A DNA stretch of 64,000 nucleotides from Crossaster papposus (taxonomy: Eukaryota; Echinodermata; Asteroidea; Velatida; Solasteridae), in contig JBAIAA010000096.1 of the NCBI GenBank assembly GCA_037893245.1, positions 1,612,001 through 1,676,000 on the forward strand, written 5' to 3'. Positions within the stretch are counted from its first letter, which is position 1; every line of letters begins with the position of its first letter. The position numbers and the translations under genes are program-made. This document shows positions 1 through 64,000 of the stretch, piece by piece. The notes under the pieces are model-generated. The model had not been told where the DNA came from and made no database searches. It was given only the letters and a program-made list of their open reading frames with translations.

Positions 1-74
1 ACGGGTAGCCCTGGCTTTCAAACCTATACTACATGTAGTGTTGTTCACAGAAGGTTATTGGTATTTCGCAGACG

Positions 75-256
75 ATGGATTACCCATACGAAGCAAGCGA
101 CGAGGCCAGCGAATCGGAGCTTCTGGATAAGAGTCTGTCCATGTGGAGAGGCTGGGGAACTTTAGGGGAGGATCCCTCCTTCCAGACCACACCCCTGGAC
201 CTACACACTGCGGCAAACATCGGGCTGTATGACTGCGTCAATGCATACATTGCAAG
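75..256 (+). CDS. ANKS3: ANKS3 exon 1
   Basis: Start codon, acidic/serine N-terminus and the first ankyrin repeat ([15 protein letters not shown]). Donor GCAAG/GTATAA; two bases of a Ser codon carry over. Bases 1-74 are 5' leader; an upstream leader exon outside the window is possible. Confidence 0.93.
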
Positions 257-3200
257 GTATAAATCCATGCATGATGAGACCTGAGAGCAGATGAACTGAT
301 GTCCAACTTTTGTGGCATACTTGCAGCTTTAAACCAAAACATCTTTAGAAGCAAAGATAATTGTAGAACTTATATTTGATTCACCAAACTTTAAGTCCCC
401 CTAGTCTAAGTTTGAGTCCTGATTCATGCAGTTTGAGACCGAGTCTGTGTCCCGAGTCGTGCAGTTTAAGTCTGAGTCTGAGTTTGAGTCAAGAGTCACA
501 AATGTACATGTACATTGTAGGACGAGTCTGTGTCACCTTTAACCCTATAAACCCTACATAATTCTACTTTTTACTACTAGTAGTAAAAAGTAGTATGCAG
601 TACTCTCACCTACTTGTGTGCAATGCCTGTAGTAATTTTTAGTATTTGGTACTTCACCCCTAATTCTCCTGTAATCTGGAAAAACCTAGTAAGTCAAATT
701 TTGGTGAAAATTGAGTTGGACCCATATTTGGACTTACTAGGTTTTTCCCCTTCAGTTAAAAATGTTAAAGTGCGTAAAACTCTTCCCTGTTGGCAGTTTT
801 TCATCTGGAAGACGTATATACTGATGTAATGATGTACTGTGAAAAACCTAGCAATTCAACTTGCTAGGTTTTCCCAGATCAGTACACATGACATGATATG
901 ACATACTAGGTAATAAGGAATAAGATGGGATCCAATCTCGTTTGTTGATTCAGGGGACACACTTTTATGCGTGCAGACAGCGTCCATGGTAACATCGGAA
1001 CAAAACAGTTTTCCTTCGTTTTCTTAAATTTGCATTCAACAGAGTTACTAGGTTTTTCCAGATTACAGGAGAATTGCACTTCTGTAGTACTTTTAAGCAT
1101 TGGGTCCCTCTGCTTGTGGAGTGTGCATGGTTCACACATACATCATGTATGTTGTGTAGGGTGTTCTAAACTCTACAGCAAAAATTGTCACTTGGGACAC
1201 ATCAATTGGTTTTGGTGATTTATTTACTTCAAGGCTGGACTACTGCATTTGTTTGCCAGGTAATAAGTATTGCTGGCCTGTATTGCCACTTTGTAGTTGG
1301 CAGTATCTGTACTCTGTCAGTACACACCCAATCATCAGTCACGGAGAGACCCAGTGCTACAAAATACTAAGTAGTATTCTACAGTACGCAGTTCTTTAGC
1401 CCAAAGTAAAGCCTAGGGGGTTAGGGTTAACAAGCCCAAATTGATTTTTTTCCAAAACAAGCCAGCTGCACGTGCTGTACTTTAGATGCCTCTCTTCTGC
1501 ACCACAGTACACTATTAATTGTATCTCGTGCTCGGAAAAGATCATCTTAAAAATAATACCTTTGAAAAGATGAGTGATTTAAAAAAATATTTTGGTAGAG
1601 TCCCAAGTCATGCAGGTCTATTATTATTATTATTATTAAACAAGATGAATCAGGTAGAGTGAGAAGAGTGCAAGCACTATAAGTTGCTTCTCGGCAACCC
1701 CCACACACCTGAAACGTCGAAGACAAAACATGAAACAGACTGGAGACAACATACAAACAAACACACACACACACAGTGCTTTACCTTACATACGTACTGT
1801 GGACATTCCTTTGTCTTCGTGTAGTTAAAAAACGTTGACTAAATACTCATTTTTCTCGCTTCCCCAAAACAAATTTACCCTCAAATTTTGATTCTGGGCC
1901 TCTCAATTGTTCCTTCTATCTTGTCTATACATGTATATAACCCTAACCCGTTTTTCCTCTAGCGCTCTTTTTCGGAAACTGAAAAACAGATTGTGGACCT
2001 GGGCAAGTCCACAAACCGTAACCTCTTCCCGCATCGTGTGGACCTATATTGTTCGGAGGTCGACAGTGCGTATGCAAGACTAACTCACAGTCGTGAACCA
2101 CATAACGACCAAGGATCGATATTGTGTTTTCCTTTGTTCCTTTACTATACCCTAACCCCATTACCTAGCGCTTGCCCCAACGATCGAGGACCGAATTCGG
2201 ACAAGCAAACCGTCCTTCGAGGATTCTTTGTTCCCTTTGTTCTCTTTTGTGTTTCGATCCTCGATCGTAATACGATACAAGAACACACACACACACAAGA
2301 AAACAAACTGGACAATAAAGAATAGGAGACAGGGTTTATTTGTGAAACTCATCCCAAGGGCAGAGCAACCTCTAGTCAGATAGTCTGCAGGTTCGAGTCT
2401 TGAGTTTGTGTCAAGTCCGAGTCCATGTCCAGGAACACGTGACTCGAGTCAGATCCAAGTCCGAGTCATGAGTGACTCTTAATCATACAGATTTTAGGTG
2501 TTTGTTATATAAACTGGTAATGACCAGGGGCTGATTTTACCAATGCTAAGATCAGTCTTAGGAAGAGAAGCGCATCCTAATTAACTTGCAGTAGATCTAA
2601 TGCAAGTTAAAATGAGGTAGTCTTCCTAAGATCGATCTTAGTTTTTTGTGTGAAACCGGCACCTGCATGTAATCACTTTATTGCAACTCTCTTTCCAAAG
2701 TAACATTGACCTGTAAATCACTTTCTTCTTTCAGTGGTGAAGTCAACATCAACCACAGGAACCATGGCGGCTGGACGCCGCTCATGTACGCCAGCTACAT
2801 CGGTCACGACAACGTGGTCAACCTGCTACTGGACGCAGGGGCAGCGGTGGACCTGAGGAACGAGAAGGGCGCCACTGCGCTGATGCTGACTGCCAGCTCC
2901 GGCAACGAAAGCGTGGCTTACTTCCTTGCCCAGGTACTTGTCCATTTATTCAGAGAGTGTGCAGCATGGACCAATCTGGCATGCTATTAACCAGTTCGCC
3001 CCTGGATTATTTTAACATCACCGAGCCGAGGTGCGGGATTATTTTTAACAAAATTTATCCGAGGCGGGTTCAGGCCAATGGTACCAGGTAGCACACCCAC
3101 GCATTTCCGGCCTTGCTTGCTGCTGACAGACATTTCCGGCCTTGCTCGCTGCTGACAGACATTTCCGGCCTTTCTCGTGACGTGTTTATTCGTCATCCGT

Positions 3201-6200
3201 TTTAAATCTGGGGACAACTTTGCGTGTATATGTATACGTCCTCTTGCGCGAACTGGTTAATAGATCTCTCTCAAAGACACCCAGCTTTGCAGGAGAACAA
3301 CAACTGCATATTCTACGCAGTCAAGCATGCATTGCGCAGTGGGGAAAATGTTTCAAACATGCTTGCTTATGTTTTCGAAATACACTGCAGCTAATGCGCG
3401 TTATGCAAGATGACGTACAAAATGCCGATGCACGTGGCTGATCTGCATAAAATATTGTCATTCAAACAAGACCTACATGTATACACCGATCCAGTAGGCC
3501 ACGTCTCTTGAAACATTTACCAATCCCACTGCATGATTTAAGGTTAGACAAATGTCGCCATTTTGTCTGACATCAATTCTTTACTTTGGCATATTTTACT
3601 GCGCACTTGTTATTGATTTTACCTTGGTTTCACTTGTACACTCTGATTCCAGTACCTACCTGGTTTTTATCATAGTCCTAGTTATTAACCAGTTTATGCT
3701 AAGATTATTTGGACATTGACCAAGCCCAGGTGAGGGATTCTTTACTAACGAAACTTGTTCCGAGGCGGGTGGGTTCATGCAGATATCAGTGGAAAGCACA
3801 CCCTCGCTCGTTAATTGCGAACCGGTTGCTGACAGATATTTTCTGGCCTGGCTTGTGACTAGTTTATCGGTCATCTGTTTTGAATCTCAGAAAAACTTTG
3901 CGGGTATATATGTCATCCAACGCGAACTGGTTAAAGGGAATCGACAACATTTGCAGACATCAAAAATAAATGACCAAATTATCACAAACAAACATTCCCT
4001 GGACTGGAAGGGAATGACAGTCTGAAACATCCCGTAAAATAATAGTGTGCCACCCAGCGTTGGAAAAAACAGATTTGTTTTTTAAATACTGCTTCTAATT
4101 TTTCATATTTAGTTATTCCACATTTCCTTTGCAATTGTTTACACATCTGTGAAGGCGTATAACTGATTCTCTGACCTTATAATTTCCTTCATGTCTACAA
4201 ATTGTTCCGTTTCAACTTAAGTGAGGTCAGGCTACCTGACTACAAAAAGATTGGTTTTCTTGATTTTACCATCATCTACAAACCCAAAACATCAAATAAG
4301 TCAGTGCAACAATATTTGCTATAACATACGAACTCCAAATCCATCTATTTCTGAAAATTACAGCAAAAACAAATGATGTACATTCCCTACAGTTCGCGCC
4401 GGAGGACGTATCGTGCAAAGATTTCCCCACATTGAAAACGGATGACGCATAAACACGTCACAAGCAAGGCCGGAAATGTCTGTCAGCAGCGAGCAAGGCC
4501 AGAAATGCGTGGGTGTGCTTCCCGGTACCATCAGCCGAACCCGCCTAGGATCGAGTTTCGTTAAAAGTAATCCTGCACCTCGGCTCGGTGATGTTAAAAT
4601 AATCCCGGCGCGAACTGGTTAACACCGTGAAATCAGATGTTACTGGAGGATTCAGGTTACTTTGTAGGAAACATGGGGGGTAGGGAGTTAGAGTTTTGTT
4701 ATGTTAATTGTAAATCCAAGTCCCGGTACCCTGCAAATTTTTGGTTCTTCCCCTATTTCTTTGCAAAAGATCTTCCGTACCAGTACTTGTGTGTAATGAC
4801 TTTTGGATGTAATACGCTGTGTGTATGTTCTTGTATCGTATTACAATCGAGGATCGAAGCACAAAAGAGAACTAAGGGAACAAAGGATCCTCGAAGGACG
4901 GTTTGCTTGTCCGAAATCAGTCCTCGATCGTTGGGTCAAGCGCTAGGTAATAGGGTTAGGGTATAGTAAAGGAACAAAGGAAAACACAATATCGATCATC
5001 GGTCGTTATGTGGTTCACGACTGTGTGTTTATATCTGGGCACACGTCGTTGCTAGGCAGTTGCTATGGTGGGCGTGGCCTACTTGATCAGTGAACTCTAT
5101 TTCTATTGCATCCTATAGCAAGGTGCAGAACTGGAAAACCGCGATAATAAGGGGTGGACGACGCTTTTCTACGCAACATACGCCGGCCATCAGAAAGTGG
5201 TTCAGTTCCTTCTCGACAATGGCGCTAACGTCAATGCCAGGTAGGCTGATTCATGTATACGTATAGCTATTATGGGCACTGTGAACAAGTAACAATGTCA
5301 AGTAACAACAACAATAGTTTTTCATTGTTAATGCACAGGTTTTTTTTCTTTTGTTATAATGTGACCAGCTCCCACGAAAACGGCGTAAAGTCAAGCTATG
5401 CTATATTGAGTTATGATTGAAAATATCCGATTTGACAGCAAGGAATTGTTTTGGGGGTTTTGGCATGATACAATTCCCACATATGTTTTCTTTTGAACTA
5501 CCAAGTATTTTTTTGCCAAAGATTAGCAGAGGTAACAATACTGTTGACCAAAAAGGTGGCACCTGACAAAAACCCACAAATTTACCTTCGAAACAACATC
5601 ACAGTCGTGTGTGCACATGCCTTATTTTTGTCTTGTTGAATATTTAAGCCAGCGAAAAGCTATTCAATATTTGGTTGATGATCGAAGACTGTACTGGAAT
5701 ATTTGGTATATTACCTACCTGGTTTTTATCATAGTCCTAGTTAATAACCAGTTCATGCCGAGAATATTTGGACATTGACAAAGCCCAGGTGCGGGATTCT
5801 TTTAAACAAAACTTGATCTGAGGCGGGAAAACCTTAACTGGGTTTTGGACCGGGTAGGGGTGTGCATTTACGGGTAGTTTGGAAACCGGGTACCTGATTA
5901 CAACAAAATATGGGTAATATGGGTACCCGGTTACCCGTTAACCCTAACTCCCTCACGGCTTTTACTAGAAAGTATCCTGAATCCGCCACAGTCCACTAAT
6001 TTTGGTTTTCAAAAACTGCTGGTGTCCTGAGTCCATCAGACTCCACCAGTATGCATTCTGGAGAGATCCTGAGTCCATCATACTCCACCAGCAAAAGTTT
6101 GATGGACTGTGACAGATTCAGGATACCTAGGTGGCATACAACAAAATGCAGTGCGTTTCTCCATAGAGTCCATCACAGTCCATCACCTGAATTTCTGTAT

Positions 6201-9200
6201 CCTGATCTATCACACTCCTGCAGTAACGCTAGGCTTAAAATCCTCAATCCATCACACTCCTCCAGTTGGTTCAATATGGAGGTATCCTGAATCCGCTAAA
6301 ATCCTCCGAAACAGGAAATGGATTTTGATGGACTCAGGGTGGTTAGGGTTAAAGAAACCCAACAAAATGTTAATCTCAGGAGTTTCTTTTTGGCTTGTTC
6401 ATAAAGTTCTGCACTATAACAATGAAACATTAGTGAGTTAATACTGCAAGATACAGTAGAAGTGTTTGCAGTGAGCAAATGCTTTAAGCCTTACTACCCC
6501 AAACCCATCAAATTTCCTAAAAACCCATTAAACTCCAACTGCAGATTTTGCTATGTTTTGGCAGGTTTTGTACCAAACCATAGCAACTTGTTGTTGAACT
6601 TTGTTTGACTCAGTACCAAAGCCCAGGGAGACCCTGTTGAACTTTGCGAGGTTCAGGGCAAAAAGACACGAGACTTGTAAAATGTTGGAGTTTAGGGCAT
6701 TTAGTCGTGGGGGGCCCACGGCTGGTCACGGCCCAGTTCTTGGTCAACTGTGTACATGTACACCCTGTGTTTCCGCATGGCCAGTCATCTCTGCACTAAT
6801 GCTGAACAATGCATTGAACCCATCTGTACCAAGTCAATCAAACTTCAAATGTTGGAGTTTGGCAGGTTTAGTACTTATAGGTTCAGTGCAGTGTACCAAT
6901 AATTACTGAACCTATGTGAGCTGTTGAAATGTGTTAGGTTTGGTATTCTTTCTAATGCGAGAGCCTAGATAGGGGGTTAGGGTTAAGGTGTTAAACTGCA
7001 AATTTGCGAGCGTCATCAATTGTAAATATATTTTGTTTTCCCATGTAGCCTGATTTCATTTTGAAAATTCTTAACAAATGACATTTAAATTCTTACGCTT
7101 TCATCGTCTGAAAAGTTTCTATGCGGTTTGTAAAGTTGGCTGCAGGTACTCGATTCCATAATCTAGAATCGGTTCATGGCATTAAAAGTCTGGTACTTGA
7201 GTACCCGGTTTCGATGCACAGCCCTAGTCCTAACCGAGTCATACACAGTATTGAAAGACATGTTCAGACTTGCCCAACCCATACAAATTTCATTTCTTCA
7301 ATTTTAAACCAAGGGAGCCACGACTGGGTATAACCCCTTTCATGATGGCCTCTGCAGAGGGACATGAAATCATTATCAACCTGCTACTGGATCACGTGAG
7401 TATTAGTGCGTAACATGTGCGTAGTTACATTCGGCTGATTGAGAATGCCCCCTCAATGCTGATCTGGACGTATCTCAAATTGTGACTCTCCAAATTTTAA
7501 ATTGAAATCAAAATCTTAAAATTCTGTTTTCCTGGAAAATACAGCATTTGGAATATACAGCTCCAGCTCCGTGTTATTTGTCAAGCACCATTTTTTTTAC
7601 ACTTAGCACCTTACTGCTTTAAACAATATCCAAAATGCACAACTGATACTGTACAGATTTTCATTTTTTATTTTTCAGGGTGTTGATGTTAACCTCCAGA
7701 ATGCGAATGGTGAAACGGCTCGCTCCTTTGCACTACTGAATGGCCACATGAAAATCATTGGCCTCATTGACAGCCAATGCATGTCACCTAGCATGGCCTT
7801 CAGCAGCCTCCGTAGTGAATCAGGTACATATACCAGATAGAGCGATATGAGGTCCAATTGTTACAGAGTTCCACTCAGGTGACATAGGTGGCTTGTGCAT
7901 AAAGCGCTTGCCTCTCACCAATATAGCCCGGGTTCGATTTCCCGGCCCGGACCATATGTGAGTAGAGTTGTGCGTTAGTTCTCTCCTGTGTCGCGACGAA
8001 TCTGCTCTGGGCCTTCCGGTTTTTCTTCCTCTGGAAAAAAACAAAAACCTAATTCTCTGACTGTGCTCCGTAGTTATATATGAGTCGGTGTGGCCGGCTG
8101 CAAGAGCCGGCTTTACGTGCCAGCGGCTCAACCATGTGTAGTTGCGTCCTTTGCAGTTTAGCACCCCAGCTGCAGTTATGAATGATTGGCCTTCCAAATT
8201 ATTATTATTATTATTAGGTGCGATGGTACGTAGGTTCAAATCCTGCCAGGAACATGATACTTGTGTACTTAATTGCCTCTCTCTACCCAGGAGTATAAAT
8301 GGGAACCTGTGAGGGTACAGACCATATACATGCTCATTTCGACCTGCTGTGAACTGGGGCCAATTTCACGGAGCTGCTAAGCACAACATTTTGCTTAGCA
8401 TGACAATTTGTCCTTGGTAAAAACAAGGTTACATACCAAATTTTCACGTGATCTTTATTGTTTTTGATTGATAATCAGCTGTTTTTTTGCTTAGCATAAA
8501 AAAACACGTAGAATTTTGGTTGATAACTTGTTTTAATGAGCAAGACATTTTTGTGCTCAGCAAATTTTTGTGCTTAGCAGCTCCGTGAAATTGGCCCCTG
8601 GTCCTAAGGCCTAATGAACAGGGGTAATAAATGTGAGGCGCTTTGAGACCTTTGGTATCAAGTTGTATACATGTATAAGCACTACAGTGTAAGTGCTAAC
8701 TTCACTGAGCTGATAAACAAAGGAATCAACCCAGCATGAAAATATTTAAAGTTCATGCACTCTGAACAAACTAGACTAGGTTTGCCTTGTCTTGTTCTCA
8801 TTTGGTTGTCTCAGCTCAGCTCCCGGCTGTCGATCTGTCATCCTCCGACGAAAGCTACCAGCGGCCCAACCGACCTCACGCTAGGTCTAGCAGGTTGAAG
8901 ACCAAAGGTCCTAGCATCTGGGATGGCCCCGAGACGCTAGCCAAGCTGCTGAGCGACCGCAAAGGAGGAAGCCAGGAAACCGTCTTGCCAAGCGCTGGTG
9001 AGTTATAGCTCAAAAACGTCATGGCTGTGTTATATCCACAGACTTGCATTTGAGTCACCAAAGTTCAAGTATTCTCCGAGTCACAATCCCGAGTCTGAGT
9101 CTCGAGTTGTGCAGGCCAATTCTGAGTCTCGAGTCACAAAAGTTGAGTCTGTGTCTGAGTCACAAATGTCGAGTCACAAGTCATGTTTAGGGTACTGCTA

Positions 9201-12200
9201 AATTCTGTCCCGCTGGTTTCCCATGCTACTATGCACGTCATCGTTTCGATGCATGAAGGTTTGCATGCATACGTATGTTTGTATATGTACAGACCTGCCG
9301 TACAAGAGGTACTGTTTTTGTTATCAGCCCCGCACTGTCTGCATCGTTTTCGAAATATTTAGTAGTTTTGTTGTTGAAAAAAGTTGTTTGTGAATGATAT
9401 TCAATCTTTAACTCTAACTCACTACTGCCTCTCCACTCCATCAAAATCCATCAGTCACTTTTTGTTTTATACCACTGAAGTGCTGATTGATGTTGATATG
9501 CTGTATGACAACAACACTACTGGATCCTAGGCAAAATTACGAAATTGCACTGGCACTGCTTCAGGCCTCCTGGACCAGGTTTATCCATGCCAGGCCACTC
9601 AGAATAAGTCTGCCAAAATCTAACAAATTGGGGGAGAATTTTGGCAGATTTGAGACGGTTATATTTAAAGAAAGCTCTGGAACTATTGCCAAGAGTTGCA
9701 ACCTATAATTCCTTTTGCAGGCAACTTATGGCTAACACCATTCCCACCTCCCAACCCTGCTACCAACAACAGCATTGATGATGAAGACCCTGCCTTCTGC
9801 AACTCCGGTGCCCAGACCATCAAGAGTAGCAACTCCAGTACCAGCAGTGGAGGAGGTGGAGGAGTGGGCAGTGGCAGGGGCTTCGCCGCTGCCCTGGGGA
9901 TCAGCGGCGGCAGCAGCAACCATTCCAGCACCGACGAGCACTCCTCAGAGACCTCCAGCTTCAGCCTCCCTCCGACCCCGAGCTCGAACTCTTCAGAGAA
10001 TGCCGGGTTTGCCGGGGCGCTTTCCGACCAGCTGTCACAGATGATCTCGGCCGACCTCAACCGCAGGGGCTTCGGTTTGGTAGATCCCCTTTACGCGGAG
10101 CCTCTAGTCACCGGTGGGATTGGAGAGGAGCACAGGTTACCAGCTTCATATCCCAACATGCCTTCACTAGCTAGTCCCCTGCACGCCACCCATCCCCACC
10201 AATTGCAATCAACGAATCCAACCTTGCACGCTTGCACAACAAACGGCGTGGGTTACCACTCAAGCGTGCTCCCCCTGTCCGGTGACATAATCCAGGACCC
10301 ACCCTATGACAAGCCTGCCGATAGCAAGCAGTACCCTTACCAGGACTTGGCCAGCCTTCTTGAGAGCCTGGGATTAAGAACTAAGTACTTCCATGTATTT
10401 GAGGAACAGGACGTGGACATGAGAGTGTTTCTGACCCTGACCGATAGCGACTTGAAGGAAGTTGGAATCAAGTGAGTGAATGTCAAGACATGGACCTCAT
10501 TTAGCTGTCACCATTCACCTGCTACCGCCATTTTAGGGGAACATTACACGTTCCTAGCTGTGAACCACATACAAAAAAATGTCTGTGCTGCAGTTATGCG
10601 TAGATTCATAAATAAACAAGCAAATACATGACATCAAATGCACACAATGTTTAAAGCCTGTCACAAGTTCATCGCGTCTTTTGATTGTCGCAAAATTTGA
10701 CGTCTTTTTGAGCTAGTTTTATGCCCTAAAAATTTAAGGAGCGAGACTATAATACTAAACAAATGTGTGTGTGTGGTTGTATAAATCTAATTACTGGTAC
10801 CCGGTATATGCAAGTGGTAACATTTCAATTGAATTTTTGACGTAGCTTTCCGTCCACTTTAAGCTTGTTTTACCCTTGAAACTGCATCATACCTCTGCCA
10901 TTTTGCTTTACTGTTTGAAGAGTTTCAAGAAGAGACCCAATGACTCCTTGGTATAATAAGACGACTGCCTATGGATTATCCACTCGTTGGACGAGTGTCT
11001 ATGATTAATTATGCAAAACAAGACAGCGTCTTAACCTCAAGATTCTGTCCATTCAGCAGGTGCTTTCTATAGCGATATCGTTATTAGCTGTTTCGGCCTT
11101 TCAGCCGAAACAGCTTTTGTTTTCGTTAAAGTTTTTTTTTTTTTTTTTTTTGTCACGTTTTTTCTGCCAATACACTTTGACACTTTGGTAAATCCGATCG
11201 ACTTGAGATTTTGCACATACTTAGACCAGCATCTGTGATGGTCCTAGAAGAAATTCGTCGCAATTACGTCATTCATGGTCACGTGACGTCGCGTTAAAGG
11301 TGCAGTTTTCCCCATAGGTTTTGTACACGTTTTCCTTCAGACTATTGACTTGGACACTTTAGTAAATCCGATTGACTTTAGACTTAATACAAACCTCAAC
11401 CACCATCCCCAAAAGGGGCCAAGAAAAAATCGTCATGATTACGCCATCGGGGGTCATGTGACGTCACGTTAAAGGTGTAGTTTTTAGGACCCTCTATCTC
11501 TGGAAGTACAGGTCTGATTGGGGTCAAACTTGGTATTCATGTATTCCAGGATGAGTTATAGACGAAAATTAAGATGAAATTATGATGACGTCATCGGGTG
11601 TCATGTGACGTCACATTAAAGGTTCAGTTTTTAGGACCCTCTATCTCTGAAAGTACATGTCTGATTGGGGTCAAACTTGGTATTCAGGTATTCCAGGATG
11701 TGTTATAGACGAAAATCAGGGTAACGTCATGATGACATCATCGTGGGTCATGTGACGTCACATTAAAGATGTAGTTTTTAAGACCCTCTATCTCTGAAAG
11801 TACAAGTCCAATTAGGGTCAAACTCGGTATTCAAGTATTCCGGATGTGTTATAGACGAAAAGTAAGTTGACGTCACGATGACGTCATCGGGTGTCATGTT
11901 ACGTCAGATTAAAGGTGTAGTTTTCCCCGTAGGATTTGTACACGTTTTTTGGAACATGTATTTGGCACTTTGGTAAATCCGATCGACTTCAGATTTGGTA
12001 CACACTTAGACCACCTCTCACATATTCAAAGTCATTTTAGACAAGCGAAACAGCTCTGTGTTTGTCCACAAACACATGTCTAGTTTAATCCTGTTACCTG
12101 TTGTTATGTTACAAAAGCACGGCAGCCATATTAGCCAATCAGAAGCTTTGTCCACATTTCTGCTTGAAATGTTGTAAGTCGACTCTGATTGGCCTGGCAC

Positions 12201-15200
12201 TCGGGTTTACATACAATTAACATGTCTAGGTATATCCGACATTATCCTCTACGGGTATATGATGTCTGTTGTTGTATAATCAGTGTGAATAATGTTTTGC
12301 CCAGACTGATGGGACCAAGACGGAAGATGACCAACGCTATTGCCAGATGGCACAGCCAGGCTCGGCCATTCTCAGACAATCTGGAGCAGGTCTATGCAGA
12401 CAGAGTGGAGACTGCTATGCAAGAAATGGCTATACAGTTACAGGAGGTACAATCACCCTACAGTAATGCTTGAATAACCTAACCTTCTGAGCTCTTTTTT
12501 GTCTAGCAGCCATCCTTAATCAGGGGCGGATGCAGAAATTTATGAATGTGGGGGTCTTAGCCATGAGCGGGGGGTGTAGGGGCGGGGGGTGTAGGGGCTC
12601 TCCCCCCGAATTTATTTTACAGTAGAAGCTCTGAGGTGCATTCTGAAACATTATGAGCCTATTTTTCTTATATATTTTGATCGTTTTGATCTATTGGGAA
12701 TCTTTTACAGAAAGCACCACGCTGCTGATATAAAAATACATTAACAACAAATTTAAAAAAAAAAAAATTAAAAAAAAAAATCCAGTCAAAAAAATAATGT
12801 GGGGTCCGGACCCCCAGGACCCGATCCCCTGGATCCGCACCTGTTAATCCTGCAAAATCCTCAATCCTGGGAAAATCCTCCAATTGCCAAAAATATTAAT
12901 CCTCAGTCCTCTAAAATCATCTGTTATTTCTTCTATTTGACTTTATCAACTCAATTATAAACTGTGACTCGACTTGACTATAAACTGCAACTCGAAGTCT
13001 GGACAGAATGATCCGACTTGAGTCACAAAACCTGATGATTCGTTACAACTCTGTGTCTGCAGGCCATGGTGAAGAAGGGCGAGATTGAGGGACAGGTAAG
13101 GCAGGAGCGGGAGCTGAGAAGTGTGGTGGAGGGATGCCTGATGGAGGACAGGAAGACCTACCAGCAGCTGCTGAATCTGGTGTCAGATGCTAGGAAGCTA
13201 TGCCATAATATGAGACAGCTCTATGACAGCGTCAGGTAAATGGATCTATCTTAACCCATTAGTAGGACTGTGCATCGGCACCTGGTACTCGAGTACCCAA
13301 ACGCTGTTGTCAGGAACCGGTTTCAGATTATGGAATCGAGTACCTGTAACAAACTTTACAAACTACAAAGTAACTTTTCAGACGATGGAAGCAAAAGGTT
13401 TTGAATGGTGTGTGTTGGGACTTTTCAAAATGAATCCAGGCTTTAAGGTAAACGAAATATATTTAAAGATTATGATGATCGCAAAGTTCATTGCAAACAC
13501 TTCTATATTGCTGTATTATGTAATTGACGTATTATAGTGCAAAAAAGATTATATAAAGCCAATGAAGTATAGTACCAGTATTATAGTGCCATTATTGAGC
13601 GGATGCCAAGAAGAGCGGATCATTATAAAGACTTGACGGAAAAAGAGGACAGATTACAAAAGAGAATTGAGGTAATGTCATTGAGAGTTACAGATAGCAT
13701 CCCTGCACTACATCATGTTAAAAGGTGAAGAAAAGTAGCTGATGCTACGAGGGCTGTTAATAAGGTTCTAGATCAGATTAAGACAAGTAAAATATCTGAG
13801 CTTAACAGTCTTGTGTATGCAGGTACTATCGTTGTGATGGAAAAAGTGGGGTACATGTACAAACAAGCTGTCAAAGGCAACAAGGAAGGTACACCTTGGT
13901 GGAAGTGTCGGCTCGAGGGACAGATCAAGGGGTTCTAAAGGGATGCGAGTAGGATTGAGCAGATGGACAGTGACGTTGTGAAGAAGTCTGACATGATGGA
14001 TAAACTAATGGCTAGTAAGTACTGTGTGCAAGGTAAGGGGATGACGGTCGTCAAGGAGGAGATCAAGCAACGGATTAAGGCGAGACGGCGAAGGTTAAGG
14101 AGGTACGACGACAGGATTAAGCAGTTTTGCCAGAACAATCTTTTTAGGTCAAAAAAACAAAGACAGCTATTTAGGAAACTGGATGGTAAGAAAGATGATT
14201 CACAGGAAGTTCCGAAAGCGGCTGAGGCGAAGGCTTTTTGGAAACAAGCCGACAGCACAACGACCAGGCAGAGTGGCTACAAGAAGTGGCAGAAGAACTG
14301 AGGTGTATTCCTAGGCAGAAGGAGGTAGAGATCATTGTGGAAAAAATCAAGAGGCAGTTGAGGAAAGTGTCAAATTGGAAAGCCTCGGGAGTTGATCATA
14401 TTCATGGATACTGGCTGAAGAATTTCCACAGTGTACACAGTAGACTTGCAGTTGCAGGGCATTTACAGGAGTGTCTCGCCCGTACATGGGATTCTGCCAA
14501 AGGTGGATGTCTGAGGGGAGGACTGATTTGCTTATGAATGATGTCAGGAAGGGAAAGGTTTCGTTTTAAACGTTGCAAGTAATTACAGACCTATTACTTG
14601 TCTACCGTTGTTTACAAGCTCTTGACTAGTCTAATAGCTGAGGATTTCTATTCTCACTTGGAGGAGAATGGTTTGTTTCCGGATGAGTAGAAGAAACGGT
14701 CAAGGGAACGAAGGATGAACTGGTGATCGACAAGTCTGTGATGAAAAATTGTAAGAAGAGGTAGACCAATTTGTCAATGGCGTGGATTGACTACAACAAG
14801 GCATATGATATGTTGCCTCATTCGTGGATCATGGAGTGTTTAAATTTAGTGGGGGCGAGGCATTTGCTAAACAACAGTATGAAGACATGGAAGACAACGT
14901 TGACAGCTAAGTAAGGGTAAGTCTGGGTAAGGGTAGTATCAGAAGAGGGATATTTCAAGGAGACTCTCTGTCGCCACTGTTGTTTGTTCTGGCGCTAATA
15001 CCTTTGTCTATGGACTTACGAAAGGCCATCACCAGATATGAGATAAGATGGCTGCCGAGTTAATGTATTTGTGGACGACCTGAAGTGGTTTGCCAAGACA
15101 CCAGACAGTTTGGTGTGGAGAAGTGTGTAGTCTTGACTTTATGAAGGATACAAGTATCTTGGTGTTTTGGAGGCGGGCAGCATGATGCATGACAAAGTGA

Positions 15201-16796
15201 AGGACAAGCTTAGTAAAAAGTACACTAGGACGGTAAAGAACTTAATGGCGGAAATATGGTGCAGGCGATAAATACATGGGCTGTGTCGTTGATGAGGTAT
15301 AGCACAGGAATTGTGGACTGGACTATTGACAGGAAGATGAGAAAGTTGATGACGATGCATGGTACATGTATGCTGCATCCGAGGGCTAACGTCAGTAGGT
15401 TTTACTTGCCGAGGACTGAAGGAAGACAGGGCTTGATAAGCGAGATAGACTGTGTTTGCATTGAGAAGAAAGATTTTCAATGGTATTTTTCTGATTGCTA
15501 AGAAACTTGTCGTGGGAAAGGAAGTTGATCCCGCGTTGCATACAAAAAGGAAAGAGGAGGAAATGCTCAAAGATTGCAGCCAGATGTTGTTTGTCCTAGA
15601 TAATAATGCGAAGATCTGCCACATTATACAATGTAGATGTGGCAGTGCCCGGCGATACCAGGGTTGCAAGAAAAGAAAAGGTGAAGGTGTTAAAGTACCA
15701 GGATTTGGCGAGGGAACTCCGCAAGTTGTGGGTCACGGTGAAGATCCTGGGTACAATTCCCAGGTCCCTGGAGAAACATCTCAATAAGATCGGCACAACT
15801 GTGAAGGTGGATTTGCTGCAGAAGGCGGCTCTTTTTGGAACTGCAATAATTCTACGCTCAAGCTCTGAGGCTGTGGGAAGCAGCTCGACTCAAGGTGTTC
15901 CAACGAAAAAGCATAAGATCTCTTATCTAGTTGTGCGTAAACAAAATAATAATTTATACAAATTATATAATCAACATTAAAGGTAAGACAATAAAATGCA
16001 AAAGATTTTTATAAAGAGTCATGTATGTCACCGCGCGAGTGCCTAAACTGCAGTATGGGGATATATCTAAGGATGCGTCCGTCCCGCAACTGAGAATAAG
16101 CCTAACCCTGCTGTATAAAATGGGTTGTGAGCAACCGTGTCACATGCATGCAAGTACCAATAAGCCAACAGTCCTGGAGTGGTTTTGGGTTTTACAGGGA
16201 GTAATTCAGGCACACAATTTTGAGGCAGTAGACAAAGTAATATTGGGTTTATCATGCATCACGATTAAATTATAATGGCACATACCTCTACCATTGTACA
16301 TGTCATGATCAGGTGTGATTATCCTAATTATGTTATGATTATCGTAAGGTCTTGCCAGACGGAGCTGATCCGCAGACTCCAAGCCTTCCCCTCCTTCATC
16401 CCCAAGGATGTATACTTTGACAGCCTCCCCCAGCAGTTTGCCTTCCAGCTTCAAATTGACCGCACCCAACAGAGGGGCGGAAAGAACCCCTCCCCGCCTC
16501 CGACGCCCGACAAGAACCCGCTGGTCAGTGCCATCACCTCCAGCCTCATCAACGGCGACTCGCTGATGGGTGCTGGCCAACCGATCCCTGCTGCTAGCAC
16601 CGGCGCACCATTGGGCACGAGCCAGGAAGGGGAGGAGCTAGCCAAGCTGACAATGAAGGACCTACTGAGCATGCTCAGTCAGGGCTCGCACCAGCTTGGG
16701 CGAGCAGTCGCTATGGCGACTAACAACATGGATCAACTTATTGACGGGCAGACGGTGAACTTCTCCCCAAATTCCAGCGGAAACTCTTTGCCATAA
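75..16796 (+). CDS. ANKS3: ANKS3: ankyrin repeat and SAM domain protein 3, complete ten-exon gene
   Basis: Exons: 75-256, 2735-2933, 5119-5240, 7314-7395, 7679-7823, 8815-8997, 9721-10471, 12305-12446, 13063-13235, 16349-16796. All junctions are GT/AG, phases join without a break, and the 2427 nt give 808 residues plus TAA. The N-terminus ([20 protein letters not shown]) closely resembles vertebrate ANKS3, which fixes the start. Six ankyrin-type repeats span about residues 30-235 ([28 protein letters not shown]). A Ser/Gly/Pro-rich linker follows (about 305-500), then a SAM domain (about 505-575; [31 protein letters not shown]) and a C-terminal coiled coil. Vertebrate ANKS3 is a ciliary/nephronophthisis-complex scaffold that binds ANKS6 and NEK proteins; that role here is inferred from orthology. 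The protein is longer than human ANKS3 (about 656 residues), mostly in the linker. Confidence 0.96.
393..535. repeat. GAGTC-rich degenerate repeat
   Basis: Dense short words of the type GAGTC, GAGTCTG and GAGTCACA without a strict period. Related tracts lie at 2394-2480, 9053-9185 and, on the other strand, 12963-13030, all in introns of the same gene. Confidence 0.75.
2088..2290 (+). repeat. Inverted repeat arm, left of ANKS3 exon 2
   Basis: About 200 bp whose reverse complement, with few differences, is 4818-5025. Shared landmarks are CAGTCGTGAACCACATAACG, GCAAACCGTCCTTCGAGGAT and the ATCGTAATACGATACAAGAA end. Probably two copies of one dispersed element in opposite orientation. Confidence 0.85.
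2735..2933 (+). CDS. ANKS3: ANKS3 exon 2
   Basis: Ankyrin repeats 2-3 ([20 protein letters not shown], then [20 protein letters not shown]). Acceptor CTTTCAG/T, donor CCCAG/GTACTT; ends in phase 0. It is flanked by an inverted repeat pair (2088-2290 and 4818-5025). Confidence 0.95.
2991..3256 (+). mobile_element. TTAA-flanked MITE, CCAGTTCGC family, copy 1
   Basis: Termini CCAGTTCGC and GCGAACTGG are directly flanked by TTAA (2987-2990, 3257-3260). Inside are three partial direct repeats of about 30 bp containing ATTTCCGGCCTTGCT. The TTAA duplication is typical of piggyBac/Kolobok-mobilised elements; assignment beyond that is inference. Confidence 0.85.
3689..3930 (+). mobile_element. CCAGTTCGC-family MITE, copy 2
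   Basis: Flanked by TTAA (3685-3688, 3931-3934); right terminus CGCGAACTGG, left terminus mutated to CCAGTTTATG. Shares CAAGCCCAGGTG and GAGGCGGGT blocks with copy 1. Its left flank (ACCTACCTGGTTTTTATC) is repeated beside the fragment at 5747-5833. Confidence 0.8.
4389..4618 (-). mobile_element. CCAGTTCGC-family MITE, copy 3 (opposite orientation)
   Basis: Reverse complement of copy 1: shared CGAGCAAGGCCAGAAATGCG and ending GCGCGAACTGG/TTAA. The left TTAA is lost. Copies 1 and 3 can pair as an inverted repeat in one intron. Confidence 0.8.
4818..5025 (-). repeat. Inverted repeat arm, right of ANKS3 exon 2
   Basis: Reverse-complement partner of 2088-2290. Together the arms bracket exon 2 (2735-2933). 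Confidence 0.85.
5119..5240 (+). CDS. ANKS3: ANKS3 exon 3
   Basis: Ankyrin repeat 4 ([19 protein letters not shown]). Acceptor CCTATAG/CAA, donor GCCAG/GTAGGC. There is no in-frame ATG of useful length, so a simple ORF scan would miss it. Confidence 0.95.
5747..5833 (+). mobile_element. CCAGTTCGC-family MITE, truncated copy
   Basis: Left end only: AACCAGTTCATGCCGAGAAT followed by CAAAGCCCAGGTGCGGGATT and GAGGCGGG. It then runs into unrelated sequence with GGGTACCCGG words. Confidence 0.65.
5860..6960. repeat. ANKS3 intron 3: degenerate GAGTCCATCA repeats
   Basis: 5965-6345 contains many imperfect copies of ATCCTGAGTCCATCA..CTCCACCAG in both orientations, bordered by GGTTAGGGTTAA at about 6342. 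6480-6960 is related low-complexity DNA with CCAAACCCATC and TTTGGCAGGTTT words, ending at another GGGGGTTAGGGTTAA (about 6971). No coding signal. Confidence 0.6.
7000..7220 (-). repeat. Dispersed repeat, inverted relative to 13262-13500
   Basis: Reverse complement of 13262-13500; shared landmarks TCGTCTGAAAAGTTTCTATG / ACTTTTCAGACGATGG and TCGATTCCATAATCTAGAA / ATTATGGAATCGAG. The pair brackets ANKS3 exons 4-9. Confidence 0.7.
7314..7395 (+). CDS. ANKS3: ANKS3 exon 4
   Basis: Ankyrin repeat 5 ([20 protein letters not shown]). Acceptor ACCAAG/G, donor GATCAC/GTGAGT. The first base completes an Arg codon, matching the vertebrate ANVRE junction. Confidence 0.93.
7679..7823 (+). CDS. ANKS3: ANKS3 exon 5
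   Basis: Ankyrin repeat 6 ([29 protein letters not shown]) and the start of the post-ankyrin linker. Acceptor TTTTTCAG/GG, donor ATCAG/GTACAT. Confidence 0.95.
7880..8217 (+). mobile_element. tRNA-derived SINE with (ATT)n tail
   Basis: The head resembles a tRNA: GTGGCTTGTGCATAAAGCGC (A-box-like) and GGGTTCGATTTCCCGG (B box with arm). An unrelated body carries GCTCTGGGCCTTCCGGTTTT and the tail is ATTATTATTATTATTATT at 8199-8216. This head, body and microsatellite-tail plan matches tRNA-derived SINEs of marine invertebrates. It is not a functional tRNA gene. Confidence 0.75.
8218..8700 (+). mobile_element. Second SINE-like element, split by a MITE
   Basis: GTAGGTTCAAATCCTGCC resembles a B box. 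It is followed by CTACCCAGGAGTATAAATGG and, after the inserted MITE, by AACAGGGGTAATAA and GCGCTTTGAGACC, a body and tail layout common in deuterostome SINEs. The element is interrupted at 8357-8597. Confidence 0.6.
8357..8597 (+). mobile_element. MITE with ~30-bp terminal inverted repeats
   Basis: Ends GGGCCAATTTCACGGAGCTG.. and the exact reverse complement CAGCTCCGTGAAATTGGCCC; the match extends through GCTAAGCACAA. CTG on both sides is a possible 3-bp target duplication. It is inserted in a SINE-like element, so it is younger than its host repeat. Confidence 0.85.
8815..8997 (+). CDS. ANKS3: ANKS3 exon 6
   Basis: Linker containing the conserved DLSSSDESY segment (vertebrate EDLSSSDES). 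Of two tandem CTCAG acceptors, only the first keeps phase. Donor GCTG/GTGAGT. Confidence 0.93.
9053..9185. repeat. GAGTC-rich repeat in ANKS3 intron 6
   Basis: Words GAGTCTGAGTCTCGAGTTGT and GAGTCACAAATGTCGAGTCA, of the same character as 393-535 (which shares the CGTGCAGTTTAAGTC-like context). Confidence 0.75.
9721..10471 (+). CDS. ANKS3: ANKS3 exon 7 (Ser/Gly linker and most of SAM)
   Basis: The largest exon, 751 nt. A low-complexity Ser/Gly/Pro/Asn linker is followed by the SAM domain start ([29 protein letters not shown]). Acceptor CTTTTGCAG/GC, donor ATCAA/GTGAGT. The linker is the main reason the protein exceeds vertebrate length. Confidence 0.95.
11086..12055. repeat. 147-bp-period array with TGACGTCA palindromes, bounded by GCTGTTTCG inverted words
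   Basis: Three adjacent units start AGGACCCTCTATCTCTG-like at 11486, 11633 and 11780, exactly 147 bp apart. Each carries TTGGGGTCAAACTTGGTATT-like text, GTTATAGACGAAAA and TGACGTCA/TGACATCA palindromes. More diverged units lie on both sides (TTGGTAAATCCGATCGACTT at about 11187 and 11972). A 12-bp-stem hairpin AGCTGTTTCGGC..GCCGAAACAGCT sits at 11086-11115, and the inverse word GCGAAACAGCT at 12045-12055. Probably a repeat-bearing non-autonomous element. Confidence 0.7.
12305..12446 (+). CDS. ANKS3: ANKS3 exon 8 (end of SAM)
   Basis: Encodes [17 protein letters not shown], the last SAM helix, then the start of a coiled coil ([17 protein letters not shown]). Acceptor GCCCAG/A, donor CAGGAG/GTACAA. 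Confidence 0.95.
12521..12843 (+). mobile_element. hAT-like MITE, CAGGGGCGGAT ends
   Basis: Left end CAGGGGCGGATGCAG, right end CTGGATCCGCACCTG (inverse CAGGTGCGGATCCAG), the CAGGGGCGGATCC type I associate with hAT elements. Flanks share TTAAT. Interior is G/C-rich then A/T-rich; no ORF. Confidence 0.65.
12963..13030. repeat. GAGTC-rich repeat, minus orientation
   Basis: GTGACTCGACTTGACTATAA and CGACTTGAGTCACAAAAC just upstream of exon 9, the same family as 393-535. Confidence 0.6.
13063..13235 (+). CDS. ANKS3: ANKS3 exon 9 (coiled coil)
   Basis: Encodes [20 protein letters not shown], close to the vertebrate coiled-coil segment. Acceptor TCTGCAG/GCC, donor GTCAG/GTAAAT. Confidence 0.94.
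13262..13500 (+). repeat. Dispersed repeat, inverted partner of 7000-7220
   Basis: Shares GGAACCGGTTTCAGATTATG and TTTTCAGACGATGGAAGC with the reverse complement of 7000-7220. Located in ANKS3 intron 9, before the reverse-transcriptase remnant. Confidence 0.7.
13560..15930 (+). pseudogene. Non-LTR-type reverse transcriptase remnant in ANKS3 intron 9
   Basis: Pieces in shifting frames follow the order of a reverse transcriptase: [18 protein letters not shown] (about 14370-14430), then [26 protein letters not shown] (about 14775-14835), [20 protein letters not shown] (about 14940-15005) and FVDDLKWFA (about 15065-15090, the catalytic box as VDD). The tail reads [15 protein letters not shown] and [11 protein letters not shown] (to about 15870). 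Stops and frameshifts are frequent, so it cannot encode an enzyme. Sense orientation equals that of ANKS3. The exact clade was not determined. Confidence 0.82.
16349..16796 (+). CDS. ANKS3: ANKS3 exon 10 (C-terminus)
   Basis: Acceptor CGTAAG/G is pyrimidine-poor but restores the conserved R-S-C-Q-T-E-L junction and frame. Encodes [20 protein letters not shown] near the end; stop TAA at 16794-16796. Confidence 0.93.
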
Positions 16797-17640
16797 GCTA
16801 TACTAAAACTTTGGGTTTTTTTCTATCAATCTTTTAAACAGAACAGATTTTGGTATAATTTTATGCCAGAGTTGTACAAAATGTTTTACAGTTTCAGCAA
16901 GTCCTTTCATCACAAAGCCAGTGGTTAAACAATGAATAAGAAATGCTTTTGTTAACAGTTCGTTTGAATAGCTAGTGGTTTGACTTGAGACTGAATGACT
17001 TGTGATGAACTTGCAGGGACTTGAATATAACTTGAGCTTTGCAAACACTGACAAATTTATTTTCATTTTATAATTGAAAGCTAGACAAAACTAGGACCTG
17101 CTGCTAAGCAAATAACTGCAAATATTGGCGGATAAACAAATCTTGCTGGTGTTTTTCTAAAAGTTTGTTGATGACCCAAAAACCTGTGTACATTATTTGT
17201 ATTGGACATTATATTTTTATTGGACACTTCTGCCATGCAAAATGCGTTAATCCTAACTCTCTAGTGTAATTGACCATATGGCAAACTATACATACAAACT
17301 GTTGGACTGCAATTCTTGAGGGTATGCCTAAACCCACTGTTATGACTGTTAGTTTAGGGGTCCAGTACCCATTCTAACATATCCCAACAAAACCTGGCGT
17401 TGGAGTTTTACTGGACGGGGATTGTTAGGGTTAAAAACGCATTTGAGGCTGAATCGTTATACTTATAGTATTCTTGCACATTTTGTACAAATATATTTTT
17501 GTATGTCTGCTTGCACCCATTTCCTTTACCATTTATATCTAACTTTAAATTTTTTGTTCCAAAATGTATATTTTTGTAAAGGATATTTAATTTATAGTTC
17601 CTGTAATGAATTTTTTAACATATTTAATAAATTTATTTTA
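16797..17640 (+). other. ANKS3 3' untranslated region with candidate poly(A) signal
   Basis: AT-rich, no ORF of note. An AATAAA hexamer at 17626-17631 is a plausible cleavage signal about 830 bases after the stop. A GTTAGGGTTAAA word lies at about 17426. Confidence 0.4.
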
Positions 17641-18023
17641 AGTAGTTTCAAAAGAATTTGTGTACTTATTCAACCCGGTGTCATATGTGAAATTGAGACT
17701 CCTGTGAAATCTGTCTCTTTAACCTTAAATGGAATCTACTCCTCACGCGTGACCTGTCTCTGTATAATCATGCGCAATACAAGCAATGGGCACTTATTTC
17801 ACAGTCCAACATTCTCACTTCATCGGTCCTGTGTTTAGTACTGCATGCAGAAGATTGTCGCCACTAAACTAGATGTTGCGAAAATCCCATGAAAAAAACC
17901 AAAGGGCAAATAATCCTAGATTTCACATAAACTGTGTCCGTTTTGTGCCTGAATTTATACCAGTATCGAGTGAATATCGTTCGATCAAGAAACATCCGCC
18001 TGACCATTCCGTTGTATGCCAAG

Positions 18024-18415
18024 AATAAGCCATTTGCGCATGATCCCGAGCTAAATTTGAATAACATCTGGTACGTACACTGACTTTCTCACACAGCTTG
18101 GCACCGTTAAACTTTAAATTCTTCAGACCAAAGACACTGTTGCCATATCACATGATTCGGGGCAAGCTCTTGCATAGTTACGTAACGGACGTTCAGCACC
18201 AATACATTGTTCACAATGGGTTAGAATGACACAAAGACACCAGACCATTCCGGAGCTGGGGGTTGCTAGCGTAAGGCTTGCCCCGAATCACGTGATATAG
18301 CAACATTGTCTTTGGTCTGGAGAATTCAAAGTTCAACAGTGCCAAGCTGTGTGAGCAAGTCAGTGTACCAGATGTTATTCAAATTTAACTCGGGGTCACG
18401 CGCAAATGGCTTATT
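18024..18415 (+). mobile_element. Foldback MITE, AATAAGCCATTTGCGC family, copy 1
   Basis: The ends are about 140-bp inverted arms: AATAAGCCATTTGCGCATGA at left, CACGCGCAAATGGCTTATT at right. Each arm contains TTGAATAACATCTGGTA and a GGGGCAAGC / GCTTGCCCC end. Copy 2 is 27991-28388 with the unique centre reversed. Confidence 0.88.
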
Positions 18416-18737
18416 ACAATGTATCTTTTGTGCGAGCGTTTCCGGTGGGGCGGTCTCATAACTTCTCCGGGGTGCCTGCACTTCTCCGAAGGGGAAATTT
18501 CACTTCAACGAACAGTGGTTTATCATCTTCGAACTTTTATCTTCGAACTCAACTTTCTCCGATAAAATATTTTGTTAACCATGGCGGCGTTCGTAAACAC
18601 TTTCGAGCTAGCTATAACCTTTCACGCTAGCTCAAAGTATGCAGTTTCTACGCAACGATCGACCAATAAGAAAACGGCTATAAAGGTCAGCTTAATATAT
18701 TAGCATAATGAGTACCGCGCCCAAAACCTAAACTTAA

Positions 18738-19118
18738 AAAGGTAGTATACACCATTGGTAATTGCTTGAATTATCATGAATGGGTAGATTTGGGGGGTTG
18801 TATTTCATAGTAAATATCGTTTAACTGACCTTTCCGAAGTTTTACAATCATGGATGACGAGAAAAGCACGAAAAACAGCGTTTGTTTTCAACCGGGGTCG
18901 AGCAGTTATTCTTATGTTATCTTTGTTTTTTCGCTCTCGCCGTCCGGCGAGAGCGAATTTTTCTTTATAAAATTCAATTTTTTTGAATAATTACAGGATA
19001 TCTAGCGCAATCCTTTTTATGAATGCCTAGAATCATTATTTACTTTCAATTGAGTAAGGTATTTCTTAATAATTCAGTAGTAAATATTTTCGATTTCTGC
19101 AAATGGTGTATACTACCT
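18738..19118 (+). mobile_element. TTAA-flanked MITE, AAGGTAGTATACACC ends
   Basis: Termini AAAGGTAGTATACACCATT and AATGGTGTATACTACCTT, with TTAA at 18734-18737 and 19119-19122. The uninterrupted copy at 60139-60425 acts as the empty-site comparison. It contains a 12-bp-stem hairpin (18930-18957). Confidence 0.85.
18930..18957. repeat. Perfect hairpin TTCGCTCTCGCC / GGCGAGAGCGAA
   Basis: 12-bp stem with GTCC loop inside the MITE 18738-19118, preceded and followed by T-rich tracts. It resembles in layout the AGCTGTTTCGGC hairpin at 11086-11115. Confidence 0.85.
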
Positions 19119-19390
19119 TTAATGATTGATCCAAGGCGTTAATATATCTTCAGTTAATTTGCATATAATAATAGTGGCCGCGTGAGGTCGTTGTTTGAGC
19201 TCCGATTACCGCTGATTACCAAGGCTAGGCGTGTCTAGACATGTTTTGCGTAAACACAATAACCCTCGGCCACATGATCAAACGTATTTGCTTAACCGTC
19301 CATCATTATCACGTGATATGAATACTGCATATATTACAATAGTCTGACCGCGCCCCCAATGTGCCAACTCATCTAAGACCTTCGAGTTAA

Positions 19391-20099
19391 GGCCCGGTCA
19401 CACCGCCAGAACTTTGCTGGAGCGTTCCTGGAGCTGTGAAAAAAATTCATCACCGCTTGTAACCGTTCACCACCGTTTAACAGAAGTTGGCCCCCGTTAA
19501 GGCAACGCCGTATACGCTCGGCCACCGCTGATGGTCCCTCCTACCGCTCCGAAAGTTTTGAGCTGCACAAAATATTGCGAGCAGTGAGGAGCGGGCAATT
19601 TTCCGCTCCGGCAAAGTTCACCACCGCTCCAACAACGCCCAGTCAAAGTTTGGCACCGCTAGACGCAAGTTCGTGGACGCTTTGGTCCGCTAGGCCAACG
19701 CAGAAATCTTGAACGCTGGACCACCGCTGCTTCGCCAGCTTTGCCCGGGCGGTGATTAAACGTTGCACAAACTTTGGTGGAGCGGTTGTAAGCGTTTTAC
19801 GAGCGGACACGGGATTGCTGGAACGGTGTCGGGCGTTGAAGCAGCGATCCATTGCGGTGATGAACTTTGGTTTGGCGTTGGTATGGAGGTGTCACCGCTA
19901 AACCAACGCTCGCTACCGCTCGCTACCGTTAAACCAACGCTAAAGCAATGCCGGCTTCAGCGGTGCACCGCTGAGGCAACGCCCGTGTTTTCGATTTGTT
20001 TCCCATTTTGTGCGCGGTGACGAGCGTTGTCGAAATTCGGCCCCCTCTCCCTACCGTTCAAGGAACGCTCCAACAAAGTTCTGGCGGTGTGACCGGGCC
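19391..20099. mobile_element. TIR element, GGCCCGGTCACACCG ends
   Basis: Left GGCCCGGTCACACCGCCAGA, right TCTGGCGGTGTGACCGGGCC; similarity continues about 40 bp (AACTTTG, GGAGCGTTCC). The interior is rich in ACCGCT/AGCGGT words on both strands, unlike the flanks. Flanking CGAGTTA and CCAGTTA may be a decayed target duplication. No ORF of substance. Confidence 0.88.
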
Positions 20100-20976
20100 G
20101 TCCAGTTAGCGGGTGATAGCGGTTCGTCTGGAGATAGCTAGCGCCCTCTATAGCATCGGTGGTTTGTGTCAGTGATCGCGGACTAAACAACACGAAGGTC
20201 TTGGAACCAAGACTAAATACGAGGTCGTGCGCTAGAAATCTAGCGCAAAATAAGAACAAACATAAGATTTCATTTATGAATGCACCAAGACTATCAAACT
20301 GTTCGCGATGTATTTTTGCACTGTGCATGCTAAACTATTAAACTGCAGCGCGCGGGTGGATTTCGGCCAAATAAACGACGATGGCCTTGCCCAAGGCTAG
20401 TGCATTCATTGAAAATTGCAGGAAATTGTAATGAAACCATCTCAAACCTAATCCACTTGATGCTTTTTTCTCTCGCTCCCAGTTTTTTCAGGGTATTGTT
20501 TTTCGGCCAAAATGAACAATGCACAGCCAATTGAATAGCCATTACTCCGACTTTTTTCAATTATAAATATAAACACAAAAGCCATTTTTCGAGACTTTTT
20601 ATCGATTAGTTGCAATGAGTTAAGTTCGAATTACATAAAAAAGCTCAACTTTTGAACAAACTCACTTATTTTGGGGCGGAGACCCTATTCATAATTAGGG
20701 GGTGGGAAAAATGGAAATTACAAAATAATATATTAATCCAATCTCAGGTCGTTTCTTTTCTATCTGGCCTTGGCAGTTAAAGCAATAACTAAAAAAGCAA
20801 ATTCCAAACTGTGTTTCACTTTTATGTAAGATGAAGTGCAGTTATTTTGCCAGAAAATGATACAATTTTTGATAAAAAAATGGGTTTTGATAACTTATGC
20901 AATTTTGTCCTTGAAATCCATTTAAACTAAATTAGATTGACTGTCTATTATCACAAAAATGACTTAAAATTGGTGT
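20100..20976. other. Intergenic, no gene seen
   Basis: AT-rich. 20218-20265 (ATACGAGGTCGTGCGCTAGA) resembles 60917-60970 in direct orientation, so this is part of another dispersed repeat. Nothing else supported. Confidence 0.5.
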
Positions 20977-20980
20977 TTAA

Positions 20981-21560
20981 AGGTGGACTACAACGGAATA
21001 ATGATAAAGGCTGTGTTGCTGTTTTTGTTCGAGAAATGTATAATGATTACTAATATAGGCCTATCATTAGTATTCAATAAAACTTGTTCCTTCATTCAAA
21101 AAACAAACAAAATTGATCGGCGTTCTACGACCCAGAAAAACTCAGTTTCAGCAAAAGCCCTTAACTCATGAATAATTCATACTTTGTGTGTGACGTACTA
21201 CCCATGACGATTTACTCGGGTCGATCGTGTGCGTGCATTTTTACGCATACATAATACACACGGAATAATATGGCGTCTTTTGTTTACTCTCGGTTGCTCA
21301 TGGGTAGTACGTCATCACTTTTCGCTGGTTTACAAGTCCGCTGGTACTATATCGTAGATTTCATTGTGGTTTTCAGTGGATCTTTGCCGGGAACCAGTAC
21401 AGGGCGGGAAATTTCAAAATCGAAGTCTAATTTTTTCGGTCAAATTGCAGCAAAATTATTTAGAGAAAAACTTGACCGTAACAATAAAGTGTTACCTGAA
21501 CACAACATAAACAAGGTCCGATAATAAATTTAATGTGTGAGTTTTCGTTGTAGTCCATCT
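20981..21560. mobile_element. TTAA-flanked MITE, AGGTGGACTACAACG ends
   Basis: Termini AGGTGGACTACAACG and CGTTGTAGTCCATCT with TTAA exactly outside each (20977-20980, 21561-21564). A second palindromic unit is nested at about 21189-21316 (TGACGTACTACCCATGA .. TCATGGGTAGTACGTCA). Confidence 0.9.
21189..21316. mobile_element. Nested palindromic element
   Basis: Outer words GTGACGTACTACCCATGA and TCATGGGTAGTACGTCA are inverted copies; about 125 bp, no coding. Lies inside 20981-21560. Confidence 0.7.
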
Positions 21561-21564
21561 TTAA

Positions 21565-22281
21565 ACTTGCGACGTGCGGCCATTTTGTTTTTACACGAAC
21601 ACGCTTCCGTACTTTTTTTTAAAGTCGGTTGTATTTCGTGTGTAACCCCAATGCTGTTCGGTTTTATGGCTCTATATGTCAAAACAGTACTTTACATGTG
21701 TCTGAATACATTCGATCCCAGCTGGTGTTGTTGAATGGGGCAAGGCAACATAGCATGATTAATTGCTTGGGTAGGTCTGGTAAACCCAGACTTGAATAGC
21801 CCCTTTATGTACACAAAGTAATTAGATACTCGTGGGACAGCACTTTCCTTTGCAAAAAGCTGTGTCACCGGTTTAACCAGGGTTCAAGCGGCACTTACCA
21901 TGAAATTCGGCATGCTTTGAACTAGGAATACATGTAATATGATATTTGTTTAACAAATGATGAAAAAGCGAAAAAAAAGCGCGGTGGCACGTCGCAGGGA
22001 AAAATCACTGATTTTCTATAGCGTTTTATATTATTTGGTTTCGCCTAAAATCAAAGTCTATGTTTTACTACTTTAAGAAATTTGGGTTAGAATGTTGTTC
22101 TTGTTTAAATGTTCTCATTCAAAACAAAAAAATGTGACACCCCTAAAAGCGAACACAATCTTCTCAAATTGACATGTAATCCCCGTTCACTATAATGGAT
22201 GGAAAAACTGCACCAAGAGTGTACCCAAAAATACACACAGGCCCCGCAAGTCATTATACTATAATGTTATCACCCTAATAA
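21565..22281. other. Intergenic / 3' flank of the minus-strand gene
   Basis: AT-rich, no coding exon recognised. It would hold the 3' untranslated region of the gene ending at 22282. Confidence 0.4.
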
Positions 22282-25200
22282 TTAGTTGTTTAATCTCTTC
22301 ACGTACACCGTGTACAAGACGACGGGTTTCACGCACTTGTCTGGCACGGTTATTCCTTCAAATGTGCTATTCAGACACTTGGTCAGCCTGACGTGCATGC
22401 CCTGCCCGAGAACGGGAGCCGAGGAAACGTATTCCGCATAATTACGAAACGGATCCGGATTATCTGTTGGAAAAAGTTATTTCTCAAATAAACTTTTTTT
22501 TTACTAGCTCCCGTCAGAGGACGTGTATTACGGATTACAAATAAACACGTCACAAGCGGAAATACCAGGGTGTGCTACCCATAGATGCGGGCCTGATAAA
22601 CCCGTCTCGGATGGAAGTTCATCAAAAATAATCCCGCGCCTGGGCACGGTCAATGTCGAACTAATCCCGAAGAAACAAATGGCTCATCAACCGTTCCAAA
22701 ACGGTACCCTCACCAACCCCCTCCAAATGGTGTGCCAAGCTATAATTAACCCTTCATCGCACACATTCCAGTGACACTCCACGATGGGTTAAAGGAAAGT
22801 TGATTAATTGTAGAAGGGAAGTGCAGCAAAACAAAACACCTGAAGCAAACAACTCACCCAACAGGACATCCTCTTCTATTTGCGGGAAGCACGCCCTGAT
22901 ATACCCGGACTCGCTCGCTGAATTTGCATGAAAATGTGAATTTAAAGTATGTGGATGCCATTTTAAAAATTATTTTGTTTAAATCTGTTGTTTTGCGGCC
23001 AAATTCGTTTTGAATGCAAAAACACATAATGCCCTTTCCTATATTGTCACAAGATTTGTCTATGGCGAGCCGATATTCTAGAGCTATTTAGAGAGATCTC
23101 TAAATGGATTAGAGATATCTTTAATTATTTAAAGATATCTACAATTATTTTTAGATATCCCTAATGATTTTGAATAATCTATTTTAGAGCTAATTCAATG
23201 AGTAATTACATTGGCCCGGCATAGACGAATTTTGTGAGCCTACCAAGTTTTGGTGCATTAAGATTCGTTGCCCCAGAGTAACTAAACGGAAACAAACGTA
23301 CCAGTGAATCCCAGAGACTCTGCCGGGTGGAACGTCACGTTCACATCACAACAGGGTAAGGCCACATAAAAAAAATTACTTGTTTAGCGTCCCCGCCCGA
23401 CCCTGAAAAACCCACCCGACCACTTTTTTATTTTATTTTTTATTTTTTTTTAAATGCGCTAAAAGACCGCCACAGTGCATTTTCTACTGTTGCAAACGCT
23501 AGCAGACGAAATTTCCGGTGCCAGCGCACCTATCGGCAGAAACTTAAACATTTGGGTTCGACCTTAACGCTGGTCCGCTAGCCAAATTCTAGTCAAAACA
23601 TCGGCGGTCTAGTCAAAACCCTTTCCTAAGTAGTCCGGCGGTCTAGTGAAAAAATGCAAAGATTAAAGCTAAAAGCGCACACGTCTGTAGAAGCTTATCG
23701 AAAATCGCAATACCAGTTCCTAAAAGATTACAATGACCCAACTGAGTTTCTTGAAAAGACCAACATCAAAGCCTCAGAACCGCAGCTCACCACTTCCCGA
23801 GTGACAAGATTGTTATCCATGAGGTCCAGTTAAAAAAATCTTCATTGTCATTGGGTGTTGACTTTCCTTTTTCAGCACAGACATTCACTCAACACAAAGT
23901 GCTACTCAAAGAATGTTGTTCAAGCCCGCTTATCTCCAACAAAGATACATTGTATTTACTTACGCCAACCCTTGCCAGGCAGATACAGAATTTATTTAAT
24001 AGGCCCTGGTCGGTGTATTCCTGGAGTGAATTTATTTATCTCTAGACCCAACGGATTAAGTTGGCTGTAAGTAATTTTGCAAAAGTTTGCCGTACCTATT
24101 TACAAAATGTATTAAGATGAACAGAAAAAAAGATTATATTCCTAAGGTTAATTATGTTATTGTCTTTGTTTTTAAAGAAAAAAAAGAAGAAAGGATACTT
24201 AAAGACTTATTTGAATGAACTTCTAAAATTTTCCCAACCGATTTCAGGGGTAAATAATAATACGATTTATTCTTGGTTTTTCTGATATATAAGAAAATCG
24301 ACATACAGGTACACCTGACAACTACAAGGCTAGCGAAATCAATTCCAGGTTTATTTAATAACATTTATTTCTGTTTTTATTGTTTTTTTAAAAGAAAGAG
24401 AAAAAAAAATAAACGGAACCTTAACACCTTATATTTTGAGCTCATAAACAATTTTCCAACAAATTTAGGGGCAAAATTTAATACGATTTATTTTCCGTTT
24501 TTCTTGTCTTTAACAAAAACGATCTATTTCGTGGAAATTGTAAAAGCTCGTTACATTTTTTAATTTATAATGGTTCCGTGATGTAATTTTACATAATAAA
24601 CGCTTTATAGTGCCAGAGAAATAAAGTAAAACCACAGGAGAAATATTCGGGAGTATTTTCCGAATATATTCCAAGTAGGGGTAAGAAATCCAGACAATGA
24701 TTGACAGCTGACCTACAAAATGTATACATTGTATCAGCCAGTAGACTTTGGAATTTCAATAGGCTGGGAAATGTCACTTTGTGGCATATAATTTACACCC
24801 AATGAAAAGAAGAGATTGTTAGAAGGAAGAACAAGATTGGACGTTTTTTTTTATGGGATGGTTTATTTTTGAGGGGGGGGGGGGGGGGGGAGAACACACA
24901 GTCAATAACGAGACTGCCTCATATATGTAAAACTATTGCATTACATTGCCTTTGAGTGCAGTTCGCCGCAGCTGCTTGCTTACGAACAAAGTAGCTTAAA
25001 ATGTGAAAAAAAAACATCTTTTCCTTTTAATCTTTTGACAGTTTTATTGGATATTGTACTGTTTAACATTGAATAAAACTGTTCTTTTAAGCAAAGTTTG
25101 GAATTAAACCTTAATACATCCCCAGTATGCCATCTGAGATGTAAAGTGGGCAACATTGGTGCACGTCTTCCTCTGGTGTGGACACCTTGTATAAAAAAAA

Positions 25201-25297
25201 AAAAAAAAAAAAAAACCTCCCTCCCGACCCTAAACATTTTAAGTGGCCGGACGCTAAACAAGTAATTTTTTTTATGTGGCCTAATGTAAACACAGCT
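22282..25297 (-). CDS. Unrecognised multi-exon gene, probably extracellular; 3' exons, one split by a transposon
   Basis: Three minus-strand exons join in phase. The last (22463-22282) has a GAGAAATAACTTTTTCCAACAG-type acceptor and encodes NPDPFRNYAEYVSSAPVLGQ..KCLNSTFEG..KRLNN then TAA. The middle one (22917-22858) encodes SESGYIRACFPQIEEDVLL with donor TTGG/GTGAGT. The upstream one ends at 23302 with donor ACTG/GTACGT and encodes CCDVNVTFHPAESLGFT. That exon is broken at 23357 by the 1.9-kb element 23360-25281; across one TAA copy the frame continues to VFTLP (25285-25297), with a possible acceptor GTTCAG at 25298. Paired Cys and N-glycosylation sequons (NVT, NST) suggest a secreted or ectodomain protein. 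The family is not recognised and the 5' end is unresolved. Confidence 0.62.
22497..22680 (-). mobile_element. CCAGTTCGC-family MITE fragment
   Basis: AATAAACACGTCACAAGC, CAGGGTGTGCTACCC, GTCTCGGATGGAAGTTCATC and ATAATCCCGCGCCTGGGCAC parallel copy 3 (4389-4618). It lies in the intron between the last two exons of the minus-strand gene. Terminal TTAA is not preserved. Confidence 0.6.
23075..23200. repeat. AT-rich tract of AGATATCT / AGAGATCTCT palindromes
   Basis: Successive near-palindromes (AGAGAGATCTCTAAATGG, AGAGATATCTTTAATT, AAAGATATCTACAATT, TTAGATATCCCTAA) about 26 bp apart. Intron of the minus-strand gene; function unknown. Confidence 0.6.
23360..25281. mobile_element. 1.9-kb TIR element with TAA duplication (Harbinger-like), inserted in an exon
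   Basis: Ends GGCCACATAAAAAAAATTAC and its exact reverse complement; similarity extends through TTGTTTAGCGTCC. The trinucleotide TAA occurs at both junctions (23357-23359, 25282-25284), the TWA-type duplication of PIF/Harbinger elements. The interior is AT-rich, has a G run near 24880-24900 and an internal direct repeat (AATACGATTTATT at about 24260 and 24480), and no transposase ORF, so it is non-autonomous. Related shorter copy: 40745-41143. Confidence 0.85.
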
Positions 25298-25335
25298 CTG
25301 AACGCACGAAGAGCGACTTTGCCAAGCGTGCTAGC

Positions 25336-25342
25336 TATATAT
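25336..25342 (+). promoter_or_regulatory. TATA-like box of the PY-motif gene
   Basis: CTATATATGC about 80 bp before the ATG at 25417, leaving room for a start site near 25365 and a short leader. It lies only about 55 bp from the end of the transposon 23360-25281. Confidence 0.45.
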
Positions 25343-25416
25343 GCATGACGCAGAGTCCAAACTCCATGATAAACACGTATGTAAGCGTCGATCGGCATGT
25401 GGTAAACCCCTCAAAA

Positions 25417-28400
25417 ATGGCGAACTGGGGTCGTTACGCGACACTGGTGCTCGGAATATTGCAGATTTGTATACGGTCGTCTGCAGAAGGTAGGTATCAT
25501 ACAATTGGGGGCTGCTCCTTGGTACTAAATTCATTTCAGTAAACATGTCTAAATGTTCATGTTTGGATTTTGGCCGCAGAAAATTTGAATTAGGCTGGGG
25601 GAATGGGCTTATGTAATAGGGCCTACCCAGCTGTAGGCTAAAGCAAAATATCACTGCTGGTAATTAAGTAGCAAGCTTTGGTAAAAGTAGTTTTTCTAGG
25701 CCTTCTTTTACTAATATTTTGATAATAAATATACTGCTGCTGATAGTGTGGCTGGCGATATTGTTTAATTGCTTTCCCAACTACTTATTAGCCGGGGTTG
25801 TGTAGTACGCCTCTTCTCCCCCATGACATTTCACAAAGTAGAAAATAATGGTATTATTATACAAATACTGTGACTATGGGCGCCAAAAAACCTGCGTTCA
25901 GTAGTACGTATCTGAGGTACCCCAAAATGCTTTGAAATAATGCTTAAAAAAAACAGGAAGAATATTCCCAGGATATTCTTCTGCATAAGTTTTTCCCTCC
26001 CTAACTTCCAAACTCTGGTACCCTCTTTTAATGGTCTTTTCTCAGCAGGCTTCTTCCGTATAATAGTAACCTTGGGGAGATATTCCAGTTTATTTGTTAA
26101 ACTTTCCTACCTAAATTGTACATTATTCTACCCCCACGAAATTTGATTTAGACCACAATCAATCGATCTAGCCTATTTAAAAGGTTGCCTCTAAATAGGA
26201 TCTGCGGCATTAATGTCACTTGTGTCCCTAATGAAACAAGAACATTATACGCTATAAGTGTCTCCCTATAGGGTGTGTACATAATGTGGTTGTACGTTTA
26301 ATAAAAACAAATGAAAACGTATTCATTTACTAGTGTGATTGATTCTTCCACCAGATTGTCAAACGTATGTTTTATATGCACGCGCAACTTAACGTGCAAC
26401 AGAGTAATCCAAAGCGAATCGAACTCGCGGTAGGCCCTAAAGTGCGTGTCGCACTCCAGCTCCGTGTCGACAAACCTTACGTGGTATGTCGACGGTGTCG
26501 AGCAGACAAAAACTCATGGTAGATACCAGATGTTTATGATACAAAGTACACTCAATGCGCATTAATACCTCCTTAAACTTTACATTTTGTTTATTTTTGA
26601 GATGGCGAAGCTACAGAAGTGTGTACAAATACTAAAAAAAGTATATTGCAAATCTATGTAAAATAAAAACAAAGTCCCCACTTAAATATTCATTCCAGAA
26701 AACTTTCATATTTGTTTCTCATTGTGAAGGATAAAATTGACATCAAATATTTAGAATTATACGGTTTCTCTGGACATGTATTTGGCCCAAACAAATTGGT
26801 ATAACAACAAAAATCTTTTTATAATAATAACAACCCAAACAAATTATGTGATTACATTTTACAAATTAACAGTTAAATGAAATAGAAAGTGCTGGCAAAT
26901 CAGACATGAACTATACGTTTTTATACGATTCTTATTTTACAGGTTCCCTTGTCACGGCAACGCCTACCGACGCCGCACCGCCATCAACTCCTCGAGATGA
27001 CACCGTGATCTTCATAGCTGTCATAGTTGGTACGCTAGCGTTTCTGACCTTAATAGTCACCTGCTGGCGTTTCCTTAAACGCAACGTTCCTAGTGAACCA
27101 CCCACTCAAGCAACTCGCACAACCACTATGTCTTCGCGTAAGCTTCCTTCTTTATATAATCCTTATTTTCTAATCGGCGAGTTTTATGAGCTGAAACTGT
27201 TTTCTAGCTATCGCCTTTGTGTATTTAAATTATAGAAGTCGTCAACATTTTACTGATGCACCACCTGCTGTAATCTTCCATAAAACAAAACAAAAAGCAA
27301 TGTCTCAAACTATTCAATTTTCTTTCTGTTTCTTATAGACGTGCTGCCAATTGCCAGAACTGTTTCGGTTGTTCTGCCAAATACGTAAGTCACAGTATTC
27401 GGTTGATCTTCGCTTCTCTGTGTTGGAGCAATACAGGGTGGTCAACAGAAAAAGCAACCTCATAATTACACTATTCAGAGACCTACACTTTTATATGTAT
27501 ACGGATAGGAAATTTTGTCGGAAGAAAAAGGATACAAGAACTCCCGATTTGGTCCAGTAGTTTTTATTCCAGCACCATTTTTGTAAACCAAAGTCGGGGA
27601 CTATAATTGTGACCTGCTCACACGAAATCAGAATAAAGAAGACATGTTAAATATGTTGAGAAATTGGTATTTCCAGATTCCTTGAATTCTTAGCTTTAAA
27701 ATGATTATAATTTATTGGGTAGGGTATTACAAAATATATATAATATTGAGCAAAACCAGGGATCATTACACACATCAAATTAAGAATAGTTACTGAAAAA
27801 ACATAAATTTGCGATCAAAAAGTGTCACAAACGCCGACACGAACGAGGTAAACAAAGCATGTGAGTAACGGTTGTCGGGGGGTTTCCCAACAGCTAGACC
27901 AAAAAAACGACTACTGTCAAATCGGCTATTTCAATCATAACTCAATATAGCATAGCGCGACTTCACGCCGTTTTCGTGGAAGCAGGTCACAATAAGCCAT
28001 TTGCGCGTGACCCCGAGTTAAATTTGAATAACATCTGGTACACTGACTTGCTCATATAGCTTGGCACAGTTTAACTTTAAATTCTCCAGACCAAAGACGC
28101 TGTTGCTATATCACGTGATTCGGGGCAAGCCAATACGCGTCATACGCTAGCAACCCCCAGCTCTGGAATGGTCTGGTGTCTTTTTGCCATTCTCACCCAT
28201 TGTAAACAATGTATTGGTGCTGAGCGTCTCTTACGTAACTATGCAAAAGCTTGCCCCGAATCACGTGATATAGCAACAGTGTCTTTGGTCTGGAGAATTT
28301 AAAGTTAAACTGTGCCAAGCTATGTGAACAAGTCAGTGTACCAGATATTATTTAAATTTAACTCGGGGTCACGCGCAAATGGCTTATTAGGATTATTGCA

Positions 28401-29935
28401 CACAGTGAACATCCATGATCCAAGACATTGGCTCACAAAAATGCTGGAATCAACACCAATGAACCGAAGCGGAAGTTCCTGGTATCATTTTCCTTCTAAT
28501 AAAATGTTCTAGCCATGCATATCAATGATTTAGGTCCCTAGAAATTGAAAGTATGAGGTTGCGTTTTTACTCGACCACCCTGTTTATACAACACCTGAAT
28601 AAATCCCCGTCATCCGATTGGTGGATCGTCGATCACGTGCATTGAATTATTCGACCCATCACACGACGCGAACCCGCACCGCCCAAAACACAAAATGCAT
28701 TAACAAAAAATTCACCAGCTTATTAGTGATACTACACGTTTCTTACATTGATGTAAGCACAAGTTTACAAGTTACCAATAAGATGGAACGCAGTATAACC
28801 TCATTATACTACAGTGGTATCAATTAGCTATAGGTGGACAATTTTAATAATAGTTGGTAGCGAGAGTACAATCGTTTCCTTTGCAAGACAATGCATATGA
28901 CCCTTAATACAACCCATACGCAGTTTCATCTTACTCTCATTCTCTCGTGTAATCCCACAGACGGTCGTTTGTGTACAGTGAAAGTGCCATCGAATTGCCA
29001 CCAACCTACGAAGATGCAATAGGTAAGGTGGAAATCATCACGTTAATCGTAGATGCCATTTTCCAGTTGTGCACCCTGTGGACTCGACCAAAATGCAGCT
29101 TCTCAGCGACGAGTAAAGATGATTATTCCCTGATTATTATACTATACAGGTTTTCTTAGCCCCCCCCAAAAAAAAAAAAAAAAAAATCATTCAAATTTAC
29201 CAACTCTAGAATTAAGTTTCGTCCGAGAAAACAAATTCACACGCTTTTACTAAAGCAATAGTCATTAACCATTCAATTTCAAAATATGGTCACTTTATTT
29301 AAGCATCGTTTTGGAAATACTCCTCATTAAATATCAAATTCGTCTAAGCTTTTCGTCTTATCAATCAATTTCAAACTTGTTAACATTTTAAATTAGTATG
29401 TTGTTTGCTTGACACAATCACACACTGGAGTAATATTTAGCATAAGTTTGAAATTAATTGATGTAAGACGAATTCGATCTCAGCAACACGCGAGACAAAT
29501 TCGGTCTGTAATAACGAATCCCCCCCCCCCCCCAAAGAAATGTTTAAAATAATAGAGTGACCATTATTTGACATTAAATGGTAAATGACTAAATTGGTTT
29601 GGGAAAGCGTGTGAATGTTTTTGGTTTTAACGAAATTGATGCGAGAGTTGGTGAATTTGAATAATTTGAGTGCATTGTGTGGACTCGACCATGCTGTGGC
29701 CGCGTCCTTAGCAATTCAGCTTCGATTAAGGATGATTATCCCCCAATTATTATAAAATATTATAGATATGGAGGGAACCGAGTTAGATCTACCTCCGACG
29801 TACGAAGAGCAAGAAGATGATTTTGAGGCAGTCACTATAGGAGGAGGAGGAGAAAGAAGAAGAAAAAGAAGAGGAGGAGGAGGAGGAATAGAAGAAGGGG
29901 ATGCGGAGTCTCAAGGACAGTCTGCTGATGAATGA
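25417..29935 (+). CDS. Single-pass membrane protein with two PPTY (PY) motifs, five exons
   Basis: Exons 25417-25489, 26943-27137, 27339-27384, 28961-29022, 29766-29935; all GT/AG, phases consistent, 546 nt, 181 residues plus TGA. Signal peptide at residues 1-23 (YATLVLGILQICI), short Thr/Pro ectodomain (about 24-45), transmembrane helix 46-66 (VIFIAVIVGTLAFLTLIVTC), basic stop-transfer WRFLKR. The cytoplasmic tail has ELPPTYEDA (PPTY 118-121) and DLPPTYEEQ (135-138), then a GGA/GAA-coded Gly/Arg/Glu-rich end. PPxY motifs bind WW domains, typically of NEDD4-family ubiquitin ligases, so an adaptor or trafficking role is inferred. The start was chosen because it directly precedes the signal peptide; in-frame upstream ATGs (25345, 25366) give a poorer N-terminus. 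The layout recalls WBP1/PRRG-like proteins, but no orthologue is recognised. Confidence 0.83.
25490..26942. other. Intron 1 of the PY-motif gene
   Basis: AT-rich, apart from a GC-richer island at 26404-26519 with an open minus-strand frame of about 70 codons and a donor-like CAC/GTAAGG. The island could be an upstream exon of the minus-strand gene, but this cannot be settled. Confidence 0.4.
27609..27990. mobile_element. MITE, GTGACCTGCTC ends
   Basis: GTGACCTGCTCACACGAAA at left; TTTTCGTGGAAGCAGGTCAC at right. About 75 bp of its right part matches 5363-5440 in reverse (TAACTCAATATAGCATAGC). Related ends (GTGACCCGCTCCATCG) bound the elements 33744-33996 and 36174-36426. Confidence 0.7.
27991..28388 (-). 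mobile_element. Foldback MITE, AATAAGCCATTTGCGC family, copy 2
   Basis: About 140-bp inverted arms as in 18024-18415. The unique centre (TGGTCTGGTGTC, ACAATGTATTGGTGCTGA) is in the opposite orientation to copy 1. Confidence 0.88.
29190..29661. mobile_element. TIR element in the last intron of the PY-motif gene
   Basis: TTCAAATTTACCAACTCT and AGAGTTGGTGAATTTGAA at the ends. Inner inverted words: CAAATTCACACGC / GCGTGTGAATG, TGGTCACT / AGTGACCA and AATTCGTCT / AGACGAATT. Contains C14 at 29521. Confidence 0.8.
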
Positions 29936-30900
29936 CAAGATGATACGATCACATACAATTGCATGTGTCTATGAAGTCACATGGGACCGCCAATCGGCTG
30001 GTCATATTGGGCCGCAAATCGGCTGGTCACAATTTGCAGAGAAAATTACTACCTTTGGTCGTGTTCCCATGGTCGATGTCAAGCGTTTTCTCGCAATGGT
30101 TGAACTGTTGTCGGTCCCCTTCTCTTTTAAAAGTAGGGGAATCGGCAGAGATTCTTTGCTTTTTGCAGGCAGTCTCAACTCGCGTGTCCAAGATGTGAGC
30201 GAGTGTCTGATTTGCACGCAAGATTTCCTGGTTTCCTTCGGTGGGCTGCGCTTTCTTCGTGCGACACGGTACATACGCGGGTGCACAATTTGAACGATAT
30301 GTATGAACAAACTAGTGTACAACAAGGTTGACTGCTTGACCGCGAGATTGAGCTAAGAAAGCCCATACGTGGCTTTATATGCGTCACGAAGGTTGTGCAA
30401 CTGGACAATAGAGCATTGTCCTGAATGGTACAATACACAAACAGATGTCGTACGAATACGAATAGAAATTTCACATTCTGTAATGTACATTATAGTGACA
30501 GCTGTTTCATGTTGTTCTTTGCTTTGATCTTCATTGGGCTCAATGATTTGGCTCGGCTCGGCTTTTTATTTATTATTGCCATACTCACTAAAAACAGTGA
30601 CGTCATTAGACGCAGCCTTTAATGTTTGCCGGACGCGAAACAACGCGGTCTTTTACTTTCGCGCTGGTGTAGCTTCTAATAGGAAGTCCAGTATCTGAGC
30701 CACATTTATGGGGCTAAGTAACGGGCAACAATAATATTGCAAACATTTCAAAATCACACCAACACATTATCAAAGGGAAAAAAATGTTTAAGTCTGACGC
30801 CAGTTTTTTCTTCATTGTATCATCTAAATAAAGTCAGTCGGGACTTTATTATTTGCGTTGCGTGGCTTATATGGAGAGCGCGGCTGGATATTCTGTAAGT
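29936..30900 (+). other. 3' flank of the PY-motif gene
   Basis: No convincing exon. A repeated GCCGCMAATCGGCTGGTCA word occurs twice near 29990 and 30012. An AATAAA at 30827-30832 is a possible poly(A) signal. Confidence 0.35.
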
Positions 30901-30917
30901 TTTTCTTTCTTTTGTAA

Positions 30918-31492
30918 TGTACTATCATACTACTTTCTTTTGACAAAGTTTAGTCCATGAATTAGATGGGGTGAAATCAACCGGTTGTGTGGACGGTGTT
31001 GGGGGCACTTTGTGGGGGGGTCTGACCACAGACAAAAATAACCTATAGACGGACAGCACCTATGGAAATAAACGTCCAGGTACCGTAATTTCGAAAGCGC
31101 CTGACTAAGTATGAAATCGTGGGCGGAAGTGGTTGACAAATGTGCACGACTCTATGGAAAAACTTCCGGAGGACGGATACAAATCGGTAATTGCGGTTGA
31201 AAACGCAGCCGATGCCGACTAAAAATACTTTCATAGTTATGAATTTGTATTTTTTTGTCAAAAAGAATGAGTTCTCAGTTACAGAAATTAAACAATTTGC
31301 CCACCATTTGTGACTTTCATGAAATTTCACTCTGGCGCCCCCTGCTGTCCGTCTATTACGTCTGTGGTCTGACCACACCTTCCCAACCAGATATTTGATA
31401 AGTTTTTCTTTGTTTGTAATGTACTATCATACTACTTTGTTTTTACAAAGTTTGGTCCATGAATGAGATGGGGTGAAATCAACCGTCTGGGG
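30918..31492. repeat. Direct repeat pair with a MITE between
   Basis: GTACTATCATACTACTTT..GACAAAGTTTAGTCCATGA (30918-30985) recurs at 31420-31492 with few changes. Between them, 31024-31369 has ends GACCACAGAC and GTCTGTGGTC with inner TAGACGGACAGCA / TGCTGTCCGTCTA. Confidence 0.75.
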
Positions 31493-31499
31493 GCGCTTT

Positions 31500-32076
31500 T
31501 AAAGGGGGTCGTAAAAGAAGTTGTCTAGCTCAGGCAAAACAAAATTAATTAATTTTGGAGCAAATTTCCTTTATTTTTCAATGATAGTGCATTAAATTGA
31601 AACTAACAGATCGACAAATACGTCAGTATCGTCAGGTATTTCGACTGGCTGTAAACAGACATTGCGTAACATCTAGCAGACGATAATTGTTGTAAATTCT
31701 TACATCGTAATTTTGCAAACAATAATTCAAGCATCGCTTGGGGGCGCAATAATGAGCCGTAGGCTCTATCGTAGCCGCGTCCGAATTCCATTTACCTTAA
31801 TTAGCGCCTACGTAGACGTAACTGTAGCTGTAGACGTAGACCGTAGCTCTAGATACTTGTTTCGGACACGGCCTAAGTAACTTTAAGGGGTTAAACCTTC
31901 GGGGTGAAATGGGGTGAAATCTTATGGAGCTAGGTCTTAGACTAAAACGGTGTTCGATAAGCTATATAAATAATCGTATTATTGTGTGATATCACACGTG
32001 CTAGCATCAGCGTGTGGGCATCAAATAACACGGCTGCTGTGTGTGAGCTCACTGAGCCGTGAACCAAAGACAGAGG
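31500..32076. other. Intergenic, no gene seen
   Basis: Contains repeated CGTAGACGTAACTGTAGC/GTAGACGTAGACCGTAGC words near 31808-31850 and a TGATATCACAC palindrome; no coding support. Confidence 0.4.
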
Positions 32077-32218
32077 TATTACAAAACAATTGTTGTCTGC
32101 TGTGATGTGGGATATGACGTTTTGTACACCCTCGGGGACGCAGCACCCTCGGCTTTGCCTCAGGTGATATGCGTCCCTAATGCCCTATGCGTCCCTGAAC
32201 AACAATTGTTCAGTAATA
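32077..32218. mobile_element. Short TIR element, TATTACAAAACAATTGTTGT ends
   Basis: Inverted ends TATTACAAAACAATTG and CAATTGTTCAGTAATA; the centre contains CACCCTCGGCTTTGCCTC and twice ATGCGTCCCT. Confidence 0.65.
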
Positions 32219-32872
32219 AATATTAATATGCATGACAGAAATACTGAAATTGCAAAATTCGAAAAGTAAGTTCTTTAATAACAAAGCATGAACGAAATAT
32301 TGTTTTATCCTGACACACTGTGGACACTGTGGACATAAAACTTAATGTGATTTTATTTAATGTGGAACAAATATAATTTTGTGAACAGAAATCAAATCTA
32401 AACCCTTAGATAAACATTATATACCGCTATAGGCAACCATTATTACAATAATGGTTTCCTGTAAAGGTATGCAATGTTTGCGTTGCCATTGGTACTTCTA
32501 GGGACGACCATTGATCTTGCAAAAAATTATAGTGCAATAATGGTCACCTGTAGAGGTAGGTATACACTTGTTTGTGTCGTTATCAGTACCTCTATAGAGG
32601 CGAGCATTAAATTGCATTACAACACGGTAATTTGGTAATGTGTTTATGATGAAAAACCATTGTATTCATATTTTAACCCTAACGTCACCTAATACTACAA
32701 AATACTACTTGAGTAAACTGCAGTACACAGTACTCTTACTAACCTGGCCTATGCAAATTGAGTATAGTACAGTAAACTGTACCCCAAATGATTGCCAAGG
32801 AGGGTTAATGAATACCCTGAATAGCCATTACCATTTTGGAATTTTGCCATAAAAATTGAATAAAGTATATAC

Positions 32873-33122
32873 AAGTTTTATGAAGTGGTGCCAAAAAACA
32901 TAACAATGCATTAAAACGTCTTTAATTAATACAGCATATGTTTTTATAATTATTCCTATGTAGCCACATAAATTTCAAGTTTTTCGTTTTTCGAATAAAT
33001 TTCAAGTTTTTCACAAGTTTTATGAAGTGGTGCCAAAAAATACAACAGTGCATTAAAACGTCTTTAATTAATACAGCATATGTTTTATAATTATTCCTAT
33101 ATAGCCACATACATTTCAATTT
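32873..33122 (+). repeat. Tandem duplication, 142-bp period
   Basis: AAGTTTTATGAAGTGGTGCC starts at 32873 and again at 33015, and both copies continue with CGTCTTTAATTAATACAGCA. Confidence 0.9.
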
Positions 33123-33743
33123 TAATGTTTTGTCATGGTAGCCTGTATTTAAAGTGCTATTCACGCAGATCCTTTTTTTTCAGAATCCATGTTATTTCCT
33201 TAACCTCGAGGGAAAAAATCAATTTATTTTAAATTTGAATATTAATCATTTCGGCGACCCTGTTAGTCGAAGCAGCCCAGATAGTCCAGGAGCTAGCAGA
33301 CTTTTATCGGTATTGTTGAGTACGAAAGGTTTGACACCTGAAATGAGTAGGACTATGTGTGGGAACCCCAAAATGTGGATTCTTAAGTTTGGCACTCTTG
33401 CACTGCCCCCTGGGGGCACTCTCAAAATGACCCCCCCAAATTTTTTATCGGTATTGTGGCGTACGAGGACCAATTTTTTTTCATATGTACTTCAAGGGAG
33501 TCTAATTTCAAAAAGCCAATTCTTAAGTTTTCAACTAATGCACTAAGCCACTTAAGAATGGCCTAATTAACGCTAATTAGCACTTTTATCGGTATTGTCA
33601 CGTACGAGGACACATTTTGGCTCAAAATGTACTCCAAGATATCCTGATTCCGAATATCTAATTCTTAAGTTTCAACTACATGCACTAATCCACTTAAGAA
33701 TGGGTCAAAGATCGATAATTGACCTAATTACGTTTGGAATAAT

Positions 33744-33996
33744 GTGACCCGCTCCATCGAAATAAGGAATAAGTCTCAAAAAAGTTATGGTCTGATGAAG
33801 ATGACAGGTGTATATTTATTTGCCGAATCCACATTCCGAGAAAAACAGCTCTGAAATAAACAAAATTGACCAAAATCATACGGACAGCACAAACAAATAC
33901 TTGGTCACGATTTTCACCCATGCATTCACTTCAACGGCCGATTGCGTAAAACGGCCGCCTCAGCGACTTATTCCTGATTACGATGGAGCGGGTCAC
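33744..33996. mobile_element. MITE in left foldback arm
   Basis: GTGACCCGCTCCATCGAAAT at left, ACGATGGAGCGGGTCAC at right, with GGAATAAGTC / GACTTATTCC inside. Its mirror copy in the other arm is 36174-36426. Confidence 0.8.
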
Positions 33997-36173
33997 ATAT
34001 GCCATTTCTCCGGAACCACATGGGGTAGAGGATTGAAATAAGGTTTAATGTGAAGGTCTAAACATTGTGGACAAGGACCAGGCCTTCATCAAAAGTTTAA
34101 TTTACCAAAAGCTTTTCGGAGTTTTCATGTGTATTTTAAGAATTGCTCGCATCCAATTATTAAGCTGGATAGTACAGTAACCATGTGTCTGTGTCTAGGA
34201 CAATAAGACTATATATATGCCCTATTGTTCATTGTACCTTATAAAATAAGCACGAGCTCTCGTGACAGATGAGGGCACTTGACAGAAGATATTGATTGAA
34301 ATAAACTTTAATTAAAAATCAAATCAAAATTACGTGTAACACTGTCACAATACTAAACTGCACTGCACCGCACTTGAATTAGAATGAATCTATGTTAATA
34401 CAAGAACTATAAGGATCTGCTTTAGTGTGACAAATTGCAAATATTGACCTATGATACAATAATGATCTGCGTATTCATCTCGAACAAGCCAGCCCATGCC
34501 TAAACATGCAAATACTTCTTTGAAGTACGGTGCAATATTGCAGTTACTGTATATTATTACATGTATTATTATATCCTAATCTTGGTGATTTACATTTCCC
34601 AAACATGTTATCCATGAATAAAGCTGCAGCGCCTTGCTTACATGGATGTAAGTTCCCGGGTGTAAGTTATAATATTTTTTAAAAATATATATGCATTTTA
34701 ACTGGCAGACTATTATCATGTCAAAATCTACTGGTAGCTAAAGTACCATGGACATGAATAAACTCAAGTTGCATTTATAGCAACTTGTATAGATGACTTC
34801 AATATAAGGACAAGATTAATGTGATTTAGTAAAGTAAGGAATAGCCTGTATCATAAATCGCTACAATTTTGTGTATACCATGATTCATAATCCAGAAACT
34901 TAGCGTTTTAAAAATCATACTGAATTGGCAGAAGCCGACTATTTGCCCTGCGAACGAAGAATCGTGGTTGGCTGCAGTCTTTGGAAAATAGAGCATCTAG
35001 AAACTACATGTAGTTCGGGGGGTCTCCCCTTGGATAAGGGATCAGTTAGGTTTCTGTTCTACAAAAATGTTCCTAGCGTCATGGAGAGGATGACGAGGTT
35101 AATACTGATTCTTGGTAAGCAACATTCATCATCAACCACAGCTTATTAAGCAAAAGATTATCAAAAAAAGTGTGGAAATAACCTGTAAAAGGTTTCCGTA
35201 TTGTTTACGGTAAAGGTATGTAAATATTCATTGTGAGTAGGCCTGGCCGTATAATTGCGAGTTACATTTTATTGGCACACCGCCACAATGAAATATCTCT
35301 CCGTCTCCTTTAATTTGTTGTGATGCTTGTAGTTTAGAAGATTTTGTAAATGTTATACTCTTAGCTATGCAAAACATCAATAAGCATGATGGTCAGGGTA
35401 TGGATATACACTCCAATCTGGTTTGAACTTGAAGGACATCAACTACCGCAAACCCTGGTAGAAGAAGATGAAATGAAGACTGACGGGAGTGAGGAAAGGA
35501 CTTTCCGAAGAGAACTAAATAACAGCTGAGTGATTCAATTTGAAACAAGGTGGAAATACACCACTTCAATAATTTGTAACCATTCAAATCGCAAACTGAG
35601 AACATGACTATAATACATATTAAGTGTTACACGTAATTTTGATTTGATTGTTAATTAAAGTTTATTTCAATCAATATCTTCTGTCAAGTGCCCTCATCTG
35701 TCACGAGAGCTCGTGCTTATTTTATAAGGTACAATGAACAATAGGGCATATATATAGTCTTATTGACCTAGACACAGACATACTATCTTGGTAAATTAAA
35801 CTTTTGATGAAGGCCTCCTTTTCATGAGGAATAACTCAATAATAGCTTAAACATGCTTTCATAAGTTGACCGATTTCTTATTCTTAAGCGGATTTGTGCA
35901 TCAGATGGACACTTAAGAACGAGTTTTTCGTATTCTGGGTTGCCAGATGAACATGTTGACATAAGTTTTGTGAACGTACTCGATCATACCGATACAATTA
36001 TAAACACGTGGTGGGTCAAAAGGGTACACTTTTAGGCTTAATTGCATGTTTAAGCCATGAAGACACCAACAAAATACTACTTTAACAACTGGTCCTTGTC
36101 CACAATGTTTAGACCTTCACATTAAACCTTATTTCAATCCTCTACCCCATGTGGTTCCGGAGATATGGCATAT

Positions 36174-36426
36174 GTGACCCGCTCCATCGTAATCAGGAAT
36201 AAGTCGCTGAGGCGGCCGTTTTACGCAATCGGCCGTTGAAGTGAATGCATGGGTGAAAATCGTGACCAAGTATTTGTTTGTGCTGTCCGTATGATTTTGG
36301 TCAATTTTGTTTATTTCAGAGCTGTTTTTCTCGGAATGTGGATTCGGCAAATAAATATACACCTGTCATCTTCATCAGACCATAACTTTTTTGAGACTTA
36401 TTCCTTATTTCGATGGAGCGGGTCAC
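36174..36426. mobile_element. MITE in right foldback arm
   Basis: Mirror copy of 33744-33996. Presence in both arms means it entered before the arms were last made identical. Confidence 0.8.
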
Positions 36427-37038
36427 ATTATTCCAAACGTAATTAGGTCAATTATCGATCTTTGACCCATTCTTAAGTGGATTAGTGCATGGAGTTGAAA
36501 CTTAAGAATTAGATATTCGGAATCAGGATATCTTGGAGTACATTTTGAGCCAAAATGTGTCCTCGTACGTGACAATACCGATAAAAGTGCTAATTAGCGT
36601 TAATTAGGCCATTCTTAAGTGGCTTAGTGCATTAGTTGAAAACTTAAGAATTGGCTTTTTGAAATTAGACTCCCTTGAAGTACATATGAAAAAAAATTGG
36701 TCCTCGTACGCCACAATACCGATACAAAAATTTGGGGGGTCATTTTGAGAGTGCCCCCAGGGGGCAGTGCAAGAGTGCCAAACTTAAGAATCCACATTTT
36801 GGGGTTCCCACACATAGTCCTACTCATTTCAGGTGTCAAACCTTTCGTACTCAACAATACCGATAAAAGTCTGCTAGCTCCTGGACTAAGAGTGGCTTGC
36901 GTGCAACCTGAGCTCGACACGCGCAAGCCTCGTGCTATCGCAGAAAATGGCTGCCCTCGAATGAGTCAAGGTCTGGCTTATCCGTACTTAATATTTATAA
37001 CTTGGTCATGTGATTCAAGTCACCTTCGAAGACTAGCA

Positions 37039-37050
37039 TATATATATATC
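37039..37050 (+). promoter_or_regulatory. TATA box of the secreted-protein gene
   Basis: GCATATATATATATCGA, followed about 30 bp later by TTCGGGCAGAGATC (candidate start region) and an ATG at 37176 in good context (ACCATCATGT). Only about 150 bp from the foldback element's end. Confidence 0.55.
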
Positions 37051-37175
37051 GATTGCTAACTTCGGGCAGAGATCAGAACAAGTTACAGCCGACTCAAATA
37101 TTGACGTGATATCAAACGAGAGTTTGATCGCATAAACCAATACTTTTTAGTCCACCTCTACCGATTACCACCATC

Positions 37176-39236
37176 ATGTCTCCTGTTACTGCCTGCCTTT
37201 TAGCCCTACTGACGGTGGGGTTTCTGGTGACTGAACACGATGCCTCGGTGCTTCAAGAAGTAGAAGCCGACACCATGGCGGTGGAACAAGCAGAACGTAT
37301 CGTGACTGGTAAGATAGTAGTATCCCTTTCATAGTCAGGTGGCTTAGTAAAATTACCGTTACCGGGTGGATAAAAGCACCATATCTGGCATGAAGAACCC
37401 TTAGGGCCGAGTAATTAATATTAGCCTGGGAGCCCTCCGGAGTTTTAAAAATAATATGCCTATTTTGCATAAATCCTAAATACCTACCGTGTAAAATATT
37501 TGTTCCCATGTTTGGGTATATTTTGTATTTTGTATTTTTAATTTTGGAAAAGTTTATTTTTGTGATTTTACTTACCTTACTTCCATAACATTTTTTTAAG
37601 CAAGTGACTGGATAATTATGAGAACATAGTAACGATCGAAATAACCAATAATTATACCCTTAAGCTGCGCGCATTTACCTTGTCTCCAGATATCACCAAG
37701 TAGTCTTGCTAAACCTCAGTATTGATGAGCTTTAAATTCACCAAGTTGCTTACTGGCACAGTTACCATATTAAAACCCTATGAAAAATAATACGAACAAT
37801 GTTAACATAGTAATATTTAGACCAGCAAACAAAAAACGAAAAACGAGGTGTTCATAACTTATTGGGCTAAAAAGTAAGCGAAGTTCAAGGAACATATTTT
37901 GACAATTAAAATCCTCTTATTTTGGCGATTTCCTTGAACTTGTTTATTACCCCATGCGACAGAACACATGACAAAATATTTAGGCATTGGACTAAAGAGT
38001 TTATTCTCTTTTTGTATCTTAAGGCCGGAGCAGTTTATCGCCAGGTTGTTCTCAAAACATATTATTATTTCAAACCAACAGTATATTACAATAGTATATT
38101 ACAATAGTATACAAGTTTGCTTCTGATCGGTGCGATTCGGGAACTAATAAAGTATCACTATTAAGTCCCTGTTTGTTACGTGAAACCCAATAATAGTGCC
38201 AATGTACCGATCGCGAAATTACAATGTATCAATATAGTTTTTTATCAAAATAACATAAAACCCAATAATAGTGCCAACACTATCATGTCTCCGTACTTTA
38301 CGAAAACCCAATAACAGTGCCAGTGTACCGACCGTGAAATTAAAACCTATCACTATCATGTTTCAGATATTTTCCACAATAACATAAAACCCAATAATAG
38401 TGCCAACACTATCATGTCTCCGTATTTTACGAGAAACCCCATAAGTTGCGATCCGCGAAACTAAAAAACGTACCGTTAACATAGCCGCCTTAACATAGCC
38501 GTAAATTATAAGGTTAAACATGAAGCCGCAAAAATTATCAATACATTCGAACTTAAAATTCGTATACTTGGCATGGCTTACGTTGGTGTAAAGTTAAGTT
38601 ATTGGGGCCTATGATGGCGTTCCGAATGCAATTCCGCCAAACGGTCATTCAAATAGGTCCAATTTGTGTTAAATAATAAAGACATGAGAGATGTAGTACA
38701 AATTATTAATAAGGGAATAAATGTGTGTTCGAGAGGTTTTAATCACTCTGTTTAAGACCGATTGGAGTCTGGGTGTTAATAATTACCCGAGCCGAAGGCA
38801 AGGGTAATTAATAGCACCCAGACTCCAAGCGGCCTTAAACATAGTGATTAATACCGACCGAACACACATTTATTCCCATTCATAAATACATTTTTTGTAC
38901 AATTCAGCCAAAAAAGCCCCGAAAATCCCGTAAAATTGTCGCAAGTAAATTTCGGTGTTTCGCCATTCTGTGTGTTTTTCCCTATCCATGTTCACGGGCC
39001 ACTGTCAAATGACATGTTTCCGCCTCTGTTGCTCTACACAATACATGCAATAAAGCGTATTTACTATGAATAGCGATTGATAGCATTAATCAGTTCTGTA
39101 TGTCTGCGGCAATAACTCCCAGGTCGTGAAAACCGACATTAATTGTTATATAGTCTGGGTTCGATGGCTGTGTCTCTCAGGTGCAGCCAACAGACATTCG
39201 CTAAAGCGTGCAGAGCTTCTCAATCCGTTGCAATAA
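37176..39236 (+). CDS. Small secreted protein, possible peptide precursor (exon 1 firm, exon 2 tentative)
   Basis: Exon 1 (37176-37308, donor ACTG/GTAAGA) encodes 44 residues with a clear signal peptide (TACLLALLTVGFLV) and an acidic pro-like stretch (EVEADTMAVEQAERIVT). The first acceptor I find that fits phase is TGTCTCTCAG/G at 39180. It opens a 56-nt exon (39181-39236) encoding GAANRHSLKR then AELLNPLQ and TAA, giving 62 residues with a dibasic KR. Exon 2 is uncertain because many AG sites exist and the coding is short. Signal peptide plus KR site suggests, but does not show, a peptide precursor. Confidence 0.42.
37309..38159. other. AT-rich intron-like DNA, nothing recognised
   Basis: No exon with coding support; would be intron 1 of the secreted-protein gene. 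Confidence 0.4.
38160..38460 (+). repeat. Tandem repeat, 121-bp composite unit
   Basis: AACCCAATAATAGTGCCA occurs at about 38186, 38267, 38307 and 38388 (spacings 81, 40, 81), so a two-part 121-bp unit is repeated. Also shared: ACACTATCATGTCTCCGTA and GTACCGATCGCGAAATTA-like text. Confidence 0.8.
38713..38877. repeat. Long hairpin / foldback palindrome
   Basis: GGGAATAAATGTGTGTTCG at left and CGAACACACATTTATTCCC at right. Pairing continues through TTTTAATCAC / GTGATTAATA and GGAGTCTGGGTGTTAATA / TAGCACCCAGACTCC. The arms are about 76 bp with a loop near GAGCCGAAGGCAA. Confidence 0.88.
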
Positions 39237-39607
39237 CTTCAATTCGGCAGGTCAAATTGACGACAACGTCGCCCACAATCCACATTGAAGGCTTGTACGC
39301 CCGTTGCACCATGGCACGTGAAAGGAAGATAAACACACAAAAACAACTAAATAGTATGCGCACATAATATATATATGAAATATTTCAATTTACTAAGCAC
39401 TAGCAAGGCCAATGAAGTGTACAAACTATATTCATTCAAAGTAGGCAAGAAGGGGGTATGGTGTAGGGCGAAGAATTGCTAAGCGCGCTGGTAAACCGAA
39501 TGCGTACGGGGGGCGACTTAATCTATTAAAAAAACACCGGCATTTCTATATGAAATCGCACCAAAGGTCGACAGGCAAGGGGGTAATGATGGGGTATGAT
39601 GAATATT

Positions 39608-39965
39608 TCAATCTAAACAACGCACAACAAGCATGCGGACCAATTTCAATATGTTGGGACAGCGGGAAGTTTGACGATTGATTATGGCCACAACTGCTGC
39701 GTTATCAGACCAGAATACTACCCGCTTATTCCTTATTGCCGGTCCGCATACACGCAGCGCTAGTACGTGCACTGGGGAAAAGCTCGAGTAAAGCAATGGA
39801 CAACTTCATGGAACGCACTGACAAGGGCCATCGTCCGTGTGTCCAACTACCACCAAAGAATGCACCAAAACCTATCTCTGATGAAGCGTCCGTGTACAAA
39901 TGCAGATTATCGCTCGAGTGCCAAACTTGGTCGGGGAATATGACTGAACCGTTAAAATGTGTCAA
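39608..39965 (-). pseudogene. DIRS-like retroelement RNase H fragment, frameshifted
   Basis: Minus strand, two frames. The first (39965-39726) reads LHLYTDASSEIGFGAFFGG; the second (about 39796-39608) reads VVFWSDNAAVVAIINRQTSR. These match the TDAS and SDN motifs of the RNase H domain typical of DIRS/Ngaro tyrosine-recombinase retroelements. No reverse transcriptase or recombinase is recognisable on either side, so it is a truncated remnant. Confidence 0.75.
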
Positions 39966-40744
39966 AAACTGCTTCTAGGCCAACATGTCAGCTCGTGCCC
40001 CCGATGAAATACGGACACGATGATGTGGTTTTTAAACGCCAATAGTTAAGTCAAACAAACGACGCAAAACGCGCGGCCTGGGCGAACGGCCTTACAGATA
40101 CAATTCAAACTCCCCAACAATGACTGAAGCTCCCGCAGAGTAAGTTTCTGTTTACCCAATGCATTATCTAGTTTTGCCATGATCAAAGCAAATCAACAAA
40201 TCAAATCCTTCTTCAAAAAGTACAAGAAACCACTAGCAATTAACTTCTACAGCTAATTATACATTTAACTAAAGCGAAACCATGAACAAAATTAAATTAA
40301 AAAAATGATTTTAACCTCTGAAGTTACTTCAAAAGGAAAAATAAAACAACAAAATCCCAATCAGCAAAAAGTACGTAAGCTTCCTATTAACAGTCCTAAC
40401 ATAAGAAATGGAAAAACTAAATCTTCAAAATATAAAATGAAATAAAACATGGATCAAGATATCCCAAGAATCCAGCCGGGACTTGGCAAGTCTAATTTAA
40501 GATGGAGTCGCTCCTTTAAGAATGATAACAAAAATAAAATATATAAATACATTCTGGTCTATGGCCTGTTACTGGCCCCAACTGGGTCCAAAATTCTAAA
40601 CAAGGACTTTAATAGAAAACATAAGATATCTAAACAGTGAAAAAGTGACTTCAACTTTCCTTTCAACTTTCCTAATAAACAATCCTGACTCTGCCTAGCC
40701 TGGCACTTGCCTCTAGTTCAAACAAACAAAAAAACAAACAAAAA
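39966..40744. other. A-rich intergenic DNA, no gene
   Basis: Low-complexity A-rich stretch with no coding support. Confidence 0.5.
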
Positions 40745-41143
40745 GGCCAAATAACAAAAAACATGTTTAGCGTCACCGCCCGCTTCCTTTTTGAGGGGCC
40801 GCCCCTTTTTTTTTTTTTTTTTTTTTTTTAAGATAATAAAATGTTAAGATCGTATTTTAGACTTTAGCATCACCGTATACATGCTCTGGAAATATATTGT
40901 GTCTAATAGGGAGGCTACATGGTACGGTGCATACATGATCGACCCACATGAATTTGTATTATTAATCGTGGGTGAACCATGTTTTAATTTTAAATTGGAA
41001 GATAGGGTGTGACATGTTCACTACATGACTCGAATTAAGATGTGTCGGGCAGCCATTTTGAGGGAAAAAAGAAACAAAAAGGGCCTCCTCCTTCCTTTAA
41101 AAAAGAAGGCATGACGCTAAACATGTTTTTGTTTTATTTGGCC
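40745..41143. mobile_element. MITE, GGCCAAATAA ends, relative of 23360-25281
   Basis: GGCCAAATAACAAAAAACATG at left and its near-complement at right, with GTTTAGCGTCA / TGACGCTAAAC as in 23360-25281. 40983-41103 is repeated, reversed, at 50245-50356. Confidence 0.8.
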
Positions 41144-42056
41144 TAACCATATGGTTCAGGAATGTTCACCCAGGACTCAGACCACAAAGCAAGGTCTGCC
41201 CTGGTCTGGAAATGATAACACATTGTATACAGTAAACTTTGTGGATAAAACTCAACACAAATGCAAAAGATCCTCTTAAAAATTCACTGTTAGAACAGTC
41301 AAACAAACAAAATCAAATACAAAACCTACTCTCTTAATGTTGAACTTACAGGAAATCTACTTAATTATTAAAAATAGCCGCCGGTTAAAGGGGAAATTCC
41401 ACAAAAACATGAACGCTATTCCAAAAATGGGCTGCCCTGGGATTTGGGTCAGCGTGACCAGTTCCACACATTATAAAATAAAAAAAGCTCGAAACTCTTC
41501 CCAAGTTAAATATAAAAAAATAATAGAATTTTGATTTGAAAGTACAGCAACAACAACCATATTAAAACATTTTAAAGATTTTCAAACCACTGCACGCGAC
41601 GAAATGCAGCCGAGCGGCAGTGTCCGCATGCGTCGGGGCGAATTTGCAAAGCGGGTGAATCGTGCGAGCTGACCATAAACGTAACACGGGCCGGCCGCAA
41701 TAGAGAACCAAATTCGATAAACTCCCCATTCTAAATGTTGTCCTGAATTAGTTTAGGAACCCCTATCCCCAGATCGTCACAAACGCTAGTCAGCGCTGCG
41801 TATAGTCTTGTACAGGCGCAAGACTAGAAGTGAATGAAATGAAGACACAGGCAATGCGGGAACGAGTGCTAGCGTTGGTCGTAGTGGGACAGCTAACGGA
41901 AATTACGTGGGGAGCGGGTGGTGAATTTACAGGCATCTGAACAATATTATTAACATCGGACTTACCAAGCCCCGAAGTTATGAGCGGTGCCGGAGCACTG
42001 GGCAGACCTTCAGGCACGAGGACAGGCAGTCCATCCAAGGGGACGACAGCGGCAGG
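41144..42056. other. Intergenic, no gene seen
   Basis: No supported exon. A 156-codon minus-strand open stretch (41790-42260) overlaps the left arm of the next inverted repeat and looks fortuitous. Confidence 0.4.
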
Positions 42057-42832
42057 GCTAGTAGTAGTAGGAGACCAGCCTGTAGGTCCCGTTGCCAAAT
42101 TCTGGGAACAAAGGTTTGAAAGTGTTTTTGTGTTCCCTGATGAAAACCGAAAAATGTTGACTTGGGCTGCCTCTGAAAATGCTGGGCATTCCCGGGTATG
42201 GTCAACAAAGTTCAAACAGGAGTCAAAATTCAAATATATTCCAATCGTGTCGATATGCATATTAAATTACTCGTCTAGTCATGAGGATTCCCAAAATGTA
42301 TAGTTTGCTACACCTCCGACCTTAAATAAGGGCGCTGTGGTAAAAAAACGTCAAAAGGTCAACGCACTTTTGACTGGTGGTCAAATTCACCAACATGGTT
42401 AACATTGTCTGATTTTAGTGCCTAATAATATGTTTTCTGACATGGCAAATTCAACTATTATAATACGACTTTTAAAAGTAAAAGTGCTTACCTTGACCAT
42501 GAACATTCAAAATGGCTGGCAAAAGGGCTACCGAAAGACTTGAATCGGGACCTTTGGCCAACAATAACACAGTTATTTCTAAACACATTGTCCAATGATG
42601 CTTTTCTTGCTTTGTTGCACTGTTCATCATCCTACTCATTCACCGGTAATAATCAATCACTGAGTGAACTAAAACCAAAGGACCACTGTTGCAATACACA
42701 AACCCGCCATCGCGTCGTCAAAACCAGAGTTTAAAACTCCCGCTTTTAGGGAATGTCTAACCCAATTGGCCTGCAGACGTGTGACTGTCGTCTGGCAGAG
42801 ATAATGTGGCTAGAACTGCCCCCCCCCCCCCC

Positions 42833-42874
<42 letters not shown>

Positions 42875-44555
42875 ATGCGTGTCTTACACAAAAAAGGAAA
42901 ACAAAAAGAGTTTCGAATTACGCTCTGGAGAGGCCAGTCAAACAACCACTATTTGGCTTACCCACTAGATAACGTACAACAAAATTAAGAAAAGCACTAA
43001 GGGGTTCTCTTAAAACTTGTACACGTCACCCCCCCCCCCCCCCCCCCCCCCCATTTCCTACTGACTGCAATCTCGCAGAAAAAAAAATTACCGCCCAAAA
43101 GCGTATATCACTATTAAAAAAACTTAAATAGAATGACGCTCTGGGCAGTATACATGTAGTTACGCAACCACACTGCTGGCATACCAGCAAATCATAAATA
43201 TACACATTTATCTCGGCAGACAGCCACAAACATAAAATCCTTTGATACTTCACGCAGCAGAACTGTTTCAGCATCTCCAAAAAAATAACGAAAACGATGA
43301 GAAATAGTTCTGACAACTGCCATATAGACAAGTGACAACCCCCATAAATACCCTCCCCTTTCCATATAGAATGAGTTCGGATTCCCTGCAGCTAACTCTA
43401 CCAAACAAACACAAAAAATAAAACTGATCATTCCTGCCTGCATAAACCGGTTACTCTTTGCTACTTTTTGCAAAAGCACCTTATTTTTAACTAAAAAAAA
43501 CCTAATAGTCTTACAGAAAAAAATAATAAAAATCCACATAGCCCAACGCTACACGTCCTTCAATAATTTAATGTCCTTTCCATGTGATCGAGAATCGTTC
43601 TAATAATTGAAACAATGTAAGCCGCATGTATGATTACGCTCGTTCCCAATAAACACAACAAAACAAAATAACTACCATCTCAAGACCTGATCTTAGCAAT
43701 TATCCAGTGGATAAAACTTGGATAACGCAAGCGCTAGCTCACACAGCTACGCATGTGCGCTGCATGCATGCGCGCTTGAGCTGCAGCTGCAAGCATGGAT
43801 CGCAAATCGCTAGCGCAATAAATAGCGTGTGTGTTATCTCGCTAGTTTTCGATTCAGTTGTTTTGCGATATATACCGGAATTCCGATAATTGCCTGGAAA
43901 CTGGCATCCCTGTATACAATATTATATGGAAAATGTGCTTTAAAGAAAAATAATACAAATAATTAAAAATCATTATTTGTTTTAAAAACGGAGTGTTTCA
44001 ATTGTTCGTGACGTTTCATTGACAAACATTTAATAACTTCTTATCCATGGGTTTGGAAAAAAAATTGTTGTTTTTGGCTAATTTATGCTAACCTTTTAGC
44101 AGCCATTTTGAAATTTCAAGGTTATGGCAACCACTTTTAACTTTAAAAGTTGTTTAGTTGAATTTGCCTTGTCAGAAAACATATTATTAGACACTAAAAT
44201 CATAAGAATTTGATAATATTAACTGTGTTGGTGAATTTGACCACCAGTCAAAAGTGCATTGACCTTTTTGACCACAGCGCCCTCATTTAAGGTCGGAGGT
44301 ATAGCAAACTACACATTTTTGGAATCCTCATGACTAGACAAGTAATTAAATATGCATATCGACATGATTGGAATATATTTGACCCCTGTTTGACCTTTGT
44401 TGACCCCTCCCGGAAATGCCCGGCATTTTCAAGGGGGCAGCCCAAGTCAAAATTGTTCGGTATTCATCAGGAAACACAAAAACACTTTCAAACCTTTGTT
44501 CCCATAATTTGGTCACGGGAACTACAGGCTGGTCCCCTACTATAGCGGCAGGGCC
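42057..44555. mobile_element. 2.5-kb inverted-repeat element
   Basis: Arms of about 480 bp (42057-42535 and 44085-44555): GACCAGCCTGTAG / CTACAGGCTGGTC, CAAAGGTTTGAAAGTGTTTT / its complement, and CACCTCCGACCTTAAATAAG / CATTTAAGGTCGGAGGT. Identity is lower than in the 33-37 kb element. The centre holds a roughly 50-base C run (42822-42873), a 22-base C run (43031-43052) and a GCATGC/GCTAGC-rich patch (43730-43830). Confidence 0.75.
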
Positions 44556-44880
44556 ATGGGCAGCAACCGTGACGACAGTCGGCGTTGCCTCCGCAGCCTC
44601 CAGGCTTCGACTAGCCGAGACCGAGAAGAACGGGGTCTACCGCGTGGCTTTCTCCCTCTGAAGCGTTTCCAGATCCAAATGCAACCGCCTGCTTCTTGGA
44701 TTTAGGCATTTACCTACTTTCAGCCCAATTTCCAGACATCTCGTATTCCCCCGTTTTTGTTTGCTGGGCAAAATATCCCAATGTTTTCATTGTTCACATG
44801 ATTTTCATAGAAAATTTCACTGAAAACATTGGTCTGCTAAATATGTGCCGCCCATATTTAAATTGTAAGATGAAATACAT

Positions 44881-45298
44881 TCGGGCCTCATAACTTCACG
44901 AAATCCACAAGTGCTCTTATTAGTGTTACAGATTTTTTGTCTTGCCTAACCATACACAATTGCCCACCTTCCACCAAAAAGATCGGGTTATTACCTTTCT
45001 TCATTTTATGATTTTTTGGATTTGCGACCTTTGGGTTTTCCCTTTGTAGTGTATCGAACAGTTCCGCAACATCCAAAGCCTTGTTCAGACAGTTTTGCTA
45101 TCAGCGACGGACTCGTATAGTAATTATCACAGTATATGATGTGTCCCTTAATCTAAAGTGGTTTGATAAGTTCAATGACCACTTTTCATGCAACTGTCAC
45201 GTTTGGTGGATGGCAGTCTGATGACTCGGAATCTACATGTACCTGATCTTTAATACAGTTTGGGTGTTGTCGGCGCCCGTGTACAGTTTCCAATTACA
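44881..45298 (-). pseudogene. piggyBac transposase remnant, C-terminal part
   Basis: Reading the minus strand from the junction at 45298: LYTGADNTQT, then GHIIYCDNYYTSPSLIAKL (the conserved DN-Y-TSP catalytic region) and GFGCCGTVRYTTKG. In another frame RQDKKSVTLI resembles the DKRDV region. Stops and frameshifts show decay. It continues the fragment at 51627-52200; the two are separated by a 6.3-kb insertion. Confidence 0.85.
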
Positions 45299-45398
45299 TA
45301 TGGGCGGCCATCAGGGCAAAAAAGACATATCGGTAAAATTGTTTTTCCCGCACGCGCACTCAGACAACTCAAACAATTGTAATCCCCGCCCGCACGAT

Positions 45399-46258
45399 TG
45401 CATTCCCCCCGCGCGATTGCATTCCCCCCGCGCGATGCGATTGCATTCCCCGCGCGATGCGATTGCAATCCCCGCGCGATGCGATTGCATTCCCCGCGCG
45501 ATGCGATTGCAATCCCCGCGCGATTGTAATCCCCCGCACGATTGCATTCCCCACAAGATCAGAATGATTCCCCGCACGATTACATTCCCCGCACGATTAC
45601 ATTCCCCGCACGATTACATTCCCCGCACGATTACATTCCCCGCACGATTACATTCCCCGCGGGATTACATTACCCGCGCGGCTGCATTTCCCGCGCGGCT
45701 GCATTCCCCGCGCGATGCGATTGCAATCCCCGCGCGATGCGATTGTAATCCCCGCGCGATCCCCAGCGCGATTGCAATCCCCCGCACGATTGCAATCCCC
45801 CGCACGATGGCATTCCCCACAAGATCAGAATGATTCCCCGCACGATTACATTCCCCGCACGATTACATTCCCCGCACGATTACATTCCCCGCGCGGCTGC
45901 ATTTCCCGCGCTGCATTCCCCGCGCGATTGCAATCCCCGCGCGACTGTAATCCCCGCACGATTGCATTCTCCGCACGATTGCATTTCCCGCGCTGCATTC
46001 CCCGTGCGATTGCAATCCCCGCGCGATGCGATTGTAATCCCCGCGCGATTGTAATCCCCAGCGCGATTGCAATCCCCCGCACGATTGCAATCCCCCGCAC
46101 GATTGCATTCCCCACAAGATCAGAATGATTCCCCGCACGATTACATTCCCCGCACGATTACATTCCCCGCACGATCACATTCCCCGCACGATTACATTCC
46201 CCGCGCGGCTGCATTTCCCGCGCGGCTGCATTCCCCGCACGATTGCATTCCCCGCAAG
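45399..46258. repeat. GC-rich minisatellite, left array
   Basis: Imperfect 17- to 22-bp units such as CACGATTACATTCCCCG and GCGCGATTGCATTCCCC. A marker unit CACAAGATCAGAATGATTCC recurs at about 45552, 45817 and 46112, showing a higher-order repeat of about 265-295 bp. Confidence 0.9.
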
Positions 46259-46457
46259 ATTGTAATCACCGAAATATTAGGCACTAACTAACGATAGAGG
46301 GCGCTTTTTATTTGTCAAACACAGAGCTAGTCTAGTCCGACAAAAATAATTGCTGATTTTTTTTTTGGACAAGATGTGGCAGAGGCATAGAGCTATATTA
46401 AATTACTAGAGCGCCCTCTGGATGTACAATTAAGTGATGCGAGCTGGGCGCATCCAT

Positions 46458-46923
46458 GAGCAAGTTCGGGCGCGAACTATAGTTAACCATAGTTCGACTA
46501 ACATCGCTCGAACGCAGAATGGTTGGACTATCTAGTCGACTATTTGGAACCAGACCCTGGAGCACGGTTGCCGCTGGTTGACAGTAGCCTCTTTTCATAG
46601 GAAAACATGGAGAGAACCAGTGACCGTGTCAGTAGTCGGACGGAGGGAAAGGCAGTAACGTTAAGTGAAAATCTGGCGGGCCTAATGTAATTTTTGTCTT
46701 GTTTTTGGACCAACATGACTAACGTTATGGCTTATACTACTTATATGCGTGGAAGAATAGTGGCAATACCCATTTCATTCATGTCGCAAATGTAAACAAA
46801 GCGGTTGCCATCTTTTCAACAATAGTTCGACTAGAGCCGTTCGAGCGAACTGCATTTGAGCATGCGCATTGGTAAAGCAGAGACTGACTAATGGTTAACT
46901 ATAGTTCGCGCCCGAACTTGCTC
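46458..46923. mobile_element. MITE, GAGCAAGTTCGGGCGC ends
   Basis: Near-perfect inverted ends of about 33 bp (through GAACTATAGTTAACCAT), with CAT on both sides as a possible 3-bp target duplication. Confidence 0.85.
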
Positions 46924-47252
46924 CATGTTTGTGCACAAATCTATGGAAACCTCACAATTTTGTACGGCTTTTGTACGGCTATTTGCATATCTGCGTTTGT
47001 ATTCTATACAATGCGTTATAGCCGATACGCCCCAAACCAAAACGCATGATCAGCAAATGAGCGCAAACATCGCAAATGCGCGTGCGTATTCGCGCGCTGC
47101 AGTTGAATTTGCCGTGACTTTTTTTGCCTGACATGACGCGCCTAAAGTTGTTTGCGTCTGTTCTACTTGCACGCGCGTTGCATTTAGGGTACACTTTCAA
47201 AATTAAATCCATCTATTTTTATTATGTTCTACAACACGCACATGAATTCAAA

Positions 47253-47422
47253 GGCCGAGTTCGGGCGGTCTGTTCTTGACACGCGTAACTTGTTCTTGCA
47301 AAACCCTGATGGATAGGTGGTGTGTGTTCTTGTTCCGAGTGCAATGTTCACGGGTCGCGTTCCCGCCGTTCGAGCGCGAGAACAGAGTTCGCGTGTCAAG
47401 AACAGGCCGCCCGAACTCGGCC
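47253..47422. mobile_element. MITE, GGCCGAGTTCGGGCGG ends
   Basis: Inverted ends extend through TGTTCTTGACACGCG; AAA on both sides; 170 bp. Confidence 0.8.
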
Positions 47423-47512
47423 AAAATGTCTGCGTACAGAATGGATTCAAAGGATCTCCGCGCGTAAAAATGAAGAGTTAGCGCTCTAGTAATTTAATAT
47501 AGCTATATGGGC

Positions 47513-48440
47513 AGAGGGCACTCCACATATTGTTACCCAACACACCCCTCCTTAAAACCTAAAAAGAACTCCTGAGATTCCGGGAACACAATTGGGGGGG
47601 GGGGGGGGGGGGGTTCCCTCAGCTACATATCGCGCTTCATATGTTTTTGTTAGGGCAGGGAGTCAGACTAGATTTCCAAACGATTCAACGGTGTTGGTTT
47701 ACACAGGTTGTGCACATGCGCTGAATGAAGCGATTGTCCCCGATATATGCGATGGTACGCCACCGCCGTTTCTTAAGCGACATGCTGTACAGTTGTGCAC
47801 ATGTGCCATTTTCAAATCCAGATCAAATAAAATGCATAATTTATGAGCGGTGACCCGCGACAGAGGGACGATAACAAACCGGAAATTACTGATGAATACT
47901 GACATTAGGGTCTTCTTAATTTTCATGAGTTTATTCATAAGGATATCCGTGATGTAATAACCCCCAAAACAAACCCTATATAGTTATAGATATACTAACC
48001 TGTAAAAAATTCATTTCAAAAGTGGTAGCAATTTTAAGATATTGACGACAATCTGGAGCGGTTATGTCTACGCAGGAATAATAATCTGCATTGGAATACA
48101 CAATCTGCGAAACGTCACTGCAGTAACGCTTCTCAGATTCAAATTTTTGAGGATCAAAATGGATATCTTTTTCCATAACCGCAGTACTTCAAAGTGAACA
48201 GTTTCTAAAAATGCATTATACTATCCAAAGCTGCTGTACTTCTTCTTACCAAGTAAGTTTTTATGGCCATTCATTTTTGGAGTAATTACCAAAGGTATAC
48301 GATCCCTTTGAACAGTAGGAGGGATTTATATGATGTTAACAATGGTTGAGGATGGTTCACAATGCCCTAATAAATAAAAGCTGTTGCCATATTACTTGTC
48401 TCAATGAATTTTGTTTAGTCACAGAAGCCTTGAACTAACT
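47513..48440. other. Composite interior, no gene recognised
   Basis: Contains a G19 run at about 47595 and a repeated TTGTGCACATG word (about 47707 and 47794). No coding support. Confidence 0.4.
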
Positions 48441-48902
48441 CTAGGCAACGAATGTATGGTTGATAGTTCCATATGTTTTCGTCAATGTCCGAAGCCAAAG
48501 TGACCATGATATACTCCATATTTTCTGCTGATCATTCACAGTCACATCATCCTCTCCTTGTTCTGGAAGAGGCGCTTCATAATCGACTCCAAAGTTTGCC
48601 ATTCCCTTCACACAAAAACAAAACAAAAAACAGCATGCACTTGGCCGGCGATTTGCCTGGGTTTTCTTCTTGTTTACAGTTTTCATAGATTTTTTCATCC
48701 TGGAATATGGCGTTTCTTGGAGCATATTATTTCAGAGGGTACATAATAAGCATGTGTCAAGCTCTCAATTTTAGTTTACGATCTCGCAGTCAGCGACAGG
48801 GTTTGGTTAACGGTTTTTAAATGAGAGAGAGAGAAACGGGGGGGGGGGGGAGAAAAGAAAAAGAGGCGAAATAATATCACTGTAAATTTGTTTTATGGGG
48901 GG

Positions 48903-48948
<46 letters not shown>

Positions 48949-49786
48949 CAGATGTCTCTGACCCCCTTGAACATAACGCATCAACAAAATCCTTGAAAAA
49001 TAGGGCAGTTTTGAGGGGAAAATGCGCTCTGACCCCCTCTGGTGCTCAGTTATCGATGGCTGACTAAATGCTAATTTTTGCATTATCAATGCAAATGTAA
49101 TGAAGTACATGTACATGTACCTTTGAAGATTCAATAAATTGAAGTTCATAATTTGTACACGTATTTTTTAAAACTTTCTATACATCCTGGGCACGCACTG
49201 TACATGTACATACCTGTCTGACATCACCAAAGTACTCATTGGGTATTACTGTGTCAGAGCATGGAGGAAGGAAGAGTTTGCAACAGCATGGAGACCACTG
49301 ATGAACAGCTGAATTGGAGATCTGTTCCCTTCTGTTCTAAGTGCATGGTTGTTCCAAATAGAGACAAAGACTTGAAGAAGTTTGTTGATGCGTGGTAAAA
49401 ATACCATGCTCAGACAAAACAGGTGCGATTCATTATCTGGGTCAAGAATGCCAATGTCTTCCATATGATAGAACAGCGCGTAGAAAGAAGACAATACCGC
49501 CTCATACACATCCCTCCAAAGTCTTTCTATTCGACAGTTGTGAACACTGCGCCCCCAGATGAAACTACCTCTACCTTCACCTCTTGATGGATGGCTTGAC
49601 ATGAAGACCTTGACCAATGCATTTTCTCCTCCCTTGTCCCCTCTCACTCTTGATGGTAATCCCCATTCAGCTACAGCTTCCTTAAAGCAGCCAAGGACTG
49701 TCTCCGACCAGTTGTTGTCACTTGCTTTCAAAAAAACGACGACTCGGCTGAACCCCTCAATACCGCCATGCACAACGAAACGCCAT
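48441..49786 (-). pseudogene. Integrase-core (DDE, rve-like) gene remnant
   Basis: The main exon on the minus strand starts after an acceptor TTTTGTTGTAG at 49787 and encodes RWRFVVHGGIEGFSRVVVFL, RVRGDKGGEN (second acidic residue) and NCRIERLWRDVYEAVL (catalytic Glu). The first catalytic Asp would lie in an upstream exon not found here. At about 49255 the frame shifts; the shifted frame reads NEYFGDVRQ up to a donor CAG/GTATGT (49214). A further piece at 48441-48645 (acceptor GTGAAG) reads FGVDYEAPLPEQGED. The pattern matches integrase-core proteins found on transposons in fish and invertebrates. It lies inside the composite element; whether it belongs to it is unknown. Confidence 0.7.
48900..48948. 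repeat. G homopolymer run
   Basis: About 40 uninterrupted Gs (48907-48947), preceded by another G11-12 at about 48839. Its length in the assembly is probably unreliable. Confidence 0.9.
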
Positions 49787-49799
49787 CTACAACAAAATC

Positions 49800-50376
49800 A
49801 TACATATTTCAGTATGAAAAGGTGGTAAGCTCTTAACAATTTTCTGTCCCTATTAAAGAGGGCAAATTGTGTGTATTTGTGTAAAATGACCCATAGACAA
49901 CCTTAAATTTTGGAAGACTTGTGGTTAACCCCCACCCAAGGAACGCTCTGTAGTGAGCAGCCACGATCGTACATGTTGAAGTACTACAGTGTCAATCCTG
50001 TGCCTTTATGCAACATTTTAAACAGTTTTACATCAACTTTAACATATGGTCTTATGGTTCATACAGACATACAGAATTTAGGACTGGTAGGTATCTCCCA
50101 AGAGATTTGTTTGGGCGAGAAAAGAAGCAAAACACTGGTGGCCCTGTCTTCCTGTTCATTTCCTTTCTCGTTTGTTTGTTTGTATGGTGTGTGCATGTGG
50201 CACATTAGTGTTACTTCACAACAAAAGTTCTTACCATGTTAGGCCTTTTTTTTTAAAGGAAGGAGGAGGCCCTTTTTTCCCCTTTTTTTCCAAAATGGCC
50301 GCCTGACACATTTTAATTCGAGTCATGATTGTAGTGAACATGTCACACCCTATCGTGCAAATCTGTCATTCTGCAT
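49800..50376. other. Composite interior, right part
   Basis: No exon found upstream of the integrase piece. 50245-50356 is a reversed fragment of the MITE 40745-41143 (AAGGAAGGAGGAGGCCC, ATTCGAGTCATG). Confidence 0.5.
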
Positions 50377-50385
50377 ATGTCTGAA

Positions 50386-51540
50386 TCGCGCGGGGATTGC
50401 AATCGCATCGCGCGGGGATTGCAATCGCATCGCGCGGGGATTGCAATCGCATCGCGCGGGGATTGCAATCGCATCGCGCAGGGAATGCAATCGCATCGCG
50501 CGGGGATTGCAATCGCATCGCGCGGGGATTGCAATCGCACCGCGCGGGGAATGCAATCGCACCGCGCGGCCGGAATGCAATCGCACCGCGCGGGGAATGC
50601 AATCGCACCGCGCGGGGAATGCAATCGCACCGCGCGGGGAATGCAATCGCACCGCGCGGGGAATGCAATCGCACCGCGCGGGGAATGCAATCGCACCGCG
50701 CGGGGAATGCAATCGCACCGCGCGGGGAATGCAATCGCACCGCGCGGGGAATGCAATCGCACCGCGCGGGGATTGCAATCGCACCGCGCGGGGATTGCAA
50801 TCGCATCGCGCGGGGATTGCAATCGCATCGCGCAGGGAATGCAATCGCATCGCGCGGGGATTGCAATCGCATCGCGCGGGGATTGCAATCGCACCGCGCG
50901 GGGAATGCAATCGCACCGCGCGGCCGGAATGCAATCGCACCGCGCGGGGAATGCAATCGCACCGCGCGGGGAATGCAATCGCACCGCGCGGGGAATGCAA
51001 TCGCACCGCGCGGGGAATGCAATCGCACCGCGCGGGGAATGCAATCGCACCGCGCGGGGAATGCAATCGCACCGTGCGGGGATTGCAATCGCACCGCGCG
51101 GGGATTGCAATCGCATCGCGCGGGGATTGCAATCGCATCGCGCAGGGAATGCAATCGCATCGCGCGGGGATTGCAATCGCATCGCGCGGGGATTGCAATC
51201 GCACCGCGCGGGGAATGCAATCGCACCGCGCGGCCGGAATGCAATCGCACCGCGCGGGGAATGCAATCGCACCGCGCGGGGAATGCAATCGCACCGCGCG
51301 GGGAATGCAATCGCACCGCGCGGGGAATGCAATCGCACCGCGCGGGGAATGCAATCGCACCGCGCGGGGAATGCAATCGCACCGCGCGGGGAATGCAATC
51401 GCACCGCGCGGGGAATGCAATCGCATCGCGCGGGGAATGCAATCGCATCGCGCGTGGAATGCAATCGCATCGCGCGTGGAAGGCAATCGCATCGCGCGTG
51501 GAATGCAATCGCGCGGGGGGAATGCAATCGTGCGGGCGGG
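50386..51540. repeat. 22-bp GC-rich minisatellite, right array
   Basis: About 52 tandem units of GCAATCGCATCGCGCGGGGATT or its GCACC..GGGAAT variant. Variant units (CGCGCAGGG at about 50480, 50834 and 51144; 24-bp CGCGCGGCCGG units at three places) reveal higher-order blocks of 354 and 310 bp. The unit has no stop in any frame, so all six frames stay open for over 1.1 kb; the long translations are artefacts. Confidence 0.95.
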
Positions 51541-51626
51541 GATTACAATTGTTTGAGTTGTCCGAGTGCGCGTGCGGGAAACACAATTTTACCGATATGT
51601 CTTTTTTGCCCTGATGGCCGCCCATA

Positions 51627-52200
51627 ATTACACGTGTATCCCGATTTGCTTTCGTTCATTGGAAATGCTTTAATACGACGGTTTCACGGTTTGGGGGGGG
51701 GGCATGTACTGAATACAACTTAAGCGTCCCTTGGTATTTACAGGTTAAGAAACTTCGGGATAATGACTTCTATCAAGGGCCGAACTTTGGAAAGTTTGTC
51801 CCGTTTAGCCGAGGATTTAAGAGGAATTTGGTTATTTGAGATGTGGAGAAACTGAAGAATGGAACTAAAACAATTTCTCGACAATACCGACGGATAAAAT
51901 GGAATTTGCCAAATGTCTGGCGTTGACCAGTACATCCTGTATTAAGATGATTTGTTTATGCCCATAGCAATGATAAGTGCTACAAATGCCATCATTTTGG
52001 GAACGTTGGTTGGGTTCCAGGAGAACTGTTGTTCAGGCTTTGAGTCCATTGTTTGCTGCGCATAGCGATTAGTCTCGTCGACGAGCGTATCCCACACGAG
52101 TTTACAACAACACAAAAGCTTGAAGATCTCCACTGCCGATAGTGTGGCAAAGTCGCCGGTGGGGCCAGGATTTCCAGTGAACTGCACAGTCCCACGATCG
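51627..52200 (-). pseudogene. piggyBac transposase remnant, N-terminal part
   Basis: Minus strand: FKLLCCCKLVWDTLVDETNR, AFVALIIAMGINK, then after a stop YWSTPDIWQIPFYPSVLSRN, ILQFLHISNN and KVRPLIEVIIPKF, the standard order in DDE_Tnp_1_7 proteins. In another frame KYQGTLKLYSVHAP leads to SKSGYT at the junction 51627, where the composite element begins. Several frameshifts. N-terminal residues before about 52190 are not recognised. Confidence 0.85.
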
Positions 52201-53750
52201 TAGTGGTCTCGTCGTTCCCAACCAGATCGGAAAGTGAAATTTGTTTTCAGTTTCGAACGACAGGTGTAAGTGTCTTTATACTTGCATACATGTGGTTACA
52301 TAACCACAAGCATTATAAGCTGAGCGCTTACAGAGATAGCACACTCTCGTTCACGCACCAGTACAGCCTTTCCCTTCCCAGTCATTCCAAACCTTAAAAA
52401 AAAACTAGGTATTTAACGGAAATTCGGTTCATGAAGTACGCCTCCGCTGACTGCCCAGTACGTACCCACGTTTCCCCCACCGGTTTTTTTTCGTGGCCAC
52501 CGAGCACTGGTGATTCATCATCAGGCTGGCGGTCGACACCAATATCATTGTGTCAGTCGAGTAAAACCCTAGCAAGTCGCACTTTATCTCACTTGCTTTC
52601 TATATAATACATTCACCGTGATTTTATAAAATTGTTGCATTTGAGTGACCTTTGAATGCATACACTTTGGAAGTGTAAGCAAGGTGTACCAGCGTGCACA
52701 ATTCCAATTGTTCACCAAAGTACAAGTGTTTTATTATATTGTGTTTTAAATAAAGGTAGAATTAGAAAAGAAATTAACTTTCTTACGGAGGTATGTAGAA
52801 AGAAATTGACTTTTCCGGTTCTTGATCTGACGGCTGTCACCTTGGTAGGTAGGCTGCAAGAGAACAACGGTCAAGTTTTAATCTCGGTCCTACATTTGTT
52901 AATGCTAATTGCTGCACAGGCCACATGCCTAAAATGAATATTGCGCTGGGGAAAAGACGATCATGGTGGCCTCAATAGTCGTTGCCGATACATTGTCTTG
53001 GTAGGCCTAATGTCATGAATGTGAATGCCTTGTGAATGGTATTGTGAATATGGCGAATGCCTCCAAATTCTTTCAAAATATTAATAGGCCAAACGGCCTA
53101 CGATCAGGCTATTCGTTTTGAAGGTTAAGACTAGTGCACTTTTAGCTTGTGGACTTTTTTGGACGTAAAATTGCACGACAGGCTATATCATGTTTATGGG
53201 TGGAGGTGAATGCTATAGGGACCTACACTAGCTGTTTTAATGAATGTAATCATACTCAAGCCTATTGGCCGGGAAGACTACATGCGCTTATCTCTTGAAA
53301 TTATGTTGTGTTTTTGCCGACTATGCTCTCGTCGTCCGAAGATTCATCATCTGTGGCATCATTTACGTCGGATTCTGAATCATCTGCCAAAATCTCAGCC
53401 AAAATCTCAGCATTTAGTGCCGTTTCCATCCTTAAAAACCGACACCGCTACCCCTGCTGACTCGATCGACTGCGTGCATACGCGCGCCCGCATGTTAAAC
53501 GCAAAATGACGCTACATCAGCCACGTGACCGGCGGCGCAACCATGATGCACGCAGCCTGCATGCCATTAGCCTCTGTCATGAATTGGCGAAAATCAACCG
53601 AAGAGGGCGTTTTGCGGAAATTTGTCAATATGGCTTCCGAGCTCTCGCGTGAGACTAACGTTAGCTATACCAAGGAGGAAGGAAAACAGATAGTTAGTGA
53701 AGTGCGGGGGGAAATACTTAATAAGCCTTTTCGAAGTATGGCTGCCTGAT
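52201..53750. other. Intergenic between piggyBac remnant and THAP/YqaJ transposon
   Basis: No recognised gene. A short serine-rich open frame starts at 53323 (MLSSSEDSSSVASFTSDSES) and another ends at 53749 (MASELSRETNVSYTKEEG); either may be a decayed first exon. 53568-53640 has an inverted partner at 59922-60000 (CATTAGCCTCTGTCATGA). Confidence 0.4.
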
Positions 53751-53787
53751 AGAGGGCGCCCTTCGGTTTGGGTAAACTTAATTCAAG

Positions 53788-56700
53788 ATGGCTGCAGCTG
53801 TCCGAACGTCAGCAATGTCAACTGCAGACAGTGGCACCGGCGTTGAGGTGAGTACTTTGTTAAAATGTTAGTATTTTTCTGCAATTATTTGTTATAGGCA
53901 CGACAGTTTTTAAAATTGTAGGCCTAGTTAATTTCGGTTTATCAGAATTTATAAACTGAAGAAATTCCTAAATGCAAATTTAGTTTTTTGTTAATTTGGG
54001 ACTAAATTTTATGACACTGAAATCGGGAAAGAATTAGTCACAGATATCACACAAAAAAATACTACTTCGACCTAGGCCCCCTATCAGCCATTAGAAAGCA
54101 ATACATTTTCTAAAAAAAAATCAAATTTAGCTCAGAAAATACTGAAACATTTACTGAGAAAACAATTTTTCAGACTAGTCCAGACTCACTCAGGCAGGGT
54201 GTCGTAAGTGATGTCTGTGAATTCTTTCGCCCGTGGGTCAACAATGCATGAGGAAAGTCAAGGGAAATGTTGAAATGTACCACGTTAGGAGACTCCACTA
54301 TACAGCTAACAATAGCCCCCCCCCCTCCCAAAAAAAACCAAAAAAAACACTAGACTAGACAGACATTATGCGTCTGTTGAGAACATACGCATGGCTATTC
54401 TGTTTAATTGGATGTTTAACTCTCCCAACAGATTTCTCCAGAGAAGCTGAAACTAGAAGAGCTAAAAAGCTGGTTAAATGAGAACAAGGTTCCGTATCAC
54501 CACTCATGGAGGAAGTTGCAACTTGTACAAAGGTAAGACTAAGAGCCTCAACGTTGATTTTTACGTTCAGTTAAAAATTCATCAATTTTAAATCACTTAT
54601 TCAGGTTATACAAAAAATTACCATGGATCTTTTTTTTAGTTCGAAATTTTTTTCACATTGTACACATCAATCCGTGGATATTTTAATTTGTATTGCTTAA
54701 TGGTGAACATTTTTGCATTAATGTTGAATTTGCATCTCTTTGTGAGACTGGTAATTTGATTGAAAATAAAATGATAGCATCTCGAACGGACTTCTAACGG
54801 TGGCGCGCTGCAGGTAGATCGTCGTGAAAAATAATCACACGTCTGGGCTCGGGGGAAAAAACAATAAAACCCATCACGAACTGGTTAATCGGTATATAAA
54901 ATGTCACATTGGATTTTTGTACTTTTTCGGGTACTCAAGAACCATATAATTGCAGTAATTGGGTGCTGGTCCCAAAGTTAACCGTAAGCGCTTATGCATA
55001 TTAAATATTTGATACCATCACTTTAAACAAAGTGTTTAATTATAAATATTTCAAAAATATTAAGTGTAAATACCATATAATAACAAAATGCAAATTTTTC
55101 ATGATTTTATCTTTCAGAGTAAAAGATGCTGTTGCCAATGGATTTCAGCCACCAATTCCCAAAAGGGGCACAAAATCATCTAGTAAAGTAACATATCCTG
55201 CGACTGGCACAGGTTGGACAAAATCTCTCGTTAATGTAAAGGTCACGCTGAAGATGGTTGATGAGTATGTAGTACAGCATAACACAAGTACCTTCCAGCG
55301 TGAAGACCTCTCGGCACCAAGTGTTAAATTGAAGGCATTTAAATTTGCAGCTGAAGGATACTGTACAAATATTCTCACATACCAATCAGTGAACACTGTA
55401 TTTTGTACTGGTCGGTGTTTTCACTCATTTAAGAAAAATGAGACCCCACATGTAGTCAGGTGTGCTCTCAGAAATGGCCAGGTACATCATGGGGAATGCA
55501 CATGTAGCGCAGGAGATGGCGGCCACTGTAACCACGTTTTGGCACTGTTGTATTCCCTCTGTACGTTCACGGATAATAAACTGACTACAGTGCCAGATGA
55601 CATTACTTGTACCTCAATGCTACAGAAGTGGCATAAACCACGGGGGAAGAACATCTGCCCTGAACCTATTGACCAGGTTGTGTATAAGAAAATTCGAATG
55701 CAGGATGAGTCAGTATCCACACGAGTAACCACTGGCATTCATTTCAACCCTCTACAAAGCAGCAAGGGTACCACTGCTCCATGATCCCCAATTGATCAGG
55801 CAATCAGTGTACAAATTACAAAACATCAACCCACGGATTCCAGCTGCATATATGTTGAAGGCTTCTCAAGAGTCCACCATATACATCCGAACAATATTTG
55901 GACCAGTAGAGAAGGGGTCGCTTCTGTCGTACCAGCATAACATCAAAAATCCTGTCAGTTTTCCCACGATCAGCAACATTACTCCCTCTCATGGTTGTCC
56001 ACCCCAGACTCTTGAATACCCCCCGTTTCCTTTGCACGAAGTCCCTCACTATTCTTCATCCAGCTTTCAGATTCCAAATGATAGTGATGAGTATCTTGAC
56101 TTCTTGCACGGCCTTGTTTTGACATCTACGGAGGCAACTGAACTAGAACAGGCCACACAAAAACAGTCAGAGTGATTTGTGGAAGTCTGCACGCAAACAC
56201 AGACTCACTGCATCCACATTTGGTAAAGTTAAGCAAGCAATGGGTAAAAGAGGGACTAAATCCAAAGATAACATTGTTAGAGGCAAACTTGATCCAAAAC
56301 AACCATCTCAGTATGTGCAAAACATGTTTAAACATGGTCTTAGGATGGAACCAGTTATTGCTGAGAGATACACAGTATATATGCATATCATTGGTCATCC
56401 TGTAAAGGTGATGGACTCGGGTTTGGTGGTTAATGAGAATAATGTATGGCTTGCTGCAACACCCGACAAGAAAGTTGTTGACCCGTGTGAAAAGTCACCG
56501 TTTGGAATAGTAGAAATGAAGGCCCCTGCCCATCCAAAATACAGATATGTAACCCCCTTAGAAGCCTGTAATTCCCCAACATTCTACCTTGAAAATTTGG
56601 ATGGGTTCCCACAGCTAAAACACATGCATGAATGTGGGTATTATGAACAACTACAAGGAATGGCTTTGACTGGGGCCAAGTGGTGTGATTTTGCCTTTTG

Positions 56701-56824
56701 CACGGAAAGGGGAATGACAGTAGAACGCATCAGATATGATCATCATTTCTGGATAGAAACTGTCAAACATTTGCAGGAGTTTTACCTTCAATATTTTGTT
56801 CCAGCTGTCCTCAAGTTAAGTTAA
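53788..56824 (+). pseudogene. SAP-SWIM-YqaJ nuclease gene of the transposon, two frameshifts
   Basis: Exons 53788-53847, 54432-54532 and 55118 onward, GT/AG, in phase. Residues 1-20 are a leader. A SAP-like helix pair lies at about 25-60 (LKLEELKSWLNENKVPYHHS). A SWIM zinc finger follows (GECTCSAGDGGHCNHVLAL, first Cys near residue 181). The frame stops at 55784; another frame carries on (IFGPVEKGSLLSYQ, LTSTEATELEQATQKQS) and a third from about 56170 holds the YqaJ/lambda-exonuclease-like domain. That domain has SARKHRLTASTFGKV, LAATPDKKV (metal Asp), GIVEMKAP (ExK) and YYEQLQGM. Catalytic residues look intact; only the two indels (about 55780, 56168) break it. Stop TAA near 56824; AATAAA at 57066-57071. 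Confidence 0.88.
54795..54887 (-). mobile_element. CCAGTTCGC-family MITE fragment inside the transposon
   Basis: GGGGGAAAAAACAATAAAACCC then ATCACGAACTGGTTAA, with AATAATCACACGTCTGGGCTC as in the family. Lies in intron 2 of the YqaJ gene. Confidence 0.55.
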
Positions 56825-57239
56825 GTAATGAGGAATAGAAAACTTGGGAGGATACAAACATAAAAGTAGCAAATACTATATATAATTTTGCTCAAAAGAC
56901 AACCATTAAACGTTGGTACATGTATGTTCAGATATTTCTACCATTTCTTTTTATGTAATGGATAGTTTTCTGTCACTGTGCAATTGAAATTTTATATTAA
57001 TTTATTTGACAATACTTTGTGAATACTAATTTATTGGATGTATTGTCACTTACTAGTGTAATATAAATAAACCATGTACACCAAGAATTGCTTTTTTACT
57101 TCAATTTATTTACATGTACTGTAGCTTGACATGACAGTTATTTAGTAGCATGATTTTGTATTGCAGAATCATTGAAAAAGATGATTAAATTGTCCAAACA
57201 TTCTTAAAACACTTAAACCAGAAAAGTTCACTGCTAAAA

Positions 57240-57350
57240 ATGGTCTTATTTCAAGAAACATTTTCTTGTCTCACCGACTCCCTAAAAACAATTTTAGGGA
57301 ATGAGATAAGAAAAAATGTCTTGAAACAAGAATTATTTTCTTATCAAGAA
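57240..57350. repeat. Short palindromic element between the converging genes
   Basis: TTATTTCAAGAAACATTTTC and its near-complement GAAAAAATGTCTTGAAACAAG, with TGTCTCA / TGAGATA and CCCTAAAA / TTTTAGGG inside. It lies about 65 bp past the THAP stop codon, near where a DDE domain would be expected. Confidence 0.65.
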
Positions 57351-57412
57351 ATGTAGAAAATCAGACTACTCTCAACCTTTTCTTTAGCTTGGTTCAGTTC
57401 TTCTTGCACATT

Positions 57413-58917
57413 TTATAACCTTTCAAGTTTTGCCTTTGTTTCAGAAAGAACCTCATTTAACTTCAAGATTTGGTTTTTCAATTCATCATTTTCTTTCTGC
57501 AAAATAGTCTCCGGTGTTACATGTACTTCTTTAGCTTCTTCATCGTTTGATTTCTCTACGGTTGTGTTATCTGCAAAGTCAGGACGGTGTCTAGGAAGTC
57601 TCCGCTCTGATTCCTTTGTAGCTGGTGTCTTGGTCCATGCAAAAATCGAGGGTACAGCATATGGTAGCGGTGTGTTCTTTGTTCTACATGTGTCTTTCAG
57701 GAAGTCAGTATCTTTAAAATGAAGAGAGCATACTTTCGTGTGTTCTGATATTTTGAAATGTTTACCAGGGTCCCGCTTAATTACATGTAACCACTGACGC
57801 CTGATGAATTTTAGAGCTGGTAGTTTGTGAAATGTGACTTTCCTTCCATCAACTGTTCTGTAGCCTGATTTAGGACACAGGGGTACACAGCAGCTGTGAG
57901 GCATACCTGAAACATTAAATAATAGGAAAACAGAAAAATACAATTGAAAAGTGTCCAGTATGCCACTTGAATTCAACTTATTTCTTGAATACGCCTATTA
58001 TTTTTGTTTTTTATCTGGGGAATGGTGTAGTATCCGACCGCTACTTTTATTTAACAATAAAAGTTAGGAGGGCCTGACGTTTCGATCCTAGCACAATCTT
58101 TCTCAAAGGCTGAATGACAAGAAAATACAAATGTAGACACCGACATGTTTGACAACGCACTAGTAGTAGTACAGATGAGAAGATGGACAAGGGGACGGGG
58201 AATAAAAGAACTTGTAGGCTTAGGTGGGAAGGATAATATGAAAGCAAGAGGTCAAAGAGAGGGAGGGTACGTATAAAACTGTGTGGAAGTTGGGAATGCC
58301 CAGGCTGGGCCCGAACAAGTTGAGGTAATTACTGTCTGTGGGACAAAGAAAGAGGAAGAAGAGGAATGATGAGGGGAAACCGAGGTGAGAAACACAACAT
58401 GTACAATAACAAAAAAGGACAATAACTTGTTTAAATTTGTGGAAACAAATAGATCATAAATTGAAGCTGAATGCATTAAAGTTAACCTCAGCGATTGTAA
58501 AAACTGCTAACCGCGCAGGCCCCAACAGTACTGGCAAGTTGGTTTATACAGAACTAACCACGTTAATTAACTAGAGTCATCATGGTCATGCATGATGTCA
58601 TTGTCATGCATCATATACATATATCCCAACGACGTTCAAGCACGCATGGCATGGGAAGTAAAATGTTCGTTAGTAAAACTTAAGTACTATGACTCAATAA
58701 TGACTCTGTCCTTTTTGTAAGAAAACAAATCACAATTTAGTACAAAAACACCAATGAAAAGTTGGCCAGATACTTAAACAGGTATTCTTCTTCATACAGT
58801 TCACACATTTTATTACATTAGCATACTCACCAGCTTCATCGATTGATAGGCCTACTTCGTTTTTGTTGTCACAAAAACTAAACTGTGTCACTGTGCTTGG
58901 CCGCCATGATGAATGTT
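57413..58917 (-). CDS. THAP-domain protein of the transposon (no DDE domain)
   Basis: A leader exon runs from about 58917 to 58831 (donor GCTG/GTGAGT, inside the right TIR); the coding exon runs 57906-57413 (acceptor ATGTTTCAG), ATG at 57904, 163 residues, TAA. The N-terminus is a C2CH THAP zinc finger: CCVPLCPKSG, HKLPALKFIRRQWLHVIKRD, KVCSLHFKDTDF, ending in an AVPSIF box. A basic linker and a coiled coil follow (ENDELKNQILKLNEVLSETK). After TAA the same frame stays open for about 20 coiled-coil-like residues (NVQEELNQAKEKVES), so the stop may be premature. THAP domains bind DNA, here presumably the TIRs. A DDE domain expected of a transposase is absent from 56830-57412. Confidence 0.85.
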
Positions 58918-58944
58918 GTTTACCCAAACCGAAGGGCGCCCTCT

Positions 58945-60055
58945 GTTGACAATGTGTATATCGGCCATACCTCATAAAGGCTTATAAGAAAATTGGCCAA
59001 TCATAAAATTAGATTTGCTTTCCTGCACTTGAAGTGTATTTATGCTCCTCAGAAACCCGGTTAGGCACAACATTTTAACTAATTAGTGCCTAAAATATAT
59101 ATTTTTTTCAGTGGCACTGAACTGAAGCTTTATTTGAATGCCATATATTTGAATGCCATGATACAGTAAATATTTTCTGGGGCCAATTCATACAAGCAAT
59201 ATTCTTTTTGCATTTTGTAATTTTTTTTTTTACATCAAGTGTAAATTTGGGGCTTTACACACAAGCACTTTGTTCACATAATTACTATATGGGCGTTAAA
59301 CCTTAACATTCCTGAATCCGGCCTGCAATGTTAATTTAAAAACCAACCAGTTTTAAACACTTTTTATAGAGTCACAATAAATGTAGACGCCTGTGAAAAT
59401 GACATTTTCTATTAAAAGAAGTTCGTAAATATTAAACTTGGATTTTTCAAGAATTGTTCATTTGCGCCACGACTTAGGGAACACTCGGTCGATTGTGTGC
59501 CAAATTTCTGTACGCCACCGTTTTGGGTTTTTATGGACTAAATTAACACCTAATTGTTAACAGAGGGTAAATAGCAAGCATTCATAGTATTAACATGGTA
59601 AAGGTACAATGTATTTGCAGTTTGTCAACAAAGAAGTTTGGCAACATTGCATGAGGAAAGTCGGCCCAACATTAACTGTTTATAAACAATGTAAACGTCG
59701 AAGTTCAGCTAGCTAGCTAGCTACGCACGGATGTATAGCGCAGCATACTTTCACCAACTGATCATTTTTTTTCAGTCACTGTTTCTTTCTCTTTCGTAAT
59801 TTTACGGTTTTGGATGACATTCAGCCTTATGCCTACGGTTTATTCTTCCGAAATAGCCACAGCTTTAGAGCTCCGTCGTAAGCCATAAAGTTCTGACATT
59901 GACGACACACGTGTTGCTGTTGTTAAGCGCCGCCATCTTGACAATTTTCCGCGCGTTGACCTTTTAGAAAGGTCATGACAGAGGCTAATGCATGGCGCTC
60001 TTGCTTCAAAAAAGTTATTTCCGTCAACTGAGGGCGCAAAACAAAGAACTCTCAA
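58945..60055. other. Intergenic right of the THAP/YqaJ transposon
   Basis: No gene. AGCTAGCTAGCTAGCTAGC-type run near 59709-59722. 59922-60000 is the inverted partner of 53568-53640. Confidence 0.45.
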
Positions 60056-60138
60056 GCATTTTTTTCAGCTGGTGAAATAAGTCGCTTTGGGTGTAGCCTT
60101 GGTCAAGGCGTTCATCGTTACCCGTCCATACGTACAGC

Positions 60139-60425
60139 GCAGCGGTAATCGGAGCTCAAACAACGACCTCACGCGGCCACTATTATATGCAAATTAACTG
60201 AAGATATATGAACGCCTTGGATCAGTCATTAAGTGGAGGTTTTTGGGGCGGTGCTCATTATGCTGATAGATTAAGCTGACCTTTATAGTCGTTTTCTTAT
60301 TGTTCGATCTTTGCGTAAAAACTGCATAATTTGAGCTAGCGGTGAAAGGTCATAGCTAGCTCGCAAGTGTTTACAAACACCGCCATCGTTGACATAATAT
60401 TTTATCGGAGAAAGTTGAGTGATTT
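60139..60425 (-). repeat. Dispersed repeat, partner of 18545-19219
   Basis: GGTAATCGGAGCTCAAACAA, GCTGACCTTTATAG and AATATTTTATCGGAGAAAGT match the reverse complement of 18545-19219 without the nested MITE. It adjoins the RecQ-like exon and may be the distal part of the same element. Confidence 0.8.
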
Positions 60426-60571
60426 TTACGAAGGCTTGTAGAAATTACACAGCGTTGGACCATGCTTGGACCATACAATGAGGCAATAACGCAAAGACCA
60501 GCATGCCTGGGTATAATGCCGATTATGCGGCGATAAGAAACTGACCAAACACGCTGAAAAACGCTGAGTAC

Positions 60572-60793
60572 CTGGCCGTATACGTGCGAGCTCCGAGCAA
60601 AATGGGGCTGCCTGAAAAATGACGGCTTTTCCATTACCTGTCGGCAAATTCACAGAAACATCGTGACCACGAGGAAAGTATATAAGGCCTTTCGCTGCTC
60701 GGGTCTAAAATCTTCGAGGGATAATATTTTCGCTGTAGAATTCAAACAACACGACATATCTTCGGACGACAGACGACGCTGAATATCCGCCAT
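60572..60793 (-). pseudogene. RecQ-like helicase, first exon only, one frameshift
   Basis: Minus strand from ATG 60793: MADIQRRLSSEDMSCCLN, then LSLEDFRPEQRKALYTFL. After a one-base shift it reads RGHDVSVNLPTGNGKAVIFQ, with the Walker A motif (LPTGNGK), up to a donor GCCAG/GTACTC at 60571. Motif 0 (FRPEQ) and motif I spacing fit RecQ-family helicases, including those carried by transposable elements. No later helicase motif is found downstream on this strand. Confidence 0.62.
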
Positions 60794-61010
60794 TTTGTCT
60801 TAAATGTCATTCTGCAAATAAGTAACTGCATCAAAATTTGATGACGTCGGGATTCAACCGCGTTGTGATTGGACACTACACACCTTAGCCCCGCCTATAT
60901 ACTTATCTGTATTCGCATACGAGGTCATGCGCTAGAAATGTGGCGCAAAATATAGGCAAAACATAAGATTTCAAAAACGGTTAATCCAAGGCGAAAAAGT
61001 AGCTTGTTGC

Positions 61011-62371
61011 AAAACAGATTGGTTAAAAGACCAACTAATCTAATTGGTTGACCCAATATTGGTTGTTTTTAACCAATGTGTTGGTTAAAGCGTAATCAAT
61101 GCGTTGGTTGTCCGTCGACCAGTTATATTGGTTGAAGGTATCAACCAATCTATTTGTCATTTATAACCAATTTATAACCAGTTATATTGGTTGAGCTTGC
61201 AACTAAGGTTATCAACCAGTATATTGGTCATTCATAACCAATATGTTGTTTGTCCTTCAACCAGTCATATTGTTTGAGCTTGTAACCAAGGTATTAACCA
61301 ATCTATTTGTTATTCATAACCAATATATTGGTTATATTGGTTGAGCTTGCAACTAAGGTATCAACCTATCTATTGGTTATTTATAACCAATAATATCACT
61401 GCCTCTATGTGGGTAGAAAGTTTTGTGTAATTTGTCTTATAGGGAGAACATAAAAGCTTGCTTCGCTCTTCCTACATGTTGGTAATGCTCTGTATAGTAG
61501 TTGTAATACTATATTACTGATTTAATCATTACAATTAATTAACTTTATAAATAATATTGTTAACTCCATGAATTATTAATTGTCAAGTTACTTGGATTGT
61601 ATATCAACATGAAAATAAATGTGTGTGTGTATACGCACAGTGAATATTGGTGGCCTTCAACCAGTCATATTAGTTGAGCTTGTAGAAAAATGTACCTACA
61701 GCAACTGACTAATCAGAAGTGAGGAAATTTGTTTTGACAATAGTCGTTGTTAAATTGTAGTATTTAGTCTAAAATGCACTGTTTGACCATAATATGTAAC
61801 CATTCAAACGATTCCATGATTGAATTTAGATTGTTGTACAAATTACATAGTTAAAAATTCACATTACATTTTATTTGTAATCAAATGTTGACATTATTCA
61901 TAAACAACTATAGCTGTGACTTCGTCGTGGACAAAAAAAGCGAACTATAAAACTAACAACGGCAATAGCTAAGTTTGTAGTAAGTGTTCAGTAGGTAATA
62001 TTAGTAATAGAAATAGGTTATTATTGTATGTATGCGTAATTGCAATGTGTAATAAGTTAATTCCATTGGTATTATTTCATTACCTAATTTGTCCACGTAG
62101 GAACCAATACATATTGGTTGTAGCCTAACCATTATAAATTGGTTACCATGCTCAATTGGTTGCGTGGAAACCAATACATAACCATTATAAGCCTAACCAT
62201 TATAGAATGTTTGAATTAACCAATTGTATTAGTTGGTGTTAACCAATATGAATTGGTTGCAGCCGTACCATTATGTATTGGTTAGTGCTATAACCAATAT
62301 GGATTGTTTACGTGGTAACTGGATCGGTTGAAATCGACCAATATATTAGTTATTTTCAACTAATCTGTTTT
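61011..62371. mobile_element. 1.36-kb element packed with AACCAAT / ATTGGTT words
   Basis: AAAACAGATTGGTT at left, AACTAATCTGTTTT at right. Two clusters (61011-61400, 62098-62371) of AACCAAT and ATTGGTT in alternating orientation form many small palindromes (CCAATATATTGG); a unit around TATTGGTTGAGCTTGCAAC recurs. The centre is AT-rich with a GT run (about 61620). No ORF. Confidence 0.75.
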
Positions 62372-63789
62372 TAGAGTGTGATTTACATAAATAGTGACCG
62401 TAAAAATAGTGTTCGCGCTGTATTTTTGCACGGGGAGTGCGAGCTAGCAGCATATGCGGGGCGCGCGTGGGCATGGCGTGTTTTTCTAGACAGATAACGA
62501 CAGACGGATAACGACGAACGCGCTTGACCAAGGGTAGTACTTTGGGTGTCAAGCGCATGGCAAATTCTGGGACTTTTTGTAGCCCACGGGATCGAAGCGT
62601 ATTACAACAAAGACTCTCTTTGGAGCCCGTTGGGTTGAAAGGGCTATAATAAAGCCTCTTTGAAAGGCATTGCAAACATCAATACCAAATCCTTGCTCAC
62701 GGTGATGATACGACTGGTATTATCCAATGCCCTATGATTATGAGTTTATTCCGCATGAAATAGGGTCAAGAAATCCATTTGTGGATGCTCCTTTTCTACA
62801 ATTCTTAGGTAAGAACCATACATAAATAATATATGAAAATGATCAGTGGATAGTAAAGGTTTTATAAAGCCTTAGATTTTATGGTGATCAGGTATCATTG
62901 GTGGGTAAGAGGGGCTAGAACTTTCATGTTACACCGGCGTCACTTTGGGATCTTACGTATGTGAATTTGTGTACAATGTCAATGTGCCATACACACGCTA
63001 GTTTGGCTCCACACCATGTTCAACTGCGTGTTGCAAGCATTGGATTGTAACCAGAGTGATGTCAGCTCAGATGATGACAGTGACACGGATGAGCCAATAG
63101 ATGTCGCCCCGCCCCCCTCCCCCCTCCCCACTCCCCCCCCCCCCCCACTCCCCCCCCCCCCACTTCCCCGCCCCCTTCCCCACACCCCTTTTCCCCACAA
63201 CCCCTTCCCCACCCCCACCTGCCCACCCAACCTGAAATGGATTGTTTCAATGTTGGAAAGTGTTCACTTCAACAGTGTTTTGGATACATGTATCTTGCAG
63301 TTGGAAATTACCATACAAATACTTCACTTTGACCCTATTGCAATTTTTTCAGTGCGGGATAGCCCAATGTGACATATGTGTCACAGTCCAAAAGTAAGGT
63401 CAAATGAGGTCATGTGTATGAAAGTACCTGGAAAATGGTTGATTGTAACCTGAATACATATGTTTTCGCCCAAGAAAATATTTTACTTCTATTTTAATTA
63501 CTGTTGGGTTCCCCAGGGTTAAGAGGAAACCAAACATTTTCACATTTACAGTACACTTTTGTCAGGTATGGGTTTCTATCGTTTGAAGCAGCAACAGTGC
63601 TCAAATTAATGGCTAAAGAAAAGTGCTTGACAAATAACCCAATGAAAGTTTATCTCTGTAAATGCTGATATTCCAGACGGATTAGCAGGTCATGGATTGG
63701 AATATATAGCCGCTCCTCGGCGTTATTGGGGGTTAATTGTTCTGTTTTTATTTGTTTGTTATGATGACTTTGTCTGTTATTTATAACAG
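62372..63789. other. Intergenic or intron; C-rich tract
   Basis: 63105-63225 is a pyrimidine tract of CCCCCCACTCCCC type that yields a spurious polyproline frame. An upstream acidic open stretch (SDDDSDTDEPIDVAP, about 63055-63110) might be coding, but no splice structure supports it. Confidence 0.4.
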
Positions 63790-63927
63790 TGGAGAAGACG
63801 ATACAGGGGTTGATTCAGGAAGAGGAAGATTGCATAAACGCCGACGACCTAGAATGCTTGATAAAGCATTTTTCCAGCGATGTCAGAATGATGCGGACAG
63901 GCCATGACACTGAAATTGGATCAGCAG
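63790..63927 (+). CDS. Likely internal exon of an unrecognised gene
   Basis: Acceptor TTATTTATAACAG, donor CAGCAG/GTAAGT. One frame stays open, phase 1 to phase 1: EKTIQGLIQEEEDCIN then DDLECLIKHFSSDVRMMRTG. Amphipathic, acidic/helical; family not recognised. Neighbouring exons would lie right of the window. Confidence 0.5.
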
Positions 63928-64000
63928 GTAAGTGCGTGACCGATTGAACATTAGTGGAGGTCGACAAAATTAATTGTGTAATGATCGTAAATTTGCAGTA

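Follow-up and report, generated by a model that had tools for sequence, protein, structure and literature searches.

The window, a 64,000-nucleotide stretch of Crossaster papposus DNA, contains a mobile unit of 6,328 bp (positions 45299-51626) with inverted ends TATGGG..CCCATA, flanked by a 6-bp duplication, ATTACA, at 45293-45298 and 51627-51632. With a probability of roughly 0.87, we consider this unit a decayed, non-autonomous member of a multicopy cut-and-paste family of IS3EU/GingerRoot type, with foldback-type ends and most likely mobilized in trans. The sequence-only reading of this DNA had called the element composite, which is misleading since it belongs to one transposon family and is not a pair of mobile arrays around a cargo. 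The termini, the ATTACA duplication, the arrays at both ends and the piggyBac insertion claimed by that reading are all borne out by the tips, the duplication, the joined reading frame and the family copies.

Features of the unit and its flanks, with strand and evidence:
45293..45298, unstranded: target-site duplication ATTACA, left copy (sequence; empty piggyBac paralogues)
45299..45381, plus: left terminal tip, ~83 bp, starting TATGGGCGGCC (arm complementarity; similarity among copies)
about 45382..46262, plus: left minisatellite array, variable 17/18/22-bp units, ~60% GC (TRF, unit split, composition)
46386..47509, unstranded: inner stretch within a 29-nt inverted repeat, with two further inverted pairs; possibly nested small elements
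48441..48731, minus: open frame with NFGVDYEAPLPEQGEDDVTV, a piece also in the C365 element (no Pfam match)
49246..49797, minus: integrase core of the transposase, C-terminal part (Pfam rva_4, E=8.3e-67, profile 20-185 of 194)
50356..50382, minus: remnant of transposase exon 1 (RHMQNDRFA), adjoining the right array, earlier codons lost (by eye, window against C365 translations)
50387..51545, minus: right minisatellite array, 22-bp unit x ~52, 96% matches over 50387-51530, ~66% GC (TRF, unit split, composition)
51546..51626, minus: right terminal tip, 3' end GGCCGCCCATA (arm complementarity; 18-nt tip search)
51627..51632, unstranded: target-site duplication ATTACA, right copy (sequence; join of flanks)
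51942..52295, minus: N-terminal portion of the piggyBac transposase, decayed and interrupted by the unit (PF13843, E=2.6e-05; paralogues)

Insertion into a decayed piggyBac gene

The arms of the unit (45299-45432 and 51493-51626) are 97% complementary over 134 nt, and the 18-nt tip, allowing up to 3 mismatches, occurs at only two places in the window, the two unit ends (0.02 expected). About 115 bp of unique DNA had been assigned to each end; we correct this to about 83 bp, the point where the array begins with first units common to both ends. Among the printed copies the left tip is similar over 84 bp, the first 18 nt of which are the search pattern.

Excising the unit and one ATTACA places SKSGYTCN/WKLYTGADN in a single reading frame, confirming the continuous piggyBac frame of the earlier reading, and the joined piece aligns to the solved piggyBat structure across the join. 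The joined piece corresponds to positions 59-181 of Pfam PF13843, the right-flank piece to positions 2-55 and the left-flank piece, in another frame, to positions 191-245; the interrupted transposase resumes across the element as far as about 45000. Stops and a frame change mark this piggyBac copy as a relic in its own right.

Uninterrupted copies, which the earlier reading had suggested seeking, do exist. The paralogue search gave 173 candidates, 40 of which were scored; 35 of these cover query positions 1-400 and align through the empty site, 3 are partial yet span the join, and the other 2 are the interrupted piggyBac flanks in the window itself. The four paralogues read at the empty site all lack the insertion, three having a single ATTACA and the fourth the same word with one base changed. 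The empty site upholds the claim that both arrays moved as one unit to the extent that it records one net insertion; it does not demonstrate that the arrays had their present lengths when they moved.

A 7-bp duplication (AATTACA) would restore the empty site equally well. We prefer 6 bp because the 7-bp version puts the symmetry of the ends off by one base and because flanks are identical over 7 bp in only 2/30 pairs across the genome. The target duplication of piggyBac elements is TTAA; the element, flanked by ATTACA, was rejected as a piggyBac, piggyBac being the host gene.

A family with arrays at both ends

An exact tip occurs 70 times in the 1.02-Gb genome, and 62 of these tips form inverted pairs, 31 in all and 1.5-31 kb apart, which the sequence-only reading had suggested looking for; a reversed-pattern control gave 0 matches. 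The search pattern was the 18-nt tip, so that the termini of the other pairs match TATGG..CCATA by construction. At up to 3 mismatches there are at least 141 tips, and those read were 30 exact-tip pairs, five single tips, L057-L060 and the ends of C630. Exact 6-bp duplications, another suggested check, flank 25 of the 30 pairs read compared with 4 of 506 re-paired flanks, and 18 of 23 distinct flank combinations have one. Five pairs lack an exact duplication, L031 for no evident reason. The 31st pair, C630, has an exact duplication by eye, yet lies at the same site as C117. Chance or artefact is ruled out by the 70 tips against 0 in the control, together with the duplications. One exact 18-nt match in viral contigs, L001, was taken as chance since, by eye, the sequence of the element ends does not extend past it.

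Arrays stand at both ends in all 30 pairs read, starting 83-105 bp from the tip, and each pair has the foldback-type layout of a tip followed by tandem repeats within inverted ends (L032, which has an outer and an inner tip, was measured to the outer one in this survey and to the inner one in the duplication count). Array length varies several-fold among copies. That arrays might occur only as solo insertions is contradicted by a genome-wide search with one 22-bp unit: its 33 exact matches all lie within 500 bp of a tip and on its strand, and none lies away from tips. No array accompanies L047 and L048, single tips with the same sequence.

In the window copy, unit lengths and higher-order periods differ between the two arrays, the right one having periods of 310/332/354 bp. 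Within a copy, the left and right arrays have a median Jaccard similarity of 0.24, exceeding 0.5 in 6/23 cases; the median between arrays of different copies is 0.23. Hairpin-driven general homogenization of the arms is therefore unsupported, same-copy arrays being, at the median, no more alike than different-copy arrays. The all-against-all comparison of copies omitted nine near-identical ones (L013-L017, L020, L029, L030 and L032).

Two relatives whose tips differ at 2/29 bases carry A-rich arrays at both ends, with words unlike the GC-rich one; hence the array layout outlives the repeat word. GC-rich words are 17-22 bp long, A-rich words 18/19/35 bp and those of a more distant relative 36/55 bp. 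At L054 (62% transposase identity) the left tip shares the first 12 bases and arrays follow it; no right end was found within the stretch read. L056 (56-58% identity) contains a single 21-bp array but showed no tip of this kind; its element ends were not found, so it carries little weight. By eye, over 330 bases, near-tip L059 is A-rich with no evident unit and near-tip L060 holds a run of TACATG-like repeats.

The arrays could be passive by-products of slippage or unequal exchange that play no part in transposition, an explanation that leaves the identity of the element unchanged and that we give a substantial chance, if somewhat short of even. It accommodates the several-fold length variation, the unlike arrays of the window copy, the change of word between subfamilies and the two array-free single tips. 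It accounts less readily for arrays kept at both ends of every pair read, 83-105 bp from the tip, for a searched unit found exclusively beside tips, for other-word arrays at both ends of the two close relatives, and for arrays behind the left tip of a distant relative that shares only its first 12 bases.

Transposase pieces within the element

For the core at 49246..49797, rva_4 is a far stronger match than rve (E=0.049). We take rva_4 to be the transposase family of IS3EU. Within the core, RGDKGGEN is taken as containing the second catalytic Asp and RIERLW the catalytic Glu. The open frame at 48441..48731 is probably the C-terminal exon. The window copy is non-autonomous, since the transposase start and the first catalytic Asp are missing. 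Exons 1-3 have no tblastn match in it.

The closest transposase matches (94-97% identity) lie inside tip pairs C117 and C630. Pieces of C117 tile rva_4 at 2-21, 20-125 and 127-185; the first (WHIDGNHK, holding the first Asp) scores 23.4 bits, slightly below the Pfam cut-off of 26, and the core is frame-shifted. No intact transposase was seen among the exact-tip copies read, C630 being read at its ends. The open frame of exon 1 starts 3-4 bp inside the inner edge of the array in C117 (from residue 13), C365, L011, L021, L031 and L045; residue 32 is the first Met of this frame. In C117, exon 2 has weak helix-turn-helix matches, none reaching the cut-off, and exon 1 has no match. An HHCC zinc domain ahead of the core is not known from IS3EU/GingerRoot transposases; no integrase zinc domain is among the matches listed up to E=1. 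Searches for relatives yielded one stretch fitting the pattern in viral contigs and 54 in bacterial and archaeal genomes, none of them confirmed, and no match in phages. The fragment was also modelled with AlphaFold (mean pLDDT 43.8) and gave a single match among solved structures (E=0.52); both were set aside.

We propose IS3EU/GingerRoot because the internal transposase, the TA..TA termini and the 6-bp duplication length fit the published description. According to the available text of PMC10045372, IS3EU has TA..TA termini and 6-bp duplications, and that of PMC12730594 gives TAYGG..CCRTA for fungal IS3EU. The helix-turn-helix statement in the available part of PMC10045372 concerns IS481EU.

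Other transposon classes fit poorly. Polintons/Mavericks carry a protein-primed polymerase and virus-type genes. Derivation from one would agree with the 6-bp duplications, the integrase-type transposase and the 14-31 kb of some copies; we regard it as very unlikely given the TA..TA termini, the match to rva_4 (E=8e-67) over rve, and open frames among which, as listed, no virus-type genes were recognized. Less likely still is an FB-, Rehavkus- or Phantom-like foldback of Mutator type. Tandem repeats within long inverted ends do follow the foldback layout, which is mostly found in Mutator-type elements; against this, the duplications are 6 bp rather than the 8-10 bp of the foldback/MULE cases read or the 8-11 bp typical of Mutator foldbacks, and the internal transposase is rva_4, a Mutator transposase being absent from the profile matches of the pieces searched. 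Assemblies of tandem arrays are error-prone and the layout is known from assembled sequence, but two independent minisatellite insertions around a piggyBac-borne segment, or an assembly artefact, can be dismissed for practical purposes on the recurrence of the layout in 30/30 pairs, the exact duplications at 18/23 distinct flank combinations and the uninterrupted piggyBac paralogues.

Proposed mechanism and role of the arrays

For the IS3EU/GingerRoot-type element, an integrase-like DDE transposase, most likely provided in trans by a more complete relative, would pair the ends and cut the element out. Insertion at target cuts staggered by 6 bp in the old piggyBac gene would then leave ATTACA on both sides. 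The arrays may repeat a putative binding site for an N-terminal helix-turn-helix of the transposase, act as the 5' control region (promoter) of the transposase gene, whose start lies close to an array, or do both. The arrays on each side would lengthen and shorten independently through slippage or unequal exchange. In Galileo, some repeats of this kind do bind the transposase (PMC3688188). Repeat words that differ between subfamilies fit a fixed binding site only with co-evolved binding specificity.

More tentatively, and with the odds in our view leaning against it, satellite arrays at both ends may be obligate across a whole clade of IS3EU transposons, the word being replaced between subfamilies while the outermost tips stay far more constant. 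Selection would then act on the layout of the arrays rather than on their word; alternatively, transposase DNA binding and array word would co-evolve in an arms race, the transposon seeding new satellites. The family could inform how minisatellites are seeded by transposons, and its subfamilies with different repeat words in one genome form a natural experiment on the function of repeat-bearing ends.

Comparison with known elements

The family resembles IS3EU/GingerRoot in its TA..TA termini, with TATGG..CCATA fitting TAYGG..CCRTA, its 6-bp duplications and its integrase-like DDE transposase. It differs in its minisatellite ends, which the available texts of PMC10045372 and PMC12730594 do not mention for the superfamily: the terms minisatellite and tandem repeat are absent from both, and subterminal from the latter. 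Two oyster satellites, CgiSat35 and CgiSat47, are annotated DNA/IS3EU in the available part of PMC8268682; the figures given for them, 690 and 129, are presumably unit lengths in bp. They too are tandem repeats with IS3EU similarity from a marine invertebrate; that part of the source does not give their position inside elements.

The sequence-only reading held that no known superfamily has such ends, yet foldback precedents exist. Tetris carries 220-bp repeats in terminal inverted repeats (TIRs) that reach 1,735 bp, and has 8-10 bp duplications (PMC4079207). Galileo, with a P-type transposase, has ends of ~1.2 kb with direct repeats, some of which bind the transposase (PMC3688188). Internal repeats of 9-15 bp occur in Muta1 (145-bp TIR, 8-9 bp duplications, Mutator transposase) and in 10 of the 12 Aedes MULE families with long TIRs (PMC5225508). 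Like the present family, Tetris, Galileo and Muta1 have inverted ends composed of an outer tip and then internal tandem repeats, and many defective copies; unlike it, they have Mutator (Muta1; suggested for Tetris) or P-type (Galileo) transposases and other repeat units, and the duplications of Tetris and Muta1 are longer than 6 bp. Rehavkus, which is Mutator-related, shares a minisatellite that belongs to the element and adjoins the terminal inverted repeat, but at the 3' end only, with 9-bp duplications (PMC6446971) and a different transposase. None of these elements joins kilobase length to ~20-bp units; Drosophila FB elements do. Most foldback ends have been linked to transposases of Mutator or P type, and the present family shows this anatomy on an integrase-type (IS3EU-like) transposon that still holds transposase pieces. 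This class of jumping gene is known, as are repeat-bearing ends; their combination looks new.

Boundaries of the element and its empty sites

The element is a mobile unit with defined boundaries, and the minisatellite arrays are a standing part of its ends. Its main features in the window are as follows.

45299–51626: transposon unit, first bases TATGGGCGGCC, last bases GGCCGCCCATA, ATTACA at either flank
to about 46262: left array, 17-, 18- and 22-bp units
49246–49797, minus strand: integrase core, rva_4 (E=8.3e-67)
50387–51530: right array, 22 bp × 52, 96% matches

The two arms are 97% complementary across 134 nt, and the 18-nt tip occurs at two places in the window, both at the unit ends (≤3 mismatches allowed; 0.02 expected). 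Each end comprises ~83 bp of unique DNA followed by an array. The first units are common to both arrays; deeper in, unit length and higher-order period diverge. The arrays are 60–66% GC, and their CpG observed/expected ratio is about 1.65 (whole window, 0.87). Three inverted-repeat pairs of 29, 33 and 47 nt lie mid-element (46386–47509) and are possibly small nested elements.

When the flanks are joined through a single ATTACA, a reading frame runs through the junction, as does the alignment of the joined piece to piggyBat (entry 9c0f; E=2.3e-08). The right-flank, joined and left-flank pieces cover residues 2–55, 59–181 and 191–245 of PF13843, respectively, and this host piggyBac copy contains stops and a frame change. 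The sequence-only reading had called for piggyBac copies free of the insertion, and such copies are present: searching the genome with 400 bases of joined flank yielded 173 candidates, among them 40 scored matches. Of these matches, 35 cover the whole query, three are partial but span the join, and the remaining two are the window's own flanks. Four empty sites were read; AATTACACGTG is exact in three and has a single base change in the fourth.

Genome-wide family

The genome search covered 1,023,315,904 bases in 1,841 contigs and returned 70 exact tips (37 plus, 33 minus; control, 0). By position, 62 fall into 31 inverted pairs, two are additional tips at paired loci, and six are single. We read 30 of the 31 pairs, and an exact 6-bp duplication flanks 25 of them (18 of 23 distinct flank combinations), compared with agreement in 4 of 506 when flanks were re-paired between copies. 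This bears out the earlier expectation of inverted pairs with 6-bp duplications.

The exceptions are individual. At loci L010 and L019 the 6-bp repeat is present but shifted by one T. L012 and L030 (contigs C75 and C639) have no exact duplication within either copy and have swapped flanks with each other, an arrangement such as might be left after recombination between two copies. No duplication was seen in the flanks of L031. Two tips single by the exact search, L046 and L049, have altered partner tips, and by eye L049 has TCCACG at either side. The 31st pair, on contig C630, has GGATGG at either side and flanks identical to those of the copy on C117. These two copies (C117:3049217–3073922, 24.7 kb; C630:539504–570475, 31 kb), which share the duplication also, probably represent two haplotypes, or else a duplicated segment, with a length difference of ~6 kb internal to the element. 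Eight ~2.1-kb copies (L013–L017, L020, L029 and L032; contigs C115, C156, C233, C639 and C740) have common 12-bp flanks at both sides and are one insertion inside a larger duplicated sequence; the four on C156 are spaced about 260–270 kb.

Arrays across copies and relatives

An array is present at both ends in all 30 pairs read, starting 83–105 bp from the tip (own pattern, with a tandem-repeat finder also used). In an exact genome search, one 22-bp unit was found at 33 places, each in the same orientation as a tip ≤500 bp away. Median array likeness (Jaccard) is 0.24 within a copy versus 0.23 between copies; within-copy arm likeness exceeds 0.5 in 6 of 23. No array was found at the single tips L047 and L048.

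Allowing ≤3 mismatches, the 29-nt tip occurs at 141 places in the genome. Pairs were read for two relatives whose variant tip, TATGGGCGGCCAATAGGG, differs at 2 of 29 bases.

L057: 3.9 kb, duplication GTAATG
L058: 4.9 kb, duplication GTTTAG

In both, the long inverted ends carry A-rich arrays with periods of 18, 19 and 35 bp or similar, unlike the GC-rich unit, and a search of the two for transposase pieces found none. A further relative, L054, surrounds a 62%-identical transposase: a left tip agreeing in its first 12 bases is followed by 55- and 36-bp arrays and then by transposase pieces in sequence. Its right end was not found within the stretch read.

Transposase and a possible role of the arrays

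Of the catalytic triad, the core at 49246–49797 presumably holds the Glu and the second Asp, as in DDE enzymes generally. The window copy lacks the piece that carries the first Asp, and exons 1–3 of relatives have no tblastn match in it; by eye, a nine-residue exon 1 remnant lies directly past the right array. The 24.7-kb C117 copy is fuller. Its pieces tile rva_4 residues 2–21, 20–125 and 127–185, the first including WHIDGNHK (23.4 bits, below the cut-off of 26); an upstream exon gives weak helix-turn-helix matches, and a frame shift interrupts the core. The window copy was most likely mobilised in trans. The exon-1 open frame starts 3–4 bp within the array's inner edge in C117 (from residue 13), C365, L011, L021, L031 and L045, and its first Met is residue 32. 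The 21.4-kb C365 element (L038/L039) has an uninterrupted 1,615-aa open frame at 9022–13866 on the minus strand.

At a little better than even odds, the arrays may serve as repeated binding or control DNA, as against having grown passively. A role is suggested mainly because their layout is kept across subfamilies with different words; what chiefly speaks against a fixed, sequence-specific role is that the words turn over and the lengths vary.

Other features in the window

Adjoining open frames at 55005–56824, in which a YqaJ recombinase domain (E=9.7e-12) is matched and SWIM weakly so, are perhaps the gene of another mobile element, and 57413–57994 (minus) encodes a piece of a THAP domain protein (E=1.6e-14). 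The near-identical peptide GASRLLSVLLSTKGLTPEMSRTMCGNPKMWILKFG occurs inverted at 33142–33546 (plus) and 36624–36965 (minus), about 3 kb apart, which suggests another element with inverted ends. Ankyrin-like repeats in an open frame (by eye) and a SAM domain (E=5.4e-07), at 2673–2990 and 9669–10475, are an animal-like gene.

Comparison with known systems

The termini, duplication length and transposase type of the element fit IS3EU/GingerRoot as described in PMC10045372 and PMC12730594. Within the text covered of the open-access PMC literature, we found no description of IS3EU with such repeat-bearing ends; two oyster satellites are classed as IS3EU in PMC8268682. The ends resemble those of the foldback elements Tetris (PMC4079207), Muta1 (PMC5225508), Rehavkus (PMC6446971) and Galileo (PMC3688188), in the last of which the THAP domain of the transposase binds some of the repeats inside the inverted ends.
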